Below are positions 1-64,000 of a DNA stretch of 64,000 bases, in pieces. The notes beneath the pieces were generated by a model. That model was not told where the DNA came from, made no database searches, and was given only the letters and a program-made list of their open reading frames with translations. The position numbers and the translations under genes are program-made. The stretch spans positions 4,326,220-4,390,219 of the forward strand of contig OX442435.1 of NCBI GenBank assembly GCA_949361645.1, written 5' to 3'. The DNA comes from Spongilla lacustris. Taxonomy: Eukaryota > Porifera > Demospongiae > Spongillida > Spongillidae. Each line of letters begins with the position of its first letter. Positions within the stretch are counted from its first letter, which is position 1.

Positions 1-707
1 AATTAGTGCTTATTGAAGTGTTAGACATCAAAGCAATGTACACAAATATATGTACTTTTGCAGTGTGCAAAGTGCAAGGCTAGAAGAATCAATCTAACTG
101 TAGACATGTACATGACTACAAGTATACCTTATGTATATATTTACAATTTTCATGTACTATAATAGTGCGTGGACTATGCGATTGACAATATCTATCTTAA
201 GCAATAAGTTGTAGCATGTACCCGGATTTTAAAACCCACATGTACATGTGTATTTATGTCAGGCAGTACCCAGATTAAAAAACCATCTTTCTCAGCACAA
301 TTTATTGCTGTGTTATAGTAGCACTGTTACAAGCACATTACATGTACATGTACATGCACACATACCTGCTATACAAGCTATGGTAGTATACACAATATCA
401 TAATAGCAAAGAATCAAAGCACTTGATTTCTGCATTTAGTGTACACTTGTCCTTTTCACCATAACTTTACAGTGCCATTGGACATCTTTAATCAAGACAA
501 ACATTGGTTTCCAAGAAGATACATGTACATACTTTAAATGTTCCTTTATTTTCTAGGGGGGGGGGGGGGGGGGGGAAGCCTGCGCTGCCGCACAGCCACA
601 AATTTAAACCTTCATAAATTTTTACCCCCTACGCCCATGCAAAAAAATAAGATAATTTTTATCTCTGTAATATAATTAATATATATAATTATATTATATA
701 TATATTT
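1..707. other. non-coding stretch, probable intron or 3' region
   Basis: No exon could be supported here. It lies downstream, on the minus strand, of the receptor-like exons at 1525-7010, so it may be intron or 3' region of that gene, cut by the window edge. It holds a 20-base G run (556-575), several ACATGTACATGT palindromic words and an AT-rich run just before the foldback element at 708. Confidence 0.4.
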
Positions 708-1493
708 GGGACAGTGTCCAGCAAAATCGCGTTGTACTAAACAACACATCTTTGCGACGGTACTATGTTTTCCTTTCAAATTTCGTACACTTGTTCCAAC
801 ACCATTTCTCTGTGTGAGAATCGATTTTTGCGATCTACACATTTTCCATGCCGTGGATACAACAATCATTAACCCCGCCGGTTAGAAATCTACATTTCTC
901 CACGTACGAGTATTGAAAAACACGTAAAATTCGGAGTGTGCATAGAGGAGTCCTGTAGCTATTGATTTGTTCTGCTCGTTAATTTTTATATCATCTGTTA
1001 CGGAGATACAGTTGAACAAACTATGGGCATGTTTTCCCGCTTGATTCGCGCCAATGATTTTGGCATATCGCGTCCTGCTCAGTGAATGGGAAGGCGGTGA
1101 TTATATCATTGGCGCGAATCAAGTGGGAAAATGTGCCTGTAGTTTGCTCAACTGTATCTCCGTAACGGATGATTCAGAATCTAACGAACAGAACAAATCA
1201 ATAGCTACAGGACTCGTCTTTGCACACTCCGAATTTGACGCGTTTTCAACACTCGTACGCGGAGAAATGTGAATTTATAACCCGCGGGGTTAACGATCGT
1301 TGTATCCATGGCACGGAAAAGGTGTAGATCACAAAAATCAATTTTCACCCAGAGAAATGGTGTAGGAACAAGTGTACGAAATTTGAAAGGAAAAGGTTGT
1401 ACCGTCGCGAAGATGTGTTGTTTAGTACAACGTGCAATTTTTATAGTGATAAAATTATAACCCCACAAGCCCGATTTTGCTGGACACTGTCCC
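708..1493. mobile_element. foldback/MITE-like element, GGGACAGTGTCC family, copy 1
   Basis: The left end reads GGGACAGTGTCCAGCAAAAT and the right end is its reverse complement. The inverted arms (about 708-1058 and 1103-1493) run almost to the centre and leave a loop of roughly 45 bp. Flanking ATTT on both sides (704-707 and 1494-1497) fits a 4-bp target duplication, though the site is AT-rich. There is no transposase. ORFs in the arms (for example 1054-1272) are by-products of the repeat. The arms resemble the outer 400 bp of the elements at 31027-40660 and 60359-63763. It sits between receptor-like exons and the window edge, so it is likely intronic. Confidence 0.85.
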
Positions 1494-1524
1494 ATTTTTA
1501 CATTCCCAACTTGGATACACTCAC

Positions 1525-1553
1525 ATTGGTGAATTGATCCTAACTGTTCTTTG
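1525..1553 (-). CDS. candidate short cytoplasmic exon of receptor-like gene
   Basis: A 29-nt minus-strand interval bounded by an upstream AG (TTTTAAG) and the donor GTGAGT. It enters in phase 2, matching the end of the TM exon at 1646-1730, and leaves in phase 1. It reads SKEQLGSIHQ, a plausible juxtamembrane stretch. The exon is short and its acceptor pyrimidine tract is modest, so this rests mainly on phase agreement. Later exons would lie below 1525 or outside the window. Confidence 0.35.
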
Positions 1554-1645
1554 CTTAAAAGCATACACCTATGACTCATCATTAATATTGCACAGCATTT
1601 ATGTACTTGCACAATTAGTTATGTTACAATATAAGCAATTATTAC

Positions 1646-1730
1646 CTTGTTAGCAGTCCTAGCAATGAAACCAATAAACAAACAAATAGCACTGAGCACA
1701 ATGTTCCTATTATGCTGTTACGGATGATAT
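1646..1730 (-). CDS. transmembrane exon of receptor-like gene
   Basis: An 85-nt minus-strand exon between a strong acceptor (TTTTTTTTAG) and donor AAG|GTAATA. It enters in phase 1, completing the codon left open by the linker exon at 3663-3695, and ends in phase 2. The translation has a short polar start (IIRNS), then about 21 hydrophobic residues (IIGTLCSVLFVCLLVSLLGLL), then T and a split Arg/Ser codon. That is a typical single-pass segment with a polar stop-transfer side. With the Ig-like exon upstream it implies a type I membrane receptor. The family cannot be named because no catalytic or signalling domain is visible in the window. Confidence 0.6.
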
Positions 1731-3662
1731 CTAAAAAAAAAGGTACATGAGAAATGTCAACATAATTCTTATGATGCCACAATTAATTCTTATGATGCCA
1801 CAATTAATTCTTCTGATGCCACAATTAAAACAATTCGTCAAAATAATGTTTCTCTGTGACGTGTGTGGTATGCCCAATGGCAACTGAACTGTACCAATTA
1901 GCGCGCAAGAGTTTAAAAAATCAATAATGGGAGTTTCACTATCAGATGGTTACGGGTAGCTACACTGTGTGTTAAAGGAGGCACATAACAGGTGGGTGTG
2001 TATACTGTTTAAATATCAATGGCATAAAGTTGAAATGGAGCAGTATGAATGAAAAGAGTGGCTTTCAAGGAACAGCATCACTACCTTTAATTGTAGACTA
2101 TTTCCAATACTTTATTTAATGCACAAGACAATTTAAACCACATTGTAAAAATACAAGAATAATGTACACACACGCATTCTACAATAGAGTTATTATCGTG
2201 AAATTGTTGTAAATGTAGGATTGGCTATGTGGGCATGGCTTTCAATTGAGCGTAGCGTTTTAATGCATTGCCTTTACATGTACTCATCCGCTCGCATATA
2301 ATCCATCAAAGACATGACAGATATGCACATACAAAGTGAGCTTCATTAAAGAGTGCCAAAATTTCACCAAGTAATTTTTGCTCTCCTCTCCTTTCATCAT
2401 ATGCACTCGCGACAGGAACATTACGAAGACAAAATCAGCTTCAAACTGTAGAATTTTATTTCCTGATGTGCCCTTTCATAAAAATAAATTGTAATATTGT
2501 AATATCATTTGGTAAAATAACTCTAGCAGGTGCAAATTCACATTCTTGGTTGTCTAGAAGTATGCAATATGACATTACACATGAATTTTAATTTACTGTT
2601 GCTTGGCTATTCACAATTAACGTATGCAGGTGCAGTCACGTTTTGAAAAATACAACTGGTGGTCAGAGGTGACCAAGCCAAAGAGAACGGGGTCTTTAAA
2701 ATATCCGAAGAACAACAAAGGCATCGATAACATAAAATCAGCTGCACGGCATGTATGAGGGAGGCCAAGCTGGGCTACTTAACTCAGCTCACACTCTGAG
2801 TCCAAGCTTTAGCAAATGTGAACATACTGAGCCAGGTTTAAAATTGCTAATCAATAATCCTGGCAGAGAAAAAACAAGAAAATCAAAACTTCTCTGTCGA
2901 GAAAGTGATTGGTGGTATCTAGGATTGGTGGTGCAAATAGCAAGGAAACAAGGTACAGGTACAGTACTGTTACAGTGAGGTTTGGTACAACTAACAGTCC
3001 TAAAAAGTAGCCTATAATGCCTATTTGCAAAATGTAGCAGGACTGTTAGTTGTGCGATCCTATACCAAATCTCATTGTACCTAGTTTCCTTGCTTTTTGC
3101 ACAACCAATCCTACATCCCACAAATCACTTTCTCAATAGAGAAGTTTTTGATTTACTTGTTTCATTGTATTGTAGAAATGACAAGGTACATGTACTGGTA
3201 GCCATATGTAGTACAAGTATATGCAAACTGAAAATTATAACAGTATACCTAATCGTGGGGATGGTGTTTCTGAAATTTCTGAAGTGGAACCAATTGATAC
3301 AGCAGAAGTGGATAAACCTGTCAAAAGACAAAACTTGTTGGTAACATGTACGTAAGCCATATAATATACATGTAATGTACACTTGGGACATATGAGGTGA
3401 AGTACATGTATCCATGGTTAGAAACAATGAAAATCATTATGCCTCATTCTACATAGCTGTGATCATGTAAGAAAATTCAGAACAAAAAATGTATATCAAA
3501 CTGGTGATAAAATCCTTACAATTGAAATTATAGTTACCCTCCTGGTAGTAAAATGTATAACAAGGCAGTCATATAGAATAAATCATTCTCAAGCAAGTTT
3601 ATAAGGGGTATTTATTAATCAATACTGCACACTGCACAGACTATAAATGTATAAATACTCAC
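1731..3662 (-). other. intron of receptor-like gene
   Basis: This is the interval between the linker exon (3663-3695) and the TM exon (1646-1730), inferred from matched splice signals and phases. It holds a hairpin MITE at 2868-3166 and three tandem copies of a 20-23 bp word around 1768-1829 (AATTCTTATGATGCCACAAT type). No further exon was recognised. Confidence 0.45.
2868..3166. mobile_element. hairpin MITE
   Basis: Two arms of about 125-130 bp (about 2868-2998 and 3038-3166) are imperfect inverted complements. Both carry AAATCAAAACTTCTC, GAGAAAGTGATT, TAGGATTGG, AGCAAGGAAAC and CAACTAACAGTCCT, and they surround a loop of about 40 bp. Outer ends and target duplication could not be fixed. 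There is no coding capacity; ORFs crossing it are repeat by-products. Confidence 0.65.
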
Positions 3663-3695
3663 TTGATGAGGTCGTAGGTGCAATAACCATATCTC
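3663..3695 (-). CDS. linker exon of receptor-like gene
   Basis: A 33-nt minus-strand exon between acceptor TTACATTGTAG and consensus donor TCATCAA|GTGAGT. It is phase 1 in and phase 1 out. It fits the phase-1 end of the Ig exon (3750-4034) and the phase-1 start of the TM exon (1646-1730). The reading is GDMVIAPTTSS, a Thr/Ser-rich juxtamembrane linker. Microexons are easily mispredicted, but three consecutive compatible phases and a strong donor support it. Confidence 0.5.
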
Positions 3696-3749
3696 CTACA
3701 ATGTAAACATTGTCATTCGTATGAAGAAATCAGTATTTCAAAAAATTAC

Positions 3750-4034
3750 CTTGTAAGGAAATTAGTGCTTCAGATGAAACATTGCTAGCCACATTGTGAC
3801 AAATAAGTGCAGTGTATGGTAATAAATGTGTGAAAAATATGCTCGAGTTTTCAACAAGAAGAATTCCTCCACCCAGGTAAATTGAATTGTTTACAACAAT
3901 GCCATTGGAAGTCCATATATCAGGAATTCCACCTCCTGTCAAGTTACACAAGAAGCATGCCACACTATCCCTTGGGATAGTGTACAGTTCAGTTTTTGCT
4001 GTAATGCTGTAGGTATTGTTTGCACAGTGCTCAT
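3750..4034 (-). CDS. Ig-like domain exon of receptor-like gene
   Basis: A 285-nt exon on the minus strand: acceptor TTTCTTTCGTTTTTAG, donor ACAAG|GTAATT, phase 1 in and phase 1 out, the usual arrangement for one-exon Ig domains. The 95 codons contain the Ig hallmarks: Cys of strand B (VACFLCNLTGGG), Trp of strand C (DIWTSNG), then strand F as YTALICHN with the second Cys, and a strand G ending SEALISLQ. Two N-x-S/T sites are visible (NLT and NSS). It is followed by a linker exon and a TM exon and preceded further 5' by an FN3-like exon. Likely an extracellular adhesion or receptor module; ligand unknown. Confidence 0.7.
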
Positions 4035-5070
4035 CTAAAAACGAAAGAAATTCGTAACTGCCATTAAAAGTATTATATTTGCCTTTAGTGTCCATCAACA
4101 TGCACACCACACCAACAAATATATATATTTAAGTAAATCACATACTGAATGAGAAATTCATTGGACATAAGTTGTGATAATCGTTCTGCATGTTTGAAGC
4201 TAGGGGTTTATAACACCAATAGACACTGCACACAGTCTCCAAAGTAGCATTTATAATGTCCAGTATTGTTAGACTCCAATGAGCATCAAATAACTGGAGA
4301 GGATAAACGATGTGTCATTTTAACGAAAAGAAAACATAATATATTATGGCAAAGAATTACATGCACATATGCATTATATCACAAGTTAGTTAATATATCC
4401 TATAAGTTGACACCTACATGTACAATGTATACAATGTATTTATCAGTATGCAATCAATGGTTATTTGAAATTAGTTTGATGCCACTGGGTATACTGAAAG
4501 AGAATATTTAGATGTACAGATGAGATAAATTGTATGCATGAGCAATGCAGCTCATGTCAATGAGATAATACATGTACATTTATGACTTTTTATTATAGTA
4601 ATGATAACAAGATATAAAAATTTAATTGTGTGCATGCAGGATTTGTAGACAGCAATTGAGTAAAAAGCATGGAAACAAGGGGTTATGGAAATTATGCATT
4701 CATTAACATATGAATATCACACTAAATTTCAGGCAGTTAGATTTGCTAAATACTGTAGGTCTAAAATAATATAATCTCTTGTTTACTTTTTACTCAATTC
4801 AGTGCTACATGCATCTACAAATCCTACATCACTAGTATTTATCATTTGTATTTAGAGTGTGTTTGGGAGCACTATGTATGTGATAAAATAGAGATGGACC
4901 TAGCTGGCTACTACAGGTCCCATTTACGCTTGGGGGGGGGGGAGGGGGGGTGCTTGTTTACTCTCTGAAGGAGCTCTTTAGTGGTTTCTGGCCACAATGA
5001 CACCAATACCACAAGTTAACATGTGATTTGTGGAGGATCCCACCTTTATGGCTTCCAAAACTGATCTTAC
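4035..5070 (-). other. intronic stretch
   Basis: No exon was supported between the Ig exon and the weak candidate exon at 5071-5129, although the phases require at least one further exon if those candidates belong to the same gene. It contains the MITE at 4638-4830 and a G-run pair at 4932-4950 interrupted by one A. Confidence 0.3.
4638..4830. mobile_element. short TIR element (MITE)
   Basis: The left side carries AGGATTTGTAGA with a nearby AATTGAGTAAAAAG. The right side (about 4785-4830) carries the inverted complement, TTTTTACTCAATTCAG through CTACAAATCCT. Size is about 190 bp with imperfect 40-bp inverted ends and no ORF. Boundaries are approximate. Confidence 0.5.
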
Positions 5071-5129
5071 CTTATCAGATTAAGGAGAAACGTTTTGTAA
5101 GGTAGGAATGAGTGAGCAATATCTGAGCT
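5071..5129 (-). CDS. weak candidate exon
   Basis: 59 nt on the minus strand between acceptor GACTACAG and a strong donor (ATAAG|GTAAGA). It is phase 0 in and phase 2 out, open throughout, reading SSDIAHSFLPYKTFLLNLI. Its phase fits the candidate exon at 5334-5463. It does not fit the Ig exon directly, so either an exon is missing or this is not part of the gene. Confidence 0.25.
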
Positions 5130-5333
5130 CTGTAGTCTGAGTTTTTTAAGCATTGGCAGTTTTATTACATAGATATTTGATGGCTCTATCCAAATAGGCT
5201 TGCTAAATTGTATGGTACATTGGCAATATTACAGTGTATGTGGGATCTGGTGTTTTCCAAATTCTATTCATGACACTTCAAAATTATACATAGAACCTAC
5301 AGTGACATACAATAGCTGGAAGGATGCTCTTAC

Positions 5334-5463
5334 AGGTGTACCAATACAGTTGCAATAAGTGCTATGTACAGTATGAATATAATTGTAGCAGTCAGTCACC
5401 ATAGCAGCAGCGATCCCATTTAGTATGTGTCCACAGTTGGCACAATGCAATTTTACATTACAT
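5334..5463 (-). CDS. weak candidate exon, Cys-rich
   Basis: 130 nt on the minus strand between acceptor AATTCTTCCAG and donor ACACCT|GTAAGA, phase 2 in and phase 0 out. The 43 codons are Cys-rich (LHCANCGH, VTDCYNY, STYCNCIGTP). It joins in phase to the candidate exon at 5071-5129. No domain was recognised and codon evidence is thin, so this is only a splice-signal prediction. Confidence 0.25.
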
Positions 5464-5564
5464 CTGGAAGAATTCAGTTTTACATTTGTTTCTTAATTAT
5501 TATTATTTATAGACAGAATATGTAATAAACACAACACTTAAATCACACTACAGTTAATTAAACT

Positions 5565-6083
5565 TTAAGATGGGAGCCACCTGGAGAGGATCGCTGTTGC
5601 ATTGGCTCTCACCAAATGCAGGTTGAGCCTACTGTACAGCTCAGACAGCACAGCTGATTTTGTTTTGCCCGATGTTATGGCAAGACGGGAGGCAAGCATT
5701 TTAAATGAATCTATGGCTTCTTTTCCCCAAGCACCATACGACTCTGCAACCAGAGGTATACAACACCACCCCAAGGCATTGCATTTGGGGTCATTTTCAA
5801 TGTGTTTGCGCTCTTCAGTGGACAACACAGCTGCCCCAGCTGACAATCCCGCTACTGATAAAACGTTAGGATTTAGCGGTGATGTCACTGAGATATCAAA
5901 GGCAGCTGGTTTACCAAGGGCCCAATTGGGTAGCAAAATGTCTGCGGGGCGTGAGTGGTCATGGTCTGAAGTAAGGTTGCTACCCATCTCCACCTTCACA
6001 CTCAAGTGGGCTCTACGGCAAGTCTCCACCAACACTATTATTATTCTTCTTCTTCTTATTATTATTATTATGAAACAATACAA
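5565..6083 (-). CDS. retroelement C-terminal nuclease-like ORF fragment
   Basis: An open minus-strand fragment of which about 150 residues carry family signal. They show CRRAHLSV, then SRPADILLPNW, GKPAAFDISVTSPLN, EERKH, GWCCIPLVAESYGAWGKEA and LYSRLNLHLVRANA. I recognise this layout as the C-terminal region of reverse-transcriptase ORFs that recur in sponge and cnidarian genomes. The D-x(n)-FD-x-V pattern suggests a PD-(D/E)XK-like nuclease fold (inference). The N-terminal side is cut by a TTC/ATT microsatellite at about 6035-6070, so no RT domain remains. The plus-strand ORF over the same bases is its shadow. It lies between receptor-like exons and is probably an intronic insertion. Confidence 0.65.
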   Translation of the reverse strand: MYCFIIIIIRRRRIIIVLVETCRRAHLSVKVEMGSNLTSDHDHSRPADILLPNWALGKPAAFDISVTSPLNPNVLSVAGLSAGAAVLSTEERKHIENDPKCNALGWCCIPLVAESYGAWGKEAIDSFKMLASRLAITSGKTKSAVLSELYSRLNLHLVRANATAILSRWLPS

Positions 6084-6846
6084 CGGTTACAAGCAAAGTA
6101 CAAATGAATATATGTATACATGCAAATGCACAAAACTTGAGACACAACAAAATAAACTACACTATACATTATCATTATTATTATTATTTTTTAGTAATGG
6201 TCATTATTTTTTTTCTCCATAACATACAGCATCAAAATAAAAATCTAAACATCATTATTCAAAGGAGGGGAAAAGGGTTGGAGGCAAAGTTCCCAAAACA
6301 GATGCAGCATTCCCCACTGAAAACTTTTGCAGGAGGTATGCCAAAGAGCTTTTGTCCCCAGTGGTGTTCACAATGCGGCGACCCAAGTCCGTCAAAAATG
6401 ACATGGAGCGAGGGCCTTAATTAAACAGAGTGTAAATCTATTTGCATACACGTAGCTTTGGACATTGTTTGCAACACACGTATATGCTGTATTTATTCTA
6501 AGATGCAATTAAACACCCAAATATACTGACGAATCAATCTATTTCAAGCCTGGCATACAAACAATTGAAGCTACAGTGCACTTAATTTAAATAAATTTGT
6601 ACTGAAGTTCCACCATGCCTGGTCAACTGTTATTCAGAGATGGACCATCCAACCAATGAATTAAAAACAAATCACGAATGGTTGTGGCAACAATACAAAA
6701 CAATATGGCATATAAGATCCGCCAAATTACAGTATGTACAATAGTTTCCAATCATAAATGAGATTCAAACAATATCTTAACCTACATTGTGTATGCACAA
6801 ATCATTGATATTACTGTACACAAAACAATATGTTACATGTACTTAC

Positions 6847-7010
6847 AACTCTGGAAATCGGTGCTTGTACAGCAGGGATAGTAGTGTTAGAACATCTATA
6901 TTGAATGATAAATCTAGCAGTTTCATATAGTGCTGGAAAGTTCCATCTTAAAGTAAGACTTGATCCTTCAATCTCTAGTGATGAATTGTCGTACTGATCA
7001 TGTTGAACAG
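6847..7010 (-). CDS. FN3 N-terminal half-domain exon of receptor-like gene
   Basis: A 164-nt minus-strand exon between acceptor TTTGTTATTTAG and consensus donor GTT|GTAAGT, phase 1 in and phase 0 out. It encodes SSLEIEGSSLTLRWNFPAL followed by ETARFIIQYRC. The Trp of strand B (LRW) and the Tyr of strand C (IIQYR) are the usual landmarks of a fibronectin type III domain, and splitting FN3 in two exons is common. The second half was not found, which leaves open whether it lies in a missed exon or was lost. Its strand and position upstream of the Ig, linker and TM exons suggest one receptor with FN3 and Ig modules. Confidence 0.5.
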
Positions 7011-8544
7011 CTAAATAACAAATACAGACATATTTGTAAGAACAGACTTTAGCAAATAAAATTAAATAAATCCAAAAGTTGTCTAGTGACACATTGTTTA
7101 CCCCATAAGCAATTGACAACTTGTGGAGTAAATCCTACATACTAAATGAGTCACATGAAAACATACTCAATAACATTTACATGAAAGCAGTACCATACAC
7201 GTATGTACACATGTACACTGTAGAAAATGTTGATTTATGTCTATTCATACGCATGTGTAACCTAGCAACCATTTATTTGTATAGCTTAAATGACATACAT
7301 GTAGATGTACTTTTAGCACATGCTGTCATCACTTGATCACTACTATGGTGAAATCGCTACAAATGAGTCAAACAAGAGTGGTTAGACCTCTTATTAATGA
7401 TTTAATGCACAACAAATGCTTTATCAGTTGCTAAGAGAGGCCAGGGGATCGTTATTGTACATAAAAATAAAATTCAGTTATTTTATAACACCTTTTGCTT
7501 TGAGAGCAAATACTTGTTCGTATAAAGTACCAGTTTTAAAATCGAATTCTTCCACTACTGCAACTGCCTAACATAATTTAAGGAAGTCTTACTTGCAATG
7601 CACACTTGCACACACGTGTGCAAGTCACATGGGTGGCACTCGCGAAGCCCACGCATTTGTGAGCGCTACATAATTAATTACTCACAAGTTGCACATGTGG
7701 TATGGCATATACATATACATGTATGTGTAGCAAATAGGCCTACACCGTCAACCAGAACGTTAAACAAAAAGCTTGCAGGCTAGCAATGAACTCATAGGGA
7801 GATCACACAAGTAGATATTCAGTACATGCATTTGATAACATACAGTACAGTGGGTTTGTAGTGTACATTACTAACCTCAAATATTTAACTTCCGTAAAAG
7901 GGACTGTCATGCAAAAATTTTCTTTTGTTGAAAGTGTGTACCCATGGTAATTGATTACAAGTGTACTAAAGATAAAACTGAACAGCATTGCACAGAAACA
8001 TAAATGCACAGCTTTTGCTTTAATAAAAAAACGTTCTCTAACATTGGTGGTTTTGTACATGTAGAATTTGAAGTTGTAAAAAGCAAAGTTTAATGTTCAA
8101 TCTCCATTATTCTTATTTAAGGAGCATGGGCCTTACGTAAGGACGATGTTGAAGTATAAAAACAATGGCACCAGCTTAGTGGCTATAATTTTCATTAATT
8201 GAAAGTAGAGCAAGGGAACCTATTAAGGAACAACAAACTTCCATTGACTGATGCAGACAAACTATGCAGGCTAGAGAGATAATTCAAACATTGTTGGATA
8301 GAGAATTTAAGGTAGATTACAACTATGCTAACCATAGGAAATGTTTCATGAATCCTGGTACTGAAAACTCACTTTTCGGCAACTATACCTCAATGTATGG
8401 GAAAGGTACCAAATAAGGAACAACCACATCAAAGGGTTGTTATATAAACACTCAACTGCATGGGGGTTGCTTTGGGGAGGGGGGCAGATGCTACTTACTA
8501 AAAAATGAAATGTCTATCCTCTGGTAGCTTTTAATTATAGCTGA
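7011..8544. other. non-coding stretch, nothing recognised
   Basis: Probably intronic or upstream DNA of the minus-strand receptor-like gene. There are weak donor-like sites (for example GAG|GTTAGT near 7868 on minus) but no exon with domain content or matching phase. A short CACACGTGTGCAAG palindromic patch lies near 7609-7625. Confidence 0.3.
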
Positions 8545-9175
8545 TAAACGACAGGCCTGTCTCCACTACGTGGGGTAGATGCTCTTCCTGAAGACATGGT
8601 TGGACCCCATGATGCAATTATGGCATCATGTGGTGTGTCAGGGGCAGCATCTTCTGATAAAATCATCATTGTAAGCTTTATTGAGGATGGTGTGGCACAA
8701 GAGGTGAAGAGGCAGGTTGATATCGAGGCTGCTGTAATGACAACAGAAGAAGATCTGCAATTACGCCTGAAATTGTCAATTCAGTACCACTCCATCTATG
8801 TGGCTGCATGTGCAGTACGTCCTGAGCAGGTGCAACATGCTGAATGGACCTCTCCTCAAAGTACCAGATAATTCAGATGGAGAAAGCTTACATCCATAGG
8901 ACAACACTATCCCTACTACTAGTACTCAATTTAAGCATTTGAAAGGTTCAGCTCAGTGCATGACTTCAGCACAATGGATTGATGAATTTAAGGATATGAA
9001 GAGGGGAGAGATAGCTGAGAAAGATGAGCGACGCAGAATAAGAAAAGTAGCTCTAGAAGAAAACGCTGCATTAGAGCGCATGAAAGCTATAATGAAATCA
9101 GAAGGTTGCAAAGGAGCACAATGCTGCAATCCTAGCTTGCCAAATGCTAGTGGAGAATTTTATCAGCATTGAACA
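8545..9175 (+). pseudogene. decayed ORF, possible transposase C-terminal tail
   Basis: Two consecutive open frames. The first runs to the stop near 8871 and contains GPHDAIMASCGVSG and KIIIVSFIEDGVAQEVKRQ. A -1 shift near 8840 enters a frame with NGPLLKVPDNSDGESLHP, one in-frame stop near 8899, and then a charged helix rich in Lys, Arg and Glu (EFKDMKRGEIAEKDERRR and on to MKAIMKSEGCK) ending at 9172. A basic coiled tail is often seen at the end of pogo/CENP-B-like DDE transposases, but no catalytic region is present here, so that label is inference. Uninterrupted function is unlikely. Confidence 0.3.
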
Positions 9176-10268
9176 TCATCACTAGACTATCCTTTATGTC
9201 ATATACTTATCAGTGGGTCAATCAGATTCATTGATTTGAGTATGAGCCATCATTGCAAACCCATAACTTTGATTTAATTTTTAATGAGATTTAGCTCTAC
9301 TTGACTAAATTCTGTCAAATTCTTATAGGGAAATCAAAGGCATCAAGTTGGAATCAGTAAACTTGAATGGCAAAGCTGTACCATAGAATTGCATATTCCT
9401 TGTACTGCAAGTTGACAGCAGACAGTACAAACTGTGCTTAATGAGGCCAGAGATGACTACCAAATCAATTCAATATTTGAAATTCTTTCCAAGCATTATT
9501 TCAATTGCTGATAACGTATAAACCATATGCTGATTTCCAATGTGTAAGTACTCAAATAATGCACAATCATCCAGCTTTTTGAAAGTATAATTTTATAGTA
9601 CTTTGTCGTCATTATGCTGCGTCAAATTCACTGATAAAAAAGACTGCTAAAATAGGGAAGTGAGTTGCTAAGATCAGTATAAACTAGCTGTTCTTGATAT
9701 AATGTATACCTCAAAGTTGAAAAAGAAGAAGTGACCTTTGTACAATAGGAAAATAAAATAAGCTGCTCTTCTTAGCTACTCCTCTTCATGCTCATGAGTA
9801 TAGCTCAAAAAGCACGTCCTCAAGGACACTTACTGCACTTAAATAAGGATGACTAGCTGGAGATTAAACATGAAATGAGAAGAAGAAAAAAAATGAAACT
9901 TTGGAATGATACGTTTTGTGTGTTAAATATAGGGTTTTTGTTTATTCTTGACTTTATTATATACCACCAACTTTCTCATAGAGAAAGAATTCAATTTTAT
10001 TAGATTTGTTTTGGCTTTAAAAATCTTTGTAAACACTTGATGAATACAAATCACCCAAAGCACAAACACGGAGTTCAACCCAACCCAGTTCAGGACGGTC
10101 AAAGCCGACCAGGTAGCCATGAAGGTTACATACAACAGGTCTTGACTTGGAGCCTATGGGTGTCGACCACAATGGGATGCACACTGCAGTGCTTCCTGAT
10201 CACAATAGCCTGAGTAGCTACATGTAGCTACCCCTGGAAACACTCCCACTTTTGATAAAGAGGGTGAG
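9176..10268. other. non-coding stretch, nothing recognised
   Basis: AT-rich sequence without supported exon, repeat or RNA gene. Short ORFs here lack domain or splice support. Confidence 0.4.
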
Positions 10269-10523
10269 TTAAGCAGTGTGTTTCAGTGACAAGTCAAATG
10301 CTGCTATCACATCTCTGGTCCAATTGAGGAGAAGAGCATCTGCAAGGCTGGGGTGGCCATGACCTGGTAAGATGAGGTTATTGTCTACTTCAGCTCTGAC
10401 ACTTAAGTGAGTCAAACAACAAGATTGAGCAAGCGTATCCCGCCGCCTATTGTGACCTAGCCTTCCCCTTGCTTGCATCACCAGTGTAGGAAATCTAGAA
10501 TGGAATACAGGCATAGAGAACAT
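10269..10523 (-). pseudogene. retroelement nuclease-like fragment, second copy
   Basis: The minus-strand ORF holds GHNRRRDTLAQSCCLTHLSV, then a spacer, LADALLLNWTRDVIAAFDLS and an early end. The order (RHN-like motif, CC.LTHLSV, PAD-like, NW, AAFD) matches the N-terminal half of the domain at 5565-6083 but has diverged (PAD became LAD), and the fragment stops before the SYGAWGKE block. It is a truncated dead copy. Confidence 0.5.
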
Positions 10524-12457
10524 AAGAAGTCTTCTAAGTACCTACATGTAACTGTTTGATGGAACCACAAAGCTGATTTGGCTCAATGTGCCATTCAATG
10601 TGGGTAAATAAATGTAAATGGCATGCCTGCAGCACGGCTATTACGTACGTGCCATTAGGTTTTACAATTAGATTGTGTGAACCGAATTACGGTATATATT
10701 TAAAATGGCGTACACAAACCTCATTATGAAACCACCAACTTTGGAGGTATTTTATGCAAAAATCATTGAAGCAAAATATAAACCATGAATTACATGAATT
10801 GTGTCACACACATATCTTCGAAATACTATGTAAATATAGGCGCAATTGAAAACAGCTTGTTACAAGATGCCTACAGCTTGCGTGCATAAAGGGACTTAAC
10901 GAGGGGTTGAAAATAGCAGGTTTTCTAAGCGGTGGTACTTCCAATCCTCCAGATAAATTAGGTTCAAAAACTTTGCACGAAGTAAGCCAGCTGTGGAGAG
11001 TATTTCTATGAATAAAATAAGTTACTACTCGGTCTGTAACGGGTCTTAATTCCTATTCGACCACTACTGCACACCACAGAATCTATGGAGCCTGCAGTAC
11101 ACAGGTGCAAATTGAATGAGTTGCGTAGGGTGTGTGGGTGCGCAAAACCAGCTGCAGCTAAAAAAAATGATACCTCTGCATGTATGCAGTGCTCATATTG
11201 CAATCACTATGAAGCCTGTTACAACAGCTGCCTTACACAAGAAACCTTACAAATGTCGTTTGTAACCTTATGACTGTATCCACTATGAAGGGAAATCCCT
11301 TGCATGTGATAATTATAAGGGTATACCTCCAAAGGTACAATGGCCCCTACCTGAGATAATCTGGCAACACTCCAGCCCAAGTTGTAGAGCACATCATGAC
11401 CATAGCACCATAAATAATTCCATTCAATCACCATTAGCCAATACACAGCTACTCTCTGCCGTTAGTCAGCTGAACTGTCCAATTTGCCTCAGTGTGTTGA
11501 GGTTGTCATATGACAGACTTGAATTGTGTGAACTCACTATCTGGCTGAATGGATCCAAGATGTTCATTTCGCCCCTGCTGCTATGACACCACTCCACTGG
11601 AGTGCACACAATTAAAGCCAGCGTCCTGGTTCAGCTGCTGCTAAATGATGTGAGAGCTGCTAATTATGACACACACATACTTGCACTGAACAAAGAGGAA
11701 ATGCACTATTGTGCACAGAAGCATTATAACTGGACGAACAGTAAGCTTATTGTTCTTTAACTTGCCCTTACAGCCATGGACTTTGGCTCATGTAACAGTG
11801 CCAAAAGCGACCATTACATAGCTGAGCAAACCATAGATACATAACACACACACATAGGCGTCGTGTGCTTGAGCTCCACAGGACACGTAATGAACCTGCG
11901 GTTAAAAAGCAACTTATTCCGACGTTCACAACTCACACACTAAATCGAGTAGTAACGTATTGACGACAAAAATTCAAAGAACAAACTCTGCTTACTATCC
12001 CTTATCGTTTTCACACAAAATCAGGTTTCCCGACGGTTACCAACTGCTTTCTCTGTGCACCTGTCCTGTTACTACGTGAAACCTGGAGATTAGAAAAAGG
12101 ATTTCTTTCCAAGGTAGGCGTTGCTATGGAACATATTAGCCTGTTGCTAGGTACTTACTAGTAATATTCACAGCGGGAGTCAACCTAATGTCCACTTTTC
12201 AATGGAATTGTAACAGCTGTGGCAGCATTGTGTTTATCTGATGAAACCATGAAAGAGAACAACCCACCATTTGAAGATCATACATGTATTGACATGGTTG
12301 GAATAGCTGAAGACTTTGATCTTTTTTCTTTTTGCTGGTGCTTTACTGCATTAATTTCATAGTTATTTACATAAGTTCATAAATAACACCATGTACACTA
12401 AAACACTGGTGCTACAATATTACAAAGTGTAAGGCAAATCTAGGAGTGAGCAGCCAC
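10524..12457. other. non-coding stretch, nothing recognised
   Basis: No supported exon or repeat family. ORFs of 62-75 residues at 11006-11446 overlap each other on both strands and have no domain content. Confidence 0.35.
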
Positions 12458-12655
12458 CTAAATAGAATTAAGGGTCCATGCATAGGTGTTGAGACGGCCA
12501 TACAGGCTCGAGGCCACTTTGGACCTGTGGGAACACCGGTGCTTGTAGCAGGGTGTAAGGCTAGCAGCAAAAATGTTTGCACAGTCACCTTCTTTGCCAC
12601 AAGCACCATACAACACTGTCACTACGGTACCCCAGCTCTGAGTACTTTGCATCAT
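12458..12655 (-). pseudogene. retroelement nuclease-like fragment, third copy
   Basis: The minus-strand ORF keeps the later blocks of the family: VTVLYGACGKE (compare ESYGAWGKE at 5565-6083), FAASLTP and SKVASSLYGRLN (compare KSAVLSELYSRLN). The order and spacing agree, but the sequence is degenerate and ends quickly. It lies on the same strand as the 10269-10523 piece but upstream of it, so the two are separate insertions, not halves of one copy in order. Confidence 0.45.
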
Positions 12656-15097
12656 TGGCAGAGTGCTTTCTAAGCTCAGTAGCCATTGCTATTGACCAAG
12701 CCACACCAGAAAATGGGATGGTGGCAGTGCACTATCTGACAATGAATATAATTATCATTACCAGCCCAATTCCTGCCCACACAATTGTAAGTTGTAACCT
12801 ACATGTATGTTTACAGCTCCTTCACAAGGATGGCTTGACACAATCATTAACTTGGATATCTTTTAGTCTTATGCAAATGATATCTCTGCGCCATTTATTC
12901 GCTTAAATTATTATAGCAGCAAGTATCGCCATATCGCTGACATGCTCAAGGCAAGTAATCAAAACTGTAATGCAAAATAGTCACGAAGGTATGGAAACTG
13001 AGCAGAGAAGACCACACCAGTCCCAACTTAAAATTACGGTCAACCAAACATCTGCAACACCCAAGTTTGTTAACTCTACATGTAATGTGGACTACAAATT
13101 GCATGGGTCTTACCCAAATAATCTACTTTATGGGGCCATTCTTAAAATACATTGCATAAATTAAGGCTGTTTTGGACCCCACTCCTTTCCATCACGGGCA
13201 GTCACAATAACTCTTAATTAAATCACTTCCCGCTGCCCCCCCCCCCCCCCCCACGAATAATTTTAAATTGCTTCGAGTGTGAATGTTTGTGCAACCAAAG
13301 CTTTAATAAGCAGTTATTGCATGTGGGCAACTCCAGTGAAGTCGACCACACCACTGTCAGAACATCATGCATCTTTGCCAGCATCTTCAGCACATGATAT
13401 TTGCTACTATAACTCCTTCGATCAAGGTCAAGATGATCAATCTTCATCAATCCAGTCTGCCTGTTCCAGGCAGTTGCAATTATTGCCATCAATTCTCTCT
13501 GCCTCAGGGCAGCAACTTAACTCCTATTGGCTTCTCTCGCTCGGGGCGCTTCAACTGGAACCTGCTTATGAACCACTATATGTTTCTGCAGCATAATATT
13601 TGATGCGAAACAGAGAGAGCTTATCTTGCAAGACAAGCAATTGGGAGTGAACAGATGCCATCATCAAGTGCATAGCTCAACATTACCCAAGACATGAATC
13701 AATTTATGTAACCTTTAAATACACTGTCACCATCATAGAACAACATCACAATTGTTCAGCCCTTTGGTGTGATAGAAACAGCTCCTATGCTGTTCCAAGA
13801 TATTTTTACCACCCTATTCAGTTAAAAATTAGATCCCAACAGCTTGGAGGAATTTGCAATCAATAAATAATTGAGGTGTTATTCAATGTCGTGTCATCAT
13901 CAAGAAACAACCCATACATATAAATCTTTCAACTGTACAAACACATAAAGATTACTTGGATATGGCCCTCCCTAGTTCATTGCATTTCCTGCATGCTTTT
14001 AAACTTACGTATACAAAGCTATCGAGATGTTGGCTTGAGTGTGTCAGCCATTCCTGCGACAATATCTAGATAAGACACTAGGTATTGCCCTCTGTGCCAT
14101 GGCCATGAAATATTTGACTAGTTTCTACACTATTTCTTGATAGATGCAGACGTATGTTTAAGGCCATACATGTGTTGCTGTTGACAAGCAAGTAACGGAA
14201 TGGTAGCCAGCCTAGCAATTAAACCTTGGCACATAAAGGGTGCTACATTCCATAAATTAGCTGATAGACTATTACCAATTTATAAATTGCAATTGGCTGC
14301 AAGAGATAATATTCTTTCATCAGAAATGTAAGAGCGCGCAACAAGGCATCACAACCGACTTCTAACTACGTTTGCCAGGCATCACAGTCACAGAGCATGT
14401 GGTCGATGTTACCATAGATATTAAAGTAAGGTGTATGTAAGCTACGGTGTTATAGTAGAGCGCCTTCTAAAAGCTTGCTTGCATGGTAAACTAGGCATGC
14501 ACACCCCCCCCCCCCCCCACACACACACACAAAAGTGGGAGGAACATTGACAAGTACATGTATAGGCCGTTCATGAAATCGACATCGTATAGAGAACCAA
14601 ACCGAACGCAACGATTGCATGTACGACTCGCTTAAGACCGTAGCACGTACATCTGCATTACCTAGGCCTACATCACATTTACACAATCCACGTAAATTAA
14701 CACGTACTCGATCGACTCGAGAACTTACGCTTAGCGCCCAACGGCGGACAAGACGGCGAGATGACAGTAAATGGAAGAAATGCCAAAAGTGTAGGGAGCA
14801 GCATTGGAATCCGTAGGACTTCGCCCATCAGTAGCTGCACCTGCGATTTCTGAAGTCATAGATAGTTTCACAGAAAGGTGTGAAGGAATTTTATCACGTC
14901 ACGTCACGTAAAACCACACCCACTGGTTGGAGGAGTGTAGTATTAAATAGCACGTAGATCATAAAGTTATATAGGCCTGCTATGTCTACGAAATGGCGCT
15001 ACTTTGCTTCTTTGAATGCTTCTGGACGTCAAAGGTACCTGGATAAGTTATGCCTGCTGGGATAACGACTCGTATGCGGCAATAAATTCCAAGAACT
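12656..15097. other. non-coding stretch with C-runs
   Basis: No gene could be supported. It contains 17- and 15-base C runs (13236-13252 and 14504-14518), the second followed by a short CA repeat. The ORF at 14619-14816 (plus) is Arg-rich with CQKC near its end but has no splice or domain support. Confidence 0.3.
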
Positions 15098-15648
15098 TTG
15101 TAAGCGATATGTGACTCTGGACCCCAGTTGAGTTGGGGCATATATCTTCTGCTATCTTATTGATCTCCGTGCAGTTTATATACGTCAACAATTGCTACAG
15201 AGGAAGCAGCTGAATGCCTATAAGGCTATAACTTCTTTACAAGTGGCGAACCGTTGGAATTTGGGATCTGAATAACGAGAGCCATTATGTAATCAGTTTT
15301 GTAAGCTCTTGTGAATCCAAGCATGCGTAATCCAGATGAGGCTCACTGTACTTGTGCAGCAACCAGAAAGACGAACAACAGTTTTGCACAAGTCTGAAAG
15401 CTTTGATGCCAAAATCAGCTGACATCATGTTCTAGTGCCCCAGCTCCAGCTATATAATCATAGACGGCACCGGCTACTTTATGAGCTTGCGATATCCAAA
15501 ATACAGGACCATAAGCATCTTGAACTATATATATATATAATATATATAATTATAATATTATATTATTATATATATATATATGTGCGTGTCCTTTGCATAA
15601 TGTGCAGCTATTCTTAATTCCCTGGCAACAGGTTCATTGACCTCCCTC
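15098..15648 (+). pseudogene. TRQQLLQW/SWIM-type transposon-derived fragment, copy 1
   Basis: This 550-bp block is a direct repeat of 44110-44606. Here the first motif reads VYIRQQLLQRKQL, a decayed form of the VYTRQQLLQWKQL seen in the other copy, and the frame is broken soon after. I associate that motif with SWIM zinc-finger/YqaJ-type nuclease ORFs carried by metazoan transposons. An AT microsatellite (about 15526-15581) has expanded within it and is absent from the other copy. It is non-functional. Confidence 0.5.
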
Positions 15649-16202
15649 ACTCAAAAGATGGAGACTTTTAGGCTCTTCAAATTCTTGCAACACTAGATCT
15701 AGTAAACTGTTACCGGTGCATCCCTCATGATCAGGTGATATGCTAGGTGTGCACATTTTTGATGTGGGAGATCAGCAATTCGCAGTTTGTGGAGTAATTC
15801 ATATAAACTCAATATATATATGTACATGTACATGCATGGGATACCATGCACATGCATCATTATATCCACATCTGGTGTGCAAAGAAGTTAAACTAAAAGT
15901 GAATACCATGTAAATCAATACAGTTATAGCTTTATACATGATTTATGCAAAAATGTGCAAAACAGTTATTGTTGATCACAATAGTTATGGATGTTCCTGA
16001 TTCATGTGTTTACAGTACATATTTGGTCATGCATGTGGGATTGCTATTGTCCTTATTAAAATGCATGTGGTCTGTGGCATAATAATATATATTTACAAGA
16101 TATCTCTCTGAGAAAGTTAGTGGTATATAGGATTTGAAGGCAATGGTGGTGTAAAAAGGAAGGGAACAAGGGATCAACGATGGTACAATGTGTTTTTTAA
16201 TA
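15649..16202. other. non-coding flank of giant element
   Basis: No gene is visible. It ends in TTTTTTAA followed by the TA target (16201-16202) of the element that begins at 16203. Confidence 0.4.
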
Positions 16203-18469
16203 CAGGGTGTCCACGAATGAACGCAACGCTTTCGAACGAGAATAACTTTTGATAGGAGTAAGAAAAAAATCTCATATTTTGAAACCAAGTTGGTCGGTTT
16301 CCTCAAATTTTTTTACATCTATTAAGTTAATACATTATTAATCATGCTAATTAATTTTAATAAGCACAACAAATTAACTGAATTTGAAAGTTCGTATGTG
16401 TTCACATATCGATTGTGAAGCTTCGTTCAAAATTTTGGATTTTTTTTACATTCACAACTAAAACTACGACCCACTACTTATTCTTCTTCGCGTACGCTTG
16501 CGCACACGACCTCGTCCCAAGACTTATTTCGTGATTAAATAAGCAGTCTCAATCACGTGATACAATTCGGAGGCGGATCTTTTTTAAAAAGCAATGCCCC
16601 ACCTCCTACGTGGGTGTTACGAGCTAATTACATGTTTACATCCAATGTGGTGCGCACCAATTAGCACAATCGTACAGACAGACACTACTACGGGCTGATA
16701 AGAATTTGACATGCAATGCCATTCTGTGAGTTAGGAAACGGAGACGCACACGTGTATACACGCGTGTGTTATTACACACGCAAAAATCAAATCTAAAGAG
16801 ATTACAGCTCTCTCGGAGCTAATAGCCTACAGCAGCATCGCATCCCAAGCAGCACACAGTAATTTGTGCGCATATCTGATTTTGTCTCTTAGCTAGCTAC
16901 GTAGCTAAGATCCCGTCGAGCAAAACCAATGCTACGTATGGGTACTGCATGCCTGTGCCGGATTAAAGGATACTCTTGTGTTATGTGAAGTGCCATTTAA
17001 ATTTTAATACTGTAAGGAAAGCCTCATGTCATACATATGTGAAGGGTCAGAGAGCATTCAAGCCTCCATGCAGTAAAGTGATTAATTGTGCTTGCTGTTA
17101 AGCTAGGTATTTGCTTTGTAAATCTAATAAAGGGGTGCTTTCATTTATAATGTAACGTGAGCTTCTAGCTGTGAGTGTTATTAAGGTTAAAGGTAGTCTC
17201 TGCTTAAAAATACACCTGCAGGTTTAGATGATAGCAAAGGTTGCAGTTTTCAAGAAAACTGGGTACGAGCCTTATTTCTGTGTAGACCACCGATCTTTTT
17301 AACAAATTCTCGTAGTTGTGTTAGACTTTATTCAAAGCTAATGTTGCAAGCCTCCAGCAAAGTTTTAGATAATTTGTTTTTCTAAAGAGAAGGTGTGCAT
17401 TACTTTCAATGTTCATCCCAGATCTTTTTTGTTGCTGCTTGTGTATGGATGGCTCTCTTCTTTTTAAACAGACAGTTGTGATATAAGGGGGTGCTTTTGT
17501 TAAAAATCGCCAGCTAATGTTACAAGCCACCGGACAGATGATTGGATTTAAGAGCAGTGTCACTGTATCCCATTGCGAGCCTGTTAGCTAGCTTCGAACA
17601 CTTTCTAGCTGTGTTAACTGTGGCCTTTGCATATAGACTCTCTGGTTTTTTATGTGAGGGTGTGCTTAACTGTCTAATGTTGACCAGTAAGGATTGGGTA
17701 GTTTCCAGATCATAATGTGCTTCAGTATTTAAATGAGTCATGTTTTTATGTTAGGGGCCAATGCTTTCATTTTAGAGTATCAGCTGATATGTAAAGCCTT
17801 CGAGCTATGTTTTAGATAATATCACGCAAATAGTGCTGTTAGAGAGTTTGAGCTTTAATTTCAATTCATAAAGCTATGAGTTTCTTAGCAGATCACAATC
17901 TTAAAGTGAGCATCATGTTTTGGGCCTTGCTGTTAGCTACATGTAGTTCCCAGTTTATGATGTACGTTGCTGTTGCTTATGTAGGAGACTCCTGTTGCGG
18001 TATAGCAAGATTACAGCTAGGTTTTAGATGGTTGGATGTACGTGTGGTGCCACGTCTTAAGAGCAGCCTCTGCTTTAACAGAATCAAGTGTAATGTGCGC
18101 CTAGAAAGCTTTGTGTTCTTGAAAATGATTGTTAAAGCTACAAATTACACCTGTAGGAACTTGAGATCACTGGAAAGATGACTGGTTTAAGAGAGTGCAT
18201 GTGCTAAGTATCGGTACTTCTGAGGGTGTCCATTAGTTTCATACCATCCACTAATGTATTTGCACACAAAATGATTGTGCATGCTGTTGAAGTGTGTGTT
18301 TTTTTAGAGAGGTGTGTTTGTGATTGAGCCTTGTAGCTAGCTAGTTAGTTTGTTGTTGTATATGTATTATTCTCTTATTTGTTTCATAGGAAACTGCCAT
18401 TTTCATAGAACCGGGTAATGCATCATTGTTGCATGTTCCCAGGTCCTAGTGGACCAAATTTTTTTAAAT

Positions 18470-18500
<31 letters not shown>

Positions 18501-21500
18501 GGAGAGTTTGTTGTGTGCTTTGTGTGCTTTTAATACTTCTCCAGTAAATTAATGATTGTGGATGCTGTTGAGGTATGTAAACAACTGTGATAAATGAGAT
18601 GTGCTTTAAAATGGATGTGAGCTTTTATCTGTGTGTTATTAAAAGTATGGTTCTAGGTACAAATGACATAGTCTCTGCTTAAAAATATACCAGCCGTATT
18701 AAAGAAGGGTGTGCTTTGCATCATGGATCAGATAACTCAGATGAGCCTGCTGTGATTTGGGGGAGTGCTTTCATTTTATTACAAATATTAGCTAGGTTTC
18801 CAATGCTTGGATTTAAGAGTGGTGTCATTTTAGTTCCTTGGTCTAAGTTGGGATTTTAGGACAGGTTTGCTTGCAACAAGTTGCTTTTTTTATAGCTATT
18901 TTTTCCTGCATCATAATGTGTGCTAACTGCTGCATCTGGAAATAGACTCCCTGCATTAAGAGTTACTTCTTGTGAGGGTGTGCTTAGCTGTCTAATGTTG
19001 CAACCCATTAGATGATATTGCGTAGAGATGAGTCCATTGATCTTTTTTCAGTGCTCACCTACATGTACGCTAGTTCTGTGTACTGATTCGAATTTAGGGA
19101 AGGGCTCTCTCGTACATGTATTTAAGTGAGTCATCATTTTTAATGCTAGGAGCCGATGCTTTTATTTTAGACCATCAGCTCATTTGTCAAGCCAGCTATG
19201 TTTTGGATTGATTTCATGGGAAGAGTGCTGTTTTTTAAGATAAGTTATGCTTAATAAAGTTATGAGTCTTATAGCTAGTTACCAGATCACAAATGGTGCT
19301 GTTGTTTAAAGCATGGGTTAGCTCTCATCTTTAGGAGATACCAGTTGTGATTTGAAGAATTGCTTTAATGTTGCAAGTGGGTTTGTGATGTGGATTTAAG
19401 AGTGGTGTTATTTCGCCACATTGTGAGCAATTGTGTGTCGAATTAGTGGTAGAATCATTGCTTTAAGAGACTCCTAGGAAAAGCTCTATGTTATAAATGA
19501 GGGAGTGCTTTAATTCAAAATGTAATAGTATAGGCTTCTTTGTTTGTTATTGCACTAAAAGTAAAAAGTTTGCTGTTTTAAGAGAGTTGTACTTGCATTG
19601 TGATGTGAGCTTCTAAGCTAGTTCCAGGTCATAGTGTGTAATTGTTGTTCTTTAATTATGTTAACTCTTTACTTTTTAAGGTGTTCTAAAGCTTACGACC
19701 TCCAGTAAGGTTTAAAATGTTTGGGAAGTCAGCTGTACGTCTTAAGAGAGCATAATGTTTTGAGCCTAGCTGTTAGCTTAGATCGTAATATGTGCCATTG
19801 CTTGGTATGAGCTTTAGGAGACTCCTGTTGAGATGTGAAGGAGTGATTTCATTTAAAAGTATCCGCAAGCATAGGTTTTAGAAGTTCGAATGAAAGTTTG
19901 GTGCATGTCTTTGACAGTTGTTGTGACCCTTTTAGTTTATTTATTAATTTTTTTAGCCCGGGTGTTTATTAGAAAAACCTTGTTTTTGTGTTAAATGATT
20001 CATTCTGTAGGAACTTTAGATTATTGGAAAGATTATTGGTTTAAGAGAGGGACATTGCTAAGTTCCCACTGACATTGTGATGTGCTAAGTATCAGTAGTG
20101 TTTTGTTATGTGAGTGTGTGCTTTTAGTAAAGTAATAATTGTTATTAAGGTATGTAAACCATTGGGTTAAATGAGGTGTGCTTTCATTGAAAATGTAAAA
20201 ATCTGAGCTTCTTTCTGTGTGCTATTAGAAGTACATGTAGTCTCTGCTTAAAAATACACCTGTATATGCTGGGGAATGTTTGAAAGGTGGCTGTTGCATC
20301 ATGAGTCTGACAACTCAGACAATCCTGTTGTGGTTTGGGGGAGTACTTTCAGTACAAAATATCGGCACAAGTCATCAGCTACAGGTTCCATAGCTTGAAT
20401 TTAAGAGCAGTGTCATTGTAGTTCCTGGGTCTATAAGTTGGGGTTTCAATGAAGAGAACTGTTTTAGGACAGGTTTGCTTGCAACAAATTGTGAGTTTTT
20501 TATTTTCGTATCATAATGTGTTCTAACTGATGCTTATGGATATAGACCCTCTGCTTTAAGTGTTACTTTTAGTGAGGGTGTGTTAACTGTCTAATGTTAC
20601 ATTAGGTGATTGAGTAGATATGAATCCATCGATCCTTTCTAAGTACCTAAACTTGTTCTGAGATTATAATGTGTACTGGTATTAGGCTCTCTCATACACG
20701 CATTTTAATGCTTTCAGTCGATGCTTTTGTATTAGAGCATCAGCTCATCTGTCAAGCCTCCAGCTATGTCAGGAACAACAAATGCTCTTTTTAAGATTTT
20801 GCTTAATCAAGTTATGAGTCTTATAGCTAACAATCTGTGGTGCTGCTTAAGCATGCCTGTTGTGATTAGTGTTGCAAGTGCGTTTGCGATGCTTGAATTT
20901 AAGAGTAATGTAATAACACCATGTTGTGAGCAATTGTGTGCCAAAGTAGTGATAGAATCACTGCTTTATGAGACTGCACGGAAAAGCTCTATGTTAAATG
21001 AGGGGGTGTTTTCATTCAAAATGTAATGGTGCAGGCTTGTTACTAAAAGTTATTTGTTTTTAAAAAAAAGAGTTGTAATTCCAGATCAATGTGTGTAAGT
21101 GTTGTTTTTTATTTATGCATGCATGGTGACCCCTTGCTTTAACAGTCACCTGTTGTTATGTTGAGGTGTTCTAAAGCTTACGGTCTCCAGCAAGGTTTGG
21201 AAAGTCAGCTGCATGTCTTAAGAGAGCATGGGTAGGCTCATACCATGTTAGACTAAGGTGTTATGTGTGCTTCAAAATGTGTTTTGTTTGTGTTAAATGA
21301 TTCATGTGTTTTATTTTTATTTTTAAGTAAGGTTAAAGGTACAAGTTACATGTACACTCGTAGGAACTTGAGATTCTTGGAAAGATTAAGAGAGGGATGT
21401 TGTGAGCCACATACCTAAGCTCCCAGGACATTGTGCATTTGTAAATGTATATCAGTATCAAGTAATATCGGCAAAATTATTGTGCACGCTTTTGAGGTAC

Positions 21501-22746
21501 AAAAACCTGTGTTAAAAATGAGGGTGTGATTGTATTGAAAGCCTATAGCTGTGTTAGTTATAACTATTAAAAGTAAGGTTAGAGGTAGTCTCTGGTAAAA
21601 AATACACCTGTTTGTTTGGAGAAGATTCTAATTTTAAGACACCTTCCAGTAATGTAATTTGAACAATTTTCTGTGTTATGTTAAGGTTTGCTTGTTGTGA
21701 GCATAGAGATGTGTCACTGTGTGTATTTAACACGTAAGGTTAGAGGTAGTAATTATAAAAGAGGCGTTATTTGCATTAAGATTTCTAGTTCAGTTTTGTG
21801 CTTTCATTTAAAAGTTGCAAGCCTCCAGCTACATGTACATGTTGATTTCTAATGTAACATGTTGTGAGGTCCCACCTTAAATCAGTTTTCAGGTCATAGT
21901 TTGCTAAAGTATGGGTAGATGGGCTTGCAACTTCGTTGTTATGTGTTATTGTGCTTGCATTTAACATGTATGAACTAAACCGATGTACATGTTAGAAGCT
22001 CAAATTACACCTTCAATGAAAGCACACCCTCATTTAAAATGAATGTTTTTTAAGCAAACAGAATGATCAGTCATCTTGTGTGATGGTACATTATGCTACG
22101 TTAAAGCACACCCTCACATTCTATAAGCAGAGAGTCTGCACACCTCTCTTAAAAACATAAATCTTCCCCATACATTGTGCATATTTTCATATGCAGACTA
22201 AAGCTGTAAGCTATACATAACCAGGACACACATTCAGTGAATTTGAATGGACACCCAACCTTCAATATCATGTACATATCATGTACATGTACCTTGCCCT
22301 TGCTGAGTAAAACTTTGACAGATGGTGTGAACTCATATCAGTAACATCTCTCACAAGAAGGAACAATGCAAATCAAATTCATATAAAACCTACATTTAGT
22401 CATTTGCTATGAATGAAATTAGGTACCTGCATGTTTGTAAAGTGCTTCTAACATGTACAACAGGCCAAATGATGCACTGCACTGCACATACACCAATAGG
22501 AGAAACCATGCATCTACTCTGATAAACATAACAGGATCCTTGATTCTCAAAATCCACAATGGTAGCTCACTAAAAAGACATAACAGAATTGTAATGACTT
22601 TTAAAAAAAAAACTCTGTACATACCTTAACAGCACGAAAAATCATCTTCTATGGAATTAAAGCACACTCTGACTTAACAACAAAGCAGAACACACATGAA
22701 CTTCAATCATCAGCCTTCAAATCATCTGGGGGGTAGCTGGAGGTAT
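16203..22746 (+). repeat. left arm of giant inverted repeat
   Basis: The 6,544-bp arm begins with the mariner-like tip. Its inner part is made of at least four diverged units of about 1.36-1.57 kb. The phrase TCTCTGCTTAAAAATACACC or a close variant occurs near 17200, 18672, 20236 and 21592, and a GCTTTNATTTTAGA..ATCAGCT phrase occurs near 17760, 19150 and 20715. A 23-base G run sits at 18480-18502. ORFs of 60-101 residues (17321-17563, 17520-17741, 17876-18181, 20766-21026, 21785-21967, 22419-22622) recur in mirror image in the other arm. None has a recognised domain. Confidence 0.9.
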
Positions 22747-23084
22747 TTAGCATTAACCCTGTACATTATGATTATTGGGGTATTTTAAAGGGCTTTGCAG
22801 AGCCTTTTAAAAATAAAAACCCCACATTTACATTTGATCATTCAGTTTTGGTGTACATGTAATGATATAAGATTTGCCTTTTTAGTTTGCCCCCCCCCCC
22901 CCCCCCCCCCCACCTTGTTAAATTCTTAGACCAGGGGATGCTTCCATGTAAATGACACCTTAAGCCTGTTTTTTTTAAGGCACTTTGAAAATTTACAGAG
23001 CTTTGTTAGTTTCAGAAAAAGATTAAAGGATCACTTTATGAGCTCTATGATGATTGGAGAAAAGCAGTAATAGAACCAATAAAA

Positions 23085-23588
23085 ATGCAGGTGTGGCCCC
23101 AAGTTATAAAGGAGCCTATTGTCAATGAGGCTACTGCCACCTCAAGTGATCCAGGACTAATGCTTGACCTGGGAATCAGAGTTGTTTGGCAACCACAGGT
23201 GGAGGCGTTGTTTGATGTCCATGTCGTAGACACTGACGCCCCATCACACTGCCATCGAGCACCTAATGCCATTCTTGAGTCAAGCTCACTGGAGAAGAAG
23301 AGAATGTACAAAAAGGCAGTTGAAGACAGAAGAGGCACCTTCACCCCATTTGTCCTTTCAGTGGATGGACTACTTCACAAAGAGGCTAGTCACTTCCTAA
23401 AGTACATGGCCACTGCTCTGTCCTTCAAGTGGGACAAAGCCTATTCTATCACCAGCAGCTACATCAGATCACGGCTTGCTTTTGCAGGGGTTCGAGCAGT
23501 GAGCCTCTGTCTTAGAGGATCCGGCACCAAATGGAGAAGTGGACTGGGGTTTGATGATGGTGCTCCTCTGGCCTCATTCATGGAGTAA
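23085..23588 (+). CDS. retroelement C-terminal nuclease-like ORF, DLGIR-W type
   Basis: A 167-residue ORF with WPQVIKEPIVNEA, LDLGIRVVWQPQVEALFDVH, VVDTDAPSH, LEKKRMYKKA, FTPFVLSVDGLLHKEA and ALSFKWDKAYS, then CLRGSGTKWRSG and a stop after the GFDD block. I recognise this as the last domain of reverse-transcriptase ORFs repeated in cnidarian and sponge genomes. It is a distant relative in layout of the fragment at 5565-6083, with D..W..FDV resembling a PD-(D/E)XK nuclease (inference). No RT part lies upstream, so the start at 23085 is simply the first Met of a truncated copy. It lies inside the spacer of the giant element, either as a nested insertion or as cargo. Confidence 0.65.
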   Translation: MQVWPQVIKEPIVNEATATSSDPGLMLDLGIRVVWQPQVEALFDVHVVDTDAPSHCHRAPNAILESSSLEKKRMYKKAVEDRRGTFTPFVLSVDGLLHKEASHFLKYMATALSFKWDKAYSITSSYIRSRLAFAGVRAVSLCLRGSGTKWRSGLGFDDGAPLASFME

Positions 23589-23690
23589 ATCTATTGACTT
23601 ATTATTTCTCTTTATGATTACTTATCATCTAATTGTATGTATTTCATGTTTTTATTTTTATTAAAAATAAATAAATAAATAAATAAAATA

Positions 23691-23790
23691 GAAATGCAGG
23701 GATAGTTAACCAATAGAAATTCAGGGATTTTTAACCAATAGAAATGCAGGGGTAGTTGATCAATAGAAAAGCAGGGATAGTTGACCAATA
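23691..23790 (+). repeat. 25-bp tandem repeat, four copies
   Basis: Four successive 25-bp units of the type GAAATGCAGGGATAGTTAAC plus CAATA, with a few substitutions each. A degenerate fifth unit follows. It separates the two ORFs of the spacer. Confidence 0.8.
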
Positions 23791-23840
23791 GAATGCAGCA
23801 TTTGGAGACCAATTAAAAGTGCAGTTCCTATGTGTGAAGG

Positions 23841-24203
23841 ATGCCTCAAGCAGCAAGAGCCCATCGACTGACAATAGAGCAAAGAGCTGCAATAGTAAGG
23901 TTCTACTATGAGAATGCCTACCTCACAGTAAGCAGATTCAGGAGGGACTACCCAGCCTACACAACTTTGTGCCGAAGCACTGTGCTTAGGTTGGTATCTA
24001 AATTTGAGGAGCATGGGACCATGGAAAACAGACTTAAGCAGCATTGTGGAAGGAAGAAGTCTGTTAGAGTGCAAGCCAACGTTAACATCCATGCTCAGTG
24101 CATACAGAGGAATCCCCATCTCAGTACACGGCGCATTCAAGCTCACACAAGGCTCAAGAGGTCAAGCACACAGAAGATGTTGAAGAAGCACACACTCACA
24201 TAA
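23841..24203 (+). CDS. HTH (DUF4817/mariner-like) transposase N-terminal fragment
   Basis: A 120-residue ORF. Residues 10-60 read LTIEQRAAIVRFYYENAYLT, then FRRDYPAY, STVLRLVSKFEEHGTMENRL and an Arg/Lys-rich segment. This is the pattern of the DUF4817-type helix-turn-helix found at the N-terminus of IS630/mariner-like transposases in invertebrates. A second helical stretch (IQRNPHLSTRRIQAHTR) fits the second DNA-binding subdomain. The DDE catalytic domain is missing. At about 24185 the reading frame runs into DNA also present in the element's arm (near 27097), so the final residues (KKHTLT) come from the fusion. This agrees with the mariner-like tips and suggests a deleted parental transposase gene. 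Confidence 0.7.
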   Translation: MPQAARAHRLTIEQRAAIVRFYYENAYLTVSRFRRDYPAYTTLCRSTVLRLVSKFEEHGTMENRLKQHCGRKKSVRVQANVNIHAQCIQRNPHLSTRRIQAHTRLKRSSTQKMLKKHTLT

Positions 24204-24455
24204 CAAAACACTACTGATACTTAGCACATGCACAATGTCAGTGGGAACTTAGGTAGTGGCTCACAACGTCCCTCTCTTAAACCAATAATCTTTCCAATAA
24301 TCTAAAGTTCCTACAGAATGAATCATTTAACACAAAAACAAGGTTTTTCTAATAAACACCCGGGCTAAAAAAATAAATAAATAAACTAAAAGGGTCACAA
24401 CAACTGTCAAAGACATGCACCAAACTTTCATTCGAACTTCTAAAACCTAAATCTA

Positions 24456-27400
24456 ATACCTCCAGCTACCCCCCAGATGATTTGAAGGCTGATGATTGAA
24501 GTTCATGTGTGTTCTGCTTTGTTGTTAAGTCAGAGTGTGCTTTAATTCCATAGAAGATGATTTTTCGTGCTGTTAAGGTATGTACAGAGTTTTTTTTTTA
24601 AAAGTCATTACAATTCTGTTATGTCTTTTTAGTGAGCTACCATTGTGGATTTTGAGAATCAAGGATCCTGTTATGTTTATCAGAGTAGATGCATGGTTTC
24701 TCCTATTGGTGTATGTGCAGTGCAGTGCACCATTTGGCCTGTTGTACATGTTAGAAGCACTTTACAAACATGCAGGTACCTAATTTCATTCATAGCAAAT
24801 GACTAAATGTAGGTTTTATATGAATTTGATTTGCATTGTTCCTTCTTGTGAGAGATGTTACTGATATGAGTTCACACCATCTGTCAAAGTTTTACTCAGC
24901 AAGGGCAAGGTACATGTACATGATATGTACATGATATTGAAGGTTGGGTGTCCATTCAAATTCACTGAATGTGTGTCCTGGTTATGTATAGCTTACAGCT
25001 TTAGTCTGCATATGAAAATATGCACAATGTATGGGGAAGATTTATGTTTTTAAGAGAGGTGTGCAGACTCTCTGCTTATAGAATGTGAGGGTGTGCTTTA
25101 ACGTAGCATAATGTACCATCACACAAGATGACTGATCATTCTGTTTGCTTAAAAAACATTCATTTTAAATGAGGGTGTGCTTTCATTGAAGGTGTAATTT
25201 GAGCTTCTAACATGTACATCGGTTTAGTTCATACATGTTAAATGCAAGCACAATAACACATAACAACGAAGTTGCAAGCCCATCTACCCATACTTTAGCA
25301 AACTATGACCTGAAAACTGATTTAAGGTGGGACCTCACAACATGTTACATTAGAAATCAACATGTACATGTAGCTGGAGGCTTGCAACTTTTAAATGAAA
25401 GCACAAAACTGAACTAGAAATCTTAATGCAAATAACGCCTCTTTTATAATTACTACCTCTAACCTTACGTGTTAAATACACACAGTGACACATCTCTATG
25501 CTCACAACAAGCAAACCTTAACATAACACAGAAAATTGTTCAAATTACATTACTGGAAGGTGTCTTAAAATTAGAATCTTCTCCAAACAAACAGGTGTAT
25601 TTTTTACCAGAGACTACCTCTAACCTTACTTTTAATAGTTATAACTAACACAGCTATAGGCTTTCAATACAATCACACCCTCATTTTTAACACAGGTTTT
25701 TGTACCTCAAAAGCGTGCACAATAATTTTGCCGATATTACTTGATACTGATATACATTTACAAATGCACAATGTCCTGGGAGCTTAGGTATGTGGCTCAC
25801 AACATCCCTCTCTTAATCTTTCCAAGAATCTCAAGTTCCTACGAGTGTACATGTAACTTGTACCTTTAACCTTACTTAAAAATAAAAATAAAACACATGA
25901 ATCATTTAACACAAACAAAACACATTTTGAAGCACACATAACACCTTAGTCTAACATGGTATGAGCCTACCCATGCTCTCTTAAGACATGCAGCTGACTT
26001 TCCAAACCTTGCTGGAGACCGTAAGCTTTAGAACACCTCAACATAACAACAGGTGACTGTTAAAGCAAGGGGTCACCATGCATGCATAAATAAAAAACAA
26101 CACTTACACACATTGATCTGGAATTACAACTCTTTTTTTTTAAAAACAAATAACTTTTAGTAACAAGCCTGCACCATTACATTTTGAATGAAAACACCCC
26201 CTCATTTAACATAGAGCTTTTCCGTGCAGTCTCATAAAGCAGTGATTCTATCACTACTTTGGCACACAATTGCTCACAACATGGTGTTATTACATTACTC
26301 TTAAATTCAAGCATCGCAAACGCACTTGCAACACTAATCACAACAGGCATGCTTAAGCAGCACCACAGATTGTTAGCTATAAGACTCATAACTTGATTAA
26401 GCAAAATCTTAAAAAGAGCATTTGTTGTTCCTGACATAGCTGGAGGCTTGACAGATGAGCTGATGCTCTAATACAAAAGCATCGACTGAAAGCATTAAAA
26501 TGCGTGTATGAGAGAGCCTAATACCAGTACACATTATAATCTCAGAACAAGTTTAGGTACTTAGAAAGGATCGATGGATTCATATCTACTCAATCACCTA
26601 ATGTAACATTAGACAGTTAACACACCCTCACTAAAAGTAACACTTAAAGCAGAGGGTCTATATCCATAAGCATCAGTTAGAACACATTATGATACGAAAA
26701 TAAAAAACTCACAATTTGTTGCAAGCAAACCTGTCCTAAAACAGTTCTCTTCATTGAAACCCCAACTTATAGACCCAGGAACTACAATGACACTGCTCTT
26801 AAATTCAAGCTATGGAACCTGTAGCTGATGACTTGTGCCGATATTTTGTACTGAAAGTACTCCCCCAAACCACAACAGGATTGTCTGAGTTGTCAGACTC
26901 ATGATGCAACAGCCACCTTTCAAACATTCCCCAGCATATACAGGTGTATTTTTAAGCAGAGACTACATGTACTTCTAATAGCACACAGAAAGAAGCTCAG
27001 ATTTTTACATTTTCAATGAAAGCACACCTCATTTAACCCAATGGTTTACATACCTTAATAACAATTATTACTTTACTAAAAGCACACACTCACATAACAA
27101 AACACTACTGATACTTAGCACATCACAATGTCAGTGGGAACTTAGCAATGTCCCTCTCTTAAACCAATAATCTTTCCAATAATCTAAAGTTCCTACAGAA
27201 TGAATCATTTAACACAAAAACAAGGTTTTTCTAATAAACACCCGGGCTAAAAAAATTAATAAATAAACTAAAAGGGTCACAACAACTGTCAAAGACATGC
27301 ACCAAACTTTCATTCGAACTTCTAAAACCTATGCTTGCGGATACTTTTAAATGAAATCACTCCTTCACATCTCAACAGGAGTCTCCTAAAGCTCATACCA

Positions 27401-28701
27401 AGCAATGGCACATATTACGATCTAAGCTAACAGCTAGGCTCAAAACATTATGCTCTCTTAAGACGTACAGCTGACTTCCCAAACATTTTAAACCTTACTG
27501 GAGGTCGTAAGCTTTAGAACACCTTAAAAAGTAAAGAGTTAACATAATTAAAGAACAACAATTACACACTATGACCTGGAACTAGCTTAGAAGCTCACAT
27601 CACAATGCAAGTACAACTCTCTTAAAACAGCAAACTTTTTACTTTTAGTGCAATAACAAACAAAGAAGCCTATACTATTACATTTTGAATTAAAGCACTC
27701 CCTCATTTATAACATAGAGCTTTTCCTAGGAGTCTCTTAAAGCAATGATTCTACCACTAATTCGACACACAATTGCTCACAATGTGGCGAAATAACACCA
27801 CTCTTAAATCCACATCACAAACCCACTTGCAACATTAAAGCAATTCTTCAAATCACAACTGGTATCTCCTAAAGATGAGAGCTAACCCATGCTTTAAACA
27901 ACAGCACCATTTGTGATCTGGTAACTAGCTATAAGACTCATAACTTTATTAAGCATAACTTATCTTAAAAAACAGCACTCTTCCCATGAAATCAATCCAA
28001 AACATAGCTGGCTTGACAAATGAGCTGATGGTCTAAAATAAAAGCATCGGCTCCTAGCATTAAAAATGATGACTCACTTAAATACATGTACGAGAGAGCC
28101 CTTCCCTAAATTCGAATCAGTACACAGAACTAGCGTACATGTAGGTGAGCACTGAAAAAAGATCAATGGACTCATCTCTACGCAATATCATCTAATGGGT
28201 TGCAACATTAGACAGCTAAGCACACCCTCACAAGAAGTAACTCTTAATGCAGGGAGTCTATTTCCAGATGCAGCAGTTAGCACACATTATGATGCAGGAA
28301 AAAATAGCTATAAAAAAAGCAACTTGTTGCAAGCAAACCTGTCCTAAAATCCCAACTTAGACCAAGGAACTAAAATGACACCACTCTTAAATCCAAGCAT
28401 TGGAAACCTAGCTAATATTTGTAATAAAATGAAAGCACTCCCCCAAATCACAGCAGGCTCATCTGAGTTATCTGATCCATGATGCAAAGCACACCCTTCT
28501 TTAATACGGCTGGTATATTTTTAAGCAGAGACTATGTCATTTGTACCTAGAACCATACTTTTAATAACACACAGATAAAAGCTCACATCCATTTTAAAGC
28601 ACATCTCATTTATCACAGTTGTTTACATACCTCAACAGCATCCACAATCATTAATTTACTGGAGAAGTATTAAAAGCACACAAAGCACACAACAAACTCT
28701 C

Positions 28702-28732
<31 letters not shown>

Positions 28733-30999
28733 ATTTAAAAAAATTTGGTCCACTAGGACCTGGGAACATGCAACAATGATGCATTACCCGGTTCTATGAA
28801 AATGGCAGTTTCCTATGAAACAAATAAGAGAATAATACATATACAACAACAAACTAACTAGCTAGCTACAAGGCTCAATCACAAACACACCTCTCTAAAA
28901 AAACACACACTTCAACAGCATGCACAATCATTTTGTGTGCAAATACATTAGTGGATGGTATGAAACTAATGGACACCCTCAGAAGTACCGATACTTAGCA
29001 CATGCACTCTCTTAAACCAGTCATCTTTCCAGTGATCTCAAGTTCCTACAGGTGTAATTTGTAGCTTTAACAATCATTTTCAAGAACACAAAGCTTTCTA
29101 GGCGCACATTACACTTGATTCTGTTAAAGCAGAGGCTGCTCTTAAGACGTGGCACCACACGTACATCCAACCATCTAAAACCTAGCTGTAATCTTGCTAT
29201 ACCGCAACAGGAGTCTCCTACATAAGCAACAGCAACGTACATCATAAACTGGGAACTACATGTAGCTAACAGCAAGGCCCAAAACATGATGCTCACTTTA
29301 AGATTGTGATCTGCTAAGAAACTCATAGCTTTATGAATTGAAATTAAAGCTCAAACTCTCTAACAGCACTATTTGCGTGATATTATCTAAAACATAGCTC
29401 GAAGGCTTTACATATCAGCTGATACTCTAAAATGAAAGCATTGGCCCCTAACATAAAAACATGACTCATTTAAATACTGAAGCACATTATGATCTGGAAA
29501 CTACCCAATCCTTACTGGTCAACATTAGACAGTTAAGCACACCCTCACATAAAAAACCAGAGAGTCTATATGCAAAGGCCACAGTTAACACAGCTAGAAA
29601 GTGTTCGAAGCTAGCTAACAGGCTCGCAATGGGATACAGTGACACTGCTCTTAAATCCAATCATCTGTCCGGTGGCTTGTAACATTAGCTGGCGATTTTT
29701 AACAAAAGCACCCCCTTATATCACAACTGTCTGTTTAAAAAGAAGAGAGCCATCCATACACAAGCAGCAACAAAAAAGATCTGGGATGAACATTGAAAGT
29801 AATGCACACCTTCTCTTTAGAAAAACAAATTATCTAAAACTTTGCTGGAGGCTTGCAACATTAGCTTTGAATAAAGTCTAACACAACTACGAGAATTTGT
29901 TAAAAAGATCGGTGGTCTACACAGAAATAAGGCTCGTACCCAGTTTTCTTGAAAACTGCAACCTTTGCTATCATCTAAACCTGCAGGTGTATTTTTAAGC
30001 AGAGACTACCTTTAACCTTAATAACACTCACAGCTAGAAGCTCACGTTACATTATAAATGAAAGCACCCCTTTATTAGATTTACAAAGCAAATACCTAGC
30101 TTAACAGCAAGCACAATTAATCACTTTACTGCATGGAGGCTTGAATGCTCTCTGACCCTTCACATATGTATGACATGAGGCTTTCCTTACAGTATTAAAA
30201 TTTAAATGGCACTTCACATAACACAAGAGTATCCTTTAATCCGGCACAGGCATGCAGTACCCATACGTAGCATTGGCTTTGCTCGACGGGATCTTAGCTA
30301 CGTAGCTAGCTAAGAGACAAAATCAGATATGCGCACAAATTACTGTGTGCTGCTTGGGATGCGATGCTGCTGTAGGCTATTAGCTCCGAGAGAGCTGTAA
30401 TCTCTTTAGATTTGATTTTTGCGTGTGTAATAACACACGCGTGTATACACGTGTGCGTCTCCGTTTCCTAACTCACAGAATGGCATTGCATGTCAAATTC
30501 TTATCAGCCCGTAGTAGTGTCTGTCTGTACGATTGTGCTAATTGGTGCGCACCACATTGGATGTAAACATGTAATTAGCTCGTAACACCCACGTAGGAGG
30601 TGAGGCATTGCTTTTTAAAAAAGATCCGCCTCCGAATTGTATCACGTGATTGAGACTGCTTATTTAATCACGAAATAAGTCTTGGGACGAGGTCGTGTGC
30701 GCAAGCGTACGCGAAGAAGAATAAGTAGTGGGTCGTAGTTTTAGTTGTGAATGTGAAAAAAATCCAAAATTTTGAACGAAGCTTCACAATCGATATGTGA
30801 ACACATACGAACTTTCAAATTCAGTTAATTTGTTGTGCTTATTAAAATTAATTAGCATGATTAATAATGTATTAACTTAATAGATGTAAAAAAATTTGAG
30901 GAAACCGACCAACTTGGTTTCAAAATATGAGATTTTTTTCTTACTCCTATCAAAAGTTATTCTCGTTCGAAAGCGTTGCGTTCATTCGTGGACACCCTG
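24456..30999 (-). repeat. right arm of giant inverted repeat
   Basis: The inverted copy of 16203-22746. Mirrored ORFs (24580-24783, 25235-25417, 26177-26437, 29021-29326, 29461-29682, 29639-29881) match their left-arm partners almost residue for residue. It carries a 22-base C run (28701-28722) opposite the 23-base G run of the left arm. The outer 120 bp holds the tip followed by an AAAAGTTATTCTCGTTCG-type subterminal segment. Confidence 0.9.
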
Positions 31000-31026
31000 T
31001 ATATAATTATATAATTATATATATAT

Positions 31027-32690
31027 GGGACAGTGTCCAGCAAAATCGGGCTTGTGGCGTTATAATTTTATCACTATAAAAATTGTACGTTACACTTAAC
31101 AGCACATCTTCGCAACGGTACAACCTTTTCCTTTCAAATTTCGTACACTTGTTCCCACACCATTTCTCTCTGTGGAAATCGATTTTTGTAATCTACGTAT
31201 TTTCCGTGCAGCGGGTACAGCATTCGTTAACCTCGCGGGCTAGAAATCCACATTTCTCGAGGTGCGAGTGTTGAAAACGCGTCAAATTCGGAACATACAT
31301 AGTGAAGTCCTGTAGCTATTGATTTGTTCAGATCGTTGATTTGTATATTATCCGTAACGGTAATATGGCAGTGCAAAGTTAGTGCATATTTCCCGCTCGA
31401 TTCGCGCCACCAATGTATCCTAACGCGCTTCCCGTTCTTCCGAGCACATGAATATGCAATTTATATCTGGCTCCGCCTATTCTCCGCCCCAAAGACCCAG
31501 TACCACTTTTGCTTGCTGGAAATTAAAGTGGAAACAATCTCGTTACGGCTGGCTTTGACTTTACAACTAGCGATTAGCGAAGTAAAGTTAACAAGTAATC
31601 GAGGCGATCGTGCAATGCACGTGGACTCTCGTGCCAACTTGGTACGTACGCACTCATAGCCACATTATAATACATCGCAGACATCAGGAGGGTGGTGATT
31701 GATTCATTTAGGAAAAGGCTTTCCGGGGACAAGTACGATTGCTAAGCCTTACTGTATACTACATGTACTATAAGTCTTGCTGCCTTCTTTGCACAACGTT
31801 AGCAACACAAACTAGTGCTATGGTGCAGTGCCAGTTATAAGAAGTGCTGTTACTGTGCTTGTAAAGTAGTGCTATGGTGTTGTGCTTGTGAAGTAGTGCC
31901 ATTGTGCAGTACCCGTTATGGTGCTGAAGTAGTGCCATGCATGGGTGAAGTAGTGCTATGGTGCTGATTGTGTAGTGCTATGGTGCTGCATTTATGAAGC
32001 AGAGTGCCTCTGTGTGACGTAGTGCTATGGTGCAGTACTAGTGAAGTAGTGCCATCGTTCTGTGCTTGTGAAGTAGTGCTATGGTGCTGATTGCATATTG
32101 ATATGGTGCAGTGCTTGTGACATAGTGTTATGGTGCAGTGCTTGTGACGTAGTGCTATGGTACAGTGCTTGTGACGTAGTGCTATGGTGCAGTGCTTGTG
32201 ACATAGTGCTATGGTGCAATGCTTGTGACGTGCTATGGTGCAGTGCTTGTGACGTAGTGCTATGGTGCAGTGCTTGTGCAAGGAAGCAAGGGCCATGGGG
32301 GCCATTACCCCCATTTTATTGTCACAGGGGGGCATTGTCCCCCCTCCCCCCCTCACCTTTATTCAGTACGATCTATACACCATCCTAAAATTTATGTCAG
32401 GTCCTCAGCCTATAGACATGCACATTTATTTGTACCCCCCACCTTTAAATACCTTACTACACACCTGATGGTGGCACCGTGCTTCTGAAGTAGTGCTATG
32501 CTTGCTGTGGTGCTTATTGTGTAGTGCTATGGTGCTGCGTTTATCAAGTAGTGATATTGTGCAGTGCTAAGCAATGCTATGGTGCTGTGTTTGTGAAGCA
32601 TGTGAAGTAGTGCTATGGTGTTGTGCATGTGAAGTAGTGCCATCCCTGTTATGGTGCCGAAGTAATGCCATGGGTGAATTATGTGTGCTG
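31027..32690 (+). repeat. left terminal inverted repeat of giant foldback element
   Basis: This segment is mirrored by 38997-40660. It begins with the conserved tip, includes unit-length sequence shared with the family (GATTTGTT, CCGTAACGG, GATTCGCGCCA), then a 27-bp minisatellite (GTGACGTAGTGCTATGG type, about 32100-32280) and a G/C-rich block at 32280-32370. One 1-bp indel separates the two sides near 31452/40236. Confidence 0.85.
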
Positions 32691-33222
32691 ATTGTGTAGT
32701 GCTAAGGTGCTGATTGTGTAGTGCTAAGGTGCTGATTGTGTAGTGCTATGGTGCTGATTGTGTAGTGCTATGGTGCTGATTGTGTAGTGCTATGGTGTTG
32801 ATTGTGTAGTGCCATGGTGCTGATTGTGTAGTGCTATGGTGCTGATTGTGTAGTGCTATGGTGCTGATTGTGTAGTGCTATGGTGCTGATTGTGTAGTGC
32901 TATGGTGCTGATTGTGTAGTGCCATGGTGCTGATTGTGTAGTGCTAAGGTGCTGATTGTGTAGTGCTAAGGTGCTGATTGTGTAGTGCTATGGTGCTGAT
33001 TGTGTAGTGCTGTGGTGCTGATTGTGTAGTGCTATTGTGCTGATTGTGTAGTGCCATGGTGCTGATTGTGTAGTGCTATGGTGCTGATTGTGTAGTGCTA
33101 TGGTGCTGATTGTGTAGTGCTATGGTGCTGATTGTGTAGTGCTATGGTGCTGATTGTGTAGTGCCATGGTGCTGATTGTGTAGTGCTATGGTGCTGATTG
33201 TGTAGTGCTGTGATGCTAATAG
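32690..33222 (+). repeat. 22-bp minisatellite array, left
   Basis: About 24 copies of a 22-bp unit with core GATTGTGTAGTGCTATGG, spacing almost constant and point variants such as GCTAAGG and GCCATGG. It has no spacers of varied sequence, so it is not a CRISPR array. It appears in reverse complement at 37440-38060. Confidence 0.9.
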
Positions 33223-34140
33223 TGTAATGCTATGGTTCTGCATTTATGAAGTAGGGCTATGGTGCAGTGTTTGTGACGTAGTGCTATGGGTTAGCCATCC
33301 TAAAAGTTCTAATATAGATCAGATCTCTCCCCCCTCCCCCCTTGGCCTATAGACATGCTCATTTATATGCACCCCCACCTTCCTACACGCCTGATGGTGC
33401 TATACTTGTGAAGTAGTGCTATGGTGCAGTGACTGTGAAGGAGTGCTTGGTACAGTGGCTGTGATGTAGTGCTATGGTGCAGTGCTTGTGCGAGGAAGCA
33501 AGGGCCATGGGGGCCATTGCCTCCATTTTATTGTTGTAGAGGGGCATTGCCCCCCCTCCCCCCTCACCTTTATTCTGTATGATGTTTAAAAAGTATAAAT
33601 GGAGGGGGGAGGGGGGGGGGAAGTGGTATACGCCATCCTAAGTCAGGTCCTCAACCTATAGACACACTTATTTATTTGTACCCCCCACCTTTAAATACCT
33701 TCCTACACACCTGATGGTGGCACTGTGCTTCTGAAGTAGTACCATGGTGCTATGCTTGTGAAGTGGTGCTGTGGTGCTTATTGTGTAGTGCTATGGGCTG
33801 TGTTTATCAAGTAGTGTTTTTGTGCAATGCTATGGTGCTGTGTTTGTGAAGCATGTGAAGTAGTGCTATAATGTTGTGCATGTGAAGTAGTGCCATCCAT
33901 GTTTAGTGCTGAAGTAGTGCTATGGTGCTGATTTTGTAGTGCTATGGTGCGATTGTGTAGTGCTATGGTGCTGATTGTGTAGTGCTATGGTGCTGATTGT
34001 GTAGTGCTATGGTGCTGATTGTGTAGTGCTATGGTGCTGATTGTGTAGTGCTATGGTGTTGTGCCTGTGAAGTAGTGCTATTGTGCAGCGCCTGTTAAGA
34101 AGTGCTAGTATAGTGCTGTGCTTGTGAAATAGTGCTTTTT
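33223..34140 (+). repeat. mixed minisatellite and G/C-rich blocks, left
   Basis: Degenerate GTAGTGCTATGG units interrupted by two blocks with C-runs and the words CTATAGACAT and CACCTGATGG. The block at about 33480-33720 matches 38177-38440 inverted. A short 22-bp array follows at about 33930-34070. No gene. Confidence 0.75.
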
Positions 34141-35780
34141 ATGGTGGACTACTACAGATCAAAGACAACTTGTTACCCATTTTGTTTCAGGAGTATTGGT
34201 AATTGCTATAGGAAGGTTAGCCCTTAATCCTCATTTAATGCTGTCTGAATGCTCCCTCATGCTTGGTAGCTACGTGTGCTCTGATCGTGATACCCATTGC
34301 GCTTGACATAATTTACAGTTTGCCCAAAAGGGGGGTAGGCAACAGCCGGTCAGTCGGGTGTGCGTAAGGGTGCTGACCCCCTACCCTGAGCCTGACTGGA
34401 ACCAAGGGAAACGCTGGTCCCCATTAGGTCAGCCCCACCCCTTGATGCTGGTCAAGGTAAGGTGGTTAGGTCAGGGTAGAAGCCCGAAGGGTGCCGCCTA
34501 CCATTGATGTGCAAGTAAGAACACAGCAAACATGTGTACAAGTACAGTCAGTGCACAGGTGGAGTGGTGGGTGGGTAAACAATGCAGCTGGCAGACTTGG
34601 CTTTGGACTGAGTGATTGCTGCCCACCCTACCATCCTTTATATACATGTGTGACCTGGAACCATATCAGGTGTCAATATCTTTGGGGACAGTGTGTTAGA
34701 TTGGATGAGGGGATTAGTTTAATGTAAGTGAGACTTATCCCAGACTTTAAGGCTTTAGGTTTGAATGGAGGAGAGGCTTTCCCTAGGCTCAGGTTTGAAT
34801 GGAAGTGAGGCTTTCCCAGGGGGTACAACCCTGGGGATTTTAGCATATTGCTCGCATACCCCCAAAACATTAAACCAAGTTTAGTACCTAAACCAACACT
34901 TGAAAAGACAACAGTTTGCACCACCTATCCTCATTTTAATTAGGAATGGGCTTGTGACTCATGTACACATCTGATGCTCCTTGAAATCTTCCTTTTTGAA
35001 AGCGTACTACACCTTTAATTAATGTTCATGTATAGTTTACAGCCCCCTAGCCTTTTAATGGGGTGCAATGCCCAAGCAATACACATGTAGCTTCCATGGC
35101 ACAAGGTGCACCTTGAACTGATGCCATGCAGGCCAGGTCACCACTTAATGGCTGCATGGGAAATATGGTCAAGGTGACTCAGATGGAAACAATAGATGGT
35201 CTTTAAAGCAAGCTATGACCACCTCGGCCATCATGCAGCTATAGTGACCACCTCAGTGTGGAGCTATGTCTCCTGACCACTCCAAAACTTGCCAAAGCTG
35301 TTATCCAACTGGTACATGGGAAAGGCAATGGCTCTAGACTTGCCCATCACTTCTCACCTCTTCATTTAACCCCCTAGCACTATTGGAAGTGAGGGTACCC
35401 AGGTCAATACATACTGCCAATGACACCTTGTGAAGCCTAAGATACGGAGGCACCAGCTATAAGCTTGCCTCACCTCTTGCCACCACCTCTAAATTCCAAA
35501 AGCTATCCTTACCCAGACTGCCAACCCTGATGTACATTAGTGATTGCTTTGATTGCTTGTGTGTGTTCTACATCTGTGATTGTGTGTGTATATGTGCCTG
35601 CATATGTGTGTGTGTGTCTGTACGTGTGTGTGTTTGCAAATTCTAAGTGGTGCCCCTCATACATGGCCCCTATTTCATCTAGGGAGCTGAGCAACATACT
35701 CTGAATATTTGAATAGTAGCTCATATAGTACAAGAGCAGTGTTGAGATTTTTTTTTTTAAGTCCAGGTTTCACAGGGGTA
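34141..35780. other. unique interior of giant foldback element
   Basis: About 1.6 kb without the minisatellite. Visible items are two near-copies of an AGGTTTGAATGGA..GAGGCTTTCCC phrase (about 34757-34818) and a CTGACC/GGTCAG-rich patch at 34360-34480. No ORF has domain content. It might be captured host DNA or the remnant of an autonomous ancestor, but I cannot tell which. Confidence 0.4.
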
Positions 35781-35781
35781 G

Positions 35782-36330
35782 AAGCTTTGGAAGCCTTGCA
35801 TATGTTAGCAGTGAATATTATTGCTAACCTATCACTACAGATTATGGCAGGTCTGGGCCACTGGAAAGTTTACATAGACTGTGTTCACAACCAACAAGCT
35901 TGTTATTTCTTATAGTGCAGTGCTTGTAAGGTAGTGCTATGATGCAGTGTTTGTGAAGTTGTGCTATGGTGCTGTGCTTGTGAAGTGCTTTTTCACAGGC
36001 ACAGCACCATAGCACTACTTCACAAGCACTGCACCATAGCACTGCTTCACAGGCACTGCAACAATAGCACTGCAAAATAGCACTTCTTGATAAAACAGCA
36101 CCATAGAAAGCACCATAGCACTACTTCATAAGCATAGCACCAAGGCACTAACAGGTGCGAAGGAAGGTATATAAAGTTGGGGGGTGCAAAAAAAAGAGCT
36201 CACACAGTACAAGATCAGTCCTTCACAGAAGCAGCTTTGGAAGCCTCGCATATGGTGGCAGTGAATATTATTGTTAACCTATCACTACAGATTATGGCAG
36301 GACTGGGCCACTGGAAAGTTTACATAGACT
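35782..36330 (+). repeat. 98-bp direct repeat flanking a minisatellite strand switch
   Basis: Near-identical segments at 35782-35880 and 36233-36330 (AGCTTTGGAAGCC through TTTACATAGACT), 451 bp apart. Between them the minisatellite changes strand at about 35990, where TGTGAAGTGCTTTTTCACAG forms a tight hairpin. This is the structural centre of the palindrome. Confidence 0.8.
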
Positions 36331-37439
36331 GAATGGTAATAGTGTTCACATACCAGCTGAATGGTAAGTGTTCACGTTCAAATACAAATACATGTACACC
36401 AACAAATTTCCCAGCTTGAACATGTATGTTATTTAAAAAAGCACTTCACAAGCACCATAGCACTACTTCACAGGCACAGCACCATAGCACAGCATCACAG
36501 GGACTGCACCATAGCACTATTTCACACTGTGGAGGGGGGTCCCAATGGCCCCCATACTTCCTTTGCCACTGACCATAGCACTATGTCATAAATGCAGCAC
36601 CATAGCACTACACAATCAGCACCATAGCATTACTTCACAGGCACAGCACCATAGCACTACTTCAACACCATAGCATTACACTTTTAGCACCATAGCACTA
36701 CTTCACAAGCACTGCATCATACCACTACACAATGGCACCATAGCACTACACAATCAGCACCATATCAGCACCATAGTACTGCACAATCAGCACCATAGCA
36801 CCACTACACTGTACTTCACAAGCATAGCACATACCATGGCACCATAGCACTACACAATCAGCACACATAGCATTACACAATCAGCACCATAGCACTACAC
36901 AATCAGCACCCTTGTACTACACAATCAGCACACATACTTCACCCATGGCATTACTTCAGCACCATAATAGGGATGGCACTACTTCACATGCACAACACCA
37001 TAGCACTACTTCACATGCACAACATCATAGCACTACTTCACATACTTCACAAACACAGCACCACAGCATTGCTTAGCACTGCACAATATCACTACTTGAT
37101 AAGTGCAGCACCATAGCACTACACAATAAGCACCACAACACTACTTCACTAGTATAGCACCAAGGCACTACTTCAGAAGGACAGCACCATCAGGCGTGTA
37201 GGAAGGTGGGGGGTGCAAATAAATGAGCATGTCTATAGGCCGAGGGGGGAGGGGGAAGAGATCTGACCTACGTTTAGGATGGTGTGTGGCACACCCCTCC
37301 CCCCACCATTTATACTCTTATACATGGTACTGTGGAGGGGGTGGGGGGGGGGGGGGGGGGGGGGGGGGGCTATGGTCCCAATGGCCCCCATACTTCTTAT
37401 GCCATTGACCATAGCACTACTTCACAAACACTTAACCAT
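36331..37439 (-). repeat. degenerate minisatellite, right
   Basis: Units of the type CACCATAGCACTACTTCACA, in the opposite orientation to the left side, with irregular spacing. It includes a G-run of 27 bases at 37343-37369 and G/C-rich blocks similar to those at 33310-33370. Confidence 0.8.
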
Positions 37440-38060
37440 AGCATGCCATAAATGCAGCACCATAGCACTACATAATCAGCACCATAGCAGTATACAATCA
37501 GCACCATAGCACTACACAATTAGCACCATGGCACTACACAATTGGCACCATAGCACTACACAATCGGCACCATAGCACTACACAATCAGCACCATAGCAC
37601 TACACAATCAGCACCATAGCACTACACAATCAGCACCATAGCACTACACAATCAGCACCATAGCACTACACAATCAGCACCATAGCACTACACAATCAGC
37701 ACCATAGCACTACACAATCAGCACCATAGCACTACACAATCAGCACCATAGCACTACACAATCAGCACCTTAGCACATACCATGGCACCATAGCACTACA
37801 CAATCAGCACCATAGCACTACACAATCAGCACCATAGCACTACACAATCAGCACCATAGCACTACACAATCAGCACCATAGCACTACACAATCAGCACCA
37901 TAGCACTACACAATCAGCACCATAGCACTACACAATCAGCACCATAGCACTACACAATCAGCACCTTAGCACATACCATGGCACCATAGCACTACATAAT
38001 CAACACCATAGCACTACACAATCAGCACCATAGCACTACACAATCAGCACCATAGCACTA
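37440..38060 (-). repeat. 22-bp minisatellite array, right
   Basis: About 27 copies of the 22-bp unit in reverse complement (CACAATCAGCACCATAGCAC type). A variant spacer GCACCTTAGCACATACCATG interrupts the array at about 37764 and again at about 37960, which points to block duplication within the array. Confidence 0.9.
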
Positions 38061-38996
38061 TTTCACCCATGGCACTACTTCAGCACTAAACAGGGATGGC
38101 ACTAATTCACATGCTTCACAAACACAGCACCATAGCACTACACAATAAGCACCACAGCACCATAGCACTACTTCAGAAGCACAGTGCCACCATCAGGTGT
38201 GTAGGAAGGTATTTAAAGGTGGGGGGTATAAATAAATAAGTGTGTCTATAGGTTGAGGACCTGACTCAGAAATTTTAGGATGGCGTATACCACTTCCCCC
38301 CCCCCCCCCCACTCCCCCCTCCATTTATACTTTTATACATCATACAGAATAAAGGTGAGGGGGGGGAGGGGGGGCAATGCCCCCTTATGACAATAAAATG
38401 GAGGCAATGGCCCCCATGGCCCTTGCTTCCTCGCACAAGCACTGCACCATAGCACTACTTCTGAACAAACACTGCACCATAGCACTACTTCACAAACCAT
38501 AGCACTACTTCATAAATGTAACACCATAGCGCTACACAATAAACACCACAACACTACTTCACTAGTATAGCACCAAGGCACTACTTCAGAAGGACAGCAC
38601 CATCAGGCATGTAGGAAGGTGGGGGTGCAAATAAATGAGCATGTCTATAGGCCGAGGGGGGAGGGGGGAGAGATCGGATTTTTAGGATGGCATGTAGCAC
38701 CCCCCCCCCCCCCTCCATTTATATATGGTACTGGTGGAGGGGGTGGAGTGGGGGCTATGGCCCCAATGGTACTCATACGCCCTATGCCACTGACCTATAG
38801 CATTACATGTACATGTGTACTTCACAAACACTGCACCATAGCACTACTTCATAAATGCAGCACCATAGCAGTATACAATCAGCACCATAGCACTACACAA
38901 TCAGCACCATAGCACTACACAATCAACACATTAGCACTACATGTACACTGTACTTCACAAGCATAGCACATACCATGGCACCATAGCACCACAAAA
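38061..38996 (-). repeat. mixed minisatellite and G/C-rich blocks, right
   Basis: The inverted counterpart of the left-side blocks, with C-runs at 38296-38310 and 38699-38713 and the repeated phrase GCACCATCAGGC. Degenerate units continue to the terminal repeat. No gene. Confidence 0.75.
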
Positions 38997-40660
38997 TCAG
39001 CACACATAATTCACCCATGGCATTACTTCGGCACCATAACAGGGATGGCACTACTTCACATGCACAACACCATAGCACTACTTCACATGCTTCACAAACA
39101 CAGCACCATAGCATTGCTTAGCACTGCACAATATCACTACTTGATAAACGCAGCACCATAGCACTACACAATAAGCACCACAGCAAGCATAGCACTACTT
39201 CAGAAGCACGGTGCCACCATCAGGTGTGTAGTAAGGTATTTAAAGGTGGGGGGTACAAATAAATGTGCATGTCTATAGGCTGAGGACCTGACATAAATTT
39301 TAGGATGGTGTATAGATCGTACTGAATAAAGGTGAGGGGGGGAGGGGGGGCAATGCCCCCCTGTGACAATAAAATGGGGGTAATGGCCCCCATGGCCCTT
39401 GCTTCCTTGCACAAGCACTGCACCATAGCACTACGTCACAAGCACTGCACCATAGCACGTCACAAGCATTGCACCATAGCACTATGTCACAAGCACTGCA
39501 CCATAGCACTACGTCACAAGCACTGCACCATAGCACTACGTCACAAGCACTGCACCATAACACTATGTCACAAGCACTGCACCATATCAATATGCAATCA
39601 GCACCATAGCACTACTTCACAAGCACAGAACGATGGCACTACTTCACTAGTACTGCACCATAGCACTACGTCACACAGAGGCACTCTGCTTCATAAATGC
39701 AGCACCATAGCACTACACAATCAGCACCATAGCACTACTTCACCCATGCATGGCACTACTTCAGCACCATAACGGGTACTGCACAATGGCACTACTTCAC
39801 AAGCACAACACCATAGCACTACTTTACAAGCACAGTAACAGCACTTCTTATAACTGGCACTGCACCATAGCACTAGTTTGTGTTGCTAACGTTGTGCAAA
39901 GAAGGCAGCAAGACTTATAGTACATGTAGTATACAGTAAGGCTTAGCAATCGTACTTGTCCCCGGAAAGCCTTTTCCTAAATGAATCAATCACCACCCTC
40001 CTGATGTCTGCGATGTATTATAATGTGGCTATGAGTGCGTACGTACCAAGTTGGCACGAGAGTCCACGTGCATTGCACGATCGCCTCGATTACTTGTTAA
40101 CTTTACTTCGCTAATCGCTAGTTGTAAAGTCAAAGCCAGCCGTAACGAGATTGTTTCCACTTTAATTTCCAGCAAGCAAAAGTGGTACTGGGTCTTTGGG
40201 GCGGAGAATAGGCGGAGCCAGATATAAATTGCATTTCATGTGCTCGGAAGAACGGGAAGCGCGTTAGGATACATTGGTGGCGCGAATCGAGCGGGAAATA
40301 TGCACTAACTTTGCACTGCCATATTACCGTAACGGATAATATACAAATCAACGATCTGAACAAATCAATAGCTACAGGACTTCACTATGCATGTTCCGAA
40401 TTTGACGCGTTTTCAACACTCGCACCTCGAGAAATGTGGATTTCTAGCCCGCGAGGTTAACGAATGCTGTACCCGCTGCACGGAAAATACGTAGATTACA
40501 AAAATCGATTTCCACAGAGAGAAATGGTGTGGGAACAAGTGTACGAAATTTGAAAGGAAAAGGTTGTACCGTTGCGAAGATGTGCTGTTAAGTGTAACGT
40601 ACAATTTTTATAGTGATAAAATTATAACCCCACAAGCCCGATTTTGCTGGACACTGTCCC
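38997..40660 (-). repeat. right terminal inverted repeat of giant foldback element
   Basis: The mirror of 31027-32690, ending in the conserved tip complement GCTGGACACTGTCCC. Mirrored ORFs (39332-39772 against 31916-32356, and 40413-40604 against 31083-31274) confirm near identity. Confidence 0.85.
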
Positions 40661-40976
40661 ATATATATTTAGAACAAGTCGTATACATGTATAGGCATTT
40701 GCCCAGACTCTATGTGGATACGCAAGGGTGTGGCTACGCCAGACTACACATACCCCAGATTTTCTCAGGTTATCACTCGTCCCCAGATATTTGTATTTGT
40801 ATCATTGTACGTTGCCGCGAAAGTGGAACTAACGCATGTTTTGGCAACTTTCCCGTGTGCTTACAACCCTAAGCCTACAAGTATTTTTTTCTAAAATATG
40901 TTGGCATGCTCCTTTGAATTGAATTGGTTGCAATGATTTTGTTGGTGTGTATGGTTGTGTTGACTTTCCAAATTAG

Positions 40977-41052
40977 GATGAAGACCGCAGACTACTTGAA
41001 GAGGTTGATTTAAGGTTTTGCTATAGTAGTGATGTCAGTGCAGACAATACAG
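40977..41052 (+). CDS. candidate exon of unknown plus-strand gene
   Basis: 76 nt between a good acceptor (GACTTTCCAAATTAG) and donor ACAG|GTTTCA, phase 0 in and phase 1 out. Only this phase is open; it reads DEDRRLLEEVDLRFCYSSD and on to ADNT. It pairs in phase with the interval at 41150-41209. No domain was recognised. Confidence 0.4.
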
Positions 41053-41149
41053 GTTTCAGATAAGAAATTGCTTGGTAGTGCACATATATACCAACTTAGC
41101 ACAGCAAAGCATTGTTAAAACTGCCAAAATTGTGATTTTATTTGTGCAG

Positions 41150-41305
41150 GAGTATGTCAGTGGGACTTTACAGACATTGACACAGAAAAGCTCATGTGGA
41201 AAATAAAAAGTATTAATTAAGAACCATTTTGAAAGGGTTTGGGAGGATATCTTTCATCTGTTAGAGGAGGATTTTCCATTTCCTATTCAAATCACCCCTG
41301 TGTGA
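41150..41305 (+). CDS. candidate exon or decayed coding segment
   Basis: It follows acceptor TTATTTGTGCAG and continues the phase of 40977-41052, reading GVCQWDFTDIDTEKLMWKIK. It then either splices at a weak GTATTA donor (41210) or, through a +1 shift in a run of five A, continues as LIKNHFERVWEDIFHLLEED and then PFPIQITPV to a stop at 41303. The second reading looks protein-like, so this may be a gene with a frameshift or a pseudogene. No family was recognised. Confidence 0.4.
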
Positions 41306-41891
41306 TATACCATCTTTGCATGTGCCCACCTGAAGAATTACCAAGTTGTGGTACTTGTCAAGCTCCTTTGCAATTTACCAAATTAAGAACTCTGTTCTGT
41401 TGAACTGAACTGTTATACATGTATAATAAGGAAAGCAACATGAAGCAACAATAATTATAAGTAAGGCAACATGACAACCGTAAACTTTAGACAGGCTTTG
41501 TGCTGTGAAATAGCTTAATTAGAACATTAAAACTTCAAAATGAGGTCTACTCATAGGAGGTGTGAAATATACAGCATTCTCTAAAGAGAAGTAATGCCTT
41601 TTTATGTAGGAAGGTCCACAATTTTGAGTTGGAAAATGAAACACTAAGGGCTAAAGCAGATCAGGCCACAATTTAGCACAACACATCAGTACTAGAGAAG
41701 ACAACAGTACAGCATGTTGTAAAGCTCATGTCTTGGATATCAGCCTGTGCCTATAACATTAGACAATAGATGAGTGTATAACCTGTTTACCATATTACGT
41801 TTGTTGATGCAAAGGTTAATTAAGTAAATAAAATGTTACCATGCATGGCTTTGTTCAAATCCTCAAAGCAATCAGGACAAAAAATTAAATT

Positions 41892-42341
41892 TTGTACAGG
41901 ACAAGCTCAAAATATGAAGTTGCAGTTATTGAAGAAAGTAATATAGTGTTGTTGCAGAAGGCAATGTATAAATGTGCATTGAGTTTAATAGATTATCATT
42001 TAAAAATGCACACACATGTAATCAGTGTTAAAATTGGAATTTGTGATGTATTAAAAAAGATTGCTACCATGGCCTTGTTTGAGGAGCTGAAAAAAATTAT
42101 AGGACCAAACTAAAAAATGAGGTTACTTATGCACACCCATTGCTAAGGAGCAGGATAAATGGTGATTAGAAAGAGAAAAAAATGAAGCAGTTATCAAAGA
42201 AAGGTACACAAGAAAATACTGTGTGTTGCAGAAGGCAATGCATGCATCGAGTTTCCCGGCAATTCAGAAGTGATGGATGATGGAAGCACTCAAGAAGAAT
42301 ATCAAGATAGAGATGAATACTTCAGTGAAATCGATGTATAA
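41892..42341 (+). CDS. weak candidate terminal exons of unknown plus-strand gene
   Basis: Two items. An ORF at 41892-42113 ends with FEELKKIIGPN. A candidate last exon at 42232-42341 follows TGTGTGTTGCAG in phase 1 and encodes an acidic tail (GNSEVMDDGSTQEEYQDRDE, then YFSEIDV and a stop). The word TGTTGCAGAAGGCAATG occurs at both places (41950 and 42225), suggesting a local duplication of an exon start. It could belong with the exons at 40977-41305, but the joining exons are not clear. Confidence 0.3.
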
Positions 42342-43139
42342 CATTATTCTATGTATCCTATGTGTGTGCAAGACTTGTAACCAAATTTTGGTGTGATTAT
42401 ATTATAGATTGTAGTTGCTATAGCGAAGAGAACAAACACCGTCACTATTTTTAAAACGCTACCGCATGGATTACCGTTCCCGCAAAATCCGATGTTTGGA
42501 TCGCTATAACTTTGTCACTACTCATGCAAATACCACGTTCCACATATCATTTTAATTCATTTAATTTGCTCTTTAAGGCAATATCAAACTCAGTGCAAAA
42601 TATTGCGTTTGAAAAAATATATACCCGTACCTACGACGACGACGACGACTATGGACAAATAACAGTCTGGGAACGAGAACTTCGAGCTTTTTTGTTCTCT
42701 TAAAATAAACGGTTGGCGACTTGAACAAAACATGAAAATGATCGTCTTTCCATTGTGGCTTGATAGCAATAAAGAGCTACACTATCCGTTTCTCGGTTCG
42801 TGACTGAGTTATACGCGGATCGCGTTTTTAAAATGATTTCATGATGCGGCCCAAATCCTATATGAGAGTTACTGCCGTAACTCTCGATATTATAATTATT
42901 ATATTTATAAGTATACTGCACAATGCAAAAAACTAAATACTAAGCTACATGTTGTTATGATGATAAAAATGATATATACAAATCTATTTCCACTCATTGA
43001 TGCTTTTCTGTGCAATGCAAGACATTGCAATAAGCTACATCCATAACCTGGATGTGACTGTGTCCTCTAGTGACAAATGTTTTGTGGTCCTTAACATTTA
43101 ATTTAGCTCTACTAATGGGCTAAACTGGCCCCTCAGGTG
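42342..43139. other. non-coding stretch, nothing recognised
   Basis: No supported exon. A short CGA-repeat (about 42636-42650) is the only simple repeat. Opposite-strand ORFs at 42512-42921 lack support. Confidence 0.35.
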
Positions 43140-43652
43140 AACGAGATGATGATCCCTTAGGTGGAGGAGGTGATAATCCCTCAGATGGTGAAAGGCGACT
43201 GAGAAGAACTGCCAACTGATGAGAATTGCGTGAAACAGAAGAGGCTGAAAAAAAGTTTAAAAAGCAATCTAAGAAAGGAGTTGAGTAAGGGATAGGTAAG
43301 AAAGGAAATGAGAAAGGGAAAGGTTAAAAAGGAGATGAGAAAGGGAAAGGTAAGAAAGTAGATGAGAAAGGGAAAGGTAAGAAAAGAGCGGAGAAACGGG
43401 GAATAATAGATCAAACAGATGAAGATGATTCTGGTGGGGATTGGAAATGCATGGTGTGCGATTCCAGTTTCTTTCAACAAGAAGAAGATGGCGTTGAATG
43501 CAAGTGGGTGCTGTGTCAGAAGTGTGACGAAACATCACGTCACTTGCATCCCAGAATTGCACAGAATATATTACTCTTTTGATAGTGAAGATGTTACATT
43601 TGTTCAAACTGCACAAATCTTGCCGAAGACAGTGATAATTACATGTGACTTA
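43140..43652 (+). pseudogene. frameshifted Lys-rich plus PHD-finger C-terminus
   Basis: In order: an acidic patch (ERDDDPLGGGGDNPSDGERR), then a Lys/Glu-rich region with a 24-30 bp GAGAAAGGGAAAGGT repeat and two stops, then IDQTDEDDSGGDWKCMVCDS. WVLCQKC follows in the same frame. The next landmarks appear in other frames: KHHVTC in the second and CSNCTNLAEDSDNYM with a stop (about 43598-43645) in the third. The Cys/His spacing (CxxC, CxxC, HxxC, CxxC) is that of a PHD finger. Basic tails ending in a PHD-like finger occur at the end of some DDE transposases (inference). At least two frameshifts make it dead. Confidence 0.5.
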
Positions 43653-44109
43653 GTTGAGTTCCACAGCCCTGAAGTGCAAGTTGCCAGAGTATAGACTGCT
43701 TAATAAGATGATTCCAATCCCTGCATGCATGCAAGTATATAGCACGCCTCTATGCCGACTGATGATTCCTGGATCTGTAGATATTTTACTCATTTAATAG
43801 TAAGAATGTTTACATGACTCAGTCATTGCGAATGATTGTGCAATATGCGGTGACGAACACTGCATGCCTAATCGCACTGCCGAAATAACCCTTAGCGCTG
43901 CCGACTATACTACTGCCGAACGCTACCGTAGTGACTTTAATATTTTCAGTATTGCATTTTCAATAGACCAAAAAAAATCACCTAAAGTGATGCTGTTGTT
44001 CTAAAGTGGTTTAGGTTTCTAAAAGTGCAGGCAGTATATATTTTTAATTCCGAATTAGGGCTATTTATTGTACATCAAATTGCCGAACATCACCGATCGA
44101 ATGTACCCT
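43653..44109. other. non-coding stretch, nothing recognised
   Basis: No supported feature between the PHD pseudogene and the SWIM-type fragment. Confidence 0.4.
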
Positions 44110-44606
44110 TTGTAAGCGATATGTCACTCTGCCTGATCGTCCTGGAGTTTATACACGCCAACAATTGCTACAATGGAAGCAGCTGATCATGAATGCCTAT
44201 AAGGCTATAACTTCTTTACAAGTGGCTACTCTCGAACCGTTGGAATTTGGGATCTGAATAGCGCGAGCCAGTGTGTAATTTTGTAAGCTCTTGTGAATCT
44301 AAGCATGCGTAATCCAGATGAGGCTCACTGTGCTTGGGTAGCAGCCATGCAGAAAGACTGACGAACAACAGTTTTGCACAACTCTGAAAGCTTTGATGCC
44401 AAAATCAGCAATCTTGTCCTCGAGACCAAATTCATCATGTTCTAGTGCCCCATGCAGCTCCAGCTATATGATCATAGACTCCACTGGCTACATTAATGAG
44501 CTTGCAATATCCAAAATACAGGACCATAAGCATCTTGAACTCTGTGTGTGTCCTTTGCATAATGTGCAGCTATTCTTAATTCCCTGGCAACAGGTTCATT
44601 GACCTC
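44110..44606 (+). pseudogene. TRQQLLQW/SWIM-type transposon-derived fragment, copy 2
   Basis: The frame at 44144 reads GVYTRQQLLQWKQL. After a short insertion and frame change it continues GYNFFTSGYSRTVGIWDLNS, then CVIL, a stop, and MRNPDEAHCAWVAAMQKD. This order (TRQQLLQW, Y-FxSGYxRTV, W-L, VxxSxRxPDEAHxAWV) is one I associate with the conserved N-terminal region of SWIM zinc-finger/YqaJ nuclease-type ORFs that are widespread in sponge, cnidarian and fish transposons. The zinc finger and nuclease are absent and the frame is broken, so it is a relic. It is a direct repeat of 15098-15648. Confidence 0.6.
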
Positions 44607-45060
44607 CCCCACAGATCATAGATTAATAACCTTACGGAACAGGATTGGAAACGTAATACATTGCCAATCGATTATCATAGTTTCGCTCGCGCGTATATAC
44701 ATGTATGACGTAATTATAATCGATAGGCAGGCTATGAGACTCTTTCCCAAGAACACCATTTATATAGAGCAGCACACAATACCTGGAACCAGGCAGAGCC
44801 AATTTGGGGATAGGTTGTTTAGAGGGAAGGGTTGCCGACAGAGAAGCGGGCTTGACCTGCTAACCTTAGACAAAGCCCTCTTACAACACATTATAAGGAT
44901 GCATCCCATGCCTCATCTAAGCTGGAAGGGTGGTGCACGACCATTCGCCCTTTATCAAAACATTAAACATCGTTTACTGCCTAAACAAAATCACTTAAAA
45001 GCATACCAAAATAACTTACCTGGAGGAAGAAGTGTCTGGACAACAGTTAAACCTGACTAA
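44599..45060 (+). CDS. open reading frame of unknown nature
   Basis: A 153-residue ORF, one of the longest non-repeat ORFs in the window. The C-terminal 90 residues look protein-like (FGDRLFRGKGCRQRSGLDLL, HPMPHLSWKGGARPFALYQN, LPGGRSVWTTVKPD). There are no flanking splice sites I can commit to and no family I recognise. It begins at the end of the SWIM-type fragment and ends just before the TA-flanked palindrome. Confidence 0.25.
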   Translation: MTSPTDHRLITLRNRIGNVIHCQSIIIVSLARIYMYDVIIIDRQAMRLFPKNTIYIEQHTIPGTRQSQFGDRLFRGKGCRQRSGLDLLTLDKALLQHIIRMHPMPHLSWKGGARPFALYQNIKHRLLPKQNHLKAYQNNLPGGRSVWTTVKPD

Positions 45061-45253
45061 GTTGCTGCTAGATTGTGCCTAGCTCTCCTGGCTTTCATGC
45101 AGATGTCAATGTCAATGGAGACAGTCAGGTTAGTGCATTGGCGTTTTTGCCATAAGCTTCTTTGACAACCTCCCTTGTCGAAACATTTTCTAAATAAAAA
45201 TAAAAATTTAATTTTTTGCTCGCATATCGAGGGGTGTAAGTTAGCTATCACTA

Positions 45254-46763
45254 CAGTGGAAACCATCACACTTGCTCCTATAATTTTTTGTACTGTTATT
45301 TGGTTCACTTGAATATATTTCAATAACAATGAGCTCAAATGGAAATCTGACAACGCAGGTATAGTGTGCAACTATTTTTCAATATATACTGAAAGTTAAA
45401 AAGCATCACGTGACTATTTACTTTACTTATTAACACTTGTTGTGACCCCAGTACATAAAAATTGTAAGCATAATTCCTCCTCCTGTAGGCAATAGATCTT
45501 AACCATATTCGCAATATATCTAAAGAACAGGCATTAGCAACCTTTGGCCGCGTCAGTTTTTAAGTCCGGTAAATAGTTACGGTATTATCGAGCTAGATAT
45601 GCGTTTTTAGCTCGTAAAAGCTTAGCGATGCAATTTCGTAGTACGCTCTCATAGGACTGCTATATTTCGTTTCCGAGTCGTCACATGTTAGATCTATCGC
45701 AAAATCGTTCTTGGGAGACAATAGACCCTCCTTTGCCGTTAAAAAAGCGCCATCAGAGCTGAGTACCTGAAAACATCCGCCATATCGCGATGAATTGCAT
45801 TTGAAACGTCACTATTGCGTCATTTTGTATCATGAATATATTTATGATACGATACGAAATCAGAAGCATCAAATTGGGCAGGTTACAAGAAACGTCAAAG
45901 AGCAAGAGGCAGCTTTAAAGCTGGAAGCGAAGAGGACCCAATTAGCTATTTTGAAGCTGCCATCAAGGATTGGAAGCTTTGGGTGATAGAACGCTACCCT
46001 TGCGAATGTCTTGATGGCCCATAAAGCTTCCCAATTTGATGCTACTGATTTACTAGACGTTCGCCGTGAGTGACTGCAAGATGCAGCATCGTTAGGTTAA
46101 GAACCGTTTTCACAATCCTCATTGAGTCAATGACAGCACTTGCATCCATTCATATTACCTCTGACTATACGTCACGTTATAAATATATTCATGATACAAA
46201 ATGACGCAATAATGACGTTTCAAATGCAATTCATGGCGGAGGTTTTCAGCTACTCAGCTCTGATGGCACTTTTTTTAACGGCAAAGGAGAGTCTATTGCC
46301 TCCCAAGTACGATTTCGCGATAGATCTAACATGTGACGACTCGGAAACGAAATATAGCAGTCCAGTGAGAGCGTACTACGAAATAGCATCGCTAAGCTTT
46401 TACGAGCTAAAAACGCATATCTAGCTCGATAATATCGTAACTATTTACCGGACTTAAAAACTGACGCGGCCAAAGGTTGCTAATGCTTGTTCTTTAGGTA
46501 TATTGCAAATATGGTTAAGATCTATTGCCTACAGGAGGAGGAATTATGCTTACAATTTTTTTTGTACTGGGTCACAACAAGTGTTAATAAGTAAAGTAAA
46601 TAGTCACGTGATGCTTTTTAACTTTCAGTATATATTGAAAAATAGTTGTACACTATACCTGCGTTGTCAGATTTCCATTTGAGCTCATTGTTATTGAAAT
46701 ATATTCCAGTGAACCAAATAACAGTACAAAAAAATATAGGAGCAAGTGTGATGGTTTCCACTG
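45254..46763. mobile_element. 1.5-kb TA-flanked foldback element
   Basis: The tips are CAGTGGAAACCATCACACTT and its near-complement, with TA on both sides (45252-45253 and 46764-46765), suggesting a Tc1/mariner-type non-autonomous element. The arms (about 45254-45845 and 46175-46763) are inverted copies with visible divergence, and positions add to 92017. The loop of about 330 bp has no clear ORF. It is older than the giant elements, judging by the mismatches. Confidence 0.8.
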
Positions 46764-47019
46764 TAAGTAAAGAGAATTTCCAATCCTACCACGTACCACC
46801 ATCGACCTTCGGCCTTCTTCTTATAAAACTACTTTTGGGGCCGATTCCTTGAACCGTAAAGGTACAAGGATTGTCGAAAGGCGGGAGGTATTTTAAGCGT
46901 AGCTTTGCGTTTGCGATTATAAAACTGGTTGTCTTGAAACCACCACTACGTCCCCATACATTCACTGTGCTTGCTCTGACGCTATCTTTCGTTGCCTGAT
47001 CCTGTTGCCTGTCAAGGGC
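46764..47019. other. non-coding stretch, nothing recognised
   Basis: Sequence between the palindrome and a G-rich block. No exon could be supported. Confidence 0.35.
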
Positions 47020-47387
47020 GGATCCAGGAATATAGAAGGGGGGGGGGGGGGGGGGGGGGTGGTAGAAAGGGGGCCCGGGGGCCCTGCCCCCGGAAAATTT
47101 TTTGAGCATTGAATTCCTGGTTTCGATACCTTTTTTCACACCTTTGAACGGTAAGTTGCAATTTTAGTCCATTTGCTTAAACGGCCAGAGGCAGCCCCAG
47201 CATCTATCGAGGGAAGGGGCAAACACACGAGGGGCGCCCAAAAGGGGCGTGGCTTACGATACTTCTGATGCGCGCGTATAACCGTTTGACTCTGATAATG
47301 CATGCGAGCGAGCGCTAGAAGCTAAATTATGCTCCGCATGTCGTGGATTAGGGATTGGAGGTGGGGGAAGGAGGCGCCATAGGCTGG

Positions 47388-47425
<38 letters not shown>

Positions 47426-47890
47426 CTAAGGCCCCCTTGGCGCCCCCTCCGGCCGCCTATGAACGCTCATGATCAGTGTCCCCAGCATCACACCTAAATT
47501 TTAGCAGGTCTGTGTCTTCAAGGTACTTTACACTCTCATTGATGTTGACAGCAATTTGTCATTATTCGTGATTCGCGCTAGTCTGGCAAAGGCCGATTGG
47601 GTCCACCGCTTTGTGGCGTGGGTTGTGGTTCAGCTATAAATATCTCATCGTCATTCTTTTCGTACGGATCGAGGCACTTCGGGAGCCTGAAGGGGCGTGA
47701 TACAAAATAAAAAGGGGCGTGTTCGAAAGGAAAGGGGGGGTGGGTGGGGGGGGGGGGGGTAGTCTCGTACCCAGACCCAGATTCCCACAGCTGCGGATGG
47801 ATTACATCACCGCTACGTGGAAAGTGGTTCCACGTAGCGGTGATGTAATCCATCCGCAGCTGTGGGAATCTGGGTCTGGGTACGAGACTA

Positions 47891-47931
<41 letters not shown>

Positions 47932-47984
47932 ATAGCCCCCTCAGCCCCCCCCCCCCCCCCCCCCCCCCCCCTGGATCCGCCTCT
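47020..47984. repeat. G-run-rich composite flanked by inverted GGCGGATCCAGG
   Basis: GGCGGATCCAGG near 47021 and CCTGGATCCGCC near 47970 face each other. Between them are G runs of 22 (47038-47059), 35 (47391-47425) and 39 bases (47891-47929), a C run of 27 (47945-47971) and the palindrome at 47760-47890. The pairing may mark the ends of a single element or two copies of a G-tract repeat in opposite orientation. No coding content was recognised. Confidence 0.45.
47760..47890. repeat. 131-bp hairpin with perfect 63-bp arms
   Basis: It begins TAGTCTCGTACCCAGACCCA and ends with the exact complement. The 63-bp arms pair without mismatch around a 5-base loop (47823-47827). It contains GCGGATGGATTACATCACCG, shared with the pieces near 48458 and 62470. 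Both outer flanks are G runs. Confidence 0.9.
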
Positions 47985-48457
47985 GCCTGTTGCCACAGTA
48001 GTTGACGAAAAAATTGTACTCTTCACTTTTCGCGCGCTTTTGTCATCGTACACAGCCCAAAATTTAAACGATGCCTAAAAAAGAACCAACTACGAGGTTA
48101 GAAAACCATCTAGGAAGTTTAGGAAATCATCATCCCCTTCTTTTACTTTGTGATGCCTCTGTTTGGACTTGCTTCTTCACTGCTTCTCTGAGCAAAAGTA
48201 ATTCGATTCATGCAAAACTATGACGACACATTGCGTTGAATTGGAATGGATATAGCGTTTCCAATCCCGTTATTAATCTATGCACAGATGGAGACTTTTA
48301 GCTCCATAACACTTTTGATGCTGTCAACCAATGGCCGGGCTGAGATGGGGACACAATACTTGTGCATGTGGAGAACAGCACTAAACTTTGAAGCAGCTAT
48401 GCGACCCAGCAAACCACATTCGTATTGGTGTTATGCAGAGTCAACATGCGATGCCTG
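47985..48457. other. non-coding stretch, nothing recognised
   Basis: No supported exon or repeat; only unsupported short ORFs. Confidence 0.35.
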
Positions 48458-48529
48458 TAGTCTCGTCCCCAGACCCACATATGGCAGTAGCGGATGGATT
48501 ACATCACCGCTACGCGAAAAGTGGGTCTA
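48458..48529 (+). repeat. half-copy of TAGTCTCG hairpin family
   Basis: It starts GTAGTCTCGTCCCCAGACCC, includes GCGGATGGATTACATCACCG and ends near GTGGGTCTAG. It resembles one arm of the hairpin at 47760-47890, with its end partly inverted (AGACCC against GGGTCT), so it is itself a small inverted-end element of about 70 bp. Confidence 0.6.
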
Positions 48530-50006
48530 GTGAAGTCCTGTACTCAATTCTCTCCCGTTGCCCCAGAATGTTGGGGCACCAATCTGATTATCAGATCTGA
48601 GCTATGTGGTAATTGCTTATTGGAAGTTATTGGTAATTGCGATGGCGACGGAGGATGTGCATCGAACGATCAAACGAACCCCGTTGAAGTTAGCCGCTCA
48701 TTCCAGTAATTATCACGCAAATCATGGCCGTACGGCTAATCGTTATCACTGACTGAAAATTTATCAATCACTACAAAAATATTATATATTTTATATGTGC
48801 AATATTATAATACGTTGCGTAAGACCCACTTGACATAGACTATCTACATGTAAGTAAGATCGAGGTACGGCTTTGGCACCCCCCCCCCCCCCCCCCCCCA
48901 CCCTCTTTAGGACCATGACTTTGTCCTCTAAGGCTTGAAGTTTCATCCACAACACAAATAAAACGGTATGCCATAGACAGGGACATCACACGAGACCCAC
49001 TTGACAGGTTTTTAGTACTTAGTGGGGAACTATTTTAATTCAAAACATTATTGCTGGATCAACAGTGCAATGAAAGATTGTGACCCAACATAGTTACAAT
49101 GTAGTACAGTTATTGTGGCAGGGTGGGTAAGTACATGTGAAATGGCTTCTGTTTGGGTTACAATAAACTTTGTAGCAATACATATGGAGAAATCAACGGA
49201 CACGAAAGTTGCGGTTTGTAAATTTTTGGATTTCATTCCGCGGTACGTTCCATAGAGAATGTATGGCGTTTTTACTAACTTGATTATTATTTACTTAACT
49301 AACAGACCTGCAACTTTTGCCACCCTCTAATACTACTCTAAATGATGTTTAAATGTAGGCAATTTCAAATTTTATACTTTGTATCGTCCAAAATTCTGGG
49401 ACCATTTCTGAAAATATGATATTCCATAGACTTGTACAGAAAATGGAAAAAAATCATGCTAATTAAGATATTCCATTAGTTATAACTAATGAACAGAGGG
49501 GGGTTAGAACTTTTGCCACCCTCTGAAACAATTCTACAACTATCCAAATAATATAATATATGAAAAAAAGTGGATGTTGTCGTGAAGAATTTGGGGACCA
49601 TTTTTAAAAATAGTAAATCAGTTTTGGTGCAATAAGGCGCCATTTTTAAATGGCGTTTCTATGTGTTACCATAGATATTTAGTAAAATCAAGGATATTCC
49701 ATAGTTAATAAAATGAGACTAACATGCCAGCATTTTGCAAAGCTGGAGTCGAGCAGAGGGCGTGGTGGGCCAGGTGCCGCCCCGTGCCGGGGGTAACTAC
49801 TAGTACATGCCATGGAATACTAAAAGCTTCGAGTCTGTGTTTTCTGCAAGACAGATCGATGTATTGAAATGATGTTAGGCTGCTTACCTCGACCGGCTGC
49901 TCAGACAAGAGATGTAGGCCTACACGTAGCTGTAGCTGGATCTGAGCTATCCGAGTGCATCCTGAGGTCTACAGGGCGACGAGGGTGCATGGGATAGCTA
50001 AGAAGG
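48530..50006. other. non-coding stretch, with possible LTR remnant at the end
   Basis: No gene was recognised. It holds a 21-base C run (48879-48899). A 26-bp word at 49943-49968 (GAGCTATCCGAGTGCATCCT core) recurs at 51975-52000 and lies about 40 bp before the gag start. It could be the end of an LTR, but LTR limits could not be set. Confidence 0.35.
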
Positions 50007-50867
50007 ATGGCAGGGGAGTGTGACGCGTCAACGGAAGACTGGTTGAGTTAATACGTCGAGCGGTTAGAACATTTCTTCCTGGCAAATAAAGTGGAAGCCG
50101 AACAGAAAAAGGACGCTTTCCTCGCCTGTATTATATTTGGCCTGCTCCGAGCGCTCGTAGCACCCCAGAAATTGAAAGACCGAACGTACGAGCAACTGGT
50201 CGCAGCCTTAACGACACACGTAGCGCCTAAACCTCTAGTCATCGCAGAACGTACGGTTCCACAAACGGGACAAAAGGAGGGATATGTGGTATGCAGCAAG
50301 TTTGCAGAACTGTGCGTTTGGTGCGACGTTATCAGAGACGCTGAGAGACAGGGTGTTCTTTGGTATGAGGGACGAGGGGGTACAGAAGAGACTCCTCACA
50401 AAGGCAGACCTCACTTTTGCCAAGGTGCTGGAGACAGCGGAAATAGCGGAAAGGGAGACTAAAGACGCGCAGAACAGTTGCAGAGTGTCACAAAACAGGA
50501 ACAAGACCCTGAAGTACAACAAGTGGCAGCACCACCAAGAAGGGGGAGACAGTCAGGCCTAGGGGCTTGCAACAGGTGTGGAGGAGCGCATGATACTCAA
50601 CAGTGCAGGTTCAGAAACAAAGTTTGCAGGAAATGGGGGCAAATTGAGAGGGCGTATTGTGCAAAGAAAAGGGCAGAAGGAACAGGTGTTGGAAAGGGTG
50701 TACCCACTAGAGACCACTCTGTGAAGGAACTAAAGGGGGACGATGAAAGCAATGAAGAATGGGACGGACTGAAATGGGGATCACTACATGGCCTAGCAAA
50801 AGACAAGAGATATGGAATGAAACAGAGGACAATGGGTAAACCTATATGTATGTGGAGTTCATCATGA
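50007..50867 (+). pseudogene. Ty3/gypsy gag relic
   Basis: The ATG at 50007 opens a Gag-like frame with EDW, an in-frame stop at 50049, then YVERLEHFFLANKV, LVAPQKLKDRTYEQLVAAL and VIAERT. The capsid-like reading moves to a second frame near 50300 (CAFGATLSETLRDRVFFGM, KRLLTKADLTFAKVLETAE). It moves to a third near 50560 for a zinc knuckle (CNRCGGAHDTQQC, then CRKWGQIERAYC with its second Cys and His lost). The order matrix/capsid then CCHC is that of Ty3/gypsy Gag. One stop, two frameshifts and a damaged second knuckle make it a relic. No protease or RT follows on this strand. Confidence 0.7.
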
Positions 50868-50889
50868 ATGAACAACTGCTATGAATCAA

Positions 50890-51440
50890 TACAATTGGTT
50901 GTACCCCAAATTGTACAGGCCTGTACAATTTTATAGGCCTGTACCACTGTACAGGCCACTACCCCTCCCTGTACACGCCATTACCCTTGTACAGGCCTGC
51001 ACCCCTGTACAAGCCTGTACCCTTGTACAGTCCTGTACACCCCCCCCCCCCCCCCCCCAAGTACAGGCCTGTACCCCTGTCCAGGCCACTACCCCTCCCT
51101 GTACACGCCATTACCCTTGTACAGGCCTGCACCCCTGTACAAGCCTGTACCCTCGTACAGTCCTGTACCCCCCACCCACCCCAGTACAGGCCTGTACCCC
51201 TGTCCAGGCTTGTACCCCTCCCTGCATGTACACGCCTTTACCCCTGTACAAGCCTGTACCCACTGTACAGTCCTGTAAACCCCCCCCCCCCCCCCCCACC
51301 CGCCCCCCCGCCAGTACAGGCCTGTACCCTGTCCAGGCTTGTATCCCTGTACCCCTCCTTGAACATGCCTGTATCCCTGAGCAGGCCTGTACCCCTCCGT
51401 GAACAGTGGTACAGGCCTATACCTCTCCCTGTACCCTTTC
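50890..51440 (+). repeat. CCTGTAC minisatellite with higher-order repeat
   Basis: Tandem array built from CCTGTAC, GTACAGG and CCCCTGTACA words. A block of about 120 bp (CCACTACCCCTCCCTGTACA through TGTACAGTCCTGTAC and a C run) repeats at about 50951-51058 and 51071-51180, with a third variant to 51297. C runs at 51040-51058 and 51280-51297 close the blocks. Pro/Val-rich ORFs on it are by-products. Confidence 0.8.
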
Positions 51441-51499
51441 ACAGGATTGTACTGCTGTACATGTATAGTTCATGTCTCTACTCAAAGCATGGCTTTATA

Positions 51500-51900
51500 A
51501 CCGGACCTCTTCTGTAGTTTTGGGTGGCCATCCCTCCTGAATAGACTGAAACACCCTTGCTAACACCAGGTCCCTTAATTGTTGTTGTTCTTCGTAATTC
51601 TGCCACTGTGACCAGGAGGGTTTGTAGTTGGGAATGTCCCTCCTTCCTCCTCGTCCATTTGTGCCATCTGCATGTCGGCCACCACTGGGAGACGTGAAAG
51701 TGCATCAGCATTTGTGTGCTGAGTGGTACTCTTGTACCTGATATCAAGACAGGGCTAGCCTACCGCATATACCAATGCAACCGTGCTGCTGTCACTGCTG
51801 GTAATCCCTTTTCAGGGTTGAGAATGGACAACAAGGGATGGTGGTCTGTCACCAGTGTGTAATGGGGAGGAACTGTGATGTCCGGAAGCATTCAGTGATT
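51500..51900 (-). pseudogene. Ty3/gypsy RNase H relic
   Basis: On minus, the frame reads PHYTLVTDHHPLLSILNPEK, then AVTAARLHWYMR and a stop. A second frame continues IRYKSTTQHTNADALSRLP and then decays. TDHxPLL and NADALSRLP are signature motifs of the RNase H end of Ty3/gypsy Pol. It lies opposite in direction to the gag relic at 50007-50867, so either the element has been internally inverted or two elements are involved. RT and integrase were not seen. Confidence 0.65.
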
Positions 51901-51974
51901 AGAGATAAATAGGATGTGTGTGCATGTGATTACGTGTATGATTCAGTATAATGAATGAATGGTTGTTGATGTTG

Positions 51975-52519
51975 TGAGCTATCCGAGTGCATCCTGAGGT
52001 ATCGAGTGTCTGAGAAACAAACCAGCCTAGGACGCCATTGCATGTGGTTGAATCTTTTGAAACATGATCACATGTACATGTACAACAGTGCTTTGTTGTG
52101 ACACCTGCAGTTAAATTAACACAACAGTAACGCTACATTACATCCATAGTGACATCCATGCACATGCACTGTTCCTTCTGATTGTTCCTGCAGCTAGTGA
52201 GCGTTGTATGTAAAAAATCAATTTAAGCTGACACTTGAACTCCCTGAAATAAAAATGCAGTGATTACTAGAATACACCTGAACACACATATTGCATACTG
52301 TAGAAGAGAACAGGTTAACTTACGTCCTTTTCTTCAACCCAATATAAGTGTCTTCTTAAAACCACTTTACAACACTGGAAAGCATGGTATTATTCAGTTT
52401 TATTTTGTTTTTTACAAACAAACCCAGCTAGCTTACCTTTTTCCTTTCATACACAATCCTTTCAGTCTGATAGTACTTCATTTGACATGTGCTATAAGAT
52501 GAGAGCCGGGGCCAGCGGG
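51975..52519. other. possible LTR remnant and non-coding stretch
   Basis: It begins with the second copy of the 26-bp word at 49943-49968. Together the two copies bracket the gag and RNase H relics. The rest has no recognised feature. Confidence 0.3.
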
Positions 52520-52662
52520 GTGAATGGGGATAAGGGGAGGAAAGGAGAGAGGAGGAGCGAGAGTGATGGGAGGGAGGGGGAGGTAGGAAAATTGACGGGA
52601 TGAGGAGGGAGGGAGATGGAAGGGGAGGTAAGGAAATTAAATGGAGGAGGAAAAGAGAAAGT
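52520..52662 (+). repeat. polypurine tract
   Basis: About 140 bases almost entirely A and G on the plus strand (GGGAGGAAAGGAGAGAGG type words). Such tracts can form triplex DNA (established for long mirror-like purine runs). Pro/Ser/Leu-rich minus-strand ORFs are its translation. Confidence 0.7.
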
Positions 52663-53054
52663 ATTATTTGTTTTTTTTTGTACAGGTTGTGGTGGCAGTT
52701 TGTATATGCCAAAACATTGAGTGTCTGACTGGCTAAATACAATTGAGGGATTCATGAAAGTTTGTGTTATGATGTTCTACTTCCATTGCTGCAGTATTAT
52801 TGTAGGAAGTCTTCCCTTCATATGTACAGTTAAATGGCGTTTGTGAACCCTGGATTAATTGACAGAACAGCAAGTGACATGCCACGTGTACACCAGGGGG
52901 TAGGTACGGTAAATCCCTGGTGTTATAGGAAGTACATGCATGTAATGGTGTGCTTCTTGTACACGTAACATCTGTAGCAAATGCATGACTGGAAACCGTA
53001 AGTGATACTGGCAGATGTTGCCTATTCCTGCCTCCTCCTCCCCCACGTTCAGCT
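52663..53054. other. non-coding stretch, nothing recognised
   Basis: Sequence between the polypurine tract and the TG microsatellite, without a supported gene. Confidence 0.35.
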
Positions 53055-53055
53055 G

Positions 53056-53112
<57 letters not shown>

Positions 53113-53129
53113 TGTGTGTGTTTGTGTGA

Positions 53130-53194
<65 letters not shown>
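53055..53194 (+). repeat. TG microsatellite
   Basis: About 140 bp of (TG)n with three short interruptions (GAATG, TTTG, GAATG). Confidence 0.95.
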
Positions 53195-53195
<1 letters not shown>

Positions 53196-53640
53196 ATGTA
53201 TGTGTGTGTGTACATAAACACCTGCTGATCCTATCTTATTTCAATGTTTGTACAAAGTAACAAAGGCCCAATGTTATGAATTTTGTTGTGTGGCCAGACT
53301 GTGCTGATAAAAGGTCTAGGTCTGTACATGTACATACAGTAAATAATCTCATGCACAATGCCATGCATCTTTGTGCAAATACAACCCCTAGGCCTGGTTT
53401 TGCTGGTTGTCCTAGGGAAAAGCTGTGTCCTGGAAGTTCATAGTATGTTAACAGATGTGCAGCACTACTACTTGTGTCCATACATGTATGTACATTTTTG
53501 GTGAGCCCCAGGGTTATTCTATTGCCTGTCTACTTGTTGCCAGCTAGGCTTGGAGTACTACAGTTGAGAGCCTTACTGTTGACAGTAATGAGAGCAAGGT
53601 ACTACATGTAATGCCGTGCATACTAAAAATGAAAACCTTT
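53195..53640. other. non-coding stretch, nothing recognised
   Basis: No supported gene or repeat apart from ACATGTAC words. Confidence 0.35.
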
Positions 53641-53760
53641 AGGGAAGGCCAACAATATAGGGAGAAGGCCACCTATAGGGAGAAGGCCAACTGTATAGGG
53701 AGAAGGCCACTGTATAGGGAGAAGGCCACTGTATAGGGAGAAGGCCAACTGACCAACAGT
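53641..53760 (+). repeat. 20-bp minisatellite, short array
   Basis: Six irregular copies of TATAGGGAGAAGGCC-based units (15-22 bp). The same unit forms the larger array at 55323-55850. Confidence 0.85.
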
Positions 53761-54893
53761 ATAGTATATAACATGTACATGTACATGTAAGTAGTCAAGG
53801 GAGGTGTGTCCATATATGTATGTACGAAGTGGGCCCATAAGGTTATTCTATTTGTGATAACTAATGCAAACACTAAATGGGCATGGGCCAACCTACATGT
53901 ATGAAGCTTTGGCATAGCCCCAGAACCATTATCCCTTGTTAGGCCAGTAGGGGCCAAAACCAGCTTAAGGCTGGCTTGTGGTTTCCTTGTCCACACAATG
54001 GATGTGGTTGCTTTGCAAAACTTAGGTAACCACTAAAATCACTACCTATCTTTGAAGTACCACTGCATGTACATGTAGTGACCTACAGCCAAAAAAGTTG
54101 CATGAAGGGCATACGATGACTTGGCTACATACATGTATAGAAGGGTTAAGGTTACCACACGTACATGTAGGTAACATGTTGCATGCAACTCAAATGAATA
54201 TAGTGCATGGTAGCCTTTTAAAGCACAGCCTCATATGCAAATGTAGTAATATTAAATTTACCAGAACTTTTGTGTAGGTAGTCAGGGTTAGGGTTTATAC
54301 CTGTATCTGGTAGCCACCAGATGAGAAATTAGTCCTGGGTACATATACTAGGTACAGGATTATGTAACAGTAGATGGTGTCTATAAAGATAGACAATAGT
54401 ACATGTAACAAAGAGTACATGTACAAGTTAATGTACCTCTCCAGGCCCTTAAACAGAAGTACTTTAACATGCATGTTCAAAGACTTCTGATGGAGCCGTC
54501 ACCCAAGTGATGCATTGTATGTGTACAAAGGATACCTCCCCCCTTTCTGGGGGATTTGGAGAGGTGATCCAATGACACCACCAACACCCCTCCAGGGGAG
54601 TGAGGAAGTGTTCTCAACACCAATGCATGCAAAGAAAAATTAGCATGTCCAAAAATACCATGCGTACTCTAGTGCATGTAACCACCATCACAATAGCCCC
54701 CAAACAGCCATTCACACACCTGTTATCTGTCGTCACTGTGTTCAAAGGACTGGGGAAGTAGCCAGACCAGTAAATACTTTGGTTTGTAGTACTGCAGTTA
54801 CATGTAGTAGGTCTTCATTGATCCTCTGCTCCTCCAGTAGTATGGTAGCTCTCTCCTGGTAGATTGTTGTGTCTTGTTGTGGTTGTACAGCAA

Positions 54894-54895
<2 letters not shown>
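53761..54895. other. non-coding stretch, nothing recognised
   Basis: No exon could be supported. ACATGTACATGTA words are frequent. Confidence 0.35.

Positions 54896-54962
<67 letters not shown>
54896..54962 (+). repeat. GT microsatellite
   Basis: About 66 bp of pure (GT)n followed by a few GC and GT variants. Confidence 0.95.
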
Positions 54963-54965
<3 letters not shown>

Positions 54966-55322
54966 CGTGTGTGTTTGTGTCCAAATTATTATTATTTATA
55001 TCTGATGTATATGGATGTACATGTAAGTACCACTGTGTACAGGTATATGTGTGGACATCATTGGTGTGTGTGCCCATGTTTGAAGCACACAATACACAGC
55101 TCTACATCAGCGTGTGTAGTGTGCACATGATGGAGACACTTGTGAATATGTGCATCGCCACCAGTAGAGCTACTACATTGAGTGTCCACACTGTAACTGA
55201 GCGTGCGTGACTTGCTGGAAGTGTCCATGCACGTGTGTGGTGTGTGTGTCCCACAGGTCAGCTATACACATGGTAAACAAAGGGACAGAGATGCTACACA
55301 AATGGACAATGCTCAGTGGTTC

Positions 55323-55850
55323 ATATAGGGAGAAAGCCAATAGTATAGGGAGAAGGCCAACTGTATAGGAAATAGTATAGGGATAAGGCCGACAGTACAC
55401 ATGTAGGTAGAAAGTCAACAGTATAGGGAGAAAGCCAACAGCATAGGGAGACGGCCAACTGTATAGGGATAAGGTCAACCATATAGGGAGAAGGGTCAAC
55501 AGTATAGGGAGAAGGCCAACAGTATAGGGAGAAGGCCAACAGTATAGGGAGAAGGCCAAGAGTATATAGGGAGAAGGCTAACAGTATAGGGAGAAGGCCA
55601 ACAGTATAGGGAGAAGGCCAACAGTATAGGGAGAAGGCCAAGAGTATATAGGGAGAAGGCTAACAGTATAGGGAGAAGGCCAACAGTATAGGGAACAGGC
55701 CAACAGTATAGCGAGAAGGCCACCAGTCTAACACTACAGGAAGAAAACCAACAGTATAAGGAGACGGGCAATTAACGGTCCGGGAGAAGGCCAACAGTAC
55801 AGGGCGAATTCCATACAGTACTAGTATAGGGAGAAGGCCATATCTCCTCC
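55323..55850 (+). repeat. 20-bp minisatellite with 82-bp higher-order unit
   Basis: More than 20 copies of the 20-bp unit AACAGTATAGGGAGAAGGCC. A longer period of about 82 bp, marked by AAGAGTATATAGGG at about 55558 and 55640, shows recent block duplication. Leu/Ser/Tyr-rich ORFs on minus are artefacts of the repeat. Confidence 0.9.
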
Positions 55851-57361
55851 CCCTTCACTGCATCGAATATATGCCTGTTCTGCACATACTAAATTCACAC
55901 AGTATACTCACCAAAACACTTGAATCTCAGAAGTTGAAATCATGCAGGGCAATCCGTTTATTGCTGCCTCCACATATCCAAAGCTACGATTGTGTATTAT
56001 CGTTAATAATTCATCTGCAATTAACAGTTAACTAGTTGCAACGTACGCAATAACTGTAACTTAATCCCAGATGATGCAAGGTATTACGTTATGACATATT
56101 GTTTATGAATAAATTATGCGCGGTAGAAATTAATTTTTTGTCTTGATTTTACTACACGAATGGTTCATGTCATAATTATATAAAACACAGATTCACAATC
56201 AGACCGATTTATACTAAATTATAAATGTGTTTAAAATTCAATTTAAAAATAAAAGCATGATGACCGCCTATGTATGGGCCATTTCTCCATATGAAGAGCT
56301 GGGACAATCTGGATTCACGTGGGGGGGGGGGGGGGGGGGGGAATGATATATAGCATTCAGTATACACACATAAACTCTTGGCTCACTTCAGGGCAAACTA
56401 TGAATCGATTAGTTTGTGATAATGTAACTGAGTGATGCAGCTCCTCTGACATCACTTTCCACCCCTATTATTGTACAGATTGATTTCTGACACCTGTGCT
56501 TTTAGGAAGAATATTACATCGATAAACAAATAGGTGCTGTACATACCATGTTGAGGCATTTCTGCAGTGGCCAGTCCATGTCCCATTGTTCAATTTTGCA
56601 ATGGTTTGGGCATGTGCTTTAAAATTCAGATGTGCTTTGACCCATCATTATGTTTCTGATCCTTCCCTATTATATACTTAGGTTGAAGTCACTTGAATAC
56701 ATGCATGCATGAACTTAACCTCTAGGTCCTTCACAATGTTCGAATTCCTTATGAAGGTTTTACTGAATGGACATTGCAGTTCACTGTATTGAAGAATCAT
56801 TAATCACACATATATATACAAATTAAAAAGCTGTCATTGATATTATGTGTAAGGGGGTCGTTTCATTCTGGGAAAGTACTTCATATAATGGTGTAAGCCC
56901 CATGCACTTAAGAGCATATATACCATCTACATCTGGTTTGTTACAGTATGATGGAATTACCGAGGAAGTTATCCACATCTGTGGTAGAGATCTAATATTG
57001 CAGCCTTTTCCACCATCACTATCAATCTATTCACTTGTACTATCAGTTTCAATATTATCAACACGATTGTCACTAATTTGGTCTTCACTCTGAACAGAAG
57101 GGCAGTCTGCTACATGCATATATATGCAATACGAGTTAACACATAACCATGTACTTTATGTTGCATGTCTCTTACCATCTTTAGGTGTAAAAATGGCTTC
57201 ATTATAAATACTGGTGTTTTTTTGTCGGTAATGAAGCTGTGTCACCCTACATAAGCAGTTTTTTTAAGAAAAAAAAAGTATTGTTTCAACTTGCTGTAGG
57301 ATCCTCTTATAAACCAATTTAACCATGGGCCTTACTGCTATGATGTAATCAGTATACTGAC
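55851..57361. other. mostly non-coding, possible 3' end of minus-strand gene
   Basis: It holds a 21-base G run (56321-56341). On minus there are two loosely supported pieces: an interval near 57170-57225 reading SIYNEAIFTPKD before donor GTAAGAG, and one after CTTCTGTTCAG near 57093 reading SEDQISDNRVDNIETDSTSE and a stop. Their phases do not join cleanly to each other or to the exon at 57362-57440 in the same frames, so I do not call them genes. Confidence 0.25.
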
Positions 57362-57440
57362 CTGTTAATGTCCTTAGTGGGTACAAGACACCTTCTGAAA
57401 GCTCATGAACCATCTGAAGCCGAAAGCTATGCACCATTTT
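57362..57440 (-). CDS. candidate exon of unknown minus-strand gene
   Basis: 79 nt between acceptor CGGCATACAG and donor TTAACAG|GTCAGT, phase 0 in and phase 1 out. It reads KMVHSFRLQMVHELSEGVLY and then PLRTLT. It joins in phase to 57502-57546. The helical character looks real, but no family is recognised. Confidence 0.35.
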
Positions 57441-57501
57441 CTGTATGCCGATGTATATTAGAAATTCAAATGATAAGCTGTTATTCACAATAGTAGGATA
57501 C

Positions 57502-57546
57502 CTGGGTATATTGCAGTGCCATATTTTCTGCTACAAGTCTAGCTGC
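57502..57546 (-). CDS. candidate exon of unknown minus-strand gene
   Basis: 45 nt between acceptor CTCAAAACAG and donor ACCCAG|GTATCC, phase 0 both ways, reading AARLVAENMALQYTQ. It is compatible in phase with 57362-57440 downstream and with the interval 57827-57858 upstream (phase 1 in, phase 0 out, SSDWIYNDSF). Confidence 0.35.
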
Positions 57547-57954
57547 CTGTTTTGAGATATGCATGCAATTGCAAGGGACACAGCCATAAGCATTTCATAT
57601 AGCCCCCCTTTTTAATCACATTTACAACACATGCAAACACACCACAGTCCTTTGTATTTTCCTGTTTGGGCCAATTGCATGGTGTCAGTTATGCATGAAA
57701 ATGTATAATGCTAGCTCAAGCATAATTATATGTAGACTTAGCACCAGCAGTTATATAAATATATTAACTAAATCACTCATATAGATGTATATATGTACTT
57801 AGACTACAAAGATAGAAGTTACATACGAATGAATCATTATAAATCCAGTCAGAACTTGCTAAAATACAATTTTTGTAGAATTGTATACATCATTGTTGAT
57901 GTATAACGTGATTAAAATATCTTACTGACAATACATTTCAAGTACGTTGTTTAC

Positions 57955-58034
57955 CATATCCAGTTCACTGCATCCTCATCACTGTTGTGGAGGGAATCAA
58001 TTCCTACAATGGTGCATGTTTGTGGGTACACTAC
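57955..58034 (-). CDS. candidate exon of unknown minus-strand gene
   Basis: 80 nt after a good acceptor (TTGGTTTGCATCGTAG), only open in phase 0, ending in phase 2 at donor ATATG|GTAAAC. It reads VVYPQTCTIVGIDSLHNSDE and then DAVNWI. Its end phase does not match the next candidate at 57827-57858, so either an exon is missing or the locus has decayed. The hAT-like fragment at 58131 begins just upstream. Confidence 0.35.
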
Positions 58035-58130
58035 CTACGATGCAAACCAAACAAAGAATTTTTATTATATGCATACTATTAAGCTCCAATGCAATGTATT
58101 TGAAACATAAGGACATCACACTCCAATAAG

Positions 58131-59060
58131 GCTTGAAACCTAGAAAAAAACCCCGGTTGTAACAGGTAATTAAAATAAAAAAAATTCGGTCGGTTAAGGT
58201 GATTAAAAAATATATAACCGGTCCGTTTTAAGGTTGCTCGTTTTAAAATAACCGGTAATTTTCGGTTAAAACTTATGCATAAACGATGGACCAAAAGCTA
58301 ATCTAGCGCTTCCACGATTTGTTCTGCTGCAGCGGGGAGTGTAGTCCAATTGGATTGCATTAGACTGATCCAGTATATGAAAACGATATTCACAACGATA
58401 TTATGTAAGATTCCTGGACAAACTTGGTATATGCTTTTCACCCGAATACCCGACCAAACGCGGTATAGTAAACCCGCCCGACTAGCACTTTGCCACATGG
58501 CAAGTAAGATGGTATGGCCCACGGCGTACTTGCTCCTAAGCACGTCGCTGATCTCGCCGCATGCGCGCGCCGGCACGCGTATAGACCCTTTTCATCGCGT
58601 GAGCAATGACATTCATTGAAATTAGAATTATTTGTTGTCTGCCATCTTGGTGCTCAAGTTACTATAGGACGGTATGGGCAAAACAAAGCTTTTGGTTATT
58701 ACTGTACGTTCACAGTTGGGTTTTATTTTTTTACAGTGGGCATTCCATGGTAAGAATATAAAAGTATTACGAAACATGTACAGATAGGCATAAACAATAG
58801 AAAACTGTAAATTGCCCATACCGTACTACATGTATAGTAACTTGAGCACCAAGATGGAGGACAGAATTGAATATGAAATGAATTAACCTCAAATGAATTT
58901 CATTTAATTATTATTTCATTTGATTTTTGGGTCTATACGACATGCTGTCAGTGTGCGCGCGTACTCACCATGCATGAGGGTGTATAGAGGAGTTGTTGTT
59001 ATAATTATATAATGAAGATTAATTGCTATAAAAATATACCACGCAACATTGTATTTCGTA
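58131..59060 (+). mobile_element. hAT-like element fragment A, left end
   Basis: It begins GCTTGAAACC followed by AACCGG/CCGGTT-rich sequence (CCCCGGTTGT, GGTCGGTTAAGG, TAACCGGTCCG, ATAACCGGTAATTTTCGGTT). The core (GATGGACCAAAAGCTAA, ACCCGACCAAACGCGG, ATGGCCCACGGCGTA, CGCTGATCTCGCCGC, GTATAGAGGAGTTGTTG) is shared in the same orientation with fragment B (60890-61624). A right end was not seen. Assignment to hAT rests on the style of the ends and is tentative. A small MITE (58636-58865) is inserted in it. Confidence 0.5.
58636..58865. mobile_element. 230-bp MITE with 40-bp TIRs
   Basis: The left end CCATCTTGGTGCTCAAGTTA and then CTATAGGACGGTATGGGCA is matched by its inverted complement at 58813-58858, which carries a 6-bp insert. 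The interior is AT-rich without an ORF. It interrupts hAT-like fragment A. Confidence 0.75.
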
Positions 59061-59330
59061 GCTTCGTCAATTTCACACTTCAACACGACACGTGTTTAAT
59101 CACTTGAATAGTATAGAAACGCGAAGTTAATTTGCTCACTGCAGTTACCATAATTGTCATGCCTAGCTTATGGGGTCCCTAAAACTCTATAAGCTTGCTA
59201 CAGTCCCTTCAATGCAAGCTTCTCAGCTTAATATTTCGAGGTATATACAAGTATGGGGGAAAAAATAATCGTAACTGAAATACGTAAATATGAAAACTGC
59301 ATGCGCAATGCATGCAGACTGTTTTGAATC

Positions 59331-59943
59331 TTAACAATATTGAGAAAGTGGAAGTAGTATAAAGGGAGTGTTGTCATCTGATAGTTTGAAGACGTTTTTA
59401 ATCCAGTTGCATGTTTTGCTTTGCTTGAACGAATTCGGAAGCTCATTCGAAGTGATTGCCCACATCTGAAATATCTTGATCGGTATCTGCAGCAGTCTTA
59501 TTTCTTCTATGACGCATATCACGTCAATTACTTGCTCACATGTGTAGTTAGTATTGATGCCCTGTTAAAACATGACCAAGGACACATGCCATATAGGGAA
59601 ACAACTACATGCATGTACGACTAGAGTCTAGAATGCTTACCATCAAGTCTGAGAGATAGGAGCATGTGATATTTCTAATATCATTTAAGCGTTTGGTATC
59701 GTTGCACTGATCGCCCCTTACTTGTCGGAGAATACCACAAAATGTTTGGAACTTAACGGCGTTAGAATCATTCACTGTGTACTATATAAGTTTTGATATA
59801 GTACATGGACACGTTATATGTTCATTTTAGAAACTTACTGCTCCGCTTAAAGCATTTAGGGCCTGGAAGTTATTTTGGATATCTGTAAGAGTAGCAGAGC
59901 CCTGGGCAACCACAATTAGGAGACAAGCCAACTGCAGATTCAT
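59331..59943 (-). CDS. complete three-exon gene for a small secreted Cys-containing protein
   Basis: On minus, exon 1 codes from the ATG at 59943 to 59839, ending at donor GCA|GTAAGT. Exon 2 is 59781-59641 (acceptor TTATATAG, donor ATG|GTAAGC). Exon 3 is 59561-59331 (acceptor GTTTTAACAG) and ends in TAA. All junctions are phase 0, giving 158 residues. The N-terminus MNLQLACLLIVVAQGSA is a textbook signal peptide with Ala-x-Ala-like cleavage near residue 17. The mature part has seven Cys (FCG, QCN, TCS, TCE, ICV, TCN, YC at the C-terminus) and four N-glycosylation motifs (NDS, NDT, NIT, NYT). It looks mainly helical. I do not recognise a family; a secreted factor or defence or structural protein is possible. 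The weakest point is the exon 2 acceptor, which has a poor pyrimidine tract. Confidence 0.65.
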
Positions 59944-60889
59944 GATAGTTCTTAACGCTGTGAAGATATGAAGTGTTGCGCAAAGCAGTTGAATTAATAT
60001 AGCTTTCAAATATACACTGATTAATTTCAATTTCCGGAATCTTACACGTAGCAAACATGTAATTGCATGTATAGGCGTTGCATTCCACAATATACGCGAC
60101 TTCTAAGGGTATTATACAAACCTTAGCACCTTGATGTTAATGCATGAGAAGGTTGTGCTCGTCCGAAGTGCAAGTAAGAATTTTTATTAGGGTGTCCCCC
60201 TTGCGATTGGCAGAATTGGGGAAGGGGGAGGGGCGGCTCTGTTGTGCCGTTCAGTTTATTTTTTTGTGAGAGTTAAAAACTAGGGTCTGTGAACGTTTTA
60301 ACTGCTTGCGCCACACTGAGCGCGTTAATTAAGTAGTGCAATATATATATAAATATATGGGACATGCAGTGTCCAGCAAAATCACTCATCTTGCTTTTTT
60401 GTTTAATTCCACGTCAGTTGAACAGAATAGTATATCTTCCCATAATCTTCGTAACGGTACATGTTCCGTACAACATTTTCCTGTACAATTTTGTACACTT
60501 GTCCCCACATCATCTCTCTGTGTATAAATCGCTCTAATTACTTTCCATGCAGCGAGTGCAAAGATTACTAATCCAACGGGTTGGAATTCCACATTTCTCC
60601 GCGTACGAGTGTTGTGAAATTAGTGATGTAAACCTTTACGTATTGATTTGTCTTGTTCGTTGATTTTGATATATCCGTTACGGAAATACAGTTGAACAAA
60701 CTACGTGCACGTTTTCCCACGCGATTCGTGCCAGTGATACGATCACCGCCTCCCCATACACTGAGCCGGAGGCAATTTGCCCAAATCATTGGCGCGAAAA
60801 TGCCCCATGCTAATTATATGGCAGCAATGATTTCCTAACAATCAATGGATATCAGTGAAAAAGTTTGTACTGCTTTGTCAGAGGAGAGG

Positions 60890-61624
60890 GCGGTCAACGG
60901 TAATTTCCGGTTTATAAATTAATTATCAATTATTTATGCATAATCGATGGACCAAAAGCTAAACCAGCGCTTTGCTAGTCGGGCGGGCCTTACTACTGCG
61001 TTTGGGTGACAATTAAGCCTATACCAAGATTTGTTCTGCTGCAATGGGGAGTGCAGTCCAATTGGATTGCAGCGCTTCACCCGAATACCCGACCAAACGC
61101 GGTAGTAAACCCGACCAAACGCGGTAGTAAACCCGACCAAACGCGGTAGTAAACCCGCCCGACTAGCACTTTAATTTACCACAATCCCACATGCATATGA
61201 CAAGTACGATGATATGGCCCACGGCGTATACTAGCTCCTAAGCACGTCACTGATCTCGCCGCGTACGACATGCGTACTCACCATTTAGGGTGAATAGAGG
61301 AGTTGTTATAATTATATGTAGTAAATAGTAATTATGTACCACGTGAGATGGATCCCTGCCTTCGTCTCGGACCGTTGTTCGCTCTCGTCCGCTTATTGTT
61401 TTCTTGTGCCCAGCACTATTGCAAGTGTATAAGACTCGCGTGATGCCACTTGCTACTATAATTAAAATACCAACCGGTCGGATGAGGTTGTTCAAAGTAA
61501 CAACCGGTTGAAGCGGTTATTTAGCCGAAATAGAACCAGTTGGGGCGGTTTTTTTTGATTCTTGCAATCGGTTAACCGTCGGTTAACCGGTTAACTGGAG
61601 CTCCGGAACAACTGGTTTCAAGCA
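60890..61624 (+). mobile_element. hAT-like element fragment B, right end
   Basis: It shares the core of fragment A and ends with CGGTTAACCGTCGGTTAACC-type repeats and GGTTTCAAGCA, the inverted match of the start of fragment A (GCTTGAAACC). A 22-bp unit with ACCCGACCAAACGCGG is present three times at about 61088-61155. The left end is missing. Fragments A and B together show both ends of one family. Confidence 0.5.
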
Positions 61625-61644
61625 TTACTTGCATGTATTGACAT

Positions 61645-62095
61645 ATAGAGCCTTACGCGCGCAATAGTTTTGCACTTGAGCGCAAAGCAATCAAGTTTTG
61701 AAGTTAAGCTCAGAGCCCGAAACTCATTCCGATCTCACAGCTCAGAGCGCAAGGCTCGACCAATACAAAGTCCAAATTTGCATAGCACGTTAGCGCAAAG
61801 CAATTTTGGCTAGGGCTTTATGGGCCGATAGTATACATTGTACATGTATATAATTATAATGTACTGAATAATATTATATATTATAATTATATAGATTTCG
61901 CCGTCCCATAGAGAGTTTTTAGCCTAGCACTCTGAGCTTAACAACAAAATTAGTTTGCATTTGTATATTGAGCGTTGCGCTCTGAGCTAGCCTTGTGCTC
62001 TGAGGTTTGGGCTCTGAGCTTAACTTCAAAATTGCGCCAATACAAAGTTGGGCTTTGTATTGCCGGGCTCTAAGTTAATAGCTCGCGTGCGCGAC
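61645..62095. repeat. 450-bp imperfect hairpin element
   Basis: The left half carries TTGAAGTTAAGCTCAGAGCC, CTCAGAGCGCAAGGCTCG and CCAATACAAAGT. The right half carries the inverted set (CTTTGTATTG, GGGCTCTGAGCTTAACTTCA, CTCTGAGCTAGCCTTG). The centre is near 61870 in an AT-rich stretch. It is a MITE-like palindrome inserted in copy 3. Confidence 0.65.
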
Positions 62096-63325
62096 CTATC
62101 AGGCCACCGTATTTGTATGCTTTCTAAGAGTGGTGAAATCATGCATGTACTGGATGACATGCATCCCGAGGGGATTTCTAGCGCATGAAAGGTATTTCTC
62201 CTGTAATTACAGGATTTACGTGGTTCACTTTGTTCTGAAATTGTCAGTGGTATAGGATACAGTTGTTCAGCGGCTGTGTAAGAATTCAGTCCAAGTTATT
62301 AGATGGAATTGGAATGAATTGTACATTTACTACAAGTCGATCACCTCCCAGACTAGGTTGTCTCCCCTCGGACCGAGGTATGTCGTGCTATCGTTTAATA
62401 GTCTCCCCTATAATATTTGTCAACCCGGACCTTCTGCGGATGGTCCCTCTAGTCTTCAAATTGCAGCTGCGGATGGATTACATCACCGCTACGCGGATAC
62501 ATGTAGAGGGTCTGGAAGCGTTACGGGTCCGAATCCTGGCCAGTGGGCGTGTCATAATTAGATTCAGCCACGTACTTATCACGCGCAGCGGGTCACATTT
62601 TCAGATCTCGTCCCCATTTCATTTTTACCTACCCTCATTATAGCATGGCATTGGAGTTTGGATTATCTTTTGTAATTGATCTGTTCTCAGTACAGGTGAA
62701 TATCTGTGTTACGAGCTAGTGCAAGATCGCAAAATCTATCGTACTGTTAGTTGTATACTATTCAAAATAGGAGGTCAATAGCGTTTACCGTTTCGGCGTT
62801 TGGATTCAAACGCGAGGCATTTTAGAAGGGCAATTTAAGTTTCCCCTAAGGGGAGATAATTTAAAAAAAATTGTGGTGTGTAAATACTGTGCAGCATATA
62901 GTTATCCTTAGATGGTCATTTTTTTTTTACTTTTGTATAGAATTTCAATCCATATTATTATGATGTAATTTTTCAGAGAACAATCCGCGTGCAGAATTCA
63001 AATCGAGAAATGCACGCACACACACATACATACACACATGCACACACATATACACGCATGCAGTTGCATTAGACGACTGAGAAATTCTGTCGAGCCAGTG
63101 GTTTATGGATATCACGTTGTTATGAGGTTTAAGACAAGGCCTTCGATAGGTTTTTCTTTAGTGGTTGCTGAAATATGGAAAGGCGGGGGAGATATAGTGG
63201 TGGTTTCTATTAATTGTATACTAGCCTTTTGCAATAAGGAATTACTTAGGTTAGGGTTAGGGTCAGTGCGCCCTCTCCTCTGACAAAGCTAGCAGTACAA
63301 ACTTTTTCACTTATATACATTGATT
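62096..63325. other. interior of foldback copy 3, no gene recognised
   Basis: It contains a copy of the GCGGATGGATTACATCACCG word (about 62470-62490) followed by GGGTCCGAATCC, a short CA-rich patch near 63012-63060, and GGTTAGGGTTAGGGT at about 63248 (two telomere-like units only). No ORF has domain support. Confidence 0.35.
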
Positions 63326-64000
63326 GCATGGGGCATTTTCGCGCCAGTGATTTGGGCAAATTGCCTCCCGTTTTGTGTATGGGGAGGCGGTGATCGTATC
63401 ACTGGCGCGAATCGCTTGGGAAAACGTGCATGTAGACTGTAGCTTGTCGAACTGCATGTATTTCCGTAACGGATGAATCAAAATCAACGAACAGGACAAA
63501 TCAATAGGTAAAGGTTTACATTGCGAATTTGACAACACGCGCGTACGCGGAGAAATGTGGAATTCTAACCCGTTGGATTAGTAATCTTTGCACTCGCGGT
63601 ATCCATGGAAAATAATTAGAACACTAAAATCGATTTCTACAGCGAGGGGACAAGTGTACGAAATTGTAAAGGAAAGTGTTGTACCGTTACAAAGACATAC
63701 TGTTTTGTTCAACGTGGAGTTAAGCATAAAAGCCAGAAGGGTGATTTTGCTGGACACTGTCCCATATATTATGATTATATATAGTTATAATTATTATTTA
63801 ATATGGCATCAGCTAAAGGTGGTATCATACAATACATGTTAAACACTAGTAAACTATGTATAACTATATGTATGAGTCAACCATCTAACTGAGTAGAGAG
63901 CGCACAAGGGAAAGGTTTAGTCTGCAGTAAATGCTGTCCAGAGTGGTGGAAGTGGTGGAGTTAACCTGGACTGAAAGGCGGGAAGCACGTTTCTTGAATG

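Follow-up and report, generated by a model that had tools for sequence, protein, structure and literature searches.

A palindromic element with 6.5-kb inverted arms and mariner-type tips in the genome of the sponge Spongilla lacustris

Structure of the palindromic element

Can a mobile element consist largely of two mirror-image arms of several kilobases, move as a whole and keep these arms alike? Palindromes of this size are generally regarded as unstable, and the best-known long palindromes whose arms stay alike by copying from one to the other are those of sex chromosomes. The question is raised by a 64-kb stretch of Spongilla lacustris DNA (hereafter the window, i.e. the whole stretch analysed), in which self-alignment and family context delimit a palindromic element of 14,797 bp (designated C22; positions 16203–30999). 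It comprises a left arm (16203–22746, forward strand), a spacer (22747–24455, forward strand) and a right arm (24456–30999, reverse strand), which is the inverted copy of the left one. With 6,544 bp each, the arms make up 13.1 kb out of 14.8 kb. Within the window, 16197–22754 matched the inverted segment 31006–24450 with 99.86% identity over 6,560 aligned bp, while alignment of the arms revealed 4 mismatches (arm positions 245, 397, 723 and 6270) and 2 one-base indels over 6,544 bp. This near-perfect inverted repeat of 6.5 kb far exceeds chance.

A first-pass annotation of the locus had described arms agreeing almost base for base and a positional symmetry with a sum of 47202; both descriptions are accurate, the latter at 16203 + 30999 as well as at 22746 + 24456. 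Both ends of the element carry the terminal inverted tip CAGGGTGTCCACGAATGAACGCAACGC. The motif CAGGGTGTCC, described as a mariner-style tip, was found in the 64-kb window only at 16203 (forward strand) and at 30990–30999 (reverse strand), that is, at the ends of C22. As had also been stated, TA adjoins both tips (16201–16202 and 31000–31001). It can be read directly in the sequence, and its nature as a target duplication is shown only at the empty sites of four other members of the family (see below).

Internal direct repeats, approximately 81–82% alike, are present. Repeated transposase-binding sites were considered for the arm and rejected, since the tip motifs did not recur within it at ≤4 mismatches, save in two weak partial matches. 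The arm also contains an ORF of 101 aa (17876–18181, forward strand; mirror copy at 29021–29326, reverse strand), which we treat as a reading frame only. It had no match in Pfam. Of 12 members, nine keep its frame open without sharing a start (C22, C1a, C20, C18, C10, C2, C1b, C9a and C9b), and in C5a, C5b and C14 it is interrupted. The pN/pS values relative to C22 ranged from 0.41 to 0.82, resting on 3–17 differences. This ORF is not claimed as an extra gene, because its frame is broken in C14, the member with an intact transposase.

The spacer and the transposase

The internal ORF with a helix-turn-helix (HTH), noticed in the first-pass annotation, is located in the spacer (23841–24203, forward strand; 120 aa), and its domain was identified as DUF4817 by Pfam (E = 2.3e-9). 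Its first 117 codons are homologous to the intact 364-aa transposase that C14 carries between its arms, and beyond them the ORF continues into arm sequence. The transposase of C22 is a truncated fragment, and the element is therefore non-autonomous. In Pfam, the C14 transposase matched DUF4817 (E = 2e-12) and, below the curated cut-offs, DDE_3 (E = 5e-5) and HTH_Tnp_Tc3_2 (E = 3e-3), and it also matched Sleeping Beauty in sequence (E = 1.6e-7). For the predicted fold of a 64% relative of this protein, the top PDB match was Mos1 (E = 7e-13), and all 18 PDB matches at E ≤ 0.001 were Mos1, Sleeping Beauty or SETMAR. The catalytic triad of the C14 transposase is D167-D258-D295, with 36 residues between the last two (DD36D).

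A dispersed repeat is inserted in the C22 spacer (23088–23656, forward strand) and is followed by an A-rich stretch; 34 further copies of it, 93–96% alike, were found among 40 candidates scored, and it is probably retroposon-like. The same insert is present in C10, C1a and C20. The 3' end of the transposase is lost identically in C22, C10, C1a, C20 and C18. The common loss in these five members, together with the inserted repeat common to four, shows that the elements moved after transposase function had been lost.

A family of palindromes in the sponge genome

A genome-wide search for the tip revealed a large family. A 28-base pattern (≤2 mismatches) was found 144 times in forward and 143 times in reverse orientation in the S. 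lacustris genome (287 tips), against 0 hits for the reversed control pattern. Pairing made use of 100 exact tips that were listed, the remaining 187 being counted only, and yielded 34 inverted pairs spanning 5.9–18.3 kb (median 12.3 kb). The members are mostly about 12–15 kb long, the larger part of each being one long arm and its mirror image. If every tip is paired, up to about 143 natural palindromes, at varied sites and of varied ages, would be available in one genome. Ten members were read in sequence, all with kilobase family arms between these tips; among them, the left tip of C5b is damaged, the right tip of C10 lies in N and most of the left arm of C5a is gone. Spacer inversions initially considered for C18 and C5a were dropped, since a palindromic element can sit in either orientation.

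All 20 intact tips of 12 members adjoin TA, and 19 of them follow TATA. When the joined flanks of nine members were used as queries, empty sites were recovered for four (C20, C14, C1b and C1a), that of C20 being identical at 238/238 positions and those of C14, C1b and C1a exact at the joint. In 4/4 of these fetched sites a 2-bp TA is duplicated within a TATATA target, which rules out the 4-bp TATA duplication (Sailor-like) raised by the tip-adjacent sequences. These empty sites show that the four members inserted as complete 12–14 kb palindromes. The joined flanks of the other five, C22 included, gave no match among 40 scored of 3,428 candidates. Four copies of the C22 left-flank repeat were examined, and none crossed the joint, because this flank is a dispersed short repeat that ends beside the insertion point. 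The proposed check for empty TA sites thus succeeded for four of nine members and not for C22 itself; the claim that the whole unit moved as one is upheld for C22 by its place in a family in which four other members show whole-palindrome insertion.

These data bear on two rival explanations. The tips could be those of a short, ordinary mariner-like element, the 6.5-kb arms being an independent inverted segmental duplication that includes them. Tc1/mariner elements are typically 1.3–2.5 kb long (PMC8533490) and the C22 transposase is merely a fragment; nevertheless, this explanation is exceedingly improbable, as kilobase arms lie between the tips at ten different sites and the empty sites of four members span the whole unit. 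Tips on short elements elsewhere, named in the first-pass annotation as the refuting case, were sought, and none below 5.8 kb was found among the 34 pairs from the 100 listed of 287 tips. It is also very improbable that the palindromes are artefacts of assembly or reads (fold-back reads or misjoined haplotypes). Although the contig N50 of the published S. lacustris assembly is 0.3 Mb (PMC12141999) and the C10 right tip runs into N, the window is without N, the arms differ at particular places, the spacers are single copy in each element, the flanks vary by site and the pre-insertion sites of four members are found elsewhere in the genome.

Similarity of the arms and growth of the palindrome

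In a tree, the two arms of one element are sisters in all nine members compared, and in seven of the nine they differ by 0.00–0.32%. Mismatches are grouped in patches in C2, C20, C14 and C5b. In C2 none was found in the outer 4,219 bp and 18 in the inner 231 (MAFFT; Fisher p = 4e-24), a count that depends on the alignment near small gaps (10 over the whole arm by BLAST vs 18 by MAFFT), while C20 has 17 mismatches in all and none between 151 and 3,334 (p = 6e-12). Sister arms in 9/9 members and patchy mismatches in several argue that the arms have been copied onto each other. In C22 the 4 mismatches show no concentration near the inner end. In C18 (104 differences) and C1b (48) the differences are scattered along the arm, which means that not every copy is homogenised continuously. 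Nor is homogenisation universal for such an architecture, since the one measured copy of a related family, whose transposase HTH is 63% alike, has inverted sides just 79% alike; its left side is 91–94% alike to the left sides of five other copies.

The idea that the element grew as one is borne out by the inner end of the C22 right arm. The segment 24186–24449 (reverse strand) is a remnant of the inner end of an old right arm, corresponding to inverted 19872–20123 (94.7%); in C10, C1a and C20 this right arm continues to the tip. In C22 the old arm is cut at arm position ~3670 and, as seen in the alignment, joined to position 6545 of a longer arm copy through a 6-bp filler (24450–24455). A 27-mer spanning this join occurs once in the genome at ≤2 mismatches. 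The left-side segment 20124–22746 (forward strand), of which C10, C1a and C20 have one copy only, has been drawn into the palindrome in C22, where it is mirrored at 24456–27078. Judged from this arrangement, the C22 right arm was severed 264 bp short of its inner end, a longer copy of the left arm took its place, and the arms lengthened from ~3.9 to 6.5 kb. Similar copies being numerous, the donor might have been a second, separate element that recombined with C22, which we consider quite improbable; the new right arm differs by 0.09% from its own left arm over the outer 3.3 kb, against ~1% from C10 and C1a, the nearest others compared.

Proposed mechanism of maintenance and growth

C22 very probably belongs, as a non-autonomous member, to a family of cut-and-paste transposons that has giant palindromic arms and falls in the IS630-Tc1-mariner (ITm) group. 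The transposase would bind the identical tips, excise the entire palindrome and reinsert it at TA, and copies without a transposase would be mobilised in trans. The double-strand gap resulting from excision, or a break in an arm, would be repaired by synthesis on the sister copy and, as either arm can serve as the template, the repair would copy one arm onto the other. A copying strand that had switched to the other arm may pass the old inner boundary before end joining, and in consequence the arms would stay alike and the palindrome would enlarge while the spacer shrank. Interrupted gap repair combined with template switching between the arms is, on the evidence of one junction, the likely mechanism. 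We suggest more tentatively that transposition-coupled repair may be the engine of both maintenance and growth, with every round copying a multi-kilobase arm onto its partner and able to push the boundary inwards, and the elements ratcheting to larger near-perfect palindromes that swallow the spacer and spread whole.

A different possibility is that every jump rebuilds the palindrome via a hairpin or single-strand intermediate, arm templating arm, and not by gap repair or later gene conversion. Arm differences as low as 0.00–0.32% in seven of nine members would agree with this, as would the scattered differences of C18 and C1b, which look as if they had built up from a clean start. We regard it as rather unlikely, given that the patchy mismatches in C2, C20, C14 and C5b fit partial copying, the transposase is of the DDE cut-and-paste type and the C22 join resembles end joining with filler.

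Classification and comparison with known elements

Placement in the ITm group relies on the TA target-site duplication (4/4 empty sites; 20/20 intact tips), on identical terminal inverted tips at both ends and on a transposase with HTH and RNase H-like DDE/D domains, which the family possesses (C14) and the truncated C22 copy does not. The mariner-type assignment of the first-pass annotation therefore stands for the ITm group (TA, tips and DDE/D transposase) and not for mariner proper, as the 36 residues between D258 and D295 depart from DD34D. Pogo-type transposases carry a CENP-B/psq DNA-binding domain, and Galileo and the P superfamily have a P-type transposase with a THAP domain; for the C14 transposase, neither CENP-B/psq nor THAP was found in Pfam at E ≤ 1, and DUF4817 and DDE_3 were found instead; by domain content the family falls in neither group. 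The spacing of pogo/Mover is DD36D (PMC8472432). Sailor, with mostly TATA duplications and DD82E (PMC8533490), differs from the sponge family in both respects, the latter having a 2-bp TA duplication and DD36D.

Structurally the family is foldback-like, with very long terminal inverted repeats (TIRs) and internal repeats. Galileo, a foldback-like element of Drosophila from the P superfamily with 7-bp sequences at its ends, likewise has long, internally repetitive TIRs that vary in length from copy to copy and have recruited internal sequence, but its transposase is P-type and its TIRs measure 18–1,250 bp, whereas the sponge arms are mostly 3.5–6.5 kb and are combined with an ITm transposase and a TA duplication (PMC3573991). 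In the Dromar mariner MITEs of Drosophila, as in C22, 5' sequence replaces the 3' part and unusually long TIRs arise (PMC4161770); these are, however, MITE derivatives of ordinary mariners, while the sponge family is large and normally has long arms. Lengthened TIRs together with ITm transposases are also described for LTIR (DD40-41D) of aphids (about 460 bp; PMC5490172), Tec of ciliates (about 700 bp; PMC7325037) and Sailor (up to 1,362 bp; PMC8533490), but these are roughly 3–14 times shorter and the D-D/E spacings are different. The TIRs reported here are ~5 times the last-mentioned value, the longest among the published values compared here. Papers found under the domain name DUF4817 did not treat such elements, judging by title and abstract opening, and literature searches on kilobase TIRs in the ITm group and on sponge elements (including the main text of PMC7385117) brought up no such family, although a published description may exist elsewhere. 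Foldback-like TIRs are already known; arms this long in the ITm group appear to be new.

The family makes the mobilisation of 12–15 kb of foldback DNA by a mariner-type transposase directly testable and, with its less homogenised relatives as a contrast, also the ways in which palindromes are maintained, grow and break. The domain order of its transposase is the same as in the DUF4817-domain transposases of other animals. Partial relatives, compared at the protein level, were found in the freshwater sponge Ephydatia muelleri (50–74% identical), in ENA contigs (≤91%) and in named arthropods (~31–37%). Arms composed of tandem repeats lie next to related transposases in L052 and L051.

The C22 palindrome

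The element under study (C22; 16203-30999, 14,797 bp) is a giant palindrome: an inverted repeat pairs 16197-22754 with 31006-24450 at 99.86% identity over 6,560 bp, far beyond chance, and CAGGGTGTCC occurs in the window at the two element ends only. Counted from the tips, the near-identical 6.5-kb arms reported in the first-pass annotation are 6,544 bp each (16203-22746 and 24456-30999) and differ by 4 mismatches and 2 one-base indels. The internal HTH-type ORF proposed there was also recovered, as a 120-aa frame matching Pfam DUF4817 (E 2.3e-9) in the spacer between the arms (22747-24455). This spacer also holds a dispersed repeat distinct from the transposase ORF (23088-23656), with at least 34 further copies at 93-96% identity among the best 40 of 649 candidates. 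The arms are strongly strand-asymmetric at 17000-22000 and 25000-30000 (GC skew up to 0.29 on the left and -0.36 on the right), and T exceeds A on the left arm.

Each arm carries a 101-aa ORF (17876-18181, mirror copy 29021-29326), for which no Pfam match was found. Nine of 12 family members (named here after their contigs) have this frame open, whereas it is broken in C5a, C5b and C14; the position of the start codon is not common to the members, and pN/pS, based on few differences, is 0.41-0.82. These differences are too few to separate coding from chance, and we make no claim of a gene in the arms.

A family of palindromic transposons

The genome searched was a single assembly (248.56 Mb, 51 contigs). 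With a 200-bp tip query, 20 of the best 40 matches (415 candidates) formed ten inverted pairs 11.6-14.8 kb apart, while a 28-base tip pattern (up to 2 mismatches) was found 144 times in forward and 143 times in reverse orientation (control: 0 and 0). The first-pass annotation had taken tips and long arms to belong to one element; short elements with family tips were looked for, and none was present among the 34 pairs within 100 listed tips of the 287 (these 100 being exact matches to the pattern, on contigs C1 to C10), these pairs spanning 5.9-18.3 kb (median 12.3 kb). The similarity-search matches fall into at least 48 loci, at least 19 of them with both orientations, and these counts are lower bounds because scoring covered about 40 candidates from each search.

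Ten members (C22 and nine others) were read end to end. In 9 of them the inverted match extends, at its longest, over 3.5 to 6.5 kb with 93.4-99.9% identity; in C5a most of the left arm is gone and 1.6 kb at 98.8% remains. The latter member also contains, inside its disrupted transposase region, a 605-aa open frame that by eye looks like a piggyBac-type transposase. A frequent size class of 12.1-12.3 kb was represented by one partly sampled copy, whose inverted arms are 94.5% identical over 889 bp and largely unlike those of other members in sequence. Two further loci, C9a and C9b (at C9:716527-726526 and C9:638332-648331), are near-identical, share a common flank and lie 78 kb apart, which points to a probable segmental duplication carrying one member rather than to two insertions. 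Mirror-image matches of equal or near-equal score were also seen at C3:4115809-4128401 and C3:4299653-4312250, about 180 kb apart, and would reflect either an extensive inverted duplication or an error of assembly.

Insertion as whole units

TA precedes all 20 intact tips of 12 members (TATA in 19 of the 20), and the flanks differ between members, except in the duplicated pair C9a and C9b. For nine members the two flanks were joined with one TA removed, and the genome was queried with these joints. All 40 scored candidates (the best of 3,428) match across the whole joint: C14 accounts for 33 of the places (96-99%), C20 for four (238/238), C1b for two and C1a for one. When one empty site each was aligned for these four members, the joint was exact in every case; in these four, therefore, palindromes 12-14 kb long entered TATATA targets as whole units and duplicated the 2 bp TA. 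No joint match for C22, C18, C2, C5a or C5b was among the best 40, all of which were taken by the former four. A separate empty-site search for C22 was limited by its left flank, where another repeat ends. This dispersed short repeat (16052-16202) is found elsewhere as pairs of inverted copies with a spacing of about 150 bp.

Transposase

An intact 364-aa transposase lies between the arms of C14, with matches to DUF4817 (E 2e-12) and DDE_3 (E 5e-5, below the curated cut-off of the latter) and the triad D167-D258-D295. Its sole sequence match in the PDB was Sleeping Beauty (E 1.6e-7), and the structure predicted for a relative with 64% identity (mean pLDDT 85, pTM 0.64) gave Mos1 as the top match (E 7e-13), followed by Sleeping Beauty. 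The nearest named relatives come from the freshwater sponge Ephydatia muelleri. Judged by positions, a 379-aa open frame on contig C6 also lies between arm matches. Related transposases at two other loci, L051 and L052, are flanked by inverted arms of 35-bp and 46-bp tandem repeats, the second locus having, in the part that was read, a 365-aa frame between arms packed with the 46-bp repeats; extended repetitive arms may be widespread in this group of transposases within the genome.

In C22, C10, C1a, C20 and C18 the transposase frame is interrupted at the same point, after codon 117, because the downstream part was lost together with the inner right arm. Four of these five also have the inserted spacer repeat in common; the members therefore moved on after transposase loss, presumably mobilised in trans.

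Copying between arms

An arm tree was built from the outer 3.3 kb of 21 arms, without the left arm of C5a (deleted there) and with one arm each for C9a and C9b. In all nine members with two arms in the tree, these are sisters. The arms within a member differ by 0.00-0.32% in seven of the nine, 1.33% in C1b and 2.53% in C18, and the closest pair of different members is 0.80% apart, leaving aside C9a and C9b (0.03%), by appearance one duplicated insertion. Several members have their mismatches in patches: C2 has 18 within the inner 231 bp and none across the outer 4,219 (BLAST counts 10 over the whole arm), C20 is mismatch-free from arm position 151 to 3,334 (counted inward from the tip), and 3 of the 5 mismatches of C1a fall at 3748-3756; those of C18 and C1b are scattered along the arm, and the four of C22 do not cluster at the inner end. 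The tree and, in several members, the patchy mismatches indicate that arms are copied onto each other within members.

A related family (63% identity in the transposase HTH) differs in this respect. The left side of its copy C2:19006800, the only one whose two sides were compared directly, is 91-94% identical to the left sides of five copies and down to 83% to those of further copies, whereas it matches its own inverted partner at 79% over 769 bp; right sides of four other copies are 76-80% identical to it.

In C22 the right arm has grown. C10, C1a and C20 have right arms of about 3.9 kb, and what corresponds to C22 arm positions 3922-6545 lies, in so far as these members have it, on the left side only. 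The right side of C22 opens, as theirs does, with the innermost stretch of the former right arm (24186-24449). This stretch breaks off after CCTA, where the others continue into the old arm; a six-base filler follows, and beyond it the sequence copies the left arm, starting at position 6545 and reaching the tip. With up to 2 mismatches, a 27-mer spanning the join has a single match in the genome. The new right arm differs from its own left arm by 0.09% and from the other members compared by about 1% or more. We infer interrupted gap repair as the mechanism: it would produce such a join if one repair end copied the right tip, then took the left arm as its template and continued beyond the old arm boundary until the ends were joined.

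Comparison with known elements

Lengthening of TIRs is known in principle, according to passages of the published accounts, from Galileo, whose TIRs are extended by recruitment of internal sequence and reach about 1,250 bp (PMC3573991), and from Drosophila mariner MITEs, where the 3' part is replaced by 5' sequence (PMC4161770). Long TIRs described in parts of reports on the ITm group measure about 460 bp (PMC5490172), about 700 bp (PMC7325037) and 1,362 bp (PMC8533490). As far as the literature was searched, what is new in this group is the size of the arms, their concerted state and palindromy across a whole family.

Neighbouring inverted repeats

A second foldback element adjoins C22 (31016-40671). 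It has 1.86-kb ends that are 97.4% alike, mirrored arrays of 22- and 27-bp repeats and tips TATATATGGGACAGTGTCC. Among the best 40 of 1,730 candidates, a 300-bp end query found numerous inverted pairs with spacings of about 8-12 kb and identities of 98-100%; the element therefore stands for a further family of giant foldback elements, a young one. The window also contains an inverted repeat at 45252-45845 and 46179-46765 (95%) and a palindrome at 730-1432 (86%).
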